Origin: Endomychus coccineus
Lineage: Eukaryota; Arthropoda; Insecta; Coleoptera; Endomychidae
Length of the DNA stretch: 64,000 nt
Reading direction: 5' to 3'
NCBI GenBank assembly: GCA_958510875.1
Contig: OY294070.1
Coordinates: 7,254,001 to 7,318,000, forward strand
Shown here one piece after another: positions 1-64,000 of this stretch. The notes under the pieces were generated by a model. The model had not been told where the DNA came from. It saw nothing but the letters and a program-made list of their open reading frames with translations, and ran no database searches. The translations under genes and the position numbers were made by a program. Numbering within the stretch: position 1 is the first letter of the stretch; every line of letters starts with the position of its first letter.

Positions 1-861
1 CAATTTATGGATTTTCCTTATACTTCAAAATTAGTTGAATGTTTTATTTCCATCAAACAGATTATAGTTTCTCTACTACTGAAGTAGATTATATTCAGAA
101 TAGAATAAAGAATAATATTTATATTCTTTACGTCATATCTTACACAGAAGAGATACATCTCTTGTGTGATGCAGAGTAATGCCAACTGCCAACAAATAAA
201 CAATAATTTTGATTTGAATACACGAGCTGACACAGCCAATTTCACTCAAAGCTGGCTTAGTCACTATAAAGAATTAAGAAGGACAAAACAATTCAAAAAA
301 GCACCGGTGGCAACTCTACTAACATTTTCAAGACAAGGTTACAGCAAGTATGTAACTACTTTATAGGTCTATCTAATTATAATACCAAACTTACAGTTTA
401 TAAAACCAAAGTGGCAAATTTAGATTCAGAACTATGTGAGATCACTTCTTACTGGAATATTTATTAATAGACAAGTAGTCTCACATTCTCTGTAAATTTT
501 GTAAAATTCGAGAAATCTATCTGTCAATGTATTACATTGCTTGATTTCTTAGTGGAACATCTGTTCATAGATGGCGTGAGATATTTTGGTCTTTCTAACA
601 TGTTGTTGGCCGGTTATAACTTCACCAGGGATCGTTCGATAACGTTACAGACTTGCTGAGCTCTACAGCTGTCTGGAACTATAAGTTTGTGACCTTATCG
701 ATCAATCTGGACCAGGAAAACCTCATCAATGTTATCTGGCAAAAGTAAACAAGGGATAAAAGAGTATATCCATATACTCATTTATTTCTCATTCTCTTAC
801 TCTTACATATAATAAATGGTTGTAAAATTACTGTTATGATTAAAGTAATTTTGAATTTCAG
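1..861. other. A+T-rich upstream/intronic stretch, no gene recognised
   Basis: I find no convincing exon, RNA gene or transposon terminus here. Short open frames on both strands have no recognisable motifs. The stretch ends in a splice acceptor (TTTTGAATTTCAG) just before the SVWC exon at 862, so at least its right part should be intron. The signal-peptide exon expected for an SVWC protein was looked for and not found, so it may lie to the left of the window. Confidence 0.5.
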
Positions 862-1050
862 ATTTCCCGGGGATGTGCTTCGCTAGTACTAGATGCGCGA
901 CTGTAGAACCAGCCCAGTCTTGGGAATTACATCCATTCTGTGGTCGTTCTACCTGCGTCCGGTCCGAGGATAAACCTGAATTCCTCCTTGAACTCGTGGA
1001 GGACTGTGGACCTCTTCCACTCGCCAACCCCAAATGCAAATTAGATGAAG
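862..1050 (+). CDS. SVWC gene exon (N-terminal part of domain)
   Basis: Acceptor AG at 860-861 and donor GTAAGA at 1051. The exon enters with two bases of a split codon and leaves with one base (GAA G|). It encodes the first six cysteines, from the FPGMCF motif to NPKCKLDE. Confidence 0.85.
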
Positions 1051-2348
1051 GTAAGATGAATTGCACCATCATGTACAACTAAATATATTTTTCCACTTCA
1101 GCTTCTACTGGTAATTGGTAAACTATCTGAATTATTAAAGTGCAATCTAACAACAGTTCTTCAACGTACTTCAGTTTATCTTCTAACAAAAAGAAATATC
1201 AATCTATATGAAGAATGAAAGGATCGTCCAAAATCAACTTTATAATTTGTTTTCTCAATAGAAAAAAATATTACAAAAATCCGGATAACATGGGTATGAG
1301 GAGACTTGGCATAATATAGAATATTATGTCAGCTGAATTCCATTATTTGGGAATCTATCATCGTCAGTTATAGTGCCCTTCATTAGAAAAAGAAGGTTGG
1401 ACAATATAACTTCACCCTCCATACCGTTTTTTATACATTCCGTTGACTACTCGAGAGGAAAATCTATAATGTTCGAAGAACATCATGTGAGTCAGCGGTG
1501 GAATGTTGGGTGAGGAGATAGGCATTCGAATTTTTCTTGAAGGTTTAGAGGTTATAGGCTTCAGAAAATACCCCGCTAGGCTAAATATCTAACCCTAGAT
1601 GGAACGCTCACATTTGGAAAATACAATCCGCAAAGTAAGGATGTCCCCACGGAGAAATCTTGGGGCGCTAACTCCAAACAAATATACTGGCTGTACGTCA
1701 TGGTCGTCAGACCCATTTTAACGACTGTTGCCATAGTTTTGTGATCGAAAGCAATACCGCGAATGACAAGAGAGCTGATCTCATTAGTTGACAATGACAA
1801 ATGTGCCCCTGACCATTATCGGAAGCATCTGCTCCACACCAACGGCTGCTATAGAAATCCCAGGTGACCTACCTCCTCTTCATATCCAGTCGGAGTGCAG
1901 GTGGGCAACATAAATGCTAAGTCTTCGCTGCCAGGCCACAAGCAGGAGGACCTATAAACTCACAGTATTCTGGGAATGACCTCAGATATAATACCAACAA
2001 CAACTAACGTCAATCTCCCCTTCAACATCATGTTCCCTGAAAGGGTTTAGATTAGATTAGATTATATTGTTGAGGGGTGTCTGGTATACTGCGTTCTTAA
2101 AGAAGTATTGAATGGTCTACGCTGCAACTAAATGACCAATCTATTTCTTATGTTCTATTTGGATCATCCTTTAGTTATTAAAAAAATGTAACTCCTTGCG
2201 GTTCTAATATTATGTTATTGTTTCAGATAAGACCAACAAAACTGCACCTTTCCCAGACTGCTGCCCAGAATTCAAATGTGAAGCCGGAGCTAAGTTGGAG
2301 TTCCCAGAACTACCCACTGTGGCACCCCCAACAACACCTAAAGCCTAA
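862..2348 (+). CDS. SVWC-domain secreted protein, last two coding exons (5' partial)
   Basis: Exons 862-1050 and 2227-2348 are joined by an intron with a GTAAGA donor (1051) and TTGTTTCAG acceptor (2226); the split codon G|AT keeps frame, and the stop is TAA at 2346-2348. The visible 103 or so residues carry nine cysteines: single Cys in GMC, TRC, PFC, STC, EDC and PKC, then a CC pair, then FKC. This is the single von Willebrand factor type C pattern of small secreted arthropod proteins such as Vago, linked to antiviral and stress responses. The usual family has eight cysteines, so the TRC cysteine looks extra. The tail is a short Pro/Thr-rich stretch (PTVAPPTTPKA). The N-terminus with signal peptide is missing. 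Function of this member is inferred from the family only. Confidence 0.85.
1450..1575 (-). mobile_element. LINE family A (CR1/Jockey-like) 3' end
   Basis: The segment with GGCATTCGAATTTTTCTTGA recurs at about 12830, 32040 and 60600, in the same orientation. In the better copies the minus strand encodes the LINE C-terminal motif LWNSLPSEVFP followed by a short tail. Here only the last few dozen codons remain. Confidence 0.65.
1630..1990 (+). mobile_element. LINE family B reverse-transcriptase thumb fragment
   Basis: The plus strand reads SWGANSKQIYWLYVMVVRPI, matching the thumb motif of RNase-H-bearing LINEs (Trp-Gly then YWLY-x-MVVRPI), followed by a degenerate LPPLHI-like segment near 1870. 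Frames are broken by stops, so this is a relic. Confidence 0.6.
2227..2348 (+). CDS. SVWC gene terminal coding exon
   Basis: Acceptor TTTCAG ends at 2226. The exon encodes DKTNKTAPFPDCCPEFKC and a Pro/Thr tail ending KA-stop at 2348. The CC-x(n)-C arrangement is the hallmark end of an SVWC domain. Confidence 0.85.
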
Positions 2349-2721
2349 TTAAGACTAAATCAACTACTCTTGTTTGAACTGTCTTAATATTTTAACTTAC
2401 ATTTCATTTTCCAAATTTCTATTCGCTTTTTTGTATATTGTACATTACAAATTGACATTTTAGTTATAATCATTGTATTTCACGGACTTTCTTTTGTTAC
2501 ATCTTTTTTTACTTACTGTTTTAGCTTAAGCAATTCGAGTACTAGGCTAGAAGTCTCTAACTTATGTGATACATTTACTTTTTGCAAAATAATTATTATA
2601 GTTATTTTTCTAATACATTTATTCACTCATTTTTCGTCGCAATATTAATGATGATAAATTAATTTATAATTAGCAAATAGTTTATTGCAATTTGTTCCAT
2701 TGTCAAAAATTTTTGTACTTC

Positions 2722-2727
2722 AATAAA
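2722..2727 (+). terminator. Candidate polyadenylation signal of the SVWC gene
   Basis: AATAAA stands about 370 bases after the stop codon, in A+T-rich DNA. It is the best canonical hexamer I saw downstream of the gene. In such composition chance hits are common. Confidence 0.4.
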
Positions 2728-2929
2728 ATTTTGCAAACTATATTCTTGTTGATTTTTATGACTCCTCGGTACCCGACATGTCAAGTGCCTAAAATAGGTT
2801 TCTTTCCACATGTTAGAAGGTTTTCCCAAAAACGATTATTTCGAGAAAGTTCGTTCAAAATCAACTGGCATTGAATGTAGACAAAGACACATAAACTATA
2901 ATATCCGCTTCGGTTGCACAAAGGCGATG

Positions 2930-3175
2930 GTAATAAAGTGAGTGTTAATTCAGGCTCACATTCCTTGAGAACGACATGTCACATTCGATCTGGCCCCATA
3001 GCCTTTTTGTTATTGAGATCAAACAGAATACGCCTAATTGTTCGCTGACGAAAGACAATTTCAGAAACATTAAGAGGGACTTTCCCTGGTGGATCCAGAG
3101 TGGAATTTGTTGCAAACATTCCAGCAAAAGGTTGATGTAGTGCCAGGGTGCCATCATCGTTATATTAATTATTGC
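2930..3175 (-). mobile_element. LINE family A fragment, linker before reverse transcriptase
   Basis: The minus strand has a frame with LWIHQGKSLLMFLKLSFVSE, parallel to STLDPQGKDPPNIAKLSFVT of the longer copy near 13400. This is the region between endonuclease and reverse transcriptase of CR1/Jockey-like elements. The fragment is truncated on both sides. Confidence 0.6.
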
Positions 3176-3339
3176 AGTATCAATTCATTAAAGAAAAAAA
3201 CAACAACAAACTATGAGTGGCTCATATTTTTTAGTTTATTTTTATAAAATTCAGACGCATATTTTAAAGATATATAGCTCAGACACATTTGTAACCATGT
3301 TAAAGCTAGCTCAAGACTTGCACAGGCTTCCTATAAAGG

Positions 3340-4560
3340 CTTGATATTCTCGAACAATTTCCAGTCCACATCCTCAGTTTCAGAATCGGATGTAGCTTGA
3401 GTCGTTTGTCGTACTTTTACACACAATGCATTGGATGGTCGAATACTGACTTCATCGTCCTTCTCTTTCCAATGATGAGCTCATGAGAAAGCGAAACAGC
3501 TGCCTGGGACTGTCAGACGTGTTGTCACTGTCCGACCTAGATCAACCTTAACTCTGTCTATTTTTCCACACAGTTTATGATGGTCAATTTGGCACTTTCT
3601 GTTGCCACATCGCTATCAATATATGCAAATAGTTCAAAATTGGCACCTGTCTTGGTAAGAATAAACAGTTGCGCTAGCGGAATATTATCTTCATCTTCGA
3701 AATTCTCCATATCTATAATTTGTTCATATAAATCGGGCTATAGGAAAGCACTGTTTCCCTGGCATCCCACCAAAGTGTTGGTTAAGACATCGATTCTGGT
3801 AATGTTTTTTTCTCTATATCTTGAAGAGGACAGCCACTATCCACATATGTCAAAAACCGTTTAATAAAATAGCTTCTGTAGAGCATATTAAAAATTAGAA
3901 TAATGCCTTGGTCCAAAGCACTCCAAAGGTTAGCTATGTGAAGTAGTGTTTAGTGGTAGAAATATAAGTTTGGCATAATCCATTGCAATATTGTAGTGAG
4001 ACGTTGTGTTGTCGAGAAACGACACTACTTTACTATTCTTCTTCTTCATTTTGGCATTAAATTCATGGAATCATGTCATCACGATTTCTGCTGTCATCCA
4101 TTTTTTATTGAAGACTAATAGAAGAGGTAGCTTATCGATGTATGCCCCTTCAAAACATCGAAGATATTTGCTTTCCCCTTTGATAAATGATTCCTCTTTT
4201 TCACCTTCTATATTTTCACAGTAAAAAATTGTAATTCTTTCATTTAATTTTTCCAGCGGAATACTTTTTCAAAGCATATGTATATGAGGCGTAATATTTT
4301 AAAACGGCCAACAACGTCTTTCCGGGTTTTGACATCTTCAACAGCGGCAGATTCCTCACATATTTTCTTCGCCGGCAACAAAACCTTTTTAACTACCTAT
4401 TTAATGCTTTGAAGTCAATTAGCCCTAGACTTCTTTGATCACTTTCAATGGCATTTTCTTATATTATGAGCCAGATATTGGGAATTTTTGTTGTTTTGTA
4501 TCAATATGGTCATTTCAGTCTTGCCCACTTTAAAATTTTACGCTAATTCACTGGTTCTCA
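3340..4560 (-). pseudogene. pogo/Tigger-like DDE transposase relic
   Basis: Reading the minus strand from about 4560 down gives, in several frames, the order of a jerky/Tigger-type transposase: EESAAVEDVKTRKDV (about 4330-4370), a KMDDS-like segment near 4100, LDNTTSH-like residues near 4015, an SALDQGII segment near 3910 (family LQPLDQGII), then FLTYVDSGCPLQDIE near 3830 and an acidic DEDNIPLAQL tail near 3690. pogo elements cut and paste at TA sites using a DDD catalytic triad. Multiple stops and shifts show this copy is dead. No clear terminal inverted repeats were found, so the limits are approximate. I identified it by motif order only. Confidence 0.55.
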
Positions 4561-4849
4561 AATGACTTATTTCACTTCCGTCGAATGTATCAACTTTTTT
4601 CTTTGATTCGAAGACGTCTGTTTGGAGAATTCATTTCCAGAAGAACGTATTGAAGGGTTCTATTGTATAAATTACTAGAGAGTCGAAACAATGGGCCATC
4701 TACTTTTTTATATCTCGATGGCATTAGGGGGCGCCAGCGTCGCAGAAACCCTGAAATTACCCTGTCAACAAAGACTAACCGCGTCTTGCTCGCACGTATT
4801 TTTACGGCATATCTGTGCACCCTGTTCAAGAAAACGAGGCGCCTATTTC

Positions 4850-5141
4850 GCATTACACAATTCCATCCATCTTACTCGCTTACACACGTTGAGGCACCGG
4901 GATCACAACAACGTATATCGTGGTTTCAATCGACATCTCCGCTCTCCGGCTAGGTTAGTTCAATCGCGATCATCACAACGGGAGCACTGTGTGTGGAAGA
5001 GTTAATTGTCATCATTTGTTTTGAGGGCTGTCATTTTAAAATCGCGGAGTTATTGAATGGACGCTATAATTTTATTGTGCATAATTTCAAGCTTGTGAAT
5101 GTATAGTTATGATATTGTAACATCCAGTGGATTACATTGCT
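4850..5141 (+). promoter_or_regulatory. Candidate promoter and untranslated first exon
   Basis: This stretch is richer in G+C than its surroundings, matches no repeat seen elsewhere in the window, and ends at a strong splice donor (GGTAAGTAA, GT at 5142). It could be a non-coding first exon of the lipase gene, whose coding exon has an upstream acceptor at 19334. Nothing in the sequence proves the link. Confidence 0.25.
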
Positions 5142-5142
5142 G

Positions 5143-6140
5143 GGTAAGTAAATACCAAGAATTGATTTTCCTTCTTCTCAAGTTGCGATTATCATAATTT
5201 TCACATTAGCATGTAATTGTCTATCAAATATATGGTCATTGAATTGAATGGAGAGTGTACATTTTATATATACCTAATTGAAAATCGATGAATACTTGTG
5301 AGCTGAAAGCTCAAATAGAAAAGAAACGGTAGATAATAATTGATGTTTTATTAATTCGTCATGTTTTTAATGGAACTTTCAGTAAGATGTCATTTTCATG
5401 AATACACATGAGGAGGTTTTCCTAAGTATTTCAGAATAGAAGAGCTATTAGTTTTTGATCAATTCTATATTTCTGAGAGACGTCTTATTTACAGGGCTTA
5501 AATGAAATAACTATTAAAAGTTCGATTTTCACTAATTTCGCTAATTAATTAGTGAATATCAAACTTTTAATAGCTATTTTATTTAAGTTTGGAATGGGTT
5601 TTTATCATGTAAAGGCTGATTCTATTCAATTTATTCACACGAGATCCAAATATTGTATGGAAATGAATTTTCAAAGAAATCACATTGAATTCTAATAATC
5701 TATTTCATTCAAATTACTAATGTTTTCATTCAGTTGTGCTAAAGAAAATGCATTTGTTGTTGAGAGAGCTTTATATATTCTGTTATTTACTATAAACAAT
5801 TTACTAAAATGCCTGATTTGAGGAATTTAATGACAGTTCATAGCCAACTGTTTTTACTCATTTGGCAGTGGTCATTATGATTTTGATCTTGATATCAATC
5901 AAAGCGAGTGAGAGCATATACGAATACAAATAGAAAAAAAAGCAAATCGTTACAATAAAAAGCAGATTTCGATTCACGGTCAATTAATGATATGCATTTA
6001 CTTCTCATGCATTTATCATAAAACATTGATATAATTCGACTTGTAGTCTGTCTGGTTTGATAGGAAAAATATGCTGCGCGATTCTTTGACAGTTGGAGTG
6101 TACTTGGGAAGTTTTTTCAAACAGATGTCTAATTTCTATA
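5143..6140. other. A+T-rich stretch with one short hairpin
   Basis: No gene or recognised transposon piece. The only structure is the inverted repeat at about 5503-5582. Confidence 0.5.
5503..5582. repeat. Short inverted repeat (hairpin)
   Basis: The arm AATAACTATTAAAAGTTCGA is followed about 40 bases later by its near-perfect complement TCAAACTTTTAATAGCTATT, with the inner parts (CACTAATT / AATTAGTG) also pairing. It may be a small miniature element or chance A+T palindrome. Confidence 0.7.
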
Positions 6141-6141
6141 T

Positions 6142-6175
6142 ACAGGGTGTTGCCAAATAAGTGCGAAAGTTTTTA
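6142..6175 (+). mobile_element. Solo mariner-type terminus (TA-CAGGGTGTTGCC)
   Basis: TATACAGGGTGTTGCCAAAT is the kind of terminal inverted repeat seen in insect Tc1/mariner elements, at a TA dinucleotide. No partner terminus or transposase was found next to it, so it is probably a truncated copy. Confidence 0.45.
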
Positions 6176-6329
6176 GGGGGTGATTCCTAACTAACAAATA
6201 ATTGAAATAAATCTCACTAACATTATACACATTATAACATATAAACACATAAACATATAACATATAAATATTATAACATATAAATTACTAATGTGATATA
6301 TGTAATTGTGATTTTCCACTGACAATAGT

Positions 6330-7449
6330 TTATAGTTGTGGACCAATTTTACTTGTACCAATTATTAAAAGAGATTTAAGATGCTCATCGGTCAACATAG
6401 ATCTGTAAACATTCTTTGTGTACTTCATTTTGGAGAATGTTTTCTCACACAAGTAAATAGTACCAAAAACAGAAAACAGTCCACGAGCACTGCACTGTAA
6501 ATCAATAATTTCCATTTGAAGTTCCGGGGCTATGGTTTCAATGTCAGTATCAAAGGGATTTTGAGAAATGAGTATCAAAATTTATGTTCAAAGCACTCAA
6601 AGCTTCTATTTTCAAAAAAGCGCCGAAGGACTTTTCCGCAACTAAGCCAGCGTGCGGCAGTGTAATATGGTAAGTCATTTTCTCCAATCTCTTCAATAAA
6701 CTTGCGGTATTGTCGGTGATTCACCCAAGTGGATCTGATGGAATTAACAACTAATATGACTGGTTTTAGAAAATTTCAGACATATCCAAACATTTCCTGC
6801 ACAAGGACTGTTGATGAATATAAGACTAATGGTTTTGAACCACCATCATTTTCTACAGCCTTTGACACAAGAGCAAAACTCCTTTATTTTTACCACACAT
6901 GTTTTTGCTTCCATCAGTAGTAATAGATTTCAAGTTTTTCCATAGAAGGTTCTTTTTATTGATGGCATTTTCAACTCCCTTAAAAATATCTTTCCCAGTA
7001 GTCGTGCCGTGAATATTATCTTTCGCCTTCCCTAGGCGGACTGACTCGCGGTCGCTCCGCTAGTCTTTTCACTTTTACTCTCCAATTACTGCCATGTAGA
7101 ACTAAGTGGAATACACCAGAACTTTCTCGAAACAACGAGATTATTCGCGAATGCCTAACTGTTACTGCGCTTTCGAAAGTACTTCTAGCGCTATCTGTTA
7201 GCGATAAAGGGTGGTACCACTACCTATTTCTGCGTGTGACCACCAGGTGTCGTGACAATAAAGTACAGTTAGTACAAAATAGCAATTGAATTGGCGAATT
7301 TAGCAAGTGTATACTCGCTCAGGGCTCGTACTCGGCGACTAGTCTAAAAATAGTATAGATAACGGCAGGAAAATTAAAACGGTTTTGGCCCATGGAACTT
7401 ACTGGAGTAAACAGTATGGCCCTAAGGCTGAAAAGTTTGGAGACCCCTG
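6330..7449 (-). pseudogene. hAT transposon relic (GTF2IRD2/ZBED5-like)
   Basis: On the minus strand the C-terminal dimerisation region is open at 6578-6330: FGTIYLCEKTFSKMKYTKN, then TDEHLKSLLIIGTS. Upstream (about 6960-6870) the strand reads TTDGSKNMCGKNKGV, the catalytic-region motif of this hAT subgroup, with KSFGAFLKIEAL near 6620. The 5' terminus is visible at 7449 reading inward on the minus strand: CAGGGGTCTCCAAACTTTTC. Several stops and shifts make it inactive. The other terminus was not found. hAT elements move by cut and paste and leave 8-base target duplications. Confidence 0.7.
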
Positions 7450-8919
7450 ATATACACAATTCAATGTTCAACCTACATCGGCGGTTCTGGCCGAAGCGGT
7501 CAGACCCTGGTAAGGTATATTGCTTAGTGGTAGTGGCGTAGGTTCGAAACTCCAAGCGGCAAGGTCATCGCATGTTAGTTTGTTGAACGTTTGACGAATT
7601 AGTTTTTTTAATTTTCATACATTTTTAATAATACTAGGTTAGTAGGTTATTTGAAAGTTTGTTGTAATAATCGATTGATGTTCCTCTTTCATGTATTATA
7701 AAAGGGCATGTAAACTCTGGTGGTATGAACCACGCTTGGCTAATAGTCTCTCGTTATTTTTGTGAGTATGCTTACCAGAGCACAAAAAGAAATCAATACG
7801 AGGGAAACCATATATCTACTTCTCTAACCCATCCTTCACCTTTATTATTCCTGTGTGACATAAGGTGCCTTGGGAGCCTCTATATAGTTTACTTTCGGTA
7901 TCTTACACAGTTCGAAACATGCCCTTTCAATGGCTAAGCAGTTCTGAAAGTTAATGCACACTTATGAAGGGGAACATTCTGAAGAAATAAAGGATGGAGC
8001 GCAATTCCAATTAATTATGAATTCCATCGTTACACATACACAACATATGCCTATAACATGAATCAAAACCTTGAGTGAAGTAAGTGCAAGACTAAAATGT
8101 TATCAAAATTAAGATCGAAATGGTGAACACTGTCGGAATAAATTAATGTCATGGTCGAAGAACAGAGAAGTTAGTTATTATGTCCACTTAGATAAATTAA
8201 TTGTTATTCAGGCTTGATTATTAATTCGTCAAATTTGCACAGTTCTACCTACCTATGTTGTTTGTAAGTACATACTACATCCGTATCAGCAATATTCAAC
8301 TGATTGTTTACAAATTGCATGCCCATGCGTTATTACCTTATGACAATTACTTGCGTTAAACATTTTGATCAAACCCAGTCAACTTGTTATTATTATCATT
8401 AGAAATGATAAAAATAGAATAGCATATAAGGTATTTAATAAACATAGAAAAGCAAATCCAATCTATTTCATGATTCTTAATATCAATTTAATAATTGGCC
8501 GTATATTCTTCATAAAACCTTTACATTACTTGTATCATTCTCTTTGGACAATCCGAGGAGACTTTGGTCTTGTTAATGGCCGTCGAAATGGCCTCATCCC
8601 AGCGAGGCATCTCCAATATTTTTCTTTGTTTATTAATAAGTGCTTCAACAATGCATTGTAGTCGGAATAGCGATCTATTAGTCTAGGCCAGTCTTTTACT
8701 ATAACATTCCGTCGTCAACTATTATTGTACTGTATTGCATTATTTGATGGCTACTTGGTAGCTGAAAGATCTTCAATACTTTAAGAGTATGTTTAGTGAA
8801 TAAGGGTGATTATTTCTTATTTATAGTGTCAACATTATTAATCTATACTTTACTGTATTAGAGCTAGTAATATATTTAAGATTCCAATGAAACACTTGTT
8901 AAACAAAACTTAATTATAT
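7450..8919. other. Unassigned stretch
   Basis: No gene identified. A 98-codon frame at 8365-8661 has no recognisable motif. At 7520-7556 there is a short Pol III-like B box (GGTTCGAAACTCC) with a poor, too-close A-box, perhaps a SINE or tRNA-derived scrap. Confidence 0.4.
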
Positions 8920-9200
8920 TTAAAAGAATGTCCCTGTATTATCGACCATCATTCGGCTACGCCTAACGTATAATGCCCCTCTAACGTTCCTAGTACCATT
9001 CTTGCCGTACCACGCTAACACGTATCGAGGGATCTCCCCGGATTGACTGTGGGACTTCCCCGAGCTTTTCCTAACAGTGCCGTCATCATCATCATTTGAG
9101 GGGAGAAGGCTTAGCCGCAAATGCACTTGGGCCACTTCTAGCAGGTTTGTGGCCCGCCAGAAACCCAGAATATTGCCAACGCTAGATTCCATAAGTTCTT
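8920..9200 (-). mobile_element. LINE family B 3'-end segment
   Basis: The minus strand here and the plus strand at 18440-18600 share a segment containing CGGGGAAGTCCCA and GGGGAGATCCCTCGAT. The adjoining reverse-transcriptase piece at 9430-9625 has the same orientation. I infer that this is the 3' end of the same class of non-LTR element. Confidence 0.5.
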
Positions 9201-9429
9201 CTATGAGGAGTTTTGATTCTTCGAAGTGACGGTGCCTGAGGGATGCCGATGCAGGTCAGTTCAACAGGTTGTAAGAACAGGGTGAGCATTTCGTTACTTC
9301 AATCTCCTCTATCCGGAATGAGGATTTTGGGAGAAGTGAGACATATAGATGGAATCATGCTATCTTGCTTTTGATTTCTAGCATGGGGCATTTGGAGATG
9401 GTCTCACTTAAAATCTCTTAGGGTCTACG

Positions 9430-9625
9430 AGAGTAGTGCATTTTGGTCGCCATGTTCTGCTGAAAGCTCTTCTGTACATCCAAAAGGACGCAGAGGCCTT
9501 CATCACTCGATATTCGACGAGTTCGCGCCAGATCAGCTTAGAGTCTAGGATTACTCCCAGAAGCTTTACCGACCCTTTGAGTTGCAGGACCTTGCCAGAG
9601 AAGTTAACAGTGCCGTATTCCTAAC
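9430..9625 (-). mobile_element. LINE family B reverse-transcriptase fragment
   Basis: The minus strand reads VKLLGVILDSKLIWRELVEY, then RVMKASASFWMYRRAFSRTW, the thumb region of RNase-H-bearing non-LTR elements (family pattern FLGVxLDxKLxW followed by a basic helix). It sits between the 3'-end segment and an RNase H segment, but in the wrong order for one intact element, so at least two copies are mixed. Confidence 0.7.
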
Positions 9626-10125
9626 AACTATTGAAGTTAGCATTATTATTTCTGGGTACTTCAGAACCCTGTTCTTTCTTAGAAGATAAGGGTGATGTAA
9701 TAATCCAGCGATTATTCCTAAAGGAATAACTTAAATCGATAGAAAGTTGGGTAAAAGCAGCTATGAAATTATTCAGAGTACGTCCTTGTCCATAATCATA
9801 ATGAGTTCCAGTCGTACTGTAACCCTTAGATCGCGACATCGCCAAACTATATCTCTTACTATATCCCCAAACAGTTATTAGGGTCATCAATTTCTTTTGT
9901 GAAGTGAAGATCGTTCATTATTTAATATTACTAAATGTGGACCTAATAGTCCTTTTACAACACTAATGTTTTTTCACACGAGTAGCTACTATACGACCCG
10001 CTCCACCAATGTTGACTTTACCGCAAGGACAGAGACTGCTATAAACAGGTGCTTATAGCAATCATGTTGCTAAATGGAAAGATCATGTCATTTTTTTTGC
10101 GTAGAGAATGGAAAATCTTGCATAG
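9626..10125. other. Unassigned stretch
   Basis: No exon, transposon motif or repeat recognised. Confidence 0.4.
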
Positions 10126-11200
10126 ACGCCTCGGGTGCCGGTGCCCCCGAATGTGCCGGATTCTTACCGACTAAAACCCCTCCCCCATGAGGTTGGTTGT
10201 CCTTCTCAGAGGGAGTCTTACTACACTGCGGTCATTAGTGTCCTATTGTCGGATCACATATAGCTATCTCCTTATCAGTCCGGTGTATTCTATGGAATTC
10301 AGTAGTCTGATGTAGGGGATAGTTCTGATTTTCTCTGGTGTAGCTTTATCGTCTCCGAGATGTGTTCGACGACCAACCGCGTATGCCGTGCACTGATACA
10401 GCACGTGCATGGGTGTCTCTTCTTCCACTCCGCAACCCCTGCATGTGGACTGATCTACCAGACCCATCGTGTTGCATGGGGCGTGTCGGATCAGGAATGT
10501 AAGAAGATGCCGTATTTATTGTCTGTTGAACGTCAGTATATTTCACTCGTTGTTGCTGGAGATCTAGCATTAGTCGCTTAGGATGCGACATACGGGGCAG
10601 TTCCCTCCAATAAACATGGTGCTTTGCCTCGAGCCATTTTTGGATTAAGATTTCGCTGGTTGACTCTGGTACAATCAAGGTGTGTTCCACTCCCGCTTTT
10701 CTCAGACTCGCATACGAGTGTAACTCTATTGGGGTTCTTTATTAGTGCCGTTAGCTCCTATATACAATCGACTACACATTGTGAGGTGATTGTGTATTGC
10801 TCGCTATGATTGTGATTTGTCTATTCTCATATTCGGCTCTCTCCCTCATAATCCAAGCACATGTTGTAATTGCCAATATTTGCGCTTGGAATTCTGTCGC
10901 AAGTGTCCCTAAGCTTAAAGAAATCATTCCTCCTTGGTCCTTTGTCTCGACTATTCCAGCACCTTGGTGCCTTCGGTAAACCATACGGAATCCCCTGGTA
11001 TCATATGAGGATTGTCCCCAGCGTCCTCCCGCCCATCCAAGGTTTTAATCGTGAACTGTACGGAAGTGCTGTGACCTTTGATCCTGTCGGATCTCATCCC
11101 CAATGGTCCAGGTGATCCAAGCAATCCAAAGATGCTTCGGCCTTTTTGATCGGCCTTTCCTTGTCTAATAAGATCGAAGCGATACCCTCCTCTTATGGCT
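10126..11200 (-). mobile_element. LINE family B RNase H and C-terminal region
   Basis: Minus-strand frames give, from high to low coordinate: an RNase H segment (GAGIVETKDQGG, LATEFQAQILAITTCAWI, about 10960-10830), a segment KWLEAKHHVYWRELP near 10620, and the C-terminal zinc-knuckle-like CRGCGVEEETPMHVLYQC near 10420. This order is that of LINE ORF2 proteins with a C-terminal RNase H domain. The first catalytic Asp environment is degraded (YRRHQGAGI in place of TDGSK-like). Frameshifts and stops make it a relic. Confidence 0.75.
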
Positions 11201-11811
11201 TCTGCCTGAACGTGATGTCATATTAACGGGGTCATTTCTAAATTATTGTTGAAATAGTTTCAAAATCGACATGTCATTTTAGATTTACATGACAATTTTT
11301 ACTTGTTTAACGTATATGGGTCATGTTTTTTCTAGTTGATTTATAATGCAATCGTATTATTACGTTGTTTTCAATTATACTCAACTACGACGCATAAGCA
11401 AGACCTATGACCAAAATACGAAAATAGCATCAACCATAGAATATCTGAACATGTGAATAAATAAAATAATGTTTTCAATTAAATTAAACGTAAGATTCGA
11501 ATGTATTAAAATCAGAAAGATAAGTGATATCTGATTTGGAAAACAATTGCCATCTATAACAAACCTAATCAGAGATTATACATAATGAAAATTCCACTTT
11601 ACATCTCCACTTCGGATGAAACAGTTTAATTAACACGATCATTGGGTTCTGAATGTAGTACAAAACTGTGATGAGTGTTAAATTGGATTTTTTATTTTCT
11701 GTTTCGAAATTATCAAGCAATCAGTGCATACATTTAAGCCCTATTTGGATGCTATTTGCAAACATGGTAGGTAATGTTTTATCATCAGAAACAAGTATAA
11801 AAATTGAAAAA
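11201..11811. other. A+T-rich stretch, nothing recognised
   Basis: No coding or repeat signal beyond A+T richness. It ends at the Helentron terminus. Confidence 0.45.
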
Positions 11812-12334
11812 ACGTGTGGCACTCGGGGACTGCCGCGGTGAAGCTATTGCATAGCATTTTTTCTCAACTTATGCAATTATAATTATTTATTTATTTTAAT
11901 TTATGCAGTATTTTTTTTTCTTTCATATTAATTCAAGTTTTTTCTTTGATATTAATTCAAGTTACACTTTTTGAGCGTGGTGACCGATAAGAAAACAATT
12001 TTTTTTCTTTTATTGAATAAATGAGAAGTTAATATCGTTTAAAATATTTTAATTATCTTACAATACATGTAGGTTATTCAGGAATTTGTTATGATTGAAA
12101 CTATAGGTTTATGGTAACTGAAATAAGAGACATAAGTTTGAGACTTGATATCCTCTAAATATCTGGCAAATACCGCGTCAATGGTGGCCCCATATTTTGT
12201 TGTGGATTCTTGTGGATCATTATTCATTTTCAAATTCAATTTTTCCGAAAGAAAAGTTGTCAACCGCTCTGATTTTTTATCAGCGAAGTTGATGTTGAAA
12301 TCGAAGTTTGCATAAGCACGCACAATAGCTTAAA
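11812..12334 (-). mobile_element. Helentron copy 1, internally deleted
   Basis: The left edge ACGTGTGGCACTCGGGGACT and most of the body match copy 2 (36031-37692); the right edge is AATAGCTTA, close to the terminus AAGCTATTG seen in copies 2 and 3. About 170 bases between the FDFNI and MRAYA codons of the endonuclease frame are missing relative to copy 2. The minus frame 12323-12078 still encodes KSERLTTFLSEKLNLKMNND, ATIDAVFARYLEDI and YFSYHKPIV. Helentrons are rolling-circle elements whose Rep-helicase protein carries a C-terminal endonuclease-like domain. This copy lacks Rep and helicase and must have moved in trans. Confidence 0.75.
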
Positions 12335-12784
12335 AAACTAGTGGAAAAATATACCAGTGGAAAAAATGGAGAGGAAGAAGTGTCACCCAATCCGCCAGAA
12401 ATGCTGCAAAACAGTTTTCACAGCATGAGGATGCGCGTCAACTTGTGCATCGGACAAAACGGGGACATTTCCAACAATTACTGTAATTTAGTTTTTCTTG
12501 TTACTAAAACGTTATTTCATAATTTGTAGTTCATTATTGTTTTACAACTGAAATAAATAGGTATGAAATTTGTAGGTTATTGATGATGTCAGTGTGACAG
12601 TGACATAATTATTTCAAACGTAAAGTAAGACACACGTTTTAGATTCCACAACCACCCTTGACCAAGGTAATTTTTGATATCTCGGTACTATTATAAATTC
12701 CAAATTCTTGGAAAATATTCCGAAAATTATTGAAATTATGTTAAGTCCATAGAATTTTTCTAATACTATGACTACACCTATAAT
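12335..12784. other. A+T-rich stretch, nothing recognised
   Basis: A 62-codon plus frame is present but has no recognisable motif, and no repeat links it to other parts of the window. Confidence 0.4.
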
Positions 12785-14165
12785 ATTCAAAGAGCATTGT
12801 GTGAGTCAGCAATGGAATGTAGGGAGAGGAGATAGGCATTCGTATTTTTCTTGAAGGTTTGGAGGCATAGGAATGACCTCACTAGGTAAAGAGTTTCACA
12901 ACTTTGCTGTTCGATAAAAAAATTAAGTCTGGTAGGAAGAAGATTCGGTGTAGATCCGCTGTGTTTAGTAAAAGCAGGGAACACCTCTGGCAGTTGCGAT
13001 TCTTCATCGCCCACAGACGGCCTTGGCTCAGGTTCCTCGAAAGCTATCGCCCTGAGACTTCGTTAACCGTCATTGTCTCTTGACCCCTTGAGCTTGTTTG
13101 GTCCGCCTATCTGGAATCTCTGGTGGTGGAACAACATACGAGATTTCTGATGAATATATATCTATAGAAAAGGGAGAGATCTCCCACATGTGGGTGCTGT
13201 TGGAGGTGATCCCGAGCATTGTTATGGAAGAGTAAACAACCTGCACAAAACTGGTGTTAATTCAGGCCCACATACCTTGACAACGACAGGGCGAATTCTG
13301 TCTAGCACCATAGACGTTTTGGTTTTGAGATCACGCAGAATACGCCTATTTGTGCTGTAACGAAAGACAATTTAGCAATATTTGGAGGGTCCTTCCCTTG
13401 TGGATCCAAAGTTGAATTTACTGCAAACATTCCAGCAAAAACGTTGACTTTTTCTTGTGGTGTAGTAGTCAGTGTGCCATTATCTTTGGTTAGGAGAGGG
13501 AATGAACTGGAAGTGAAATTCCTACCAATTGTTTTGGCAAAAGTCGAAAACGAATGTGAGTCATTCGGGCATTTGGTAAGCTTTGATCTTATTTTTGCAT
13601 TATATGCCTCTTCCGAAACGTTTATTGTTTCATTGCACATATTTCTGGCTTCAGCATATTTTGTTCTGGTATCCAGACATGGGTCTCCGCGTTTGTTTTG
13701 AAGCGACGGCCCTAGAGCAGATTTTGCTGAACCATCGTTCACCAGATGACGGTGATTTGTTGGTATGAGGTATGTACGTTTCCATTCCCAGCATGATAAT
13801 ATCCTAGGAAGGAAACTCGGAGAAAAACTTGCGAAGACCGTCCCAGTCGGCTGAGTTGTAATGCCAAACTGTGCGTGGTGTTGGATTGGTTCGTGGAGTG
13901 ATATGATATAAGGACAGGTCATAGTGATGGATGAATGGACAGACTTTCGCAATGGTGCACGGAGCTTTACTTCTTAGGGATCTGGATTGTTAGTGAGGAA
14001 TAAGTGAAGCGTATTGGCATAATGATAGTTGTTATCAGGGATCCGTGTTGCTTCATTAATTAACTGGCGAAGACCTCAGTCTGTCGCATTTCTGAAATGA
14101 CAAAAAGCTAGATTTGGAAAAAATGGTGAGAGTACCAATAGCTAGACAATTGTAGCCTGATCCAC
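12785..14165 (-). mobile_element. LINE family A (CR1/Jockey-like) with reverse-transcriptase core deleted
   Basis: Reading the minus strand from 14165: end of the endonuclease domain (RQLINEATRIPDNNYHY, TNNPDP, SITMTCPYIISL), the endonuclease-RT linker (HYNSADWDGLRKFFS in one frame; FSTFAKTIGRNF, KVNVFAGMFAVNSTLDPQGK) to about 13260. It then jumps to the thumb/C-terminal region (about 13200) and the 3' tail with ETLYLVRSF (about 12790-12930). The polymerase core with the catalytic aspartates is absent. The longest frame is 13952-13302. Such elements copy by target-primed reverse transcription; this copy cannot. Confidence 0.75.
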
Positions 14166-14277
14166 TATAAGGTAATAAATGTCTCATTCAAATTAGTCAA
14201 TATTCGTTCAAACATAATCAAGAGTGGTTAATTATTTAGCTATATTATGCGACGAACATGTATTAATAACCATTATA

Positions 14278-15816
14278 CAGGTGTTCCATCTCAGACGAGC
14301 CACCCCGTATATTTCTTATCCCATAGTGAGTGGAAAAATCTCCCGAAACACGTCGAATGATTTTGTTTGGGGCACATCTTTTGACGTATATTTGAGGCTT
14401 GAACGAGCAACCCCCTAATAGGGGGCGCTTCAACCCCTCAAAATTGAATAGGGGAGAGGGGTTGAGTGATACGTCATTTGAAAGGTCTTGGAAGCCTCTT
14501 TACAACGGTGTATGAAAAACGTAAATTTGATGAACCGTTTTCGCCAAAAATTAATTTTGTTGCTCGAATGCGCCACCTTGAATATTTTGGTTATTTGTAC
14601 AATGTACAAGCTCATTTTTATTAAGCTTTTTTTACAAACTTAAACAATCTTCAAAAAATCACATTCGTAAAAAAATTGAATTGTGTTGTCATGCTTACAA
14701 TGAAAAAAATTAAATCTGCGTGTTTAAATCAAATGTTCAAATTGTCCTCCATTGACTTCCATACAATAATACATTCTCTCAAACTGATAAATAAAAAAAC
14801 AGCAAAACATTTCCTTATGTTGCCTTCATTTTTTGTTTTAAGAAGGTGTTTAGGCATAACTGTAGAATTTGGAGCGATACAAATCCTCATGTATTTCGAG
14901 AAGCTCACACTCAACATCGGGAAAAGCTAAACGTTTGGGTAGGAATTTTGGGAGACCACCTAATTGAACCTCTGTTTATTCCTGGTAATTTAAATGGCGA
15001 AATTCATCTTGAAATGTTGGAAAATGCGATTGATCCGTTAATAACTGAACAATTAGAAAACGATCCTCTACTATTTGAACAACAATTGCATTTCCAACAA
15101 GACGGAGCTCCTCCTCACTACGCCGCACCAGTTCGCCAATACCTCAATTTGCAATACCCCGGTCGTTGGATTGGAAGCAGAGGTCCTATGGAGTGGCCTG
15201 CCCGATCTCCTGACCTGAACCCTCTGGACTTCTTCTTGTGGGGACATCTTAAGTCCAAGATTTTTGCGACTCAGCCTGAAAATTTGGACGAACTACGCCA
15301 ACGAATTGTAAATGAGTAGTGCATTATTGTATGGAAGTCAATGGAGGACAATTTGAACATTTGATTTAAACACGCAGATTTATTTTTTTTCATTATAAGC
15401 ATGACAACACAATTAAATTTTTTTACGAATGTGATTTTTTGAAGATTGTTTAAGTTTGTAAAAAAGGCTTAATAAAAATGAGCTTGTACATTATACAAAT
15501 AACCAAAATATTCAAGGTGGCGCATTCGAGCAACAAAATTAATTTTTGGCGAAAACGGTTCATCGAATTTACGTTTTTCATACACCGTTGTGAAGAGGCT
15601 TCCAAGACCTTTCAAATGACGTATCACTCAACCCCTCTCCCTTATTCAATTTTGAGGGGTTGAAGCGCCCCCTATTAGGGGGTTGCTCGTTCAAGCCTCA
15701 AATATACGTCAAAAGATGTCACCCAAACAAAATCATTCGACGTGTTTCGGGAGATTTTTCCACTCACTATGGGATAAGAAATATACGAGGTGGCTCGTCT
15801 GAGATGGAACATCCTG
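14278..15816 (+). mobile_element. Mariner-like element with about 0.5-kb terminal inverted repeats
   Basis: The ends are CAGGTGTTCCATCTCAGACG (14278) and its complement ending at 15816, each next to a TA (14276-14277 and 15817-15818). The inverted repeat continues from the ends inward to about 14775 and 15330, nearly 500 bases per arm. Only about 550 bases lie between, and they hold the C-terminal half of a transposase. The repeats contain the last 15 codons of the transposase on both sides. It looks like a rearranged copy in which the 3' end was duplicated in inverse onto the 5' side. Confidence 0.85.
14846..15363 (+). pseudogene. Mariner-like transposase, C-terminal half
   Basis: The frame encodes LNVWVGILGDHLIEPLFIPG, FQQDGAPPHYAAPVRQYL, WPARSPDLNPLDFFLWGHLK and ENLDELRQRIVNE. 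These are the second and third acidic blocks of a DDE/D transposase (Asp in QQDGAPPH, Asp in SPDLNPLD). A TAG at about 15317 is followed in frame by the codons CIIVWKSMEDNLNI and a second stop, so the TAG is probably a late insertion. The N-terminal DNA-binding half and first catalytic Asp are missing, and position 14846 is only where the open frame begins. Confidence 0.8.
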
Positions 15817-15818
15817 TA

Positions 15819-16229
15819 TGTCTTTGCATACACTATTTATTTTTTATTAGCAAAATTCACACTTTATTTCTGTTAGGTCGACAGAATTAATACATTTTAT
15901 AGATCTGCCAGATGTTCAAGGCAATATTTGATATTGCAGAATATTGCTGTATGTCGCGTTTCTATTGACTAAATCTGTAACATAATGGAAAAATCCGTGC
16001 TATAATGGATCCCACATTAATAAATCGGTGGTAGCATATATTTAATTCGCGTAGTTAAAGACGGAAGTGGAAAATAATTCTTTGTTGTTACCAGTTAGTA
16101 GGAATTTACCGGAGAAACCGGTTATTATTATGCATGCGAGTGATTCAAATTAATAAAAATAACCCAAAACATTAATTAGTTGAATTCACAATTTGTTTCT
16201 TTGCTTTAAATAAACACGTGAAGCAGGTT
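15819..16229. other. A+T-rich stretch, nothing recognised
   Basis: No coding motif or repeat partner was noticed. Confidence 0.4.
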
Positions 16230-16975
16230 GACTCAATTCAAGGAGGATCTGGATTTTGAAATGCGGATCTGATAATCTAGTAGAGTGCAACCAAAACTCA
16301 AGCTTGCAAGATTAACACCAGTTTCCTGAAGGTTGTTTGCCCTTTCATACGAAGTTGGTGTGTTTCCTTTCAGCTGCAAGACAGCGAGAGTCCAACCAAT
16401 TAAAAAAAAAAAATGAAAACCCTTCCTAATAGACCTATTGCACTATTATCTGTGATCTATAAAGTGATGGACAAAGCAATCAACATCGAGCTCATACAAA
16501 ATCATGAATGACCGGCAATATGGCTTCCGTCAGCAGAGATCAACACGAGACCTGCTTGACTACGTAACACATGTATGCCAGAACTCTATTGAACAACATG
16601 GGAATCTGTAGCTCCCCAAGCGATTAACCAAGTCATAAAGTTTGCAGCCTCAACTTTGTCGCTTAATAATGAGTTTTCTCTCAGATCACTCCATATGGTG
16701 GTTGACGTATCCTCCGGTACAATGGCTATCAACACTGATGTTCCACAGGGATCTTGGTACCAACTTTTTTTTGCTTCATATCAACGATCTGTTGGAAGTG
16801 ACCACTTGTCCCGTCCACAGCTTTGCAGATGATGGAACACTTCATACCGGTTGTCATCTAGAGCCCCTATACCGTCCAATGAAGCCAGAGGAGCGAGATA
16901 GAGACAGGTTGATGCAATTAATGGAGATCTGGCAACGATTTTGAAATGGGGATCTGGCAATATCTTCATATCCAT
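16230..16975 (+). mobile_element. LINE family A reverse-transcriptase fragment
   Basis: Plus-strand frames give RPIALLSVIYKVMDKAIN (16430), QPQLCRLIMSFLSDHSI (16643), SSGTMAINTDVPQGS (16715, finger-palm boundary), HINDLLEVTTCPVHSFADDG (16783, the F-A-D-D catalytic box) and a thumb start ILKWGSGN near 16935. The left end (16230-16390) repeats sequence found on the opposite strand near 13230 and 62400. Several stops and shifts break it. Confidence 0.8.
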
Positions 16976-17280
16976 AATTCTTATCTACCATATCCGTGTG
17001 AAGTATAAAACTTCCTGTGTTCCTATTATATGCATAATGTATCAATACTATTGCCATGTTGTGAGTATGTACCCAATAATTTATCTTATTTAAATAGTTG
17101 TTTAAATAACAAATTATGTAAGTACATTGTAAAAGATGTGCATACAGGAAAATGACGCTCATTTCGAACACATGTCAAGATTTGTTTGTTAGTTTATTTT
17201 ATTTGTTGAAAGTCACAGCTACGTCTGTTTTTGTCCGAATTGCAACAAGCAGATATCACTTGTGATACATTATTTTTATT
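16976..17280. other. A+T-rich spacer between two LINE relics
   Basis: Nothing recognised. Confidence 0.4.
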
Positions 17281-18300
17281 CATTATTTATTGATTAATAA
17301 ATTATATGCACTCGGAGTTCGGGGTCCAAGTAACGACTGGATAAAATCTTATCTCAGCAATAGAGAACAGCAGGTCGAAATAAAATGTATACGATCTGAA
17401 TCCAAAGTCACAACAAGAGGAACACCACAAGGGTCCTGTATTTCTCCTACATTATTCAATTGTTTTATCAACGACTTACCGTTTCACATCAGCAAGGTAT
17501 GTAAACCTATATTATATACAGAGGATCTGGACGCGATAATAGTTGGCAATAATCTAGTAGAAACGGTTAATGAAAGTAACTCAACAACAAACTGTGTATC
17601 AGAGTGGTGTAGCAGCAATAACCTTAAATTAAACTGCAACAAAACAGTAGTTGTAGTATTTTGCCCTAAAAACAAGGTAATTGACTACAGCGTGTTAGCT
17701 AGGGTGGATGAAAATTCTGTTGAAAATGTCTGTGCTACTAAATTTCTAGGCCTATACATTGATCAAAAATTAACGTGGGCCTCGCATATAGAGCAACTCT
17801 TACCATAACTCAGCAGCTATTGTTTTCTGATCCAGAATATTAGGGATACCGTTTCGATCAATGTACTAAAATTGCTATATTATGGTCTCTTTCAATCCAC
17901 AATCGCCTATGGACTAATGTTTTGGGGCTCCGCTCATAATGTTGAGAGAATTTTCATTGCGCAACAGAGGGCTCTACGATACATGGCTAAAGCATCAGGT
18001 AGAACACACTGTGGGAATATATTTATAGATTGGGGTATAATGACTCTCCCATCACTCTACATATATTCGCTACTTCTATATGTTAAAACCAATAATTACT
18101 GGGAAAAGTGCTCTGATATGCATGATCATAACGCCAGACAAACAAATTTTCTTTCAATGCAAACTTGTACTTAAAATTTGTATTCAAAAAAGCAGGAGCC
18201 GCATTTAAGAAAAGTTGATAATGGTTGATCGGCAACGAAACGTAGGATATTGACATACATAAAGGAAAGCTTAGGTATAAGAAGTTGCTCGAATAATTTT
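17281..18300 (+). pseudogene. LINE family C reverse transcriptase with altered catalytic box
   Basis: One frame runs from about 17290 to 18174 with a single stop (TAA, 17806-17808). Motifs in order: RTPQGS-type fingers (TRGTPQGSCISPTLFNCFIN), the catalytic box as YTEDLDAIIV where Y/F-A-D-D is expected, NNLKLNCNKT, TKFLGLYIDQKLTW, then thumb GLMFWGSAHNVERIF and QQRALRYMAKASGRTHCGNI. The N-terminal endonuclease and first palm blocks are missing. Replacing the Ala-Asp-Asp by Thr-Glu-Asp should abolish polymerase activity. Related fragments lie at 22260, 23545 and 33806. Confidence 0.8.
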
Positions 18301-18439
18301 AATATCTTACGGTACAAAATAGGATATACAAAATTCGTTTTGTTCAAAATTACTTGAAAATCTCATGATTGAAATTAATTTTTTATGGCAATTTATTTAC
18401 GAAACCTTTTCCCTTTTTACCGAAACCGTATCTATTTTG
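18301..18439. other. Short A+T-rich gap
   Basis: Nothing recognised. Confidence 0.4.
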
Positions 18440-18600
18440 TTAGAGTACGACACTGTTAGAGACGGTTCGGGGAAGTCCCATAGCTGGTTAGGGGAGATCC
18501 CTCGATGCGTAGGCGATGAGGAAGGTATATAGAAGTGCGAGGAAGACTATAGGGGAATTACGTATTCAGCATGAGAGAGTATCAGACGTATTATTGACGT
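18440..18600 (+). mobile_element. LINE family B 3'-end segment (second copy)
   Basis: Shares CGGGGAAGTCCCA, GGGGAGATCCCTCGAT and downstream spacing with the complement of 8920-9080. It stands alone without upstream coding sequence, a 5'-truncated copy. Confidence 0.5.
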
Positions 18601-18779
18601 TATATTAATTATGAATAGTCATTCTTAAGATTGTAATTCTTTTAGAATATAATTAACTTTTATTTGATAAGTGTTTCCTTAAGAACTCTATTTCTGTTTT
18701 CGATATCCTCGTGATTGACATTCTTATTTTGGTCACACTGTATACACGTGATATATTCAGGAACCCGGGCTATGATTGT

Positions 18780-18995
18780 TTTAATTTGATAATGTTCAAA
18801 AACTATTCTTAAAATTTTCTTCATTTAACTTTAAAAGATTTACCTGTTTGACCAACATGCAATGCATTACAGCTTTCATAGGACAACTTATATTACTCCC
18901 GATTTTTGGTTTTTGGTTATGATATACCTTGCTTTCATATTCACAGGAATTTATTAGAAGCAAAGTGTTTCCCAAATTAGTCACAGCCCCTAACC
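18780..18995 (-). pseudogene. Penelope-like element GIY-YIG endonuclease relic
   Basis: The minus strand near 18900-18830 reads SCNALHVGQTGKSFKVK in one frame. This matches the YxGQTGRSF core of the GIY-YIG endonuclease of Penelope-like retroelements and the better copy at 63271-63600 (ALYIGQTGRSFSV). Frameshifts separate it from the preceding Gly-Val segment. Only the endonuclease end remains. Confidence 0.6.
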
Positions 18996-19334
18996 CGACG
19001 AGTAGACGATTGCTAAAATAGGCCGTCTTTTAAAAAAAAGTTTCAAATTTATTAAAAAAAGTTCAAATAGAATTTTTAATTCTCTATGAGCATGATGTCT
19101 GGGACTCTTTATATTTAACTAGTCTCTCAACTAAACAAAAATAGATTTCGAACGGGTCGTTGTAGTTTACCAATTTATGTTTATAAGAACGTGAGAACGC
19201 CTCTTATAACTGGACTACGTGATGATGTTATAAGATTATTCAAAACTGCTGTATCCAGTGAAATAGAACCTATAATTATGATGAAGTGAGCCTTTTTTCA
19301 ACCGATATCATTACGTTGCGTTCTTTCTTTACAG
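18996..19334. other. Region upstream of the lipase start exon
   Basis: No repeat or coding motif. It ends with a pyrimidine-rich acceptor (TTCTTTCTTTACAG, AG at 19333-19334), which suggests that the start-codon exon is preceded by an intron and an untranslated exon elsewhere. Confidence 0.5.
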
Positions 19335-19554
19335 ATCATATTAAAATGAAGCTGGCCATCTCCAAGTATCGAAGAAAATACGTCAAACATTTACAATGGC
19401 ATAGGTACGAACAGAGTTGTGAATAGTTGTGTCAGTGGAACTTGGATTAGATTTTCGCAATGCCTGGACTAGTAGCTTTTCGTAGACGGTGGGGTGTAGG
19501 CTCGGACGATTTGGTGATCCCCGGAGCTTTTTTATTCACCGTCCATCTCATTTG
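19335..19554 (+). CDS. inaE: Lipase exon 1 (5' untranslated part plus first codons)
   Basis: The likely exon runs from the acceptor at 19334 to the donor GTAAGT at 19555. Translation starts at 19460 with MPGLVAFRRRWGVGSDDL, the conserved N-terminus of diacylglycerol lipase alpha, and the first transmembrane helix begins (GAFLFTVHLIW). The exon ends inside the Trp codon TG|G. A short upstream ATG frame at 19345 ends before the true start. Confidence 0.9.
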
Positions 19555-22500
19555 GTAAGTTTTTTGCAATACTTTGTGTCTAAACATAGGTCCGTCGTGA
19601 CAAACCAATCTGTACATAAAATTATTAAACCTCAGGTAATCGACACAAAATTATGATAAGGATTGATAATGTCTAAACAAATATCCCGTCGTGACAAACC
19701 AGCCAGTACACAACATTATTAAACCTAAGGTAATTGACACAAAATTATGATGAGCATTGATAATGTCTAAACATAGATCCGTCGTGACAAACTAACCTGT
19801 ATACAAAATTATTAAACCTCAGGTAATCGGCACAAAATTATTATAAGCATTGATAATGCCTAATCAAATATGCCGTCGTGACAAACCAACCTGTACCTAC
19901 ACAAAATTATGAACTCTCAGTTAATCGACACAAAATTATGATAAGCATTGATAATCTCTAAACAAATATCCCATCGTGACAAACCAACCTGTACACAACA
20001 TTATTAAACCTAAGGTAATTGACACAAAATTATGATGAGCATTGATAATGTCCAAACATAGATCCGTCGTGACAAACTAACCTGTATACAAAATTATTAA
20101 ACCTCAGGTAATCGGCACAAAATTATTATAAGCATTGATAATGCCTAATCAAATATGCCGTCGTGACAAACCAACCTGTACCTACTCAAAATTATGAACT
20201 CTCAGTTAATCGACACAAAATTATGATAAGCATTGATAATCTCTAAACAAATATCCCATCGTGACAAACCAACCTGTACACAACATTATTAAACCTAAGG
20301 TAATTGACACAAAATGATGATGAGCATTGATAATGTCTAAACATAGATCCGTCGTGACAAACTAACCTGTATACAAAATTATTAAACCTCAGGTAATCGG
20401 CACAAAATTATTATAAGCATTGATAATGCCTAATCAAATATCCCATCGTGACAAACCAACCTGTACACAACATTATTAAACCTAAAGTAATTGACACAAA
20501 ATGATGATGAGCATTGATAATGTCTAAACATAGATTCGTCGTGACAAACCAATCTGTAGACAAAATTATTAAACCTCAGATAATCCACACAAAATTATGA
20601 TAAGCATCGATAATGTCTAAATACAGATCCGTAGTGACAAACCAACCTGTACACAAAATTATTAAACCTCAGGTAATCGACACAAAATTATGATAAGCAT
20701 TGATAATGATAATGATCATAATTTTGTGCCGATTTGAGCTAAAGCTTTATAATTGGGTGCTCGCCCCAGATGCATATTACTTCTACACCGAGAATAAGGT
20801 ATCATCTTGAAGTTGTGACCTAGATTTGCAAAATGTAGGTTTTCATTTCGTCATGATTATGATTTTGTTCTTTTTCAAGTTAATCTGCGTTGTTATTTCC
20901 TTAATTTTCTGGAATGTTGTCGTTGCTATCCGGAATGATTTTGTAAATTTCTGTTCAAAATTGCTGAATTTTTGATTTGTATTGTACATGATGGACAAAT
21001 TTCGATGATTGTATAGGGTTATACGGTAACTATAGGAGATACGAAAAAAATGGGAGTGCCATTCTCGATCTCTTTTTTTGAGACAAATTCGCTGGCAGGA
21101 ACACAAATTTGCTATCGTCTTTTGTTTGTTGTTATAAACAAAACTTCAATTTTTCGCCTTTTAGACACATGTGGATATCGTCATTGTTAGTTGCTAGTGC
21201 TGGAGTATATTAATTTTGTGTTCGCTCTAAGTTCATATAATAGAGACCTGGACGTTTGCGCTGTATCATACGTTTATTACCATCAGATAATCATTTTTGC
21301 TAATTTGTGTTATGTGCTTATAATTTTCTGCTCACACCAAATTCTCACAAATGTATGTAGGATCTATAAGTAATTTTGTGCTCAATTTTGACAGTAACTA
21401 CGACTTTATCCTGGTATTACCGAATTCCACTGACTAGAAGCAACACATTCAATATCACATGTATGAGAATAAGGTTCAGGCGAGCACATAATTTGCAAAC
21501 TTGAGCGCAAACTGTGCCAAATAATGGAGTCCAGTATTTTTTTTAATCCGACGATTCTCAGATTACACAAATAAAGCTGCGTTCGTTACGGACTTGTTAT
21601 CTTTGTGCGTTAACTTTTCCATCGCAGCAACCCGAAGTTGAATCTGGAATATCGATGTACGTGTACAAAGCTGTGAGTCACAATGTTTAGGGGAATGTTA
21701 AACCTTTAATTCGACGTTATTTACGGCACCGTTCCCCTACAAATAGTCCTTATAAATTATTAAACACACATCTGTAAGTGTCTTCGCCTCTACTACACCC
21801 TCCAGCCGAAAAATTTTACTAGTGGCAATTCAAATTTAAAGTGCCCGTATATTGCATTTTCTATGAATACGATTTGCCATTACAACCCGCAAAAGCGTTG
21901 AATGTTAGAACCGAATGGTTAATTTTCGCGATGACGAATTGATATTTGAGTCTAAATATTATTATAATGTATTTCTTGCTTTCGCTGATTTTGATCATTG
22001 TGATTGAATTCCGTTAATGATGCAACATAATAAATATAACGGGATATTTCACGTAGTGACTTATCCAAAATAATCAGTTACTTCCCGTTTTGTACGTTAT
22101 CAGGAAGGGCATGGTGTCAGTAGGAAACCTGAACACATTTGCACTGTCCTGGACTAGATAACGACAATATGCGAATATTAAATGAAACGTAAAGTTGTCT
22201 AGGAGTTATCAGATCATAGTATTCTAGATATTACAGGCAGGAACCATCGAAACATGACGTCACAAAGTTAGTTCGGTTTGGGTACCGCTGGACGGAATAT
22301 TACGAGGCGGATTTCTCGGATTATTTCTAACATTTTGGCGTTTGTTCCAAGCGTATTTAGTCAAGTCAATGAAAAGCTCGAAAAATAAGTGGGAAACTAA
22401 ACGACGTTTCGTCAACCGCGTTTGAGATGAGTGCAGGGGTTCCACATGGATCATTGTTAGGGCCACTCATATTTCTATTAATTGTCAGTGACCTGCCAGA

Positions 22501-25500
22501 TCATATAATTTTAGGACTGATAATACGTCAATAGCTATTTCAGTACGGACTTTTGAAGAGCTGAGCGTTTTCGCAAATACGATGGCTGTTCAGTTTCACA
22601 CTTGGTGTAAGGCGAATAGTCTAATACTAAATGAGGAAAAAACCAAATTGTGAACTTCTCTCTTTGTTGAAACTAAGGGAATTGTGATTTTCTTATAAAT
22701 AATGTTATCTTGAAGCCATAAAAGTGTTCGAAATTTCTAGGCATATATTTAGATAATATATTCTCATGGTGTGAACAGGTTGAGCAAGTTTGCAAAAAAT
22801 TAATAAAAGCTTGTATGCCATATCTCAATTAAAATCAATAATAGACCGAAAATGTCTCATAATTGTTTATTATGCGATGGTATATGTCATTCTATTTATT
22901 ATCCTTCTGATGAATTGTACTACGAACTTGAGATCATGGACCCCAGACAGATATTCTTCTATAATTTAGTGTTGTTTGAATATAAAAAACATAATGGATC
23001 TCCTATTAAACATAAATATCCTACCACATCAAAGAGGAAGAATAATCTTAATGTGCCAATAAGTAAGAAAAATATGTCAAAGATGCCATCTGTTCTTATC
23101 CTCTCGTGTTTTCAATTCATTACCTGTGGATGTTAAGGCTAAAACTAAAACTAATCAATTCAAAAAATCATTAAAATTATTTGTGCAAAACTCACCAATA
23201 AAGTGGATAACAGACTTAATTCACCTTAAAAATAGTTAAATATGCTATGTACAATCCATAATTATGTTAAATATTATTACATTTTATTTGTTTATACTTT
23301 AATACTTATTTATGTATGATAATTACTTTTAGTTTATTTTTGGTGGAACCTAAGACTATTATATTAATTAACTGTAATTCTTTTTATTTTGGAAATTATC
23401 AACCTTAAATTACTATTTTTTGGAATATATTTATATTTAAGAAAAGAAAATGTGAAAGACATTTTTTTGTAAAAACTTCTCATAAGGGAATTAAATGATC
23501 AAATGACCACGTACAAGCGCATGCTTTTATGGGAACTTTAGTTTGCTTCCTTCACGAAGATGTTTTTCTAATTTACAATGTATTTATTGTTCAGGAAATA
23601 AACTGATTTATTATTATTATCTTTCTAACAATGTCACTTTGTGGGGGAACTCGATAAACCACCAGCAAGTTTTTGTTGCTCAAAACCGAGTGATTAGACT
23701 AATGTTGAGAATGGGAAAAAGGGATTCATGTCGACCTATTTTTGTCTTAAACAACTTGATGACATTCCCCTACATCTATATCTATGAATGCCTATTAACA
23801 ATAAGAAATAATCTGTATAACTACATAATACTTGTAAATATGAAAATGACACTTCCTATATAGGCATCAAACTCTTTAATCATTTGTGCCAAAAAATAAG
23901 AACTCTGGAATTGCGAAAGTTCAAGTCATCAGTCAAAACCATGCTTCTCAAGCATGCATTTTATACTGTAGATGAATACATGAACCAAAAAAATTGAGTT
24001 TTAAGTGTATCTAAATTGTCCTTAAAAATGTTAGTGTGTCTAATTTGTCGTATCATTATTGTAATAGTCTAGGAGCCAGAGCGATATTGATGGTCTGAAC
24101 ATTAACCCGATGGCACTATGGTTTATCGTTAGAGGACGGTTCAATGATCAATTCATCTCACAGACCGAATTTTCCCCGGCTGCTAGATCTGGAGATACAG
24201 CATCCGCATTTTTTTTTGACTGGAGGTTAACCCTTCCCAAGTTGCGGTTACTTGAAAAGCATGCCATTCTTATACACTTCCACCATGCGCCATCATTATC
24301 GGGTCCGTTTATCAGACCGACCAGTTAAAATTGGACCGAGAATGGACTGCAAGTTAACCCTCCCAAACCTGGTGGAAAATGTTCATTGGTGTTGGCAATT
24401 GTTAACATACCCTATGCCATCAAAAGTTATCGGTCCATTTCCGAGTAATTGGTCATTATTTGGACCAAAACTGTTTCTTTTTTTCATTTTGTGGATAAAA
24501 CTTGCGAGTTACCAGGTAACATGATGGCACCATGTTAAATAACTTTTTTTGGAGGTCAAATAAAGATTTAAAATTATTGCCATCACTCCTTGTCTATTTC
24601 AATCTCCCAAAACCCAATAAAACCACTCCCAAAAAAATATGAATAATATGGATAATATGACCAATTTTATGATAAATTTGTCAATTATTGAGATTCTGGC
24701 GGGGTTTAAAATGGAAACGCCCGTTTTTGTTTTTTTTTTTGTTTTGGAGGGTGGTTTTATGGTTTTTTGGGGGGGGGGGGGTTGAAATAGGCAAGAAGTG
24801 ATGGCAATAATTTTATATCTTTATTTGACCTCCAATAAAGTTATTTAACATGGTGCCATCATGTTACCTTGTAACCCGCAAGTTTTATCCACAAAATGAA
24901 AAAAAGAAACATTTTTGATCCAAATAATGGCCAATTACTCGGAAATGGACCGATAATTTTTGATGGCATAGGGTATGTTAACAATTGCCAACACCAATGA
25001 ACATTTTCCACCAGGTTTGGGGGGGTTTACTTGTAGTCCATTTTCGGGTTAATTTTAACTGGTTGGCCTGATAAACGGACACGATAAAAAATGATGGCAC
25101 ATGGTGGAAGTGTATAAGAATGGCATGCTTTTCAAGTAACCGCAACTTGGAAAAGGTTAACCTCCAGTCAAAAAAAAAATGCGGATGCTGTATCTCGAGA
25201 TCTAGTAGCCGGGGAAGATTCGGTCTGTGAGATGAATTGATCATTGAACCGTCCTCTAACGATAAACCATAGTGCCATCGGGTTAATGTTCAGACCATCC
25301 ATATCGCTCTGGCTCCTAGACTATAATGTCTATATTTTATCAATACTAGTTTTTATGCTTCATTGTGACTTGATAATCTAACTTTATGATTATAAATGCT
25401 ACTTTTTATTGTTAAATATGACGTGTCCTATGAAATTATGTAAATTGGCTTCTGGATAAATAGTTGCACTTCAATTCAAAATGATACAGCACAAACAACG

Positions 25501-28500
25501 CGGTATGGAAGCTTATTCCATATATTTGGTATAAGTAAGTCTTTTGGGCTGTGCTTTTTTGTTGTCGCTTCACAAGGGAAAGTTTCATTGTGTAAAGAGG
25601 ATTAACGCAGTACATTTCTAATAAGAAATGTAAAATTAGAGGAATAAAATGGTAGATTCTATTCTAGGGTAAGATGTATTAAATTCTAGCAAATTCACTT
25701 GTTCTTGGGGAAATATTGTAAGTAAGCATTCAGCTTTTCTGAGCCTTTCGAAATCTGCTATACAGTAAAAAGATAGAGAGAATGAAGAAGGTTACGTAGG
25801 AATCACTCAATAATAGTAAGCAACCGTTTCAATAATTGCTAATCTAGGAGTTAGCAGAGGATTTTCATGGCAGATACGCGAGATAGGACGACGAGGGGAC
25901 ACAAACCACTTCATTGATCTCGGTTAGCTGAATGAACCGACATACTATGGTGGAGCAAGGAACGAAGCTTGTGAAGCAAAGGGATGCTTTACTCTCGCCG
26001 ATATAGAGCAAACGTGCTTTCTGAGTGTCGTATTCATAATTTCCATTATCGTATCTGGTTAATTGAAGCTTAAAATGCTTAGATAGTGGGTTCATTCACG
26101 TTAAGCGACTTGAAATCTGTAAATTTAGGGTCGGCCATTAGTTTGATTCAGGAGTTTGTGAAAGAAAAACTTATATCCTGTTGAAACAATTTTGACAGTG
26201 AAATTAAAACATGAAGTTGTTCTTTATTCTCGGTATCACTTTATAGGCGATGGGCATAAACTTCTGCGATTACGCCCTTCGGAGACATGGAAACCCAGAT
26301 GCTTGTGCTCGTTTACATTTGCCACACAAACCAGGCGAAGATATCCGGAGCCGCTATACCTTCTAGAAATCAAGCAAAGTTGAGTTACCTGGTCATAATT
26401 TGCTTCTGCTACATTGAACTATAGTACCTATTCCTGTCAAACTTCTGGATTTAGTAGTCAAAGGATGGCCAAAATCAGTATCAGAAAATGTGAAAATATT
26501 ACAGAACATTCGTTAGGAAGTCTCTGTACAACAGGATTGTTATCTTTGTGGTGATCGTGTTATTGTTTCGCGATCTTTACGGCAAAAAGTTCTTGATGCT
26601 ATTCATGCGGTGTTCATCAGGAATCTCGTCTGTTGTTCCACTACGAGAGATTCCAGAAAGGCGGACTAGACGTGCTGAAACTAGTCACTACTTCACTGTC
26701 AAACTCGAGACGCCGAAAACACCATTAAGCAATGCCAAGATTGTCATTAAAACCGAGACAATCCTATTGCTCCTCCATTCTCTTGTCGATCGGACAAAAA
26801 TAGCTGTACGCTCTTACGTTAGTTGACCTGGTATTCCTTATAATGATTGACGCATTTTCAAGGTTACCAGTAATCAAGATTGTTCCTTCGATGTCTGCGT
26901 CAGTGCTAGTTCAAGTTACCCGAAGGGTTTTTTAGATTTTAGAGATGATGGGATTTTGGAGAAAAATAGAGTCTTTTTTCTCAATTCACCTTCAAACGGA
27001 TTATCAGAACGTACAGTTCGTTCATTCAAGAAACTTTGGCAAAAACATCTTGGGGAGAACAATGTTCATACAAGATTAGCTCGAGTACTCTTTGCCATGC
27101 GTTCTGTGGTTTGTAAAATTAGGAAATCTTATACGCTTTCGTGATTATCATTCATCAAAACCAAAATGGTTGAAAGGAACCATTTCTGCAAGACAAGCAT
27201 CACGTGTTTATTCCATCATCGATGAAGAGGGTGTTTCACATACCCGAAATATTGACCAGCCTAGTCAATTAGAAATGTTTGTTGAAAGTGAAATAATTTT
27301 GCTCTATACATGAAGATGTAAGGATCAAATATTCTGAAAAGTTTGTATCGGGATTATTAATATTTGAAAGCCATTTCCCTAGAACGCTTATCGACTCAGG
27401 GATTGGGGTGTTTGTGAACGTAGTCGAGAACATAAAGCCGAAAAAAGGCCAAAGTAAAAAATAAAAAAGCGGCTGAACCGGTTTTGACCCTTTTTGTTAA
27501 TCGATTGTAGAAGTCATTTAAGAAAAAAATTACCAGTTTTTTTTTGTTTACATGCATTTTAGCATTTCTACAGAGGAAGATGCATTTTTTTGAATACACT
27601 GTCAGAATAGGCCAGAATTTGTTACTCGGGTGGTTTTTGGGATCGCTTATCACGATTCTGAAGTCGAATTGGAGCAATGACGCACACGGGGGCCAGGACA
27701 TCCTGGTACCCACGTTGTCTCCAGAAAATTCGTGAAAATATCTTCTGCAAAGGAGTGAAACTTGTTAGGGAGGTTCTCTTGAGGTTGCCGGTCCTGACCA
27801 TGACAATCAATAGTCACCTAAAGGTTTTTTAACATGCTCAAAATACAACCAAAATCGTAACTCGGGGGTTTTTGGACTCGCATTTGGCAAAGAAAACAGT
27901 TTTCTACCACCAGAACAACATAGCAGCGCACAGGTCCGTAGTCGCAATAGCAAAATTGCATGAATTGCGCTACGAATTGGTTCGTCATCCACCAATATTC
28001 TCCAGATTTGGCCCCTGTGATTTTTATCTATCTCCAAACTTGTAGAAATGGTTCGACGGAAAGAGAATCGGCTCCAAGGATGAGGTCATCGCTGAAATAG
28101 ACGCCCATTTTGAAGGATTGCCGAAATCGTATTATTTGAAAGGAATCGAAAAATTAGAAAAACGTTGGATGAAGTGTATCGGGCTACAAAGAGAACAATA
28201 AAATAAGTTTTCACCAAATAAATCATTTCTCAGGGACTTTTCGCATTGCCCTCGTATGTATTGTACCTAGAAAAACCTCATACTAGGAAATACGATCCTT
28301 AATTGAAAGCAGTTATTCCCATGTGGCATAAAAACAATGTATTGAGCCTGGTTTCTGTAACATGTATTAATATGTTAACTTATCCATCGAGTCACGGTCA
28401 ATGACTTTGAACAAAATGTGCTCATGTAGAATGCATTATACAAAATCATCTGGTTAAAATAGATCTATAAAGCTGTATTGAAGGTGGTAAAAATAAACAT

Positions 28501-31500
28501 ACAGGTCATTTTCGAATGCAACGAATCCCATCTTGAAAATGCAAATTTATATTACCCGCATTATTTTGCAATCGTACAAATTTAGCAATTAGCATGTGGG
28601 TAAGGTATATCTGGATTGAAGGTTGTTGTTGGGAATAAATAAATTGTTGAATTTCCGAAGCAAGCAAACATTCGAAGGTCTCAAACTCTTCCAGTTTCTG
28701 CTAAATTGGTGTTTTTATCAGAACTTATAGTTCAATAACTGAAGGTTTTTACCCATGGATTTTTTCAGTGTTGATGGTTAGGTTCAGGGCGTCTCCCAGG
28801 TGGTTTGTTTGGATGGCAGCTCTTATGTTGCTGCCTTTTTAGGAGCGAAAACGTGCCCCCTAAAAAAACTGTCAAAAAAGGGTCGAAATTGAAAATAATG
28901 ACATTTCCGTATTTTTTGGGTCCGAATACACTTTTTTATTCTTCTAATTTTGGCTGAGGTGAAGAAAACCCTTTATGGGGAGGCTATGAGCCTTTGGGTC
29001 TCATGGTCTACTGTGAGACTCACTAAAAACTTCACCCCCTTTGTTGGTTTGTCTGGCTAGTGCCTCCGGTTGTATCTCGTCTTTGTTTTGTTTCTTTACA
29101 GTATCCACTTGAGTATTTTTGAACCTTGTACGAGTTTGTACAAGTCCTATACTGGGTGGGAACTGTATAATTCTGGTTCGCCGTTAGGCTTTCGAAAAAT
29201 TGACTGTCGTTTGCGATCCAGTACCTCGCATTTACACAGTATGTGTGTCACTGTTTCTGTATCCTTACCGCAAAGTCTGCATGTCAGGTCGCCATTGTAC
29301 ATTCCCATTTTGTTTAAGTGCCCTTTTACTGGCGCATGGCCAGTCATGAGCCCTGTTATGACTTTTTTTTTCCTATTTAGTGCTAATAGGTCTGTCGTTC
29401 TTTTGTTACACGGGACTTTGATGTATTTCTTACCATGTTCGTTACCTGGGATTTTCTTCCCAGCATTCTTTGTTGTTTTCCATGATCCAGTCTTCTACAT
29501 ACCTTCGTGCTGTACGTTTTGGTACCCTCGTGGTCTGTTCTGGATCTGGAGTGTTCTCCGACCGTCTTCTTGCAAGTTCGTCGGCTTTTTCATTGCCTGT
29601 CATTCCCTGATGTCCCGGCACCCAGATCAGCTTAACGCGGTTTCGATCTGCCAGTATTTCAAGTTCTTCTTTGCATGTTCATACCAGACGGGCTGTCACT
29701 TCCTGACTCCTCATTGCTTTAAGTGCAGCCTGACTGTCTGTCAATATGTGGATCTCCTCATCTTCGATTGCCCTCCGATTGTTTTCCTACACACATTGGA
29801 GGATTGCGTATACCTCTGCTTGGAAGACAGATATGTGTTTACCTTATGAATAGCTGAAGCCAGTCTTTGGGTTTTTAAGTATACTCCTTCACCTGCACCT
29901 TTTTCAGTCTTAGACCCGTCTGTATACCAGATCTTTTCTGTAAAATGTCTCCCAAGTTTGTATGTTCCCATTCACTCCTTTCTGGACATTGAATGTGCTG
30001 TTAAAAGAGTATCGCTTTGGAATGCGGTCTGTTCTCATCCCTAACACGTCCCTGGTCACGATTTTTACGATACTCATGTGTCCTGGCCCAATGTGAACAT
30101 TCTCCAGTGTATTTTGTATTCTGAAGGCACCAAGCCCTGCTTCTTCTTGGATTACCAATTGGAGGGGAGGTAATCCCAGTAGTGTCTCCCTTGTCGCAGT
30201 GGGCGTTGACGTCATGACTTCTTGATCAGTCTTCTCTTTTTGCTGTGTTTTAGGCCACCATACCAAAGAGGCGTATGCTATTGCGGGTTTAACCACCATG
30301 TTGTACAACCAGTAGAGCATTTACTGTTATAGCTCCCATTTTTCCCGAAGGAGCGTCTGGTCACAAAGTCTCCGCTTTTTTAATTATTTTTCCCAGATGT
30401 TGGTTTCAAAGTCAGTTTCGAGTCTTGTATCATCTCGAGATATTTGACTTCCCCTTTTATCTGTACAGTTTCTCCTCGAATCAGAGGTTCCAAGCCCTCT
30501 TATTCGCGTTTACAAGTGAATGCTACTATGATAACTTTGTGGGGACTGATATTCAATCCCTCTGAATCCGTCCTTGTTATAACCAGGTTCAGAGCCTTTT
30601 GCATTTGATCTCTGACCGTGAAGTTGTATTTTCCTTGTACCATGGCAACTATGTCGTCGGCATATTCAAGTGTTCTGTATCCTTTGTCCTGGAGGGTTCT
30701 CAGTAGCCCGTCCACGACCAGGTTCCACGGGAGTGGAGAGAGTACTCCCCCCTGTGAGCCCTTTTCGGGTTAGGGAGCCTTGAAAAAAGAGGGCGGTCAA
30801 AACCTGAATTGGCCAATAATGAAATAATTTCAAATTTTATAATTGGAAGTTGTTGGTTATAAAAAAATTAACTTTTTTTGGTATATAACTTTTTCCCCCA
30901 ATCAATATTTCTCGAATTATTAAAAAAAAACAAAAAAGCATTTTTTTCCAAAGCCTATTTCAACTCAAATAAACGATTTGTTATTCTTGGGAAATATTGA
31001 TCCGGGGAGAAAAGTTATAATTCAAAAAAATTTAATTTTTTTACAACAAACTACTTCCGATAATAAAATTTACAATTATTTCATTATTGGCCGATTTAGG
31101 TTTAGATCGCCCTTTTTTTCAGAGCCCCCTTACTTAAATAAGGGTGCGTTATTCGAAAAAATTACGAGAATAAAAAAGTACATACGAAAATATCATTTGT
31201 ATTAAATTTCGACTTTTTTCCATGGGGCACGTTTTGTGCCTGAAAGAGCAGCTACTCAAAAACGGCCATCCAAACTAACCACAAACCATCTGGGGTACGC
31301 CCTGATATAAATTATTTTATACAATAATGTTTCATTTCGTTCTGTAAACCTGTGTTTATTTGTATAAATGCAGTCGTATTTCATTTAGGTAGAATCGATA
31401 TATTTTCTATTATTAGAAATTATTTCCAATATTCAGTTAATGGCTTGAATAGCGCGATTAAAATTCTCGTTAATTAACCTTTCCTACTTTTAATAAGACC

Positions 31501-34500
31501 TGAGTGACGTTCGATTACATAATTATCCAGAATAATTAAGCTATAGTAGGACACTTCTCCCTTTTCCGACGTTTACATTACATAGATACAGCTTGTGCCA
31601 AACACATATAGGAATATACAACGGGCCAACAGGGCTAAGTACCACCGGAGGCAATACTGAGACTATCCTAAAGAGGTGGTGAAGTTTTTATTAAGTATAC
31701 CTGTAATGGTGACTCTCATAGTAGACCATGAGTTCCAAGGCTCATAACCTCCCCATAAAGGGTTCTCTTCACCTCCGCAAAAAGAAAACAAAAACACATA
31801 TATGGTGTTACTCATTGTTATGTACTTGTTTTAATGGTTGATTCTTGCAAATATATACCCCAAAATGCTTGGTTTTCGATATATAGTTTTCATTCTATTT
31901 TCGGTTTTTGCCAAAAACTTCGCAAACCGTTTGAGATATTACATTAAATTTCATATAAATAGCATATTTTTTTCTATACTTTGTCTACACCAGAGCTATA
32001 ATGTGTGAACCAGCGGGGGAATGTTGGGATTTGGAGTAAGCATTCGAATTTTTCTTAAAGGTTTAAAGGTTATAGGCATAGGGAAAGATCTCACTTGGCA
32101 AAGAGTTTCACAACTTCGTCGTTCGATAGAAAAATGTAGTATGTTACGAAGAAGTTCGGCAGCAATAATAATAATAATAATTTGTATTGTCCATAATACC
32201 AATGATACAACATGCTATAAGATAAGTCAAGAATATACAGGTATGTGAGTTAACAAATAATTAGATTAGATGAAGACGTATTTTGGTACAACAAATGAGA
32301 TAGAAAAGGAAAACAAAAAAGAAAAATAATATAAAGATATACAAAGTAATACTGGGTTCCCCATAATAGACTACCCATTTTAATATTTGAATTCAAATTT
32401 TTTTAGTTAACAAAACAAACTTTTTATTTTACTAAATTACAGCTAACTCTTTGGGATTTATGATAACTTATAAATATTTGGCTAAATTGATTCTAACTTA
32501 AAAATCACGTCTTCTAAATGACCTCCACCAACTTTAACACATTTTTCAATTTTAGATAAAAAGTGGTTCATTACACGGCGTAGCTAACCTTCGTCTATTC
32601 CTTCAACTTCTTTACGAATTTTGGCTTTCAGTTCCTCGATTGTACACTTTGGCTTTTAAATATCCCCACAGGAAAAAATCGGGTGCCGTTAAGTCGGGGG
32701 ACCTCGAAGGCCAAGGCAAATCTCCGAATCGAGAAATGAGTCGGCCATTAAACATTTCTCGCAGGACCCTCATTGAGTTTCTGGCGGTATGAGCTGTTGC
32801 CCCATCTTGTTGGAATAGTAAGGCATTGTTTAGTAATCCTGGTCTATTTAATTCTGGAATGAGAAATGTCTCTAGCATATTAACGTAGCGCTTGGATGTT
32901 ACTGTTACAGCGCGGTTATTTTCATCCTCAAAAAAATAAGGACCAATAATAGCAAAAGATCCTACTCCACACCACACAACAACTTTTGGATTATGGAGGT
33001 TCTGTATAAAGATTTCACGAGGATTTTCATTTGACCAGTATCTAAAATTCTATTTATTGACCATGCCGTTCAAATCAAAATTTGCTTCGTCGGTCATTAG
33101 GAGACTGTGAATTGCTCCTTGATGTAAATCCAAAAATTCTTGACAAAATGTTAACCTTGCTTCTTTATCTTGATTGCTAAGGTGCTGTGCCATTTGGTAT
33201 TTATAGGGATGAAATTTTAAATTCCTTTGAAGAATTCGATCTAAGCTTCCCTTCGATATTCCTAGGATAAGGGTTTGTCGATTAGCAGACCTTTTAGGAC
33301 TTCTCGTAAAGGCAATTCTAACTCGTTCAATATTTTCTGGTGTACGAACTGTTCTTCGACGTCCAGGCTTCTTCAAATTTTGTACAGAACCATTTTCACG
33401 TCAATGACTAACCCATAACTTAACAGCTTTACGATTTGGCGCGTGACCCCTAACCTAACCTAACCTAACTTCTTCTATCGAATTGCTTCTCATGTAAGTT
33501 TCTACACAAAACACACGTTGTTGGACTGAGTAATCCATAAAAGTTCAAACGGATGTTGAAATAATGTCTCAAAGCAAAAAAACTAAATAATTATTGATGA
33601 AAACTAACAAACTCCTCGTAGAAAAATGGCGTTCCACGAAATTATTAATTTAAAATTTATTTGTGACAGGCGCCTACTTGATTAATAATTTACTTGAATC
33701 CCAAAGACTACAGAACATAAGCCCACAGAGAACAACCTATTTAGTTATCTCGTAGGGAAGTTATTAATAATACAAAATGGAGTAGTCTATTATGGGGAAC
33801 CCAGTACTTCCTTTGGAAAGCATTAAGTAACTGTTTGAAAAGTAACAAATAATAATTATAGCCCAGTATCTACTATACTTATTTATGAATATACAATTAG
33901 GATTAAAATTAAAGGAAATGAGCAAAACTTTATGGATCATCTGTTATTACAGATGCCAAGTACTCACAAACACTGTAAAATACATGCTCTTGCGAAAGTT
34001 TAAGAACTCCCTTCTTAAACTGTTTTAAGTTAGCATTATCTTTGAGCGACTGCGGAAGTTTGTTGAACATCTTTATGCCCATATATCGTGAACTTTCTTA
34101 ATACAAAGACATCTTATGCTGAGGTATCAACAGGTCTGCTCGAGCTCTAGTAGGATAAGTATGAACAACATTTATTTGACGTATATCAAAAGTTGCTTTA
34201 TATATACACATGGAAGAGGTAGTAATTGCAATTGTCGGAGGATGAGGTGCTTCTTCGGGTGACTAGCTTGAACTCGTCTATTTCACCTACTTGGAATATT
34301 GAACACCGACCATGGAAATATCTACAGAAAAACCTTTCTGCGACATTCTAAAGAGGTCAATGAATTCGTAATGACATCATCAATCAGACGAACAGCTGTT
34401 CTGGATAGAATCCAAGAGCTTCAGCGTATGTTTGGGAGTCGGACTTCAAACATGTGCACATTACTCCAGGACTGGTCGAATCTGGCGCTTTGTAGATTAT

Positions 34501-37500
34501 GAGGTGCTGCTGGGATGTAAAGTAGCTCTTGGCATGGAATAGAAAACCAAGTTTTTGTGAAGCGCTTTTCGCAATGGACCTCAAGTGATCATTCCGTGAG
34601 AAGGTGCTATTGGTGGTGATCTCGAGCATGGACATATAAGACCTTAAAGGAATAGATGTACCTGACATAATCATATTAGGGATTGTGGGATCCGCCTCCC
34701 TGGAGAAGATGCAAGCTTGAGTTTTGTTGCATTAAACTTTACTACGCAGCCTTTCATGATGCCCTCTTAATAGACGAGGTTAATCTGCACGCCATGTCGT
34801 TAGGGAGCCATTGCAGATAAGTCTGTAGACCGCCGTTATTGCGAAATTCCTCATCATCATTGACAGCGCCGTCAATGCTGCAGTCGGTGAACTCTGCCTT
34901 GTGGATGTAACTAAGGAAGAGTCCCTGTATTATGTCCAGAAGCTTTTACACCATACGAGAACTCCATGACTGAGTCTTGGGATAATAAAAGCTGAGTAGA
35001 TCCACATCAACTACTTAAGTCCCAAACGCCACTTTATGCCAAAAGGTCAACATAGAATTTTGGCACCTAGTCTCCAGTTGCTTCTGCGATAGTAGTTTTT
35101 TGTTCAGAGTGACTCCCAGATACTTCACCGGAAAAGTCAACTGATTACCCTCTTCTTCAGAGGCCCGATTTTGTACCTTCTGGAGAAGATGATAATGGTA
35201 GTTTTCTCCGGCTGAATTGAGAGTTTGTTCTTTCTATACCAGACTTCTGTAATTATCAGGCCTGTTGAACAAGCTCCTGCAAGGTACTCTCGTAGGAGAG
35301 TATGGCGATGTCATCCGCATAACCTACGACCTTGATTTCAGCACGGTTTAATCTTACTAGTAGCTCGTCCATGATCAAACTCCATAAAAGGGGGGGATAG
35401 TACCCTCCCTGTGGACACCCTTTTGATACCAACCACGTCAAGGGAGTTCATAATCCACCCTATTACCTCTCGTGGGATATCATGTCTCTCCGCTGCTTGG
35501 TAATAGAACACCTAGAGGTCTTCTTAATGACACCCTCTATGTCCAAGAGGCATCAATTCAGACTCCCTTCCACTTCGGCTGCTGCTCCATAAAGCCAACA
35601 GCCGAGTGGAGGGCCGTCTCGACAGATACGCTTATGTGATAAGCATGCTGTTCCTCGTGAAGAGGGTAATGCTGCACTAGACCATACAAACAGAGGTATG
35701 AAGTAGCATTGATCACGTTACAAAAAGTGAGACACTGAATCGTTTGTAAATTTTACTATAGAAAAACCACCCATAATTGCATCATTTTTGGCTTACAATT
35801 ACAAAATATTTGGCATTCAAATATTCGATCAATCAATAATTATTATATTCTCAAATTTTTCTTACTACAATCACTCTTATTTTGCTGGATCGTAAGTCAA
35901 TTTGATTTAGTGGCAAATACACACAACGTCAAAAGTCTTGGACCACCTATATATCAAATGATTCGATTAAGCCCGATTATTTTTCTTACTGTGGTAAAAA
36001 GTAACATGTATTTAAGGTATAAAAAAAGATACGTGTGGCACTCGGGGACTGCCGCGGTAAAGCTGTTGCATAGCATTTTTTCTCAACTTATGCAATTATA
36101 ATTATTTATTTTTTTAAATTTATGCAGTATTTTTTTTTTCTTTGATATTTTAATTCAAGTTTTTTCTTTGATAATAATTCAAGTTACTTTTGAGCGTGGT
36201 GACTGATGAGAAAACAATTTTTTTTCTTTTATTGAATAAATGAGAAGTTAATATCGTTTAAAATATTTTTATTATCTTACAATACATGTAGGTTATTCAG
36301 GAATTTGTTATCATTGAAACTATAGGTTTATGGTAACTGAATAACTGAAATAAGAGACATAAGTTTGAGACTTGATATCCTCTAAATATCTGGAAAATAC
36401 CGCGTCAATGGTGGTCCCATATTTTGTTGTGGATTCTTGTGGATCATTATTCATTTTCAAATTCAATTTTTCCGAAAGAAAAGTTGTCAACCGCTCTGAT
36501 TTTTTATCAGCGAAGTCGATGTTGAAATCGCCAGCCAAGATAAGTGGAAATTTATTACCATTTGTACCAAGTATTTTCGACCCTTCTTCAGTGTACTCCA
36601 GTAAAGTGCGATGAATAAAATGCTCTACCTCGTCCAATTTTGGATTCGGAGAAATGTAAATTGCTACCATGACTATGTGTAGGCCATTTCTAAGTTTGCA
36701 TAAGCACGCACAAATATCTCCAACAAATGAGCGCCTAACATTAACATCGCTAACGTGTGCAATATGTATTTCAATATTCGGAGTTATAATATTAGTAACA
36801 TTATTATTATTTTGGTAAATAGCTACCCCACCTTTTGGAACAGTATCTCGTTTGAATTGAACAATACAATTGAAATTAGGTATTTCAATCGGATTATCAT
36901 GCGCCATGCAAGTTTCGGTAAGAAGTAACACATTTGTTTGTCTCGTAACTGAATCTTGTAAATCGTATTTGTGACTATTTAGACTTTGGCAATTGAAAGT
37001 CATTATTGAAATGCCATTTCTATTACTAATGAAATCTAAGACACTTTGAGCTGTCGTCTGAACACTATTTAAAGGCAGTCTTTTGAATTTTTGCAACAAA
37101 GATGCAGTCGATACAGCTTGCCTTCGATTATTATAAAACTTGAATGTAGAATTATCGTTTTTTGTCGTGATATACAATTTTTCAATATTAGTCACCCGAG
37201 AGAGCGCAACATAAACGAGTTCCTGTTATTTTTCGTTACGGAATTTCTTGATTCGGTCGTCGCGCTCAAAGCCCGCGATAAAAGCTATATGCAATATATG
37301 CAATAGCTTAATAGAAACAGGTACTCTCAGGTCTCTGCTACGCGCGTCTAACGTATAAACTCTAACTGACGCGTAGCGAGCTCCTAGAGGCATATGTCAA
37401 AATGATTTCGTTCGTAGCTAATTACAGAGGACGTCTGGAGTTCATGCAATTATGTTTTTAGATAATTCGAACCTTCTAGTTTCGATAGGCCACGTGAAAA

Positions 37501-40500
37501 TCCCGGAGTCTAAAGCGCTAGAGTGTTATAACATTCGTATAAAATAGCGAAATTTCTCACTTTTAGAAACTTCAAATTAATTAATTTGACACATGTTAGG
37601 TGTTTAGGTCTTACATTATTTTTCGTTACGGAATTTCTTGATTCGGTCGCCGCGCTCAAAGCCCGCGATAAAAGCTATATGCAATAGCTTAAAAGACAAA
37701 AAAAGACATGTCAATAATGAATCCTGACTTTATTATCAATGTTTTGACAGCGGTGGCAGTGAAAGCATATTCAGCCAAGTGACTAGTGTATTAATTTCTT
37801 TTGATTTTTTGGATTATCATGCCTGGTCGTGAAATTTCTGCGTTTAATCGAGCAAGAATTACTGCTTTACACGATGGAGGGCACTCTAATCATCAGATCT
37901 CGGAAATGTTGGGCATTCCTAGAGCATCTGTTGTGCAAATAGTTCACAGGTACCAAGAATTCGAAACAGTGGAAAACTGACCACGTAGTGGATGTCCTCG
38001 AGTGTCTAACGAAAGGGAAGATCGTTATTTGGTGCAATATGCTCGCAGACACTACACAGCTTCAGCTTCAGTTCTCAGAAGCCACTTTCAGCATACGTTT
38101 CGTCGTGCTATATCGACACCCACAGTTCGAAGAAGACACCATCGTGCAAATTTACGGGCTAGAAGACCATTACGGGTCCCCACTCAACTTCCAAAACATC
38201 GTGCAGGCCCGTCTCCGATGGGCGCTAGAACACACGGTTTGGCTTTTGCAGCAGTGGATGTGGGTGTTATTCACAGACGAAACCAGAATTGGACTGGTGA
38301 GTGATGACAATCGGCAAAGAGTCTGGAGATAACCAGGTCGTCAACAGCGACTTAATTTTCCCCGGGAAGTTGCTTCCTATCAAGGGGGTACTGTAATGTT
38401 TTGGGAGGAATAATGTTTCACCGCCGCATCCCATTAATTCACATTCCACAGAATATGACCAGCCAAATTTACGTCGAACAGGCTATTGCGCCCATTATCA
38501 ATAGATTGGATTGGCCAGCCAACTCGCCGGATATGAATCCGATTGAAAACATGTGGGATTACATAAGTAGAGCCATTCATAATTGAATCAACCCACCTCA
38601 GACTGCAGATGAGTTAGTCGTCGCGGCGGTAGAGGAATGGAACAATATTCCACAAGACACTATAAACCGCTTGATTATTTCAATGCACAGACGTGTCAAC
38701 ATGTTATTACAACGTGGAGGAGGTCATACCGACTATTAGTCAGTGTACAACATGTTGCATTACTTTTTTTATTCAATAATTTTTTTCAACAAATTCATAC
38801 ATTTCTTACTTTTCAATTTTCTAATTATCCCAGTTTGTGTAAAATAATCCTTTCACAAGAAATAGATTGAACAAACAATATACTTTGATAGATATCTTTT
38901 GTTTTTCTAACAAAACATTTCATTAACAAGACTTTTGACGTTTAGTGTAGTTAATCAGTTGGAAAATGTGCTTTTTCTTTTCTGTCACTTCAAACACTTA
39001 TGTTGCATAAGTATTAGTCAACCTTGCTTATAGGTCGTACTGGAGTAAAAATAGATGTTATTTACGTAAAATATGTTTAGTATAATATTTCCGGAACCTC
39101 AACCGCGGTTAGGAAGTCTCACGTTATCTACGATTTAATTTTGGTTTCTAAGAATGTTCAATTTCCGGACTGACAACGTATTCCACGATGTTTGAATCGT
39201 CATTTCAAGCGGGAAGTTTTTGAAATATTGCCTTATTGTTTGTGACAGGTGACGCTATCCGGGTCAAACATTTTCCGGTACAAGCAGTACTCGTGCTTCA
39301 GGCATGTTGGATCCTCGAAATATGCGACTTAAATTGAACTTTTTTTATGGACATTTGGGACCCGATATTTGCTTTCTAAACAAGGACTTTTTTCACTAAC
39401 GATGTACGAATCTTTGCAGGCTGAAGAATAAATGCATAGATAAGAAGTAATGTTCACAGCTGGAGGTATAACTGAAGAAAATACTGTAGCACATACTGTA
39501 CTATGGCAGGGTATCACTTTATTCTGTCAAGCTATCGGATAATAATGAGCATACATCCATCATATGGGGAGAACTTTTCGATATCGCAATTCTACGTAAC
39601 TTGCCTTGTGTAATATCTCCAGCTTCGCCATCATTCCCCTCGTTCCGAGAACGATTCCTGATGTGCCAATCCGACACCCTAGTCATAAATCTGATTTAGA
39701 TTCACGTCCTGCGGCGAGGTTAAGAATAAATTTGTAATTTCTTCAACGGAGATTCAATTAAAATTGATGGAGTAGCTAATTCAGATTATTACGAAACGAT
39801 AATTCTTGAAATATATTTTATAGATTATATACCCAAAAATTAGAATATATAGCCGAAAAGATTTGTACTGGATCATTCACGGTAGATGTACGTTTACGGA
39901 GAACTGCTGAACATAGAGTATTGAACTCTGACTATAAACATAAATATGACGTCATCAACAAAAGGGTTGAAGCAGGGACGATGTTTACGACATTACCATT
40001 TAGTCCTAATCACCGTTGTTGGTTTCTACATAGCGGATTCGAGCTCGCGCAACTAGGCAGAATGCGGCGCGCGCTCTTTGTCGGCTGATGCAAAAGACGG
40101 CATGATCGTAGCGACGCTACTGGGCCTATTCGTCGACTAGTAAAGTTTCGAGCGGTAATTGATAAGATCTCGAACCTATAACGATTGCTATAATAAAAGC
40201 AAAGGTGGCACGAAAAGTGAGACATGTGTTTCTAAATGATAAAGTTAGATTCCAAATGTTGGGGAATTTAGAGCTAAAAAACCTAATTGATGCCGGTCCA
40301 AAATTGGGATCTGCATGAGAATTTGTTGTTGAGGAAAGCAATCCAGACCTATGGGCAGTCGAAACATCAATGCATTCCAGATATGTGAGTCTAGCTTTCC
40401 ACATGCACCGAAAAAATGATCCTACTAAACATAGCACATATTTCGATGATATAAACTTGCTAAACGTGGAATTATTCTTGAATTCAGAGTGTTATATGAA

Positions 40501-43500
40501 GCAATAACGATCAACAATAAGTGGAAGTCTACCGGACATACTTCGACTTCCAGAAATCATTTTTTATAAAATGATAATCGAGTCGATGATTGGTTATATA
40601 GCGTTAAAAAAAAGCGATTTTTGTGGTTGATTGTTCGAAACAAAACGATGCTATAAAGTCATCAACAGTTGGCGTCAAACTGGAGATGGAAAGCTGAATT
40701 TCCCTAAAAACACTAGTGCTTAATGTGCATGATTATTAAGGAGGATTTCTCGATTACCGGATCAGTTCGGAAGAACCAAGTGATGAGCTGCATGAATTAT
40801 CGTACATATGTATTTTTTATACTACTTACTTATACTTATACATTTTCATACTATAAAATGAATATGCATTTTTTAAATAAATATTATTATTATTTTTGAT
40901 ATTTTATTTCTCAAACGGGTGGGGACAACAGCATGCAGCGATCATAGTTCGTGAACTATGGTCACCGGTTGCTAGCAATGAAATATATTGAAACAGTAAG
41001 TGATAATCGTCCGGCGATCATAGTTCGTGGACTATGGCCGCCAGTTCCTCCCGTCTTAACCCTTCGGGAATGCGCACCGTACCATTTGTCTAAATAAAAA
41101 TTTAATGAAACAACAAGGAATTTATCACTGTAGTAGTGAAGTACCACTACAGATTATGTCACGCCGAGAATATTTGGCGATGCCCTCGAAGTAATAAAAG
41201 TTTAAAACCTCTATGTTTAGCAGTTCGCCGTATACGTTTAATCGCCAATCTACCGTCGATTACTATATAAATGTACATATGAACACAGATTTAGTCAACA
41301 ATAACGTTAATCTATGAAAAATTCGAGCTTTTTGTCGTTATTATGTATTATAATCACTTATAAACGTGGATTCTGACTGCAAAGGAAGCTTCTCCCGTTT
41401 GGAAATAGTGCATATTTGAAGGTATATTAGAATCGTTATTTTTTTTTTGCAGGACCATCATACTGGGTGTTTTATTGCTGTTGGTGACATTCGATCGAAG
41501 CGTCCTTTCCGTCCTGCTCCTATGGGGTTTCATTCTAGGATATATCGCCATCTTGATATTATCCATGGCTATCGAGGTCAGCATATGTGTTATAGCCATG
41601 CGTGGGTCCATATTGGATCCTAGTCCGAGGTCTTCCATGCAATATGTGCTGTATTTTAGACTAGGTATGTAAGAATAGTTATCGTTTCACAAGCTATCTA
41701 GTGAGTGATAAGGCCTCTCTAGTCTAGATCGATTAGTAACAATAAAAACTAACAGTTCTTACTGATCGATCTAGACTAGACATACCTTATCATTATTATC
41801 CGGCAAAAGCCAATAATAAATAAATTCATTTGGTTCTCAAGTGTTACTATCTAGAGAGTATATATTGGCGCAGTCGGGCGGATAACTTTTTTTATATTGT
41901 CCACGAGGTCTTATTATAAGAACGCGCCTTGTTTCATGTAGCAATTCAGCCAAATGCAGGAATAATTTCCAAACCAAAACATGTTTACTATAATATTTTT
42001 TCTAACTGAAACTTGAATACAAAACTACGAAAAAACCTTGTTCACTGTTATCCCCGAATCTAGATATGTACTAGGTTTCGAACAAATCTTTCAAATTATT
42101 TTCTACTTTCTATCGTTTCGTACACAATTTCGTTGCCTCATTCAATTTCCAAAACGCTTAGGTATTCGGAATATGGTTTATCAAAAGGTTTGTTCCAACA
42201 CCAAGAAATACCGTTCCTGGGAGTGTTCGGTTTATCCGCAATAGATGAATGATGATCGGAACATTTTGCATACATTTTTGAATATGAGAATGAAACCTAA
42301 AGGTGTTCAAAATGACGTCCATGTTAATGTATTTTTCATTTCAGTTGTGATGTTTATTGAAGCGGGTTGGCTGAGTGCAGGCGTAGCGTGGCTTATTATT
42401 TATTACAAAGAAAGTCCTATTGAAAAAGCCAAAGAATCTGTTTTAGGTAAGTTACATTTTGATATCCCCCGGTACCTGGTAAACTGTCACTCCACGTTCT
42501 CTCTCTAATTCTGTTGGATTAACAACATTGAAACATACAAGATTCAAATATATGGGGATTGATCAAATGTAAAATGTCTGATTGTGTTTCCTTCCAGGCT
42601 TAGTTATTTGCAATTGGTGCATTTTATTATCGGTTTTGATAACGATATGGTGTACCCACGACGCCGCCGGTAGGTCTTGGGTGAAGATGAAACAATATCA
42701 GAAGTCGATGAGGGAGGCGGAGGCCAAGCATCAGTATAGAAGATCGAACAGTACGAGAAATTGGAGACAGAGGTAAAAAATCGGCGATCGCGATTTCGAG
42801 CATTTCGATTAGCGCGGATTCTATTTCTTTCAGGAAAGTATTGAGAGCCTACCAGGACACGTGGCAAAACCGTTGTCAGTACCTGTTGTGTTGCTCTTCA
42901 AAGTCCGACAGGAATCGTAACTCTTTCTCGGACATTGCGAGACTTTTCACCGACTTCTTCCGGGATTTAGACGTGGTGCCGTCCGATGTGGTCGTGGGCT
43001 TCGTGTTGTTGAGGAAATTCCAGAAGATCGAACAAAAAAATATAGTAGAACAGGTAGGAATTAGTCGATGTGACTTGACTCGCTATCTGTATTCGATGTT
43101 TTTTTTTGGGATAGAGGAAGAACGACACCTACGAATTCCTATCGGGCGTGCCAATAGGACCCAGGACTCAGTTTCTGTCTCTGCACGAGGCTGGTGCCGA
43201 CTTAGAATTATTCCAAACTGTGATACATTATGCCCATTTCGCCCTACAGGCGTACGGGTGGCCCATGTACTTGATGCAAGACAAACTAGGCTTGTGCAAA
43301 TTGTGTCCAGGACTGTCGTGCTGCTGTTGTATTCCTTGTACGAAGTCCGATGGAGACCCGGAGATAATCGATGACAACTGTTGCAGGTGAGTGGCTAAAT
43401 TAACCGGAACATAAAATTGGTCCTTCGAGCCGTTTGGTGTAAAACGTCCCGATTTGCCGGAAAGGAGATGAAAGGTTTTTCGTTACGACGTAATGTATGC

Positions 43501-46500
43501 GATTTCAGGTGTAATTACGCCGTTTTGAAGATGCTATCCAAAGAAGGCGATATCGAAATTGTTTACGCCACTTATCACGTTGATATTGGGGAGACTCCAT
43601 TTTTTATCGCTCTGGACTACGATATGAGGAAAGTTGTGATCAGCATAAGAGGAACTTTGAGCATGAAGGTGAGTGAAACCTTTACTCATTACGTGATGAA
43701 AACTGGCGGAACTATAGACACAATTATTTTTTAAACTAGTCAAAACAGTTATTCTATTGAAGTTTATTTTAATGAATTTACATCATTGTTTATTTCCGTC
43801 AAACACATGCTTTTGCTGAAAAGAAAAGCATCTATATCGCATGTCCAATCAATAGGTACCCATTTTTTTCAACATTCCAGGATATACTAACCGACTTGAA
43901 CGCGGAAAGCGAAACGATACCGCTCGCGCCCCAACAAGAAGACTTCCTCGGTCACAAAGGCATGGTTCAGGCCGCCCAATACATCTATAACCATCTCGAG
44001 GACGAGCAACTGATCCAGAAAGCGTTGAATCACGACCCCGAACGCGGTACCAATTCCTTTCAGCTGGTAATTGTCGGACATTCCTTGGGTGCCGGTACGG
44101 CCGGTATTCTAGGAATCCTGCTCCGGCAGAAATTCGAAGACCTGCTGTGTTACTGCTACTCTCCGCCAGGCGGCTTGCTAAGTATGCCTGCTGTGGAGTA
44201 TAGCAAGAAGTTCACCGTTTCCGTGGTTGTTGGTAAAGATGTTGTTCCTCGTATCGGCCTAAATCAGTTGGAGACGCTCAGGGGAGATCTCATCAATGCC
44301 ATTACCAGAAGTGTGGATCCGAAAGTGAGTCGATTTTTTTGAAAATTACGTCATGAACCATTTAATTATTCTACTGGTTATCCCAGTTTTATAAGAATTT
44401 CATTACATTTCAAAAGTCTAATATTTAATTTTATATAACTGTGAAATTTTTCCCCTTTACAAGTTTTATTTTCTAACAATTGCTTAAGAACTTCCAATGC
44501 AAATTTGGTATACTTTTGGACCTTCAGGGAACGTGACAGCTGGGTTGGATTCATTATGTTTAAAAAATAGAAATCAAACATAATCTATAAATTAAGAAAA
44601 TTGTTAAAATACGTACACTAATGGACGTTTCATCACTCTTTAAGCGCGTGTTTTTCAATTTTTTAAAGATATGCAATTCTAGAGAAATAGCTAAAGAGAA
44701 GTGGGTAGCACTTATAACAGTTTTTAATTTCAATTTTCAAAGAAACGCTCAAAAATTTAACGAATAATGTCTTAATATGAATACGCGTTTGGAAGAAATT
44801 GCAGTTGTTAATACGAGGTCGGGTCAAGAAGTAATCAATCGTTAACATGTTTTCTGTCAGTAGCAGTACAAAAAAAGGACTTTTTAATTTCAATTTTCGA
44901 AGAAACGCTTAAAAATTTTAGGAATAATGTCTCTATATGAATATGCATTTGGAAGACACAGAAGTTTTTAATACGAGGTCGAGTCAAGAAGCAATCGATT
45001 GTTACATGTTTTCTGATAAAATGTAAATAAATCACTTCTGAATATCAATTTTTGAAGAAACGCTTGAAAGTGTCAGAAATAATGTCTTAATATGAATATG
45101 CGTTTGGAACAAACATACATTTTTGATACGAGGTCGGGGCAAGAATTAATGGATGGCTAACATGTTTTCTGATAAATTGTGATAATCAATATAAACAAAG
45201 CACTCTTTAATTTCAATTTTCGAAGAAACGCTCAAAAATTTACCAAATAATGTCTTAATATGAATACCCGGTTGGAAGAAACTGAAGTTGTTAATACGAG
45301 GTCGGGTCAAGAAGTAATCAATCGTTAACATGTTTTCTGTCAGTAGCAGTACAAAAAAAGGACTTTAAAAATTTCAATTTTCGAAGAAACGCTTAAAAAC
45401 TTTAGGAATACTGTCTCTATATGAATATGCATTTGGAAGACACATAAGTTTTTAATACGAGGTCGAGTCAAGAAGCAATCGATTGTTACATGTTTTCTGA
45501 TAAAATGTAAATAAATCACTTCTGAATATCAATTTTTGAAGAAACGCTTGAAAATGTTAGAAATAATGTCTTAATATGAATATGCGTTTGGAACAAACAT
45601 ACATTTTTAATACAAGGTCGGGGCAAGAATTAATGGATGACTAACATGTTTTCTGATAAATTGTGATAATCAATATAAACAAAGCACTCTTTAATTTCAA
45701 TTTTCGAAGAAACGCTCAAAAATTTACCAAATAATGTCTTAATATGAATACCCGGTTGGAAGAAACTGAAGTTGTTAATACGAGGTCGGGTCAAGAAGTA
45801 ATCAATCGTTAACATGTTTTCTGTCAGTAGCAGTACAAAAAAAGGACTTTTTAATTTTAATTTTCGAAGAAACGCTTAAAAACTTTAGGAATACTGTCTC
45901 TATATGAATATGCATTTGGAAGACACAGAAGTTTTTAATACGAGGTCGAGTCAAGAAGCAATCGATTGTTACATGTTTTCTGATAAAATGTAAATAAATC
46001 ACTTCTGAATATCAATTTTTGAAGAAACGCTTGAAAATGTCAGAAATAATGTCTTAATATGAATATGCGTTTGGAACAAACATACATTTTTAATACAAGG
46101 TCGGGGCAAGAATTAATGGATGGCTAACATGTTTTCTGATAAATTGTGATAATCAATATAAACAAAGCACTCTTTAATTTCAATTTTCGAAGAAACGCTC
46201 AAAAATTTACCAAATAATGTCTTAATATGAATACGCGGTTGGAAGAAACTGAAGTTGTTAATACGAGGTCGAGTCAAGAAGCAATCGATTGTTACGTGTT
46301 TTCTCATAAAATATAAATGAAACACTTCTTAATATCAATTTTCGAAAAAACGCTCAAAAATGTTAGTAATCATGTCTCAATATGAATACGAGGTCGGGTC
46401 AAGAAGTAATCGATCGTTAACATGTTTACTGTCCATAGCAATACAAATACAGCACTTTTTAATTTCAATTTTTAAAGAAACGGTTAAAAATTAAAAAAAT

Positions 46501-49500
46501 AATGTCTTAATATGAATATGCGTTTGGAAGAAACAGAAGTTTTAATACGATGTCGCGTAAAGAAGTAATCGATCGTTAACATGTTTACTGTCATTAGCAA
46601 TACAAATACAGCACTTTTTAATTTCAATTTTTAAAGAAACGGTTAAAAATTAAAAAAATAATGTCTTAATATGAATATGCGTTTGGAAGAAAGTCATTAG
46701 TCATTAGCAATTCAAATAAAGCACTTTTTAATTGCCGCAGAATTAAAAAATGTTGATTGCTTCTTGAACACATCTCGTACAATCCTCATATCTTCCAACG
46801 GCCCACATTTAAAAAAGTACAAGACATGGGCAGATAATAATATTTTGGCAAGTCGTTGACCGACAAATTTTAACCACCTAAAATCCCTCCAAACGTACTC
46901 GTCCGTCTGCACACAACGATTCGATATTATTTCAGTGGAAAACGATCACCTGCTCGATGATTTGCTGCGGTTGTTCTCAACCGACTTCCGTCGTCGAAAT
47001 GTCGAAGGAAGACGGCATCGTTAGCGAGTATACCACGTCGAGACAAAACGTACGCGTCGCTGGCATTCATCCGATTGATTCGACCATCGCTTTAACAAGC
47101 CATCTTCCTCTCTACCCTCCCGGAAGGATAATTCACGTTGTACGACACCATCCTACAAAAGGAGAGTAAGTATTAAATTGTTTTTTTGTTCCTGCATAAC
47201 AATTTGGAACAGTGGCTTGTGTTGGCGCGTTTATACGATTTTGTCTATTTCGATTTGAATATACAGGCTGTTCCGACAATTTGACGGATTTGACTGGTTT
47301 AATATGAATGTACAGACTGTTATTTTTTCATTAATTTTATTATACAGGTATTCTCAATTCTTTCATTTTTAAACTATAGCTATTGTATTCGAATATACAG
47401 GGTGCTACAAAATTTTTAAAACAATTTCCTCTCGTTTAATTTGAATATATAGATCGCTCCAAGAAGTTTTAAACGATTTGGTTTGTTTAATTCGAATATA
47501 AAGGTTTTGTCTTGTTTCATTCGAAAATGCAGAATTTTCCGACAATTTTTATACGATTTCTTATAGTTATATAGGGTGAGTCAGTTTTTTGTAGACAAAC
47601 TGCAACAGGAGATAGAACAAGTGTTTTCAAGAAGAAAAGTTCCTATAAACATATGTCGTAGAAGGCTTCGTTTTCGAGATACAGGGTGTTGAAATTGAAA
47701 AAAAAATCTCGTTTTTTGCGAATATCTCCGGAACCGTTTATCGTACAAAAAACAGCTTTTGTAAGCATTTTCTACTCATAGTAAGCTTTGTTCTGTGCCA
47801 TAAAAAAAAATTTTTACTCTCAATTGGTGAAGATTTTGAAGCGGTAGTGGGTGTTTTTCTCCCCAACTTCTACGCCACTGGAAAAAGTACGGTTTTGAGA
47901 CAACCATTTGAACCGCCAATGTTTTTTACACAAAAAAGGTACTCCTGGTCATAAGCTCTAAAGTTGACCGTTTTCGAGAAAATCAACTTTTATGTTGAAA
48001 AACATGGTCAATTCTTACTAATTAAACAAAATTTATTCAAACGTTAGAACAAGTAACAAAACCAAAGGATTGACCATGTTTTTCAACATAAAAGTTGATT
48101 TTTCTCGAAAACGGTCAACTTCAGAGCTTATGACCAAGAGTACCTTTTTCGTGAAGAAAACATTGACGGTTCAAATGGTTGTCTCAAAACCGTACTTTTT
48201 CCAGTAGCGTAGAAGTTGGGGAGGAAAACACCCACTACCCCTTCAAAATCTTCACCAATTATGACTAAAAAAATTTTTTTTTGCCGCACAGAACATAGCT
48301 TACTATGAGTAGAAAATGCTCACAAAATCTGTTTTCTGTACGATAAACGGTTCCGGAGATATTCGCAAAAAACGAAATTTTTTTTCAATTTCAACACCCT
48401 ATATTTCGAAAACAAAGCCTTCTACGACATATGTTTATAAGAACTTTTCTCCTTAAAAACATCTGTTCTATCTCCTGTTGAAGTTTGTCTCCAAAAAACT
48501 GACTCACCCTGTATAGTCGATTTTGAGCTATTGTTGGTACTGGAGAATACTGTTATATCCTATTCAAAAATATAATAGAATCCATAGGAACGCTTTTAGA
48601 AATTGTCAATAGTTATGTCAATTAACTAAGTCCTTGAACGTCACCTCGTTATCAATCATTATTGATCATTCCCAAAATTAATATTTCACGGTAATTGAAC
48701 TTCAAATTGGTACATTAAGTAGTATTAACACCAATTATTCGAATTAAGATACAATGTGATTGATATTAATGAACATTTTTAGAGGCAAATTCAAATCTTT
48801 CTCACATCAAGTTCCTATAAAATAAATAACATATTGTCTCGTAATATATGGAAAATTAGGTAAATAGGTAAGTAACATAATTGAGGAACAGCTTGTATAT
48901 ATTTCACTCATGGTCATGCTTTATTCAAAATTAAGTCTGAACCTATAATTCATTGATGCCTGGAATACATTATTGATTAATAATTTTATTTGTTACTAAT
49001 TTCAGACAAAAATATGATAAAAGATGGAGGTAAATAGTAAAAATGTAACGTACTTAGAGTGTTCGTTGCATGAAAAAGTGACGTACCCCCTTAGTAAAAT
49101 CCACTTTGTGTAAATTAACAGAATAATTCACAATATTACCGGTACAAAATTAGGAAAAGCATGCTTGAATTAATTAGATCCTAGTGTGCTATGTAATCAT
49201 ATAAAAACAGATGAGGTGAAACAATGTCTGCGCACTCTAGATCTTTTATTCGGTCAGCGACATATTACTAGGGCCCCAGTGTGATGATATTAATATAATA
49301 ATATATTATATTCTTATTGGTTGAGGAAAAACGATGTAATAGATTCAAATAATCCTTCTTTCAACTACACTGGCCTCCATAAAATGCTAACCATTCGAAT
49401 GTTTTATGTTCGCTCGGTAATTATCCCTTTATTGCGTTTTTTGTAATTTTCAGTCGTTCGGTTGGTATTTAACCAACCGGAAGCGGTTTAATCACCTGTT

Positions 49501-52500
49501 TTAATGGCTCATATAGCAACCGATTCAAGACTGACGAAATTAACGCTACTTGATAGAGCAATGTCCTCGTCCTCCGAGTCAAAGATAGGATTCTACATAA
49601 TTTGATTCGTTTGAGAGTATTATTTTCCCATATAATACAGAATATTTAGTACCCAATTTGTTCTAATTTGAAATTAATGGACAAAATGTACACTTACTGC
49701 GGTTCCACTACACGAGAATCTTGTTCTGTTATTGTTGTTACCATGAAATCTTTCAACTGGACAGCCGATATTCATTATCTTTACGAAAACTAAACATTTG
49801 AATTTTTGGCCCATTATTGTAATTTCTCTTGAAGCCCAGAACACAAAAATGGGGTAAGGACCAACATAAACATTCACTTAGGAAGCCATTTTGCAACACA
49901 CCTTATTCAGTCATAACACTCTTATACACGTTTATTTCCCGGTAAAAATACGTACGAATCGCACGAGGACACCTTACACATTTTTTGCGTTTTGAGACAA
50001 AACTATGGGTTGTATGAAAAAATGTTTAAACAAAAGTTGTTGGCAAAGCTAATACGCGATTTTTGGTTCTGGTCCGATGTCGATTCGAGGTCGTGGGCCC
50101 AAGATAGGGCCCATTTAGTGTGTTCTTTAGCACATTGAAAAATTGAATATATGTCAAAGAGTTTGTTTTTTTCATATTCATATATTTATTAATCATATTT
50201 TTTTTGTTTAAATATTGCCGCTATAAATGAAATGACGCGCTAATTTTTTATTATGAAATTCGTTATAACTTGGAATTATGAACGAATCTCCGTATGCTGT
50301 TTCAAACTTAAATAGCAGATGTATTTCTTTGTAATTTGCTCCAAGACTTTTGTCGATAGGCCCAAAATTGGGCCCCATAGAGGCCCAAACATATTTATTA
50401 GAATAGTTTCATTTCTACTCAACTCAAATCGATCTGCTTGAATTTAAAATACTCTAATAGAACCTAGGATTTGGATTCCGTGGAAAATGTCTAACCTCAA
50501 AAAATTTGAACTTTTCGGTGATTCAAAAATTTTCTAAATGGCGCCAAAGTTATGTCTTTGGACCAAAATGTTTGAATTTTAAATATTAGGTGCGAAACAA
50601 TGAAATCTTTCGAATGAATTTGGTTTTAGATCGATAACATGAGTATTTCGTCTGAAATTCGCAAAATACGGATTTTTCAAAATGGCCAATTTTGACGCCA
50701 AAAAATGAGGTAGGTCAAAATACCAGAAACCAAAAGAAGAAAAATAAAAATATTGTCTTTTCAAAGCAACAGAATATGAAAAAAACAAAAACTCTTTGAC
50801 ATATACTCAATTTTTCAATGTGCTAAAAAACACACTAAATGGGCTATCTTAGGCCCACGACCTCGAATCGACATCGGACCAGAGCCAAAAATCGCGTATT
50901 AACTAAGCCAACAACTTTTGTTTAAACATTTTTTCATACAACTCATAGTTTTGTCTCAAAACGCAAAAAAATTGTAAGGTGTCGTCGTGCGATTCGTACG
51001 TATTTTTACCTGGAAATAAACGCGTATAAGAGTGTTATGACTGAATAAAGTGTGTTGCAAAATGACTTCCTAAGTGAATGTTTATGTTGGTTCTTACCCC
51101 ATTTTTGAGGCACTATGTGGCACTATGTCGCACCGAATCTGTAATCTGTAGCGGGATCCAGTGGTGGAGATCACGTGACCACTCTGTAACGAATTCTAGG
51201 ATTTTACAACTCGTTTACTCTGTCTATAAGATATCTATGGGCGTGACCTGAAATGGAGAGGCATCGGTCATTGTTTCATACTTATACTAATTATATAACT
51301 TATATACAGTGGGAATTGCAATGCATAATAATTGTTCACGAACGTTGAAAAATCCCAACTCATCCTGTAAACCTTTTTTGTGTTTTTGTATCCATTCAGA
51401 ATTCAGAATTTACTTGAGAACATTCTGTGCGTTACCTCAACTATAAAACGTTACACTATAAATAAGGAACAATCACCCATATCCACTGAAAATACTGTTC
51501 AAGTACTGAGACCATTCAACCATCACCAAAATAAACTAAATTTAAAAAAAATGTGCCTGTTCAAATGCTATTTGGAATTGATAGAGGGTATACAGGGTGA
51601 GTCAGTTTTAAGAAGAAAAGTTCCTATAAACATATGTCGCAGAAGGCTTCGTTTTCGAGATACAGGGTGGTGTTGAAATTGAAAACAAAATTTCGTTTTT
51701 TTGTGAATATCTTCTAAACCGTTTATCATACAGAAAACAGCTTTTGTAAGCATTTTCTACTCATAGTAAACTATGTTCTGTGCGATAAAAAAAATTTTTT
51801 TTAGTCATAATTGGTGAAGATTTTGAAGGGGTAGTGGGTGTTTTTCTCCCCAACTTCTACGCCACTGGAAAAAGTACGATTTTGAGACAACCATTCAAAG
51901 CGCCGATGTTTTCTACACAAAAAAGGTACTCTTGGTCATAAGCTCTAAAGTTGACCGTTTTCGAAAAAAATCAACTTTTATGTTGAAAAACATGGTCGAT
52001 TCTTTGAAATAAAATTTATTTTTTACTAATTAAACAAAATTTATTTAAACGTTAGAACAAGTAACAAAACCAAAAAATTGACCATGTTTTTCAACATAAA
52101 AGTTGATTTTTCTCGAAAACGGTCAACTTTAAAGCTTATGACCAAGAGTACCTCTTTGTGTAGAAATCATTGGCGGTTCAAATGAGAGACTCAAAACAGT
52201 AATTTTTCCAGTGGCGTAGAAGTTGGGGAGAAAAACACCCACGACCCCTTCAAAATCTTAACCAATTATGACAAAAAAAAAATTTTTATCGCACAAAACT
52301 TGGCTCACTATGAGTAGAAAATGTTTATATAATCTGTTTTCTTTACAATAAACGGTTCCGGAGATATTCGCAAAAAACGAAATTTTTTTTTCAATTTCAA
52401 CACCCGGTTACTCGAAAACGAAGTCTTCTACGAGATATGTTTATGAGAACTTTTCTTCTTAAAAACATCTGTTCTATCTCCTGTTGGAGTTTGTCTACAA

Positions 52501-52919
52501 AAAACTGACTCACCCTGTATAAACGATTCACCCTCAGCTGGAGATAAATATCAATTCATTAAGGAACGATAATGTTTCTCGCGAAATTGTGAGCTGTAAT
52601 TAAAATGTCTTCGCTAACGCCAAACTATTCAACTCGATAATTATTTTTATTGCAGTTCCCTCTGTTTGAAATGCTTGTCGTAAAACGTCATTCTATGATA
52701 CCGGCTGCATCTTGTAATTTTGTTTCTCTCTACAGACAAGCGCTCTCTAAACGCGATCCGGTCTACCAGGCTCTATGGGCCGAGAATACGGATTTCGATC
52801 AAGTACTCATCTCGCCAGTAATGGTACAGGATCATATGCCCGACAGGGTGTTGAATGCGTTGCAAAAGGTTAGTCCGACGGTGGCAGCCTATCAACATGA
52901 TTCCGTTCTTAAATATTGA
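19460..52919 (+). CDS. inaE: Diacylglycerol lipase alpha (sn-1-specific), ten coding exons
   Basis: Exons: 19460-19554, 41453-41664, 42345-42446, 42598-42772, 42834-43053, 43115-43386, 43509-43668, 43881-44324, 46936-47165, 52736-52919. All junctions are GT-AG and keep frame; the predicted protein is about 697 residues. The enzyme cleaves the sn-1 ester of diacylglycerol to give 2-monoacylglycerol (2-AG in vertebrates); the Drosophila orthologue inaE acts in phototransduction. Four membrane helices lie within residues 20-160, then a cytosolic lipase domain: nucleophile Ser480 in GHSLGAG, Asp532 in GKDVVPRIG, His627 in PPGRIIHVV. The N-terminal MPGLVAFRRRW favours the alpha type. The long Pro-rich tail of vertebrate alpha is absent if the stop at 52919 is used; a donor at 52869 could instead lead to a longer isoform. 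Intron 1 is about 21.9 kb and full of repeats. Confidence 0.92.
19577..20720. repeat. Satellite 1: about 93-base tandem repeat with trimeric higher-order pattern
   Basis: About twelve units of 91-98 bases, each with TCGTGACAAAC, CTGTA, ATTATTAAACCT, and GACACAAAATTATGAT-AGC-TTGATAAT. Variants follow in a fixed order: CAAATATCCC unit, ACATAGATCC unit, TCAAATATGCC unit. That triplet starts at about 19670, 19950 and 20236, so the higher-order period is about 280-286 bases. The third triplet is scrambled at its end (about 20427). The array begins only 22 bases after the exon 1 donor. Confidence 0.9.
20721..22255. other. Intron 1 sequence, nothing recognised
   Basis: A+T-rich DNA with no transposon motif, exon or repeat partner that I could see. 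Short frames at 20843-21106 and 21191-21373 look like chance. Confidence 0.45.
22256..23260 (+). mobile_element. LINE family C reverse-transcriptase relic
   Basis: Plus-strand pieces in order: SAGVPHGSLLGPLIFLLIVS (22426), SVRTFEELSVFANTMAVQFH and CKANSLILNEEKTKL (22540-22650), CSKFLGIYLDNIFSWCEQVE (22730), DPRQIFFYNLVLFEYKKHN (22940), and the C-terminal NSLPVDVKAKTKTNQFKKS near 23115-23170. Many frame breaks. The Y/F-A-D-D box has been lost in a degraded part near 22510. Confidence 0.75.
23261..23540. other. A+T-rich spacer
   Basis: Nothing recognised. Confidence 0.4.
23541..24005 (+). mobile_element. LINE family C thumb and C-terminus
   Basis: Frame 23543-23863 encodes LWGNSINHQQVFVAQNRVIR, then GKRDSCRPIFVLNNLMTFP and IYIYECLLTIRNN, the thumb of the family C polymerase. 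A following frame gives IGIKLFNHLCQKIRTLELRK and a C-terminal HAFYTVDEYM (23860-23975). It is a 5'-truncated copy. Confidence 0.75.
24065..25323. mobile_element. Giant palindromic (foldback) element, about 1.26 kb
   Basis: The left end TAGTCTAGGAGCCAGAGCGA and the right end are complementary, and the pairing continues through most of both halves (for example 24100-24330 with 25060-25290, and 24360-24560 with 24820-25030). The unpaired centre, roughly 24640-24720, is small. No transposase frame is present. A run of 13 G at 24769-24781 lies in the right half. The element resembles a very large miniature inverted-repeat transposon. Confidence 0.85.
25324..26194. other. Intron 1 sequence, nothing recognised
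   Basis: No coding motif or repeat found. Confidence 0.45.
26195..27312 (+). pseudogene. Gypsy (Ty3-type) LTR retroelement pol fragment: RNase H end and integrase
   Basis: Plus-strand frames give LHLPHKPGEDIRSRYTF near 26310 (the ALSRLPHKPG-like end of RNase H), GDRVIVSRSLRQKVLDAIHA near 26543 (start of integrase), LIMIDAFSRLPVIKIVPS near 26840 (first catalytic Asp of the integrase core), SNGLSERTVRSFKKLW near 26995 (catalytic Glu region) and the C-terminal LIRFRDYHSSKPKWLKGTIS near 27135. Several frames alternate and there are stops, so it is an old broken copy. No LTRs were seen on either side. Confidence 0.75.
27313..27894. repeat. Unassigned stretch with a twice-repeated motif
   Basis: GTTACTCGGGTGGTTTTTGG (about 27618) and GTAACTCGGGGGTTTTTGGA (about 27859) are near-identical and about 240 bases apart. 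The plus frame near the first reads LLGWFLGSLITILKSNWSND. I cannot assign it to a known element. Confidence 0.4.
27895..28250 (+). pseudogene. Mariner transposase C-terminal relic with right terminus
   Basis: The plus strand reads AAHRSVVAIAKLHELRYELV, CDFYLSPNL, WFDGKRIGSKDEVIAEIDAH and LKGIEKLEKRWMKCIGLQRE, the last third of an insect mariner transposase. The last catalytic Asp block, normally SPDLAPCD, reads SRFGPCD here, so it is inactive. A terminus-like TTTCTCAGGGACTTTTCGCA follows the stop. Confidence 0.75.
28251..28739. other. A+T-rich intron sequence
   Basis: Nothing recognised. Confidence 0.45.
28740..30769 (-). mobile_element. LINE family B: reverse transcriptase, thumb and RNase H
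   Basis: From high to low coordinate on the minus strand: SQGGVLSPLPWNLVVDGLL (30765-30710), catalytic box LEYADDIVAMVQGKYNF (about 30670-30610), GLNISPHKVIIVAF (30550), thumb YWLYNMVVKPAIAYASLVWW (30320), LLGLPPLQLVIQEEAGLGAF (30180), RNase H YTDGSKTEKGAGEGV (29930), then the cysteine motif LTCRLCGKDTETVTHILCKC near 29270. The polymerase Asp pair and the first RNase H Asp are intact, but the frames are interrupted. The 3' part (28740-29060) is probably untranslated. This is the most complete family B copy in the window. Confidence 0.82.
30770..31131. mobile_element. Foldback element inserted at the LINE edge
   Basis: Left arm 30770-30913 (TTAGGGAGCCTTGAAAAAAG ...) pairs with right arm 30988-31131, including GGCCAATAATGAAATAATT and its complement near 31070-31092. 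The loop is about 75 bases and A+T-rich. It has no coding capacity. Its left arm abuts the broken reverse transcriptase of the LINE. Confidence 0.75.
31132..31990. repeat. Inverted copies of the family B 3' region
   Basis: Segment 31170-31305 (GGGGCACGTTTTGTGCCTGA ... GGTACGCCCTGA) matches the complement of 28800-28945. Segment 31645-31785 (CATAGTAGACCATGAG ... CCTCCCCATAAAGGGTT) matches the complement of 28955-29060. Their order is not that of a simple inversion, so at least two events are needed. Between and around them is A+T-rich DNA. Confidence 0.65.
31991..32168 (-). mobile_element. LINE family A 3' end
   Basis: Same tail as at 12785 and 60540; the minus frame contains IERRSCETLCQVRSFPMPIT. 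It runs straight into an (AAT)n run at 32165-32181. Confidence 0.65.
32352..33804 (-). mobile_element. Mariner-like element, 1453 bases, both termini present
   Basis: Termini CTGGGTTCCCCATAATAGAC (32352) and its complement ending at 33804 are flanked by TA at 32350-32351 and 33805-33806. The element contains one nearly continuous transposase frame on the minus strand. A (CCTAA)4 run lies at 33449-33468 upstream of the transposase. Confidence 0.85.
32600..33470 (-). pseudogene. Mariner-like transposase with one stop and one frameshift
   Basis: Minus frame from about 33430: SVQNLKKPGRRRTVRTPENI (end of first HTH and linker), SKGSLDRILQRNL (second HTH), LLMTDEANFDLNG (first Asp), NK-stop-NFRYWSNENP (TAG at 33047-33049, same frame continues), GVGSFAIIGPYFFE, LLFQQDGATAHTARNSMR (second Asp), WPSRSPDLTAPDFFLWGYLK (third Asp). 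A frameshift near 32640 separates the final TIEELKAKIRKEV-like codons. All three acidic residues remain, so the copy is young compared with its neighbours, but it is not active as read. Confidence 0.82.
34216..34830 (-). mobile_element. LINE family A thumb region
   Basis: The minus frame 34674-34384 encodes GTSIPLRSYMSMLEITTN, SIAKSASQKLGFLFHAKSYF and QQHLIIYKA, matching the copy at 61259-60981. Upstream in a second frame (about 34735-34680) is FNATKTQACIFSREADPTIP. Right-hand polymerase parts are missing. Confidence 0.75.
34831..35720 (-). mobile_element. LINE family B reverse-transcriptase relic
   Basis: The minus strand has GCPQGGYYPPLLWSLIMDEL (35430-35370) and VVGYADDIAILSYESTLQEL (35335-35265), the fingers and the catalytic Y-A-D-D box; then KNKLSIQPEKTTIIIFSRR-like codons near 35200. 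The part above 35460 holds degraded palm codons. It is broken by stops and truncated before the RNase H. Confidence 0.75.
36031..37692 (-). mobile_element. Helentron copy 2 (inserted in Tc1)
   Basis: Right edge (5' end on the minus strand) is AAGCTATTGCATATAGCTTT; left edge is ...GAGTGCCACACGT. Both edges carry a related motif, GCTATxGCA(A/T)TAGCTTTA followed by CGCGG, the subterminal repeat layout of Helentrons and their non-autonomous relatives. Just inside 37225 the minus strand ends a PIF1-type helicase (VYVALSR, with a 2-base shift) that runs on into the endonuclease frame. A second copy of the 5' terminal block lies at 37222-37315, so the element itself is rearranged; Rep and most of the helicase are missing. 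Confidence 0.75.
36320..37195 (-). CDS. Helentron endonuclease (EEP-fold) C-terminal domain, 291 codons
   Basis: The open frame starts inside helicase codons (VTNIEKLYITTKND is the usual PIF1-like end), so the ATG is not a natural start. Exonuclease-endonuclease-phosphatase motifs follow: MTFNCQSLNSHKYDLQ (metal-binding Asn), VLLLTETCMAHD (Glu), GGVAIYQNN, HIVMVAIYISPNPKL, LILAGDFNIDFADKK (catalytic Asp-x-Asn) and STTKYGTTIDAVFSRYLED. The final S-x-H catalytic His, present in copy 1 as YFSYHKPIV, is lost here: an 8-base duplication shifts the frame to YFSYSVTINL-stop. In Helentrons this domain is thought to help DNA cleavage during rolling-circle transposition. Confidence 0.8.
   Translation of the reverse strand: MTNIEKLYITTKNDNSTFKFYNNRRQAVSTASLLQKFKRLPLNSVQTTAQSVLDFISNRNGISIMTFNCQSLNSHKYDLQDSVTRQTNVLLLTETCMAHDNPIEIPNFNCIVQFKRDTVPKGGVAIYQNNNNVTNIITPNIEIHIAHVSDVNVRRSFVGDICACLCKLRNGLHIVMVAIYISPNPKLDEVEHFIHRTLLEYTEEGSKILGTNGNKFPLILAGDFNIDFADKKSERLTTFLSEKLNLKMNNDPQESTTKYGTTIDAVFSRYLEDIKSQTYVSYFSYSVTINL
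37819..38739 (+). pseudogene. Tc1-like transposase with the central catalytic segment deleted
   Basis: Starts MPGREISAFNRARITALHDG (first HTH, 37819), stop at 37978-37980, then VSNEREDRYLVQYARRHYTA (38002), LFTDETRIGLVSDDNRQRVW (38268, first catalytic Asp), LGGIMFHRRIPLIHIPQNMT (38402), then a direct jump from IYVEQAIAPIINRL to DWPANSPDMNPIENMWDY (38508, last acidic block), and RRVNMLLQRGGGHTDY-stop at 38739. The segment with the second Asp (FQDDNARPH-like in the family) is missing. Several frame changes. Inactive. Confidence 0.85.
38950..40139. other. Intron 1 sequence, nothing recognised
   Basis: No transposon motif or exon. The region is less A+T-rich around 40030-40120, but I could not assign it. 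Confidence 0.4.
40140..40790 (+). pseudogene. Double jelly-roll capsid-like relic (Polinton-type, tentative)
   Basis: The plus strand has conserved-looking blocks: HVFLNDKVRFQMLGNLELKN (40223), DLWAVETSMHSRYVSLAFHM (40347), FDDINLLNVELFLNSECY (40443) and, after a decayed gap, DCSKQNDAIKSSTVGVKLEM (40632) with NFPKNTSA (40697) in a shifted frame. These resemble insect-genome proteins annotated as double jelly-roll-like, which relate to capsid proteins of Polinton-like elements. Stops and frameshifts show that it is dead. No polymerase, integrase or terminal repeats of a Polinton were seen near it. Recognition is from memory of the pattern, so treat it as tentative. Confidence 0.45.
40791..41452. 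other. End of lipase intron 1
   Basis: Contains a repeated palindromic motif (see 40938-41046) and ends at the acceptor TTTTTTTTGCAG. Otherwise unremarkable. Confidence 0.5.
40938..41046. repeat. Two copies of a palindrome-bearing motif, 74 bases apart
   Basis: GCGATCATAGTTCGTGAACT (40938) and GCGATCATAGTTCGTGGACT (41012) start two near-identical 35-base blocks. Each includes the self-complementary core CATAGTTCGTGAACTATG or a one-base variant. Confidence 0.7.
41453..41664 (+). CDS. inaE: Lipase exon 2
   Basis: Acceptor GCAG (41449-41452), donor GTATGT at 41665. Completes the first membrane helix, then helix 2 (LLLWGFILGYIAILILSMAI) and the conserved MRGSILDPSPRSSMQYVLYF, which matches the loop of diacylglycerol lipase alpha (MRGGIL...RDSMQYVLY in vertebrates). 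Confidence 0.92.
41702..41796. repeat. Short inverted repeat in intron 2
   Basis: AAGGCCTCTCTAGTCTAGAT with ATCGATTAGTAA pairs with TTACTGATCGATCTAGACTA followed by ACATACCTT, around a loop of about 30 bases. It stands about 40 bases after the exon 2 donor. It may be a small foldback element. Confidence 0.7.
41797..42344. other. Rest of lipase intron 2
   Basis: No further feature seen; ends at acceptor TTTCATTTCAG. Confidence 0.5.
42345..42446 (+). CDS. inaE: Lipase exon 3
   Basis: Encodes the third membrane helix (VVMFIEAGWLSAGVAWLII) and KESPIEKAKESVL. Acceptor AG at 42343-42344, donor GTAAGT at 42447; both codons split one base in. Confidence 0.9.
42598..42772 (+). CDS. inaE: Lipase exon 4
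   Basis: Encodes the fourth membrane helix (GLVICNWCILLSVLITIWC) and a basic cytosolic stretch (SWVKMKQYQKSMREAE). Donor GTAAAA at 42773 is weaker than consensus. The Arg codon is split AG|G. Confidence 0.9.
42834..43053 (+). CDS. inaE: Lipase exon 5
   Basis: Encodes YQDTWQNRCQYLLCCSS and the conserved FTDFFRDLDVVPSDVVVGFV, typical of the start of the cytosolic part of diacylglycerol lipase alpha. Donor GTAGGA at 43054. Confidence 0.92.
43115..43386 (+). CDS. inaE: Lipase exon 6
   Basis: Encodes NDTYEFLSGVPIGPRTQFL, YAHFALQAYGWPMYLMQDKL and a Cys-rich CPGLSCCCCIPC, followed by IIDDNCC. Acceptor is the unusual TTGGGATAG (43114), chosen because it keeps frame and conservation. Donor GTGAGT. 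Confidence 0.9.
43509..43668 (+). CDS. inaE: Lipase exon 7
   Basis: Encodes YHVDIGETPFFIALDYDMRK and VVISIRGTLSMK, the strand before the catalytic serine region (RGTLS is near invariant in the family). Donor GTGAGT at 43669. Confidence 0.93.
43881..44324 (+). CDS. inaE: Lipase exon 8 (catalytic Ser and Asp)
   Basis: Contains HKGMVQAAQYI, the nucleophile elbow VIVGHSLGAGTAGIL with Ser480, SPPGGLLS, and GKDVVPRIGLNQLE with Asp532. The 52-residue spacing between Ser and Asp equals that in the human enzyme (Ser472, Asp524). Confidence 0.95.
44325..44690. other. Start of lipase intron 8
   Basis: A+T-rich; nothing recognised before the satellite. Confidence 0.45.
44691..46735. repeat. Satellite 2: about 160-base tandem repeat with trimeric higher-order pattern
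   Basis: About twelve to thirteen units, each with AATTTCAATTTTCGAAGAAACGC-like start, AATGTCTTAATATGAATA, ATACGAGGTCG-GTCAAGAA and ATGTTTTCTG. Three unit types alternate (CTCTATATGAATATGCAT; GAACAAACATACATTTTT; GGTTGGAAGAAACTGAAG), giving a period of about 483 bases: the first type starts at about 44882, 45366 and 45850. The right end (46330-46735) is disordered, with shortened units. Open frames of about 60-70 codons on the minus strand are produced by the repeat. Confidence 0.92.
46936..47165 (+). CDS. inaE: Lipase exon 9 (catalytic His)
   Basis: Encodes WKTITCSMICCGCSQPT, IDSTIALTSHLPLYPPGRII and HVVRHHP with His627. Acceptor ATTTCAG, donor GTAAGT at 47166; Glu codon split GA|A. Confidence 0.93.
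47240..47569. repeat. Degenerate tandem array of TATACAGG-type units
   Basis: Six or so units of about 55-75 bases start with (T)TCGAATATACAGG-like sequence (47255, 47315, 47345, 47390, 47443, 47500) and end with a T-rich stretch and ACGATTT. The array leads directly into palindromic element 1, whose terminus has the same TA-CAGGGTG form. Confidence 0.6.
47572..48511. mobile_element. Palindromic element 1, 940 bases
   Basis: Outer ends (T/C)AGGGTGAGTCAGTTTTTTG, flanked by TA at 47570-47571 and 48512-48513. Arms of about 440 bases pair almost throughout (for example GAAGGCTTCGTTTTCGAGAT with its complement near 48415), around a 60-base A+T centre at about 48015-48070. An inner terminus TA-CAGGGTGTTGAAATTG sits about 110 bases in (47680), mirrored at about 48401. 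No coding potential; presumably moved by a Tc1/mariner-type transposase. Confidence 0.85.
48514..49844. other. Intron 9 sequence, nothing recognised
   Basis: A+T-rich, no exon or transposon motif seen. A 67-codon frame at 49674-49877 overlaps the edge of the next element and looks like chance. Confidence 0.45.
49845..51113. mobile_element. Element with about 345-base inverted repeats and unique centre
   Basis: Left arm from 49845 (ACAAAAATGGGGTAAGGACC) to about 50190 pairs with 50765-51113, including CGAATCGACATCGGACCAGA and TTCGTACGTATTTTTACC. The centre of about 580 bases (50190-50765) is not palindromic and encodes no recognisable protein. Terminal arms this long suggest a foldback or non-autonomous DNA transposon. 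No target duplication was clear. Confidence 0.8.
51114..51592. other. Intron 9 sequence
   Basis: Nothing recognised between the two palindromic elements. Confidence 0.45.
51593..52517. mobile_element. Palindromic element 2, 925 bases
   Basis: Same outer ends as element 1 (CAGGGTGAGTCAGTTTT), with TA at 51591-51592 and 52518-52519. The left outer module is shortened by about 30 bases. Core and centre match element 1. The same inner TA-CAGGGTG boundary lies at about 51661. Confidence 0.85.
52736..52919 (+). CDS. inaE: Lipase exon 10 (last recognised coding exon)
   Basis: Acceptor TCTCTCTACAG (52735). Encodes EQALSKRDPVYQALWAENTD, FDQVLISPVMVQDHMPDRVL and NALQK, the conserved end of the lipase domain. 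Reading on gives VSPTVAAYQHDSVLKY and TGA at 52917-52919. A GTTAGT donor at 52869, exactly in phase after NALQK, offers an alternative splice to further exons. An earlier acceptor at 52654 would hit a stop within ten codons. Confidence 0.85.
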
Positions 52920-53177
52920 TGTCGCATGCGTGTTATTCTGTGTGCGCATTTTTTATTGTACATACATAGCATAGATTAAGGTAGCTCGCATTCTAGTCAC
53001 TCACTACTATGACACTATTCTGTAGTGTTATATTATACTTGTTCTGTGGTCGTATCGTAACTCGTAACAATTGAAATACGTTGGCACGATATTTATGTTT
53101 ACGGTGGTGTTTTATCATTAGAATAGAATAGTTGTATGTTCGTGATTTGTATGCTAGTGAATAGATAGTTTTACATT

Positions 53178-53183
53178 AATAAA
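53178..53183 (+). terminator. Candidate polyadenylation signal of the short lipase transcript
   Basis: AATAAA about 260 bases after the TGA at 52919, before the next transposon. It fits a terminal exon ending with the read-through stop. Confidence 0.45.
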
Positions 53184-53677
53184 CCGCCCATACTGATGAA
53201 TAATAATGGTTATAACTGTGTGAATATTATTATCAGTGATATTTCAAATTGAGGTAAGTCTCATTGTGACCAATTCAAATTGATGCTTTTGATGACATTT
53301 ACATAAAAAAAGGACGCGACGCGATTTTGGTAGATCTAGTTGATTTTATTTTTTTAACATAGCTCAATCGGAAGCTCTGAATTATATACTGAATCGATTA
53401 CAGTATCTTCATTTCAGTTTCTATTATTCAACTTAAATGTAATACAGTCTGTTTCAGTTTTTTCGTTCATAAACGATAGAACTTCTAAAAATAATAGGGG
53501 TCTTTCATATAAAATTTTTCTCTAAATCACTTCGTTTTCGAGATACAGGGGTGTTGAAATTGAAAAAAAAAATTGGTTTTTTTGCGAATATCTCCGGAAT
53601 CGTTCATCGTACAGAAAACCGCTTTTGTAAGCAATCTCTACTCATACTAAGATATGTTTTGGGCGATACAAAATTTT

Positions 53678-54733
53678 TAAGCTATTGCATATAGCTTTTA
53701 TCGCGGGCTTTGAGCGCGGCGACCGAATCAAGAAAAAAAAACAAAAGACAAATACCGTAACGAAAATCTGAAAAAACATAAAACAAATACCGTAACGAAA
53801 TATCCTAAGACCCACCACCCCGCCTACCATGTAGCTGGGCCGAGCTTAAAATTGTCGAAATGTTAACTTTGAACCTTAAAAAGGTCGTGATAGCCCCAAA
53901 GTGGGTCGAAAACTGTTTCGAATTGGTTAATTTTCGATAAATCGAATGACGTTCACGTGAGAAGCGCGTAGCTCGCGAGTTAGAAAAGTGCAAATTTACG
54001 GTACATAGAACGTCGCATGCGGTTTTCGCTCCATGTCGTTAGTTTATGAACGGGGCCAACTAAATAGCATAGTCTCGGGCCCCAAAATGTCGATTAAATA
54101 GGAAAATTTAATTAAAACACTTTGAGGTATTCTCAGCTGTCACCTACTAGCATCTGACATGCGACGTACGAAAGGGAATTTTCTAGCTACTTAAATATAC
54201 CGATAGCGGGTAAAAGCTAGCGGCCCATAGTCCAAAATACTTTATTACAACTGGCGCCAGCCGCACGGGGTTCGAAACGGCCCCAAATTAACGAAATAGA
54301 GGTAAAATGTATAAACTCTAACTTACACGCAGCGAGCTCCTCGAGGATATGTCAAAATTTTTACGTTCGTAGCTAATTACATAAGACGCCAGATCATGCA
54401 ATTGTGGTTTTATACAATTCGAACCTTCTAATTTCGATAGGCCACGTGAAAATCCAGGAGCCGGAAGCGCTATCGAGATGTGAACGTTAAAACTTTCGTA
54501 TAAAATTGTGTTTACAAGTCAACTGACACTTGTCACCATAGATAACTCTACTACCGGTAGTAGAGTTATCTATGCTTGTTACAGAATACTCTTCATAGAG
54601 ATCAAGATGATACTCTTTTTACTCATAATTCGTGAAGATTTTGAAGGGGTAGTGGATGTTTTTCTGCCCAACTTTTTCCAGTGGCGTAGTGCTATGCAAT
54701 AGCTTTACCGCGGCAGTCCCGAGTGCCACACGT
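53678..54733 (+). mobile_element. Helentron copy 3 (non-autonomous), inserted in palindromic element 3
   Basis: 5' edge TTAAGCTATTGCATATAGCT, 3' edge GAGTGCCACACGT. Internal block 54300-54510 (CGTAGCTAATTACATAAGAC, GATAGGCCACGTGAAAATCC) matches 37360-37560 of copy 2. No protein-coding capacity. Contains a perfect 38-base palindrome (54537-54574) and, just before the 3' edge (about 54610-54685), a fragment of the palindromic element core. Confidence 0.75.
54537..54574. repeat. Perfect 38-base palindrome
   Basis: CATAGATAACTCTACTACC is followed immediately by its exact reverse complement with no loop. It lies about 160 bases from the Helentron 3' edge. Stem-loops near the 3' end act as termination signals in rolling-circle elements, but this one is farther in than usual. 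Confidence 0.9.
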
Positions 54734-55438
54734 TTAATTTTTTTTTAATTAATAATTGGTGAAGATTTTGAAGGGGTAGTGGTTGTTTTTCTCCCCAACT
54801 TCTACGCCACTGGAAAAAGTACGGTTTTGAGAGGCCCATTTGAACCGCCAATGTTTTCTACACAAAAAAGGTACTGATCATAAGCTCTAAAGTTGACCGT
54901 TTTCGAGAAAAATTAACTTTTATGTTGAAAAACATGGTCAATTTTTTGGTTTTGTTACTTGTTTGAAGAAATTTCGTTTAATTGATAAAAAATAAATTTT
55001 ATTTCAAAGAATTGACAATGTTTTTCAACATAAAAGTTGATTTTTCTCGAAGCCGGCCAAGTTTGGAGCTTATGGCCAAGAGTACCTTTTTTGTGTAAAA
55101 AACATTGGCGGTTCAAATGGACATCTCAAAACTGGCGTAGAAGTTGGGGAGAAAAACAACCACTACCCAAAAAAATCTTCAAAATCTTCACCAATTATGA
55201 ATAAAAAAAAAAATTATCGCACAAAACATAGCTTACTATGAGTAGAGATTGCTCACAAAAGTTGTTTTCTGTACGATGAACGGTTCCGGAGATATTCGCA
55301 AAAAACAATTTTTTTTTTCAATTTCAACACCCTGTATCTCGAAAACGAAGTGATTCAGAGAAAAATTCCATATGAAAGACCCCTATTATTTTTAGCAGTT
55401 TGCCGAAGTTATGGACGAAAAAACTGAACCATCCTGTA

Positions 55439-56425
55439 TAACTGAAATAACAAAAAAATTATATTCAATCATGTGTAATGTGATGTAATGACTCAAGTAT
55501 TGTGGGAATGACTCAAGTATTGTGGAGGAAATAGATCGAATATAGATCTATCTTTAAATATAAATTGTGAGATTAACGTAAAGTTTTCCTAAATGTTACA
55601 TAAAAATATTCGTAGATTGTGATACTACTTGCCTATTGGATAAGTTCTTTACAACTTCGTTTAATGCCACTACTAACTTTTATTTATTTATTACTTTATT
55701 TTCATCTTTATTGCCATAAGGGATTTTTAGGAGTTTTATCAATTCTGAAAAATCCCTGATGGTAATATTATTTTATTATAATTCAGTTATATTATTTATT
55801 GTCCTCCGTCTAGTTTATTTCTTCATTCTCTATTATTTAATATATTTTTTCACAGTTATTCTATGGTTTTATTCATTCATTTTCCTTCCTAATTTTCCTT
55901 TCTCTTATTAATAACAGTCGGTGGAAGTGGCTATTGATTCCTTAAATTTAGTTTAGTTTCTCGACGAAGGCAATAAATGAACATTTTTATCAATATTCAA
56001 AATATTATTTAAAGGACCTTATATTGTTGTTTATGATTTGTTTCAATTTTACCAATATAGAGGTTCAACTTATACAGGCTCATTCACAGTGGATGAGGAA
56101 TTAAACGTTTCGGGAGAACGTTCAGATGATTCCAAGAAAAAAGTTCATGTGAACAAAAATCTTAAAATTTGGACTTCTCTTGACAAAAGTTCCTTTGTTT
56201 TGTTTTGATTGGATGTACCATTTTCAAGTAAACTCAATTTGAAAATTATCTGTCTTCATTGTAGGATGACGCCGAAATTTTTTTTTTTCAGGACTGTGAT
56301 ATTTTTCAATGACTCAAATTTTCCAATAATATGATTCCTAGACTAGATTTACACAAGAAAGGTACTTCTTGTAATTTGACGTAGAGATTTACTGCAAAAT
56401 TTGATGAACCGAAAATTTCAATATA
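55439..56425. other. A+T-rich stretch
   Basis: No exon recognised. CTTATACAGGCTCATTCACA at about 56073 is another isolated mariner-like TA-CAGG terminus. Confidence 0.45.
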
Positions 56426-57057
56426 CAGGATGTTTCATAATATATGCGCAGGACTTCAAGATGTGATAGCTCGTCCAATAATTTGAAAAAAACTTACCTT
56501 CTAAAATGCACATTTTTCGAGATACATTTTTAATTTTGGAATTATGAAGTTAACGTTTGGTTTTGTTACATGTTTTAATGTTCAAATAAATTCTGTTTAA
56601 TTAGTAGAAAAAAAAATTATTTAAAAAAGTTGACCATGTTTTTCAACATAAAAGTTGATTTTTCTCAAAAACGGTCAACTTTAGAGCTTATGACCAAGTA
56701 CCTTTTTAGTGTAGAAAACATTGGCGGTTCAAATTTGCATCTCAAAACCGTACTTTTTCCAGTGGATTAGAAGTAGTGGAGAAAATCACCCATTACACCC
56801 CTTCAAAATCTTCACCAATTAAGACTAAAAAAATTTCTCACAAAACATATTTTACTATGAGTAGAAAATGCTTTCAAAAGCTGTTTTCTGTACGATAAAC
56901 GGTTCCGGAGATATTCGCAAAAAACGAAATTTTTTTTTCAATTTCAATTTTCTCGAAAATTGTGCATTTTAGAAGGTAGGTTAATAGAAACTTTTTTCAT
57001 ATTTTTGGACGAGCTATCACATCCTGAAGTCCTGCGCATATATTATGAAACACCCTG
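56426..57057. mobile_element. Palindromic element 4, 632 bases
   Basis: Ends CAGGATGTTTCATAATATAT and complement, with TA at 56424-56425 and 57058-57059. The outer module (GCGCAGGACTTCA-GATGTGAT) is different again. The right arm shares the long core with elements 1-3 (56620-56940: CAACATAAAAGTTGATTTTT, CTCCGGAACCGTTT-like). The left arm is shortened, so the palindrome is asymmetric. Confidence 0.8.
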
Positions 57058-57059
57058 TA

Positions 57060-58399
57060 TAGAGGAGTATCAAACTTAAATGACTTTTGGAATAGCAAAT
57101 AATGTACATTTGAAAAAAATAACAATTGGTGGTTTTACTGGTTTTTAAGATTAACTAGAATAAAATTGTTTTTAGACCATTCTATATGTTGCTTATAAGA
57201 TTTAATTGTGTGGTATAAAACCTTGGTACTCTGGTTAATTATGATGTCGAGTTGAGCTTTTGAAAATTATAAAATATCAAGATGAATATTTTATCAAAGT
57301 ATTGTTTTGTTAATAAAAATATATAAAATAATATTTAAATCCAACATAGGCATAGGAATTTATTAAGTAAAGTTAATCAGAAACAGAATCCAAATATAAC
57401 ATTAAATACAGTATGTCCCATTTAAAATTTCAAAGTATCTGCTACTTTCTAATAGACGCGGCAACATTGCAAGTCCGAAAATATTTTAAAAAGAAACATA
57501 ACCAAAGTTTCAGATCTTGTTGTTTAGGCTTCTCCGTTACCGTCTAAAGTTTCGTAAAGTCCATCCACTATGAATGACTATATCACAGAAATTTTTGAGA
57601 ACTTACCTTTTAGGTCATTTAGTATTGATTCTTTTTTTATTTTCGAATACAGGTTTTCAATAATTATCATTCACAAATCTTTTTAATTCAAAAATATAAT
57701 AGCTAAAGAAATTAACTGAAGATATAGAAGTATTATGAAAGTTGTATTTATTAGAGAATCTATTTTTATAATAACTTGGTGTGTCCATAGAATTGAGGTT
57801 ATATACTACCTCAATGTTTCGTTCATAGCATACTAAAAATTAGAGTAGGCTATGCTCCCTCCAACTCTATTCAGCTGGAAGACCAATTTGAACGACTAGA
57901 ATGATTTGGTAGCTATTTTTACTTTTATTATAACAATAAGAAATGAGAATGATTAAATTAGGTTTCATTATAATGAAAAGGTGTTTATATATTCTTACAC
58001 GACGACTTAAAAAAAATTGAGTTAAATTTCAAATAAGTCTTTCAAATAAATCAGGCAACTAACAATTAGATTTAGTTAACTTCAGCATGTTCACATTTTC
58101 ATTCATATCCTCATTAACAAAAAAATTCAAAATATTTCTACTTTCTTTAATTGTGGGAATACCATATTTATCTCTTCAATCAATCAATTTCGAGAAATCT
58201 CTCGACTTCAATAATAATTAGTTCCATAATTTTCCTATAAAGAAATGTAACATTTAAAACTTCCTCATTGAAGGTATTTGAAATAGCAAATGTATTTGTA
58301 ATTTTTTGCAACAAAAAATGCTCGTATTCCGGAAAATATGCATCTTTTTTCAACATTACCACAATTGTTAATTCTTTAGAATCATGTGTTCTACCAGTA
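57060..58399. other. A+T-rich stretch, nothing recognised
   Basis: No coding motif or clear repeat. Confidence 0.45.
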
Positions 58400-59300
58400 T
58401 TAATTTTTTCAGGTTTTTGATATTTTTGTAGGTTTTTCCGAGGATTTGTTCAGATATACGTTTTTTGGGAAAATCAATAAGGAAAAATTTATTCATATTT
58501 TAAAAATTTATCACATGCTATAATTTTTTAGGATTTGTTTCTATATCTAATATTTTGGTTTCATCATACCTTTAAAAATTTTAAACCTCAGTACTAAACC
58601 AATTTCCCATTTTTTTGCCAAAAAAATCGAATATTAAATTTTTGAATGTTTCTATAACAAAATAAAAACAATGTTTTTGCTAGTTTTATAGGTTTTTCAG
58701 GAATTTTTTTTGCATTTATGCGATTTCTAGAAAAAATGAATAAGGAAAGTCTTGAATTAAAAAAATATAAAATTCTTTTTGATTCTTGATCTTCTCAAAA
58801 ATTAACCTTAAAATTATTGTTTGTAACAATAAAAAAGATTTTGCTAGTTCTAAAGGTTTTTCCTGGATTTTTTTTTGCATATATGCGATTTCTAGAAACA
58901 TTGATGAGGGAAGTTTTGAATGAAATCCTTTTTTATTCTTGATGGTCACAAATTAACCACAGAATTATTGTTTATAACAATGAAAAAATGTTTTTGCTAG
59001 TTTTATAGGTTCTTCCGGGAATTTTTTTGCATAATGCGCCTTCTAGAAAAATTGATGAGGAAAGCTAATTTAAAAAATTTAAATTTCTTTTTTATACTTG
59101 ATCCTCTCACAAATTAACCACAAAATTATTGTTTAGAACAATAAAAAAATGTTTTTGCTAGTTTTATAGGTTTTTCTGGTATTTTTTGCATATATGCAAT
59201 TGCTGGAAACATTGATACGGAAAGTTTTGAATTAAAAAAACATGTTGCTATAATTTTCAAGGATTAATTTCTATACCTAACATTTTGGTCTCGCATCTTT
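58400..59300. repeat. Satellite 3: degenerate tandem repeat of about 145-175 bases
   Basis: Units contain TTTTTGCTAGTTTTATAGGT, then TGCATATATGCGATTTCTAG and ATTGATGAGGAAAG, at about 58674, 58846, 58991 and 59151, with older, more diverged units to the left (about 58410, TTTTTCAGGTTTTTGATATT) and a partial unit to the right. Unlike satellites 1 and 2, no higher-order pattern is clear. Confidence 0.75.
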
Positions 59301-59957
59301 TTGGAAACTTTCAAACTTCATATCCAGGAACACTTGCGTCTATTTCCAAAAATATTATTTAAATAGCTCAATCAGTTTATTTTAATTTTTATTACATTCT
59401 TTCAATTTAAATCAATTTTATTAGAAAATATTTATAGTATTATTTGCGTAACGGCACAAATTTTGATATTACTATCTATATGAACAAATCTAATTTTCTA
59501 CAATTTTTAAAGCAGATATTGCGATTTTAATAATTAAATTTCTTAATTCAAGTTTTATTAGTTTTAATACTTAAGATTCATACGTTTTTTACTAAGTATA
59601 ATTTATTAAGTAATATTATTTAAATAGTTCAGTTAGTTTGTTTTAATTGTTATTCAATTTTTTTAAAATTTAAATTAGTTTCATCAAAATTATGATTTGT
59701 AACAATTTCTGGACGCATGCGGCAAAATCGTAGTGAACCTCATGAAAATTCAAAAGTTCCAAGTCAACTGTTAATTCGACGTACTATTTTAACTTATCCA
59801 AATACGTTACCATTGAGGGTGGGTTTATGCATATCCAGTATCTGTTGAATTTTGAATGTTTGCTGTTAACATCGTCGTTGTAGATGTTGTAGTTTGGTGA
59901 TTGGTTAACGTTAGCTATGTCAATGCGTATAGGGGGCTCTGACTTGCATGTGTGATA
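59301..59957. other. A+T-rich stretch
   Basis: Nothing recognised. Confidence 0.45.
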
Positions 59958-60048
59958 GGTGGGGCGGAGAGATTCGGGCAGAGGGCAACAACATCACAGC
60001 CGCCCGGCTACTCCCCTAGAATGTCGACCTCCACCGTCAGACACCAGG
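59958..60048 (+). CDS. Candidate alternative 3' exon of the lipase gene (weak)
   Basis: An isolated G+C-rich segment (GTGGGGCGGAGAGATTCGGG ... GACACCAG) lies between GATAG and GTACTA in A+T-rich DNA, and is open in the phase needed after the donor at 52869. It would add a Pro/Arg/Ser-rich stretch (RPATPLECRPPPSDTR). Vertebrate alpha lipases have a Pro-rich tail, but I see no residue-level match, and both splice sites are weak. Confidence 0.2.
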
Positions 60049-60480
60049 TACTACTACCCCCTTTAAAACCATTTTATCTTTTTGTCTCGCTCTCACTTAA
60101 TATCTCTTGCTTACCCTTTTCTAGCCCTGCTATTCTGACACCAAACGAGCTAACTTTCTTTTTGGAGACTTAGTATTGTCTATGAAATAAAAAATTAGGT
60201 AAAACCTTCTCAAAATTTGATGTGCTGATTGTGTTTTTTCTCTTGCCAATTCAACATTTTTCTCGATAAAAGTTTTGAAACCATTGATTTTACGAGTGTA
60301 GTTCCCTGAATACATATCGTATATGAATGTAATTGGGGGAGGGCATGTGGTTGGGATGAGTTTACTCACGGTTCATAATATTGCACATTTTATTTTAGAT
60401 TTATTTTTCTCCAATACTTCTACTTCAAATTATGATATTTTGAGAAAAGACTTACCTTAAACGACACAACCACCTATCAA
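60049..60480. other. Unassigned stretch
   Basis: Nothing recognised. Confidence 0.4.
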
Positions 60481-61534
60481 AAAAAAAGTTCGGTCAAGGT
60501 GTATTCGTATTTTTTTATATACTTTGAATACACGAGAGGCAAACCTATAATGTTCAAGGAACATCGTATAACCAGCGATGGAATGTTGGGAGAGGAGATA
60601 GACATACGAATTTTTCTTGAAGATTTGGAGGTTATAGGCATAGGGAAAGACCTCACTAGGCAAAGAGTTCCACAACTTCGTCTTTCGAAGAAAAATTAAG
60701 TCCGGCATGTCTCGAGCTTGACAATGAAGGGGTGACTAGGTTCAACTCCTCTAGCTCGTCTAGTCCGTCTACCTGGAATCTCTTGTGGTGGAATAACAGA
60801 CGAAATTTCTTATGAATACAGATCGAGGAAATATCCATAGAAAAGAGAGATCGTCCATTTTTGTACCATAATCTAGAGAGATCAACGAATTCGTAAGTGA
60901 GACATCAATCAGACGAATAGCTCTGTTCTGGACGTAATCCAAGAGTCAACGTATGTTTGGGAGCATAACTCCAAACATGTTTACAGTACTCCAGGACAGG
61001 TCGAATATGAGCATTGTAGATTATGATGAGCTGCTAGGATGTAAAGTTGCTCTTGGCACGGAATAGAAAACCAAACATGATCATCCCATAAGATGGTGCT
61101 GTTGGAGATGATCCCGAGCACAGATATGGAAGACTTCATAGGTATAGTTGTACCTGCCATCATCACATTAGGTATTGTGGGATCCGCCCTCCTGGAGAAG
61201 ATACAAGCTTGAGTTTTGGTTGCATTAAACTCTACTAGATTATCAGATCCCCATTTCAAATCGTTGCCAGATCTCCATTAATTGCTTCAATCCTTCTCTG
61301 TCTCGCTTCATTGGATATAGGGGCTCCAGATGAGCAAGCGGTATGAAGTGTTATCATCTGCAAAGCTGTGGACGGGACAGGTCTCTGATATGGAGCAGAA
61401 ACAAAGTTGGGGCCGAAACAGGTCCCTGCGGAACACCAGCGTTTATAGCCATTGTATCGAAGCATGCTCCGTCAACCACATGGTGTGATCTTTCTGAGAG
61501 TAGATTCGATAGCTATAACTCTTGGGAAGTTTCT
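60481..61534 (-). mobile_element. LINE family A: reverse-transcriptase palm to 3' end
   Basis: Minus strand, high to low: SNLLSERSHHMVVDGAC (about 61510-61460), AINAGVPQGPVSAPTLFLLH (61450-61390), a decayed catalytic box near 61365, KWGSDNLVEFNATKTQACIF and SRRADPTIPNVMMAGTTIPM (61258-61140), SISVLGIISNSTILWDDHVW, then thumb, and the C-terminal RKTKLWNSLPSEVFPYAYNL (60690-60630). This copy continues across the gypsy piece to 62100-62470. Confidence 0.8.
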
Positions 61535-62093
61535 CAAGAGACTTTGTTCGAGGTGAATCTGCTGGGGCTAGTGACCCTTTGTGGTGATGCTGTGTCCCAA
61601 ATAAGAGTGCTCTGCGCGAGCGAAATGGCACTTCTATGGAACGCAGCAGAGTATATTCTTACAGTCTCTCGAAAACCAGTCGAAGATGCTGGAGATGTAC
61701 CTGGTGAGTCCTTGAGAATATGTCGTCAATTATAGAGCATTTGCCTAGTAGTTCGGACAAGACTCTGGTCATCGGCTTCTGAAATGTGGCAGTTGCTGTC
61801 TTAAGATCGAAAGGCATGACGCTGAATTGGTTACCTACCAATTCATCCGGAGTGGCCAAGACTGTGAGGTGTTTTGACGTGCGTTCCATAGGAATCTGCC
61901 AATGTCCTGATCGTAGGTCCAGTGTTGTGAAGATCTCGTAGTGTCTTGAGAATCCGTGGAAGTGGTGAAGCGGTGTCTCTAGTATGCGCGTTGAAGCGAC
62001 GGTAGTCAAGGACTCTTGTTCGTGTCGTTCCATGGATAAGGTGGTATCTTGAACGGGGCCCTGCTCACGAGGTCGCTTCGGTGATGTAGGCAC
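61535..62093 (-). pseudogene. Gypsy (Ty3-type) reverse-transcriptase fragment inside the LINE
   Basis: The minus frame 62093-61659 encodes FTTLDLRSGHWQIPMERTSK (first catalytic Asp), ELVGNQFSVMPFDLKTATAT, FQKPMTRVLSELLGKCSI, then IIDDIFSRTHQVHLQHLRLV, where the usual Y-x-D-D box has lost two residues. The family motif LGHxIT-x-x-GLAPAD follows in a shifted frame down to about 61540. No LTR, protease or integrase is attached. It sits between two parts of a LINE of a different class. Confidence 0.8.
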
Positions 62094-62475
62094 TTGCTGT
62101 CAATTGCTCTGGAGATATCCAATGCTACAGCTAGGGATTCCCCATGTTTTTCAATAGATTTCTGCTATACATTACGTAGACAAGCAGGTCATCTGTTGAT
62201 CTCTGCTCACGAAAGCCTCATTGCCGATCATTCACGATTTTGGAGCTCTCTAGGTATTGGATGAGTTCAATGTTGATTGCTTTCTCCATCACTTTAGAGA
62301 TCAGAGTCTATAATTGCTAGGAAGAGTTTTTTTCCTTTTTTTTTGGAATTGATTGGACTCTTGCTATCTTTCAGCTGGAATGAAAGTCACCAAGTTTGTA
62401 TGAAAGGGTAAACAACCTGCAGAAAACTTGTGTTAATTCTGGCACACATTCAGGTGGAACTCCGTTTGGCACCAC
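62094..62475 (-). mobile_element. LINE family A: first reverse-transcriptase blocks
   Basis: The minus strand reads SLAVALDISRAID just below 62150 (first catalytic Asp), preceded by degraded QxGFREQRSTDDLL-like codons (about 62220) and KVMEKAINIELIQYLESS (about 62290). The end near 62400-62450 repeats the block found at 13230 and 16310. Confidence 0.7.
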
Positions 62476-62644
62476 CTATAGTGGTTGACGAAACGTCGGC
62501 ATCAAGGCGTGCTTTTATGAAACGGAATTCATCTGTAACCGAAGAATTTCCAATATCACTCTGTATAACATGTAAATAACTTCGCAGGGAGGCCCTAAAT
62601 TGAAAAAAATATATATGAAAACCCAATTTAGATGAGAAAGCACC
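62476..62644. other. Unassigned segment between LINE pieces
   Basis: Contains GTTGACGAAACGTCGGCATC. The class of retroelement is not clear to me. Confidence 0.3.
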
Positions 62645-62780
62645 ATCAATCTGCAAAGCTGTGGAAGGGACAGATGGTCACTTCCAACAGATAGTTGATA
62701 TGGAGCAGAAACAAAGTTGGTACCAATACAGGTCCCTGTGGAACATCAACGTTAATAGCTATTGTATCGGAGGTTTACGT
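62645..62780 (-). mobile_element. LINE family A: finger-palm fragment
   Basis: The minus strand reads TIAINVDVPQGPVLVPTLFL, then LHINYLLEVTICPFHSFAD, a second copy of the block seen at 16715-16830 and 61390-61450. Confidence 0.75.
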
Positions 62781-63264
62781 TTTTCATGCTTCAACCTTAT
62801 GTTGATGTTGCTGGATTTTTTTGTAGGTATTTGAATAATCGTTATCGGGTATTGTTGGTTTTAAAAAATGTCAAATAAACGTTTTTCAATGATTTCTTCA
62901 AATTTATCTTCAAAATATATTAATATGGTAATTCGAAATATCGTGGAAAAGTGTAATGAACGTTTTGCACTTTTTTATAAATCAATTCCTCATTCACATA
63001 AACGCATGATAAACCTCCTCCTTTCCTAATCGGGCAACTATTTACAAATTGAATAATTTTGGTTTCTCATCGATTGCATGTCATTGCTCTTCAGGTTTTG
63101 GGAATAGCGATTCCTTTTTTACTGTCTTTGCATGATCACACGAGGACCCCCTTTCCCGAAATCGAGAAGATGTATCATTCGAATTTTGGAAATTCTCAAC
63201 TAATCGGATTTTGAAAATTCCCAACAGTTCGGTAATTTTTCGTCGATAAAAATAGAGGACTGTT
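62781..63264. other. A+T-rich stretch, nothing recognised
   Basis: No coding motif found. Confidence 0.45.
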
Positions 63265-63600
63265 GTGTGTTCACCTTTGCAGAAATGCGTATCTAGATTT
63301 TGTAATATCAACGTGCGGCGTAGCAGGGGATAGTGTACAAGGGTCTTCGGCTAAGTCCACTAAACTTTCCATTGAGCTCGCTACCATCTCAACCAAACAA
63401 CTTCTCAAATGTTCGTGGAACCTTACGCTGAAACTGCGTCCAGTTTGTCCTATATACAAGGCATTACCGGCATCACAACTCAGCCTGTAAACTCCATATT
63501 TCTTTAATTTATCTTTTTCACATTTTGAATTATTATAGATTATATTTGTTATTTTAAAGATCACATTTTTATTCTGGGTTTTAAGAAATTGAGATATTTT
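63265..63600 (-). pseudogene. Penelope-like element GIY-YIG endonuclease fragment
   Basis: The minus frame 63564-63271 encodes KKYGVYRLSCDAGNALYIGQ and TGRSFSVRFHEHLRSCL. G-V-Y ... Y-I-G plus Q-T-G-R-S-F and the Arg in VRFHEH form the GIY-YIG nuclease core that cuts target DNA for Penelope-like retroelements. The reverse transcriptase that should precede it is not visible to the right before 64000. The fragment is uninterrupted over about 95 codons, so it is less decayed than the copy at 18780. Confidence 0.75.
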
Positions 63601-64000
63601 TTTGAGGGATAAATTAGGTTGGTACCTCTTTATTAAGTTTATTTTGAAGCATTTTATTTATTATCATGACATAACCGTTATATTTAGCCTATATGTATAA
63701 TTTTTCTAAAAATAACACATTCATATTAAATCCTAATATTTAAGGACATAATGCAGACTTAGCTTTAGTTGAAAACTACTAGCTTTGAGAATGCCACTAT
63801 GTGGGGAAACAATTTGTCAGCATCGAAATTCTAAATTGTATGTTACATTTGAGCTTAATTCTTCAACTTTCAAAAGTTAAAATGATCTTACGCGAAACCA
63901 TAGATATATTTGAGTTTCACCGCACATTATAATCGATTTAATATTGCCCTAATTGAGACAAATTCATAAAAAAACGTTCTAATAATTTTAAGTGGACTCT
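63601..64000. other. A+T-rich end of window
   Basis: Nothing recognised; a further part of the Penelope element could be hidden here in decayed form. Confidence 0.4.

Follow-up and report, generated by a model that had tools for sequence, protein, structure and literature searches.

Several outer modules on one shared inner repeat: four elements of the Endomychus coccineus genome as derivatives of a long-TIR Tc1/mariner family

Here we describe four related elements, E1 to E4, which lie close together in the window, that is, the whole 64,000-nucleotide stretch of Endomychus coccineus DNA that was analysed. They are derivatives of a long-TIR Tc1/mariner family, whose pattern of tips probably arose by recombination between families together with homogenisation of the two arms of each element. 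Judging from the sequences compared below, the core that they share constitutes no separate element and corresponds to the inner ~330 bp of TIRs of ~570 bp. E1, E2 and E3 are two-TIR, gene-less copies of a family with a DD41D transposase; E4, with a single core arm, derives from the same family by another deletion.

A preliminary description had presented the four as palindromes with a common core. The elements, their long core (~79-90% identity) and the TA outside the ends at all four are confirmed, but palindromy is not shared by all (Table 1). While E1 and E2 are near-complete palindromes (self-inverted matches of 956 nt, 89.4% identity, and 873 nt, 84.3%, respectively), the terminal arms of E3 match over 232 nt (89.2%), its left arm being interrupted, and in E4 the inverted repeat comprises only 111 nt (85.6%), with no palindrome through the core. 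The sequence that interrupts E3 holds a duplicated core piece at 54616-54674, and stretches of it are present again at 37244-37694, up to 100% identical over 61 nt. Likewise, the TA is constant but an initial CAG is not, the first bases of E1 being TAGGGTG, and a core 20-mer quoted as common to all is inexact in the left arms of E2, where it reads GAATATCTTCTAAACCGTTT, and of E3, where it reads GAATATCTCCGGAATCGTTC. Among the window elements there are indeed three differing outer modules, one in E1 and E2, one in E3 and one in E4, each placed at both ends. Two other features lie between these elements: an inverted repeat between E1 and E2 (49844-50107 and 50844-51107; 264-nt arms, 95% complementary, spacing 736 nt) that has no match in E1-E4, and, between E2 and E3, an open exon-like stretch at 52742-52870 which, by eye, we take to resemble part of a diacylglycerol lipase.

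Table 1. Positions of the four elements and of their parts in the window.
Feature	Position	Strand	Description
E1	47572..48511	.	A-type two-TIR palindromic element, ~940 bp; flanks TATATAGGGTG...CACCCTGTATA
E1 left outer module	47572..47681	+	A type; terminates at TTTTCGAGATA
E1 left core arm	47682..48012	+	Inner TIR; opens with internal copy of the terminal heptamer CAGGGTG
E1 loop	48013..48072	+	Asymmetric; matches inner TIR end of transposase-bearing C elements
E1 right core arm	48073..48401	-	Inverted
E1 right outer module	48402..48511	-	A type, R form
E2	51593..52517	.	Two-TIR element with A tips; deletion in left outer module
E3	53445..55436	.	B-type two-TIR element, ~2.0 kb owing to inserted/rearranged sequence
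E3 left-arm interruption	53679..54740	.	Approximate limits; ~1 kb of other sequence, starts AAGCTATTGCATATAGC
E4	56426..57057	.	Deletion derivative of type C; both ends carry the C outer module, with a single core arm and the loop
E4 right outer module	56947..57057	-	C type; same module as on transposase-bearing elements

The genome searched comprises 906 Mb in 129 contigs. An exact 20-mer of the E1 outer module (type A) matches it 1013 times (500 forward and 513 reverse; reversed control, 0), and among the first 100 places listed there are 20 forward/reverse pairs within 5 kb, spaced 514-915 bp, and none ~2 kb apart. Loci were sampled with three queries: the E1 core (best 40 scored of 1089 candidates), the outer B module (best 40 scored of 2104) and the outer C module (best 40 scored of 184), each of which gave 30 loci, in a sample biased toward close matches of the queries. 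At A, B and C ends, all of them occupied sites, TA lies directly outside the heptamer in 107 of 115, and in 100 of those 107 it forms part of TATA. The palindromic copies are gene-less, with matching ends and high copy number, as in MITEs and other two-TIR non-autonomous elements. No transposase fragment was found inside the A and B palindromes, the matches at L011, L035, L037 and L049 lying outside them, and an A locus without a second end (L007) carries a fragment, 36-40% identical, ~400 bp past the core. A core 21-mer scanned against viral contigs gave 0 matches. At four loci (L006, L024, L025 and L036), the ends of different CAGGGTG elements adjoin directly, in most cases as CACCCTG-TATA-CAGGGTG, which suggests that TATA-bearing element ends are favoured targets.

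The origin of the core is revealed by the type C loci, in several of which core and loop are followed by the end of a transposase gene. Pieces of transposase are present in 16 of the 30 (L077 and L081 overlap; L070, at 28% identity, is not counted), and three loci, L093, L094 and L095, were fetched with extra flank. In L093 (1763-4112) and in L095 (1805-4012, ~2.2 kb) the outer C module, core arm and loop stand inverted at both ends, with TIR matches of 577 nt (85.8%) and 564 nt (79.3%) that enclose transposase pieces; L094 is ~2.0 kb, with a shortened left TIR. The coding members seen thus measure ~2.0-2.35 kb, with TIRs of ~565-575 nt in two of the three, each laid out as an outer module of ~110 bp, a second, internal occurrence of the terminal TACAGGGTG, the core (inner TIR, ~330 bp) and the loop. 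Because outer C module, core and loop flank transposase in L093 and L095, the core is the inner TIR, and the palindromes are gene-less two-TIR copies. Coding elements with A, B, D or E ends were not found in the sampled loci. A second core had been suspected in C elements; from its position in L069 and L074 it looks like a 5' noncoding stretch between loop and gene, an explanation that does not account for L067.

The same layout bears on the proposal that the elements grew from the centre by repeated insertion, a core element with CAGGGTG ends (its naked end being TATACAGGGTGTTGAAATTG) having entered the middle TA of a short outer palindrome. The core does open with the terminal heptamer, and by eye the outer ends, if joined, would read GAGATATCTC, a symmetric TA target. 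Nevertheless, outer module and core together form the TIR of a coding element, and in the lineage with 368-aa frames described below a GATACAG motif is seen by eye ~105 bp from the end, so that the internal repetition of the terminal motif seems to be a regular component of these TIRs. Nested insertion is therefore highly improbable, and the idea that an independent core element had entered an outer palindrome was abandoned, since outer module, core and loop make up one long TIR.

The transposase pieces match DUF4817. In a Pfam search, the genome's own piece gives PF16087 above the cutoff and PF01498 below it; two C-terminal pieces searched alone gave no Pfam match, and a PDB search with one piece gave 0 matches. 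A full-length homologue of 357 aa, P0001, is 89% identical, and its precomputed domains are PF16087, PF01498 and PF13358 (DDE_3). Its residues D158, D249 and D291, which we take to be catalytic on the basis of mariner alignments, leave 41 residues between the last two, a DD41D triad, and the L094 piece has the same 41-residue spacing. This spacing, and the Tc3-type helix-turn-helix and DDE_3 domains known through P0001, are those of the Tc1/mariner DD41D elements (rosa/LTIR/VISITOR group). Three homologues among the 120 listed carry an organism name, and all are beetles (Euwallacea, Callosobruchus and Diabrotica). Searching the genome with its own protein (best 150 scored of 15,784 candidates) returned many stop-free frames of 361 or 368 aa, 56-63% identical. 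The many 361-aa frames (e.g., C3:92183275) score nearly equally, at 56-59% identity to the C-type transposase, and are possibly a recently active lineage. When one 361-aa and one 368-aa frame were read upstream, both elements were found to start TATACAGGGTGTA. In the window itself, transposase fragments lie at 14933-15331 and 32624-33421, respectively 47% and 32-34% identical to the C-type pieces.

The two-arm elements share more than their arms. The loop of E1 is joined to the right arm at a deletion junction, between AACAAAACCAAA and GGATTGACCATG, and the same loop-to-arm junction, an anchor AACAAGTAACAAAACCAAA followed by ATTGACCATG or a close variant, occurs in 46 of 48 two-arm elements of types A to E; a search of the 48 did not find the anchor in L003 and L085. 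At this common breakpoint the gene and one copy of the loop are missing. The junction has AAA microhomology, and the deletion there could recur.

Genome-wide, the outer modules fall into six types, A, B, C, D1, D2 and E, of ~109 bp each, all of which meet the core at the same point, where TTTTCGAGATA is followed by CAGGGTGTTGAAATTG or a close form. The expectation of one core with many outer types, at least six here, is hence borne out, but the three types first recognised are not unrelated, as had been stated: over ~109 bp the six are 52-88% identical with few gaps, and most align in register. Identities were compared with those of 1000 ungapped block shuffles, after trimming of the terminal heptamer and of the inner end that the modules share. 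Nine of the 15 pairs (A-B, A-D1, A-D2, B-C, B-D1, B-D2, C-D1, C-D2 and D1-D2) beat the best shuffle, as illustrated by A-B (0.52 against 0.43) and B-C (0.50 against 0.47), while A-C (0.44 against 0.45) and all five E pairs do not. With two gaps A-C reaches 0.55, which equals the best of 20 gapped shuffles; when a few gaps are allowed, the pairs C-E, D1-E and D2-E rise above all 20 shuffles, A-E, like A-C, only equals the best of them, and B-E falls below it. If gaps are left free, the A-B and B-C values of 0.52 and 0.50 lie within the shuffled range, the shuffled alignments using ~30 gaps. Unrelatedness of the modules was thus discarded as a candidate, given the register and the shuffles. The E module is a mosaic, 94% identical to D1 in its inner half and 53% in its outer half.

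Since the outer modules are homologous, part of the difference between tips could be fast evolution in place, and the main rival to exchange is indeed the rapid divergence of transposase-binding tips. According to it, these would be ordinary subfamilies, in which each tip evolved fast with its transposase and the inner TIR slowly, conversion kept the arms alike, and exchange was limited to rare chimeras. This reading is rather unlikely, though it draws on more than the register of the tips. A tree was built from 132 of the 136 core arms found (three untyped and one short arm omitted; the bootstrap is not settled), and in it core lineages mostly follow the outer type, with 13 label changes against a shuffled mean of 64.1 and a minimum of 5. 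The condition under which the preliminary description would have given way, each outer type on its own diverged core, largely describes the data, the divergence between the cores being slight; the exceptions speak for exchange. Four arms with D1 or D2 tips fall within A core groups (L003, L025 and L051); E2 carries A tips on one C-like and one E/D2-like core arm, neither of which groups with A-left or A-right, and could be a survivor that predates the divergence of the A arms. There are also misplaced single arms, namely a C arm with B (L058, weak support), a C arm with E/D2 (L074) and a B arm with C (L057). To these are added two elements with different tips at their ends, L040 (D1/B) and L051 (D1/D2), and the mosaic E module. 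The small numbers behind these cases include only four D1, three D2 and three E arms in the sample.

Divergence along the arms also departs from what ordinary subfamilies would give. Between the left and right arm consensuses of 21 A and 16 B elements there are 49 type-specific sites, 0 that distinguish left from right in both types, 11 that do so in A only, five in B only and one crossed. The type-specific sites number 39 of 110 in the outer module and 10 of ~325 in the core (Fisher p = 1.6e-17), and the step is abrupt: the last outer one is at column 93 and the next at column 140, A-B divergence halting sharply just before the internal heptamer. In 40-bp bins, divergence is 0.36-0.53 and then 0.23 in the tip and 0.03-0.12 in the core, the upper core value (12% between A and B consensus in one bin) favouring subfamilies, and it is 0 in the last 80 bp before the loop with pooled B arms, where the oriented B-left consensus has three changes. 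The local mutation rate is not the cause of the step, because singletons, mostly post-insertion, are about equally common in tip and core of A and B (outer 1.2-2.1%, core 0.6-2.7%); in C the core has somewhat more of them. Variants that recur in several B copies affect the core (1.8-7.9%) more often than the tip (1.4-1.5%), which is to be expected since those loci were chosen by their tip. A mutation gradient from the outside to the centre was dropped, singleton rates being flat in A and B, and its appearance probably came from the mixing of outer types and arm states.

The internal TACAGGGTG is an indel hotspot at the step between exchanged and shared parts. In the arms in which anchors were found (47 of 54 A, 39 of 45 B and 16 of 24 C), it is out of register in 10/47, 19/39 and 12/16, and the terminal heptamer in 2/47, 5/39 and 1/16 (Fisher 0.027, 0.0012 and 0.0002), a contrast that may partly reflect selection before insertion, because terminal heptamers had to be intact at transposition. 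It is also the bin with most indels outside A/T runs (copies with an indel: 14/54 A, 22/45 B, 20/24 C), while the modal length of control core intervals is conserved in 94-100% of the arms in A and B and in 86-95% of those in C. In Sleeping Beauty and Tc3-type IR/DR transposons the transposase site occurs twice in each TIR, once in an outer and once in an inner repeat; the present family may resemble them in this arrangement, the internal heptamer being here a putative site. That it would be a working second site of cleavage or synapsis, whose cuts leave indels and make of the 110-bp tip a replaceable cassette, is quite improbable; if true, a non-autonomous palindrome could switch transposase by acquiring two new tips and leaving its body unchanged.

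The two ends of an element do tend to change together, as had been proposed, but not without exception. Of the 44 two-arm elements with both ends typed, 42 (A 21, B 16, C 2 and one each of D1, D2 and E) carry one and the same outer type on either side, three with an untyped end and an edge artefact (E/A at L006:3107) having been left out of the 48; the remaining two are the asymmetric L040 and L051. An active end-swapping, in which cruciform or hairpin forms would allow gene conversion to replace both tips at once, draws on these matched ends, on the homogenised arms within types and on L025, which retains both A-like arm states between D2 ends: scored at only five diagnostic sites, one of its arms is A-R (4/5) and the other A-L (3/5, one gap). 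By the same sites, one D1 arm of L003 is A-R at 5/5. We consider this process improbable. Within type A the L and R states are linked between tip and core (19 of 22 L arms score 4-5/5 for L and all 30 R arms favour R), which implies that conversion of the tip only, within an element, is uncommon, and L025 is equally well explained if the core of a D2 element was replaced in one step.

Altogether, we favour recombination between long-TIR Tc1/mariner families, accompanied by homogenisation of the arms. The outermost 110 bp, to which the transposase probably binds, would belong to several old family lineages, whose inner TIRs would have been kept similar by ectopic recombination or conversion, a whole A-like core between the D2 ends of L025 being a possible instance of such exchange. 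Being homologous in inverted orientation, the two arms of each element would homogenise one another, and matching ends would be favoured if the transposase pairs like ends; both ends would then seem to change together, even though single steps may be one-sided, as in L040 and L051. We infer ectopic exchange, arm-to-arm homogenisation and a transposase preference for matched ends; given that cores mostly follow tips, exchange between families would thus be infrequent or ancient, or divergence would in part have taken its place.

Transposons without a gene rely on transposases from elsewhere, and a shared body with many versions of the tip lets a change of helper be tested, symmetric and asymmetric tip forms coexisting here within one genome. 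From a practical perspective, repeat annotation by TIR alone and by body alone would class these copies differently. This particular family was not found in the open-licence literature searched.

The closest structural relatives are the aphid LTIR-DD41D elements. In the parts of the aphid study available, LTIR-like DD40-41D Tc1/mariner elements such as Apismar5.1 measure ~2.3 kb, with TIRs of 460-466 bp and transposases of 351-370 aa whose last two D are separated by 40 or 41 residues, and MITE5.1 of Diuraphis noxia consists of gene-less copies of 790-822 bp with common breakpoints (PMC5490172). They share with the window family the element size, the long TIRs, the D-D spacing and gene-less copies with shared breakpoints, and L093, by the positions and TIR match given above, exceeds the bounds of the LTIR-like clade (TIR > 460 bp, element > 2.3 kb). 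They differ in their terminal sequence (TCACCAATTTAGGG...) and few copies, and those parts of the study report no exchange of outer modules (PMC5490172). As far as the sections consulted describe them, the mariner lineages of Rhodnius prolixus (Rpmar26, Rpmar65) have a TA target, with TIRs that start CAGGGTG in two lineages, and the long-TIR lineage Rpmar49 has one end replaced by a 221-bp copy of the other; nevertheless, they belong to other subfamilies and their TIRs are mostly of 27-57 bp (PMC4678618).

The shell structure, thought at first to be without precedent, has one in Galileo, of the P superfamily. In Drosophila mojavensis, according to the portions of that work seen, one central region occurs with TIRs of three subfamilies, chimeric copies combine two subfamilies, and the authors propose ectopic recombination and conversion (PMC3573991). 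Long TIRs, two-TIR copies, chimeric ends and one centre with several TIR types are common to both families, asymmetric chimeras included, albeit in small numbers here. The families are nonetheless distinct: Galileo is a P element with a 7-bp target duplication and exchanged ends of ~570 bp (PMC3573991), whereas here the transposase is of Tc1/mariner type, TA lies outside the ends, and a 110-bp tip is followed by an internal copy of the terminal motif. The mixing and matching of tips on shared inner ends is therefore a pattern already described, in Galileo, and the window family would extend that observation to the Tc1/mariner superfamily.
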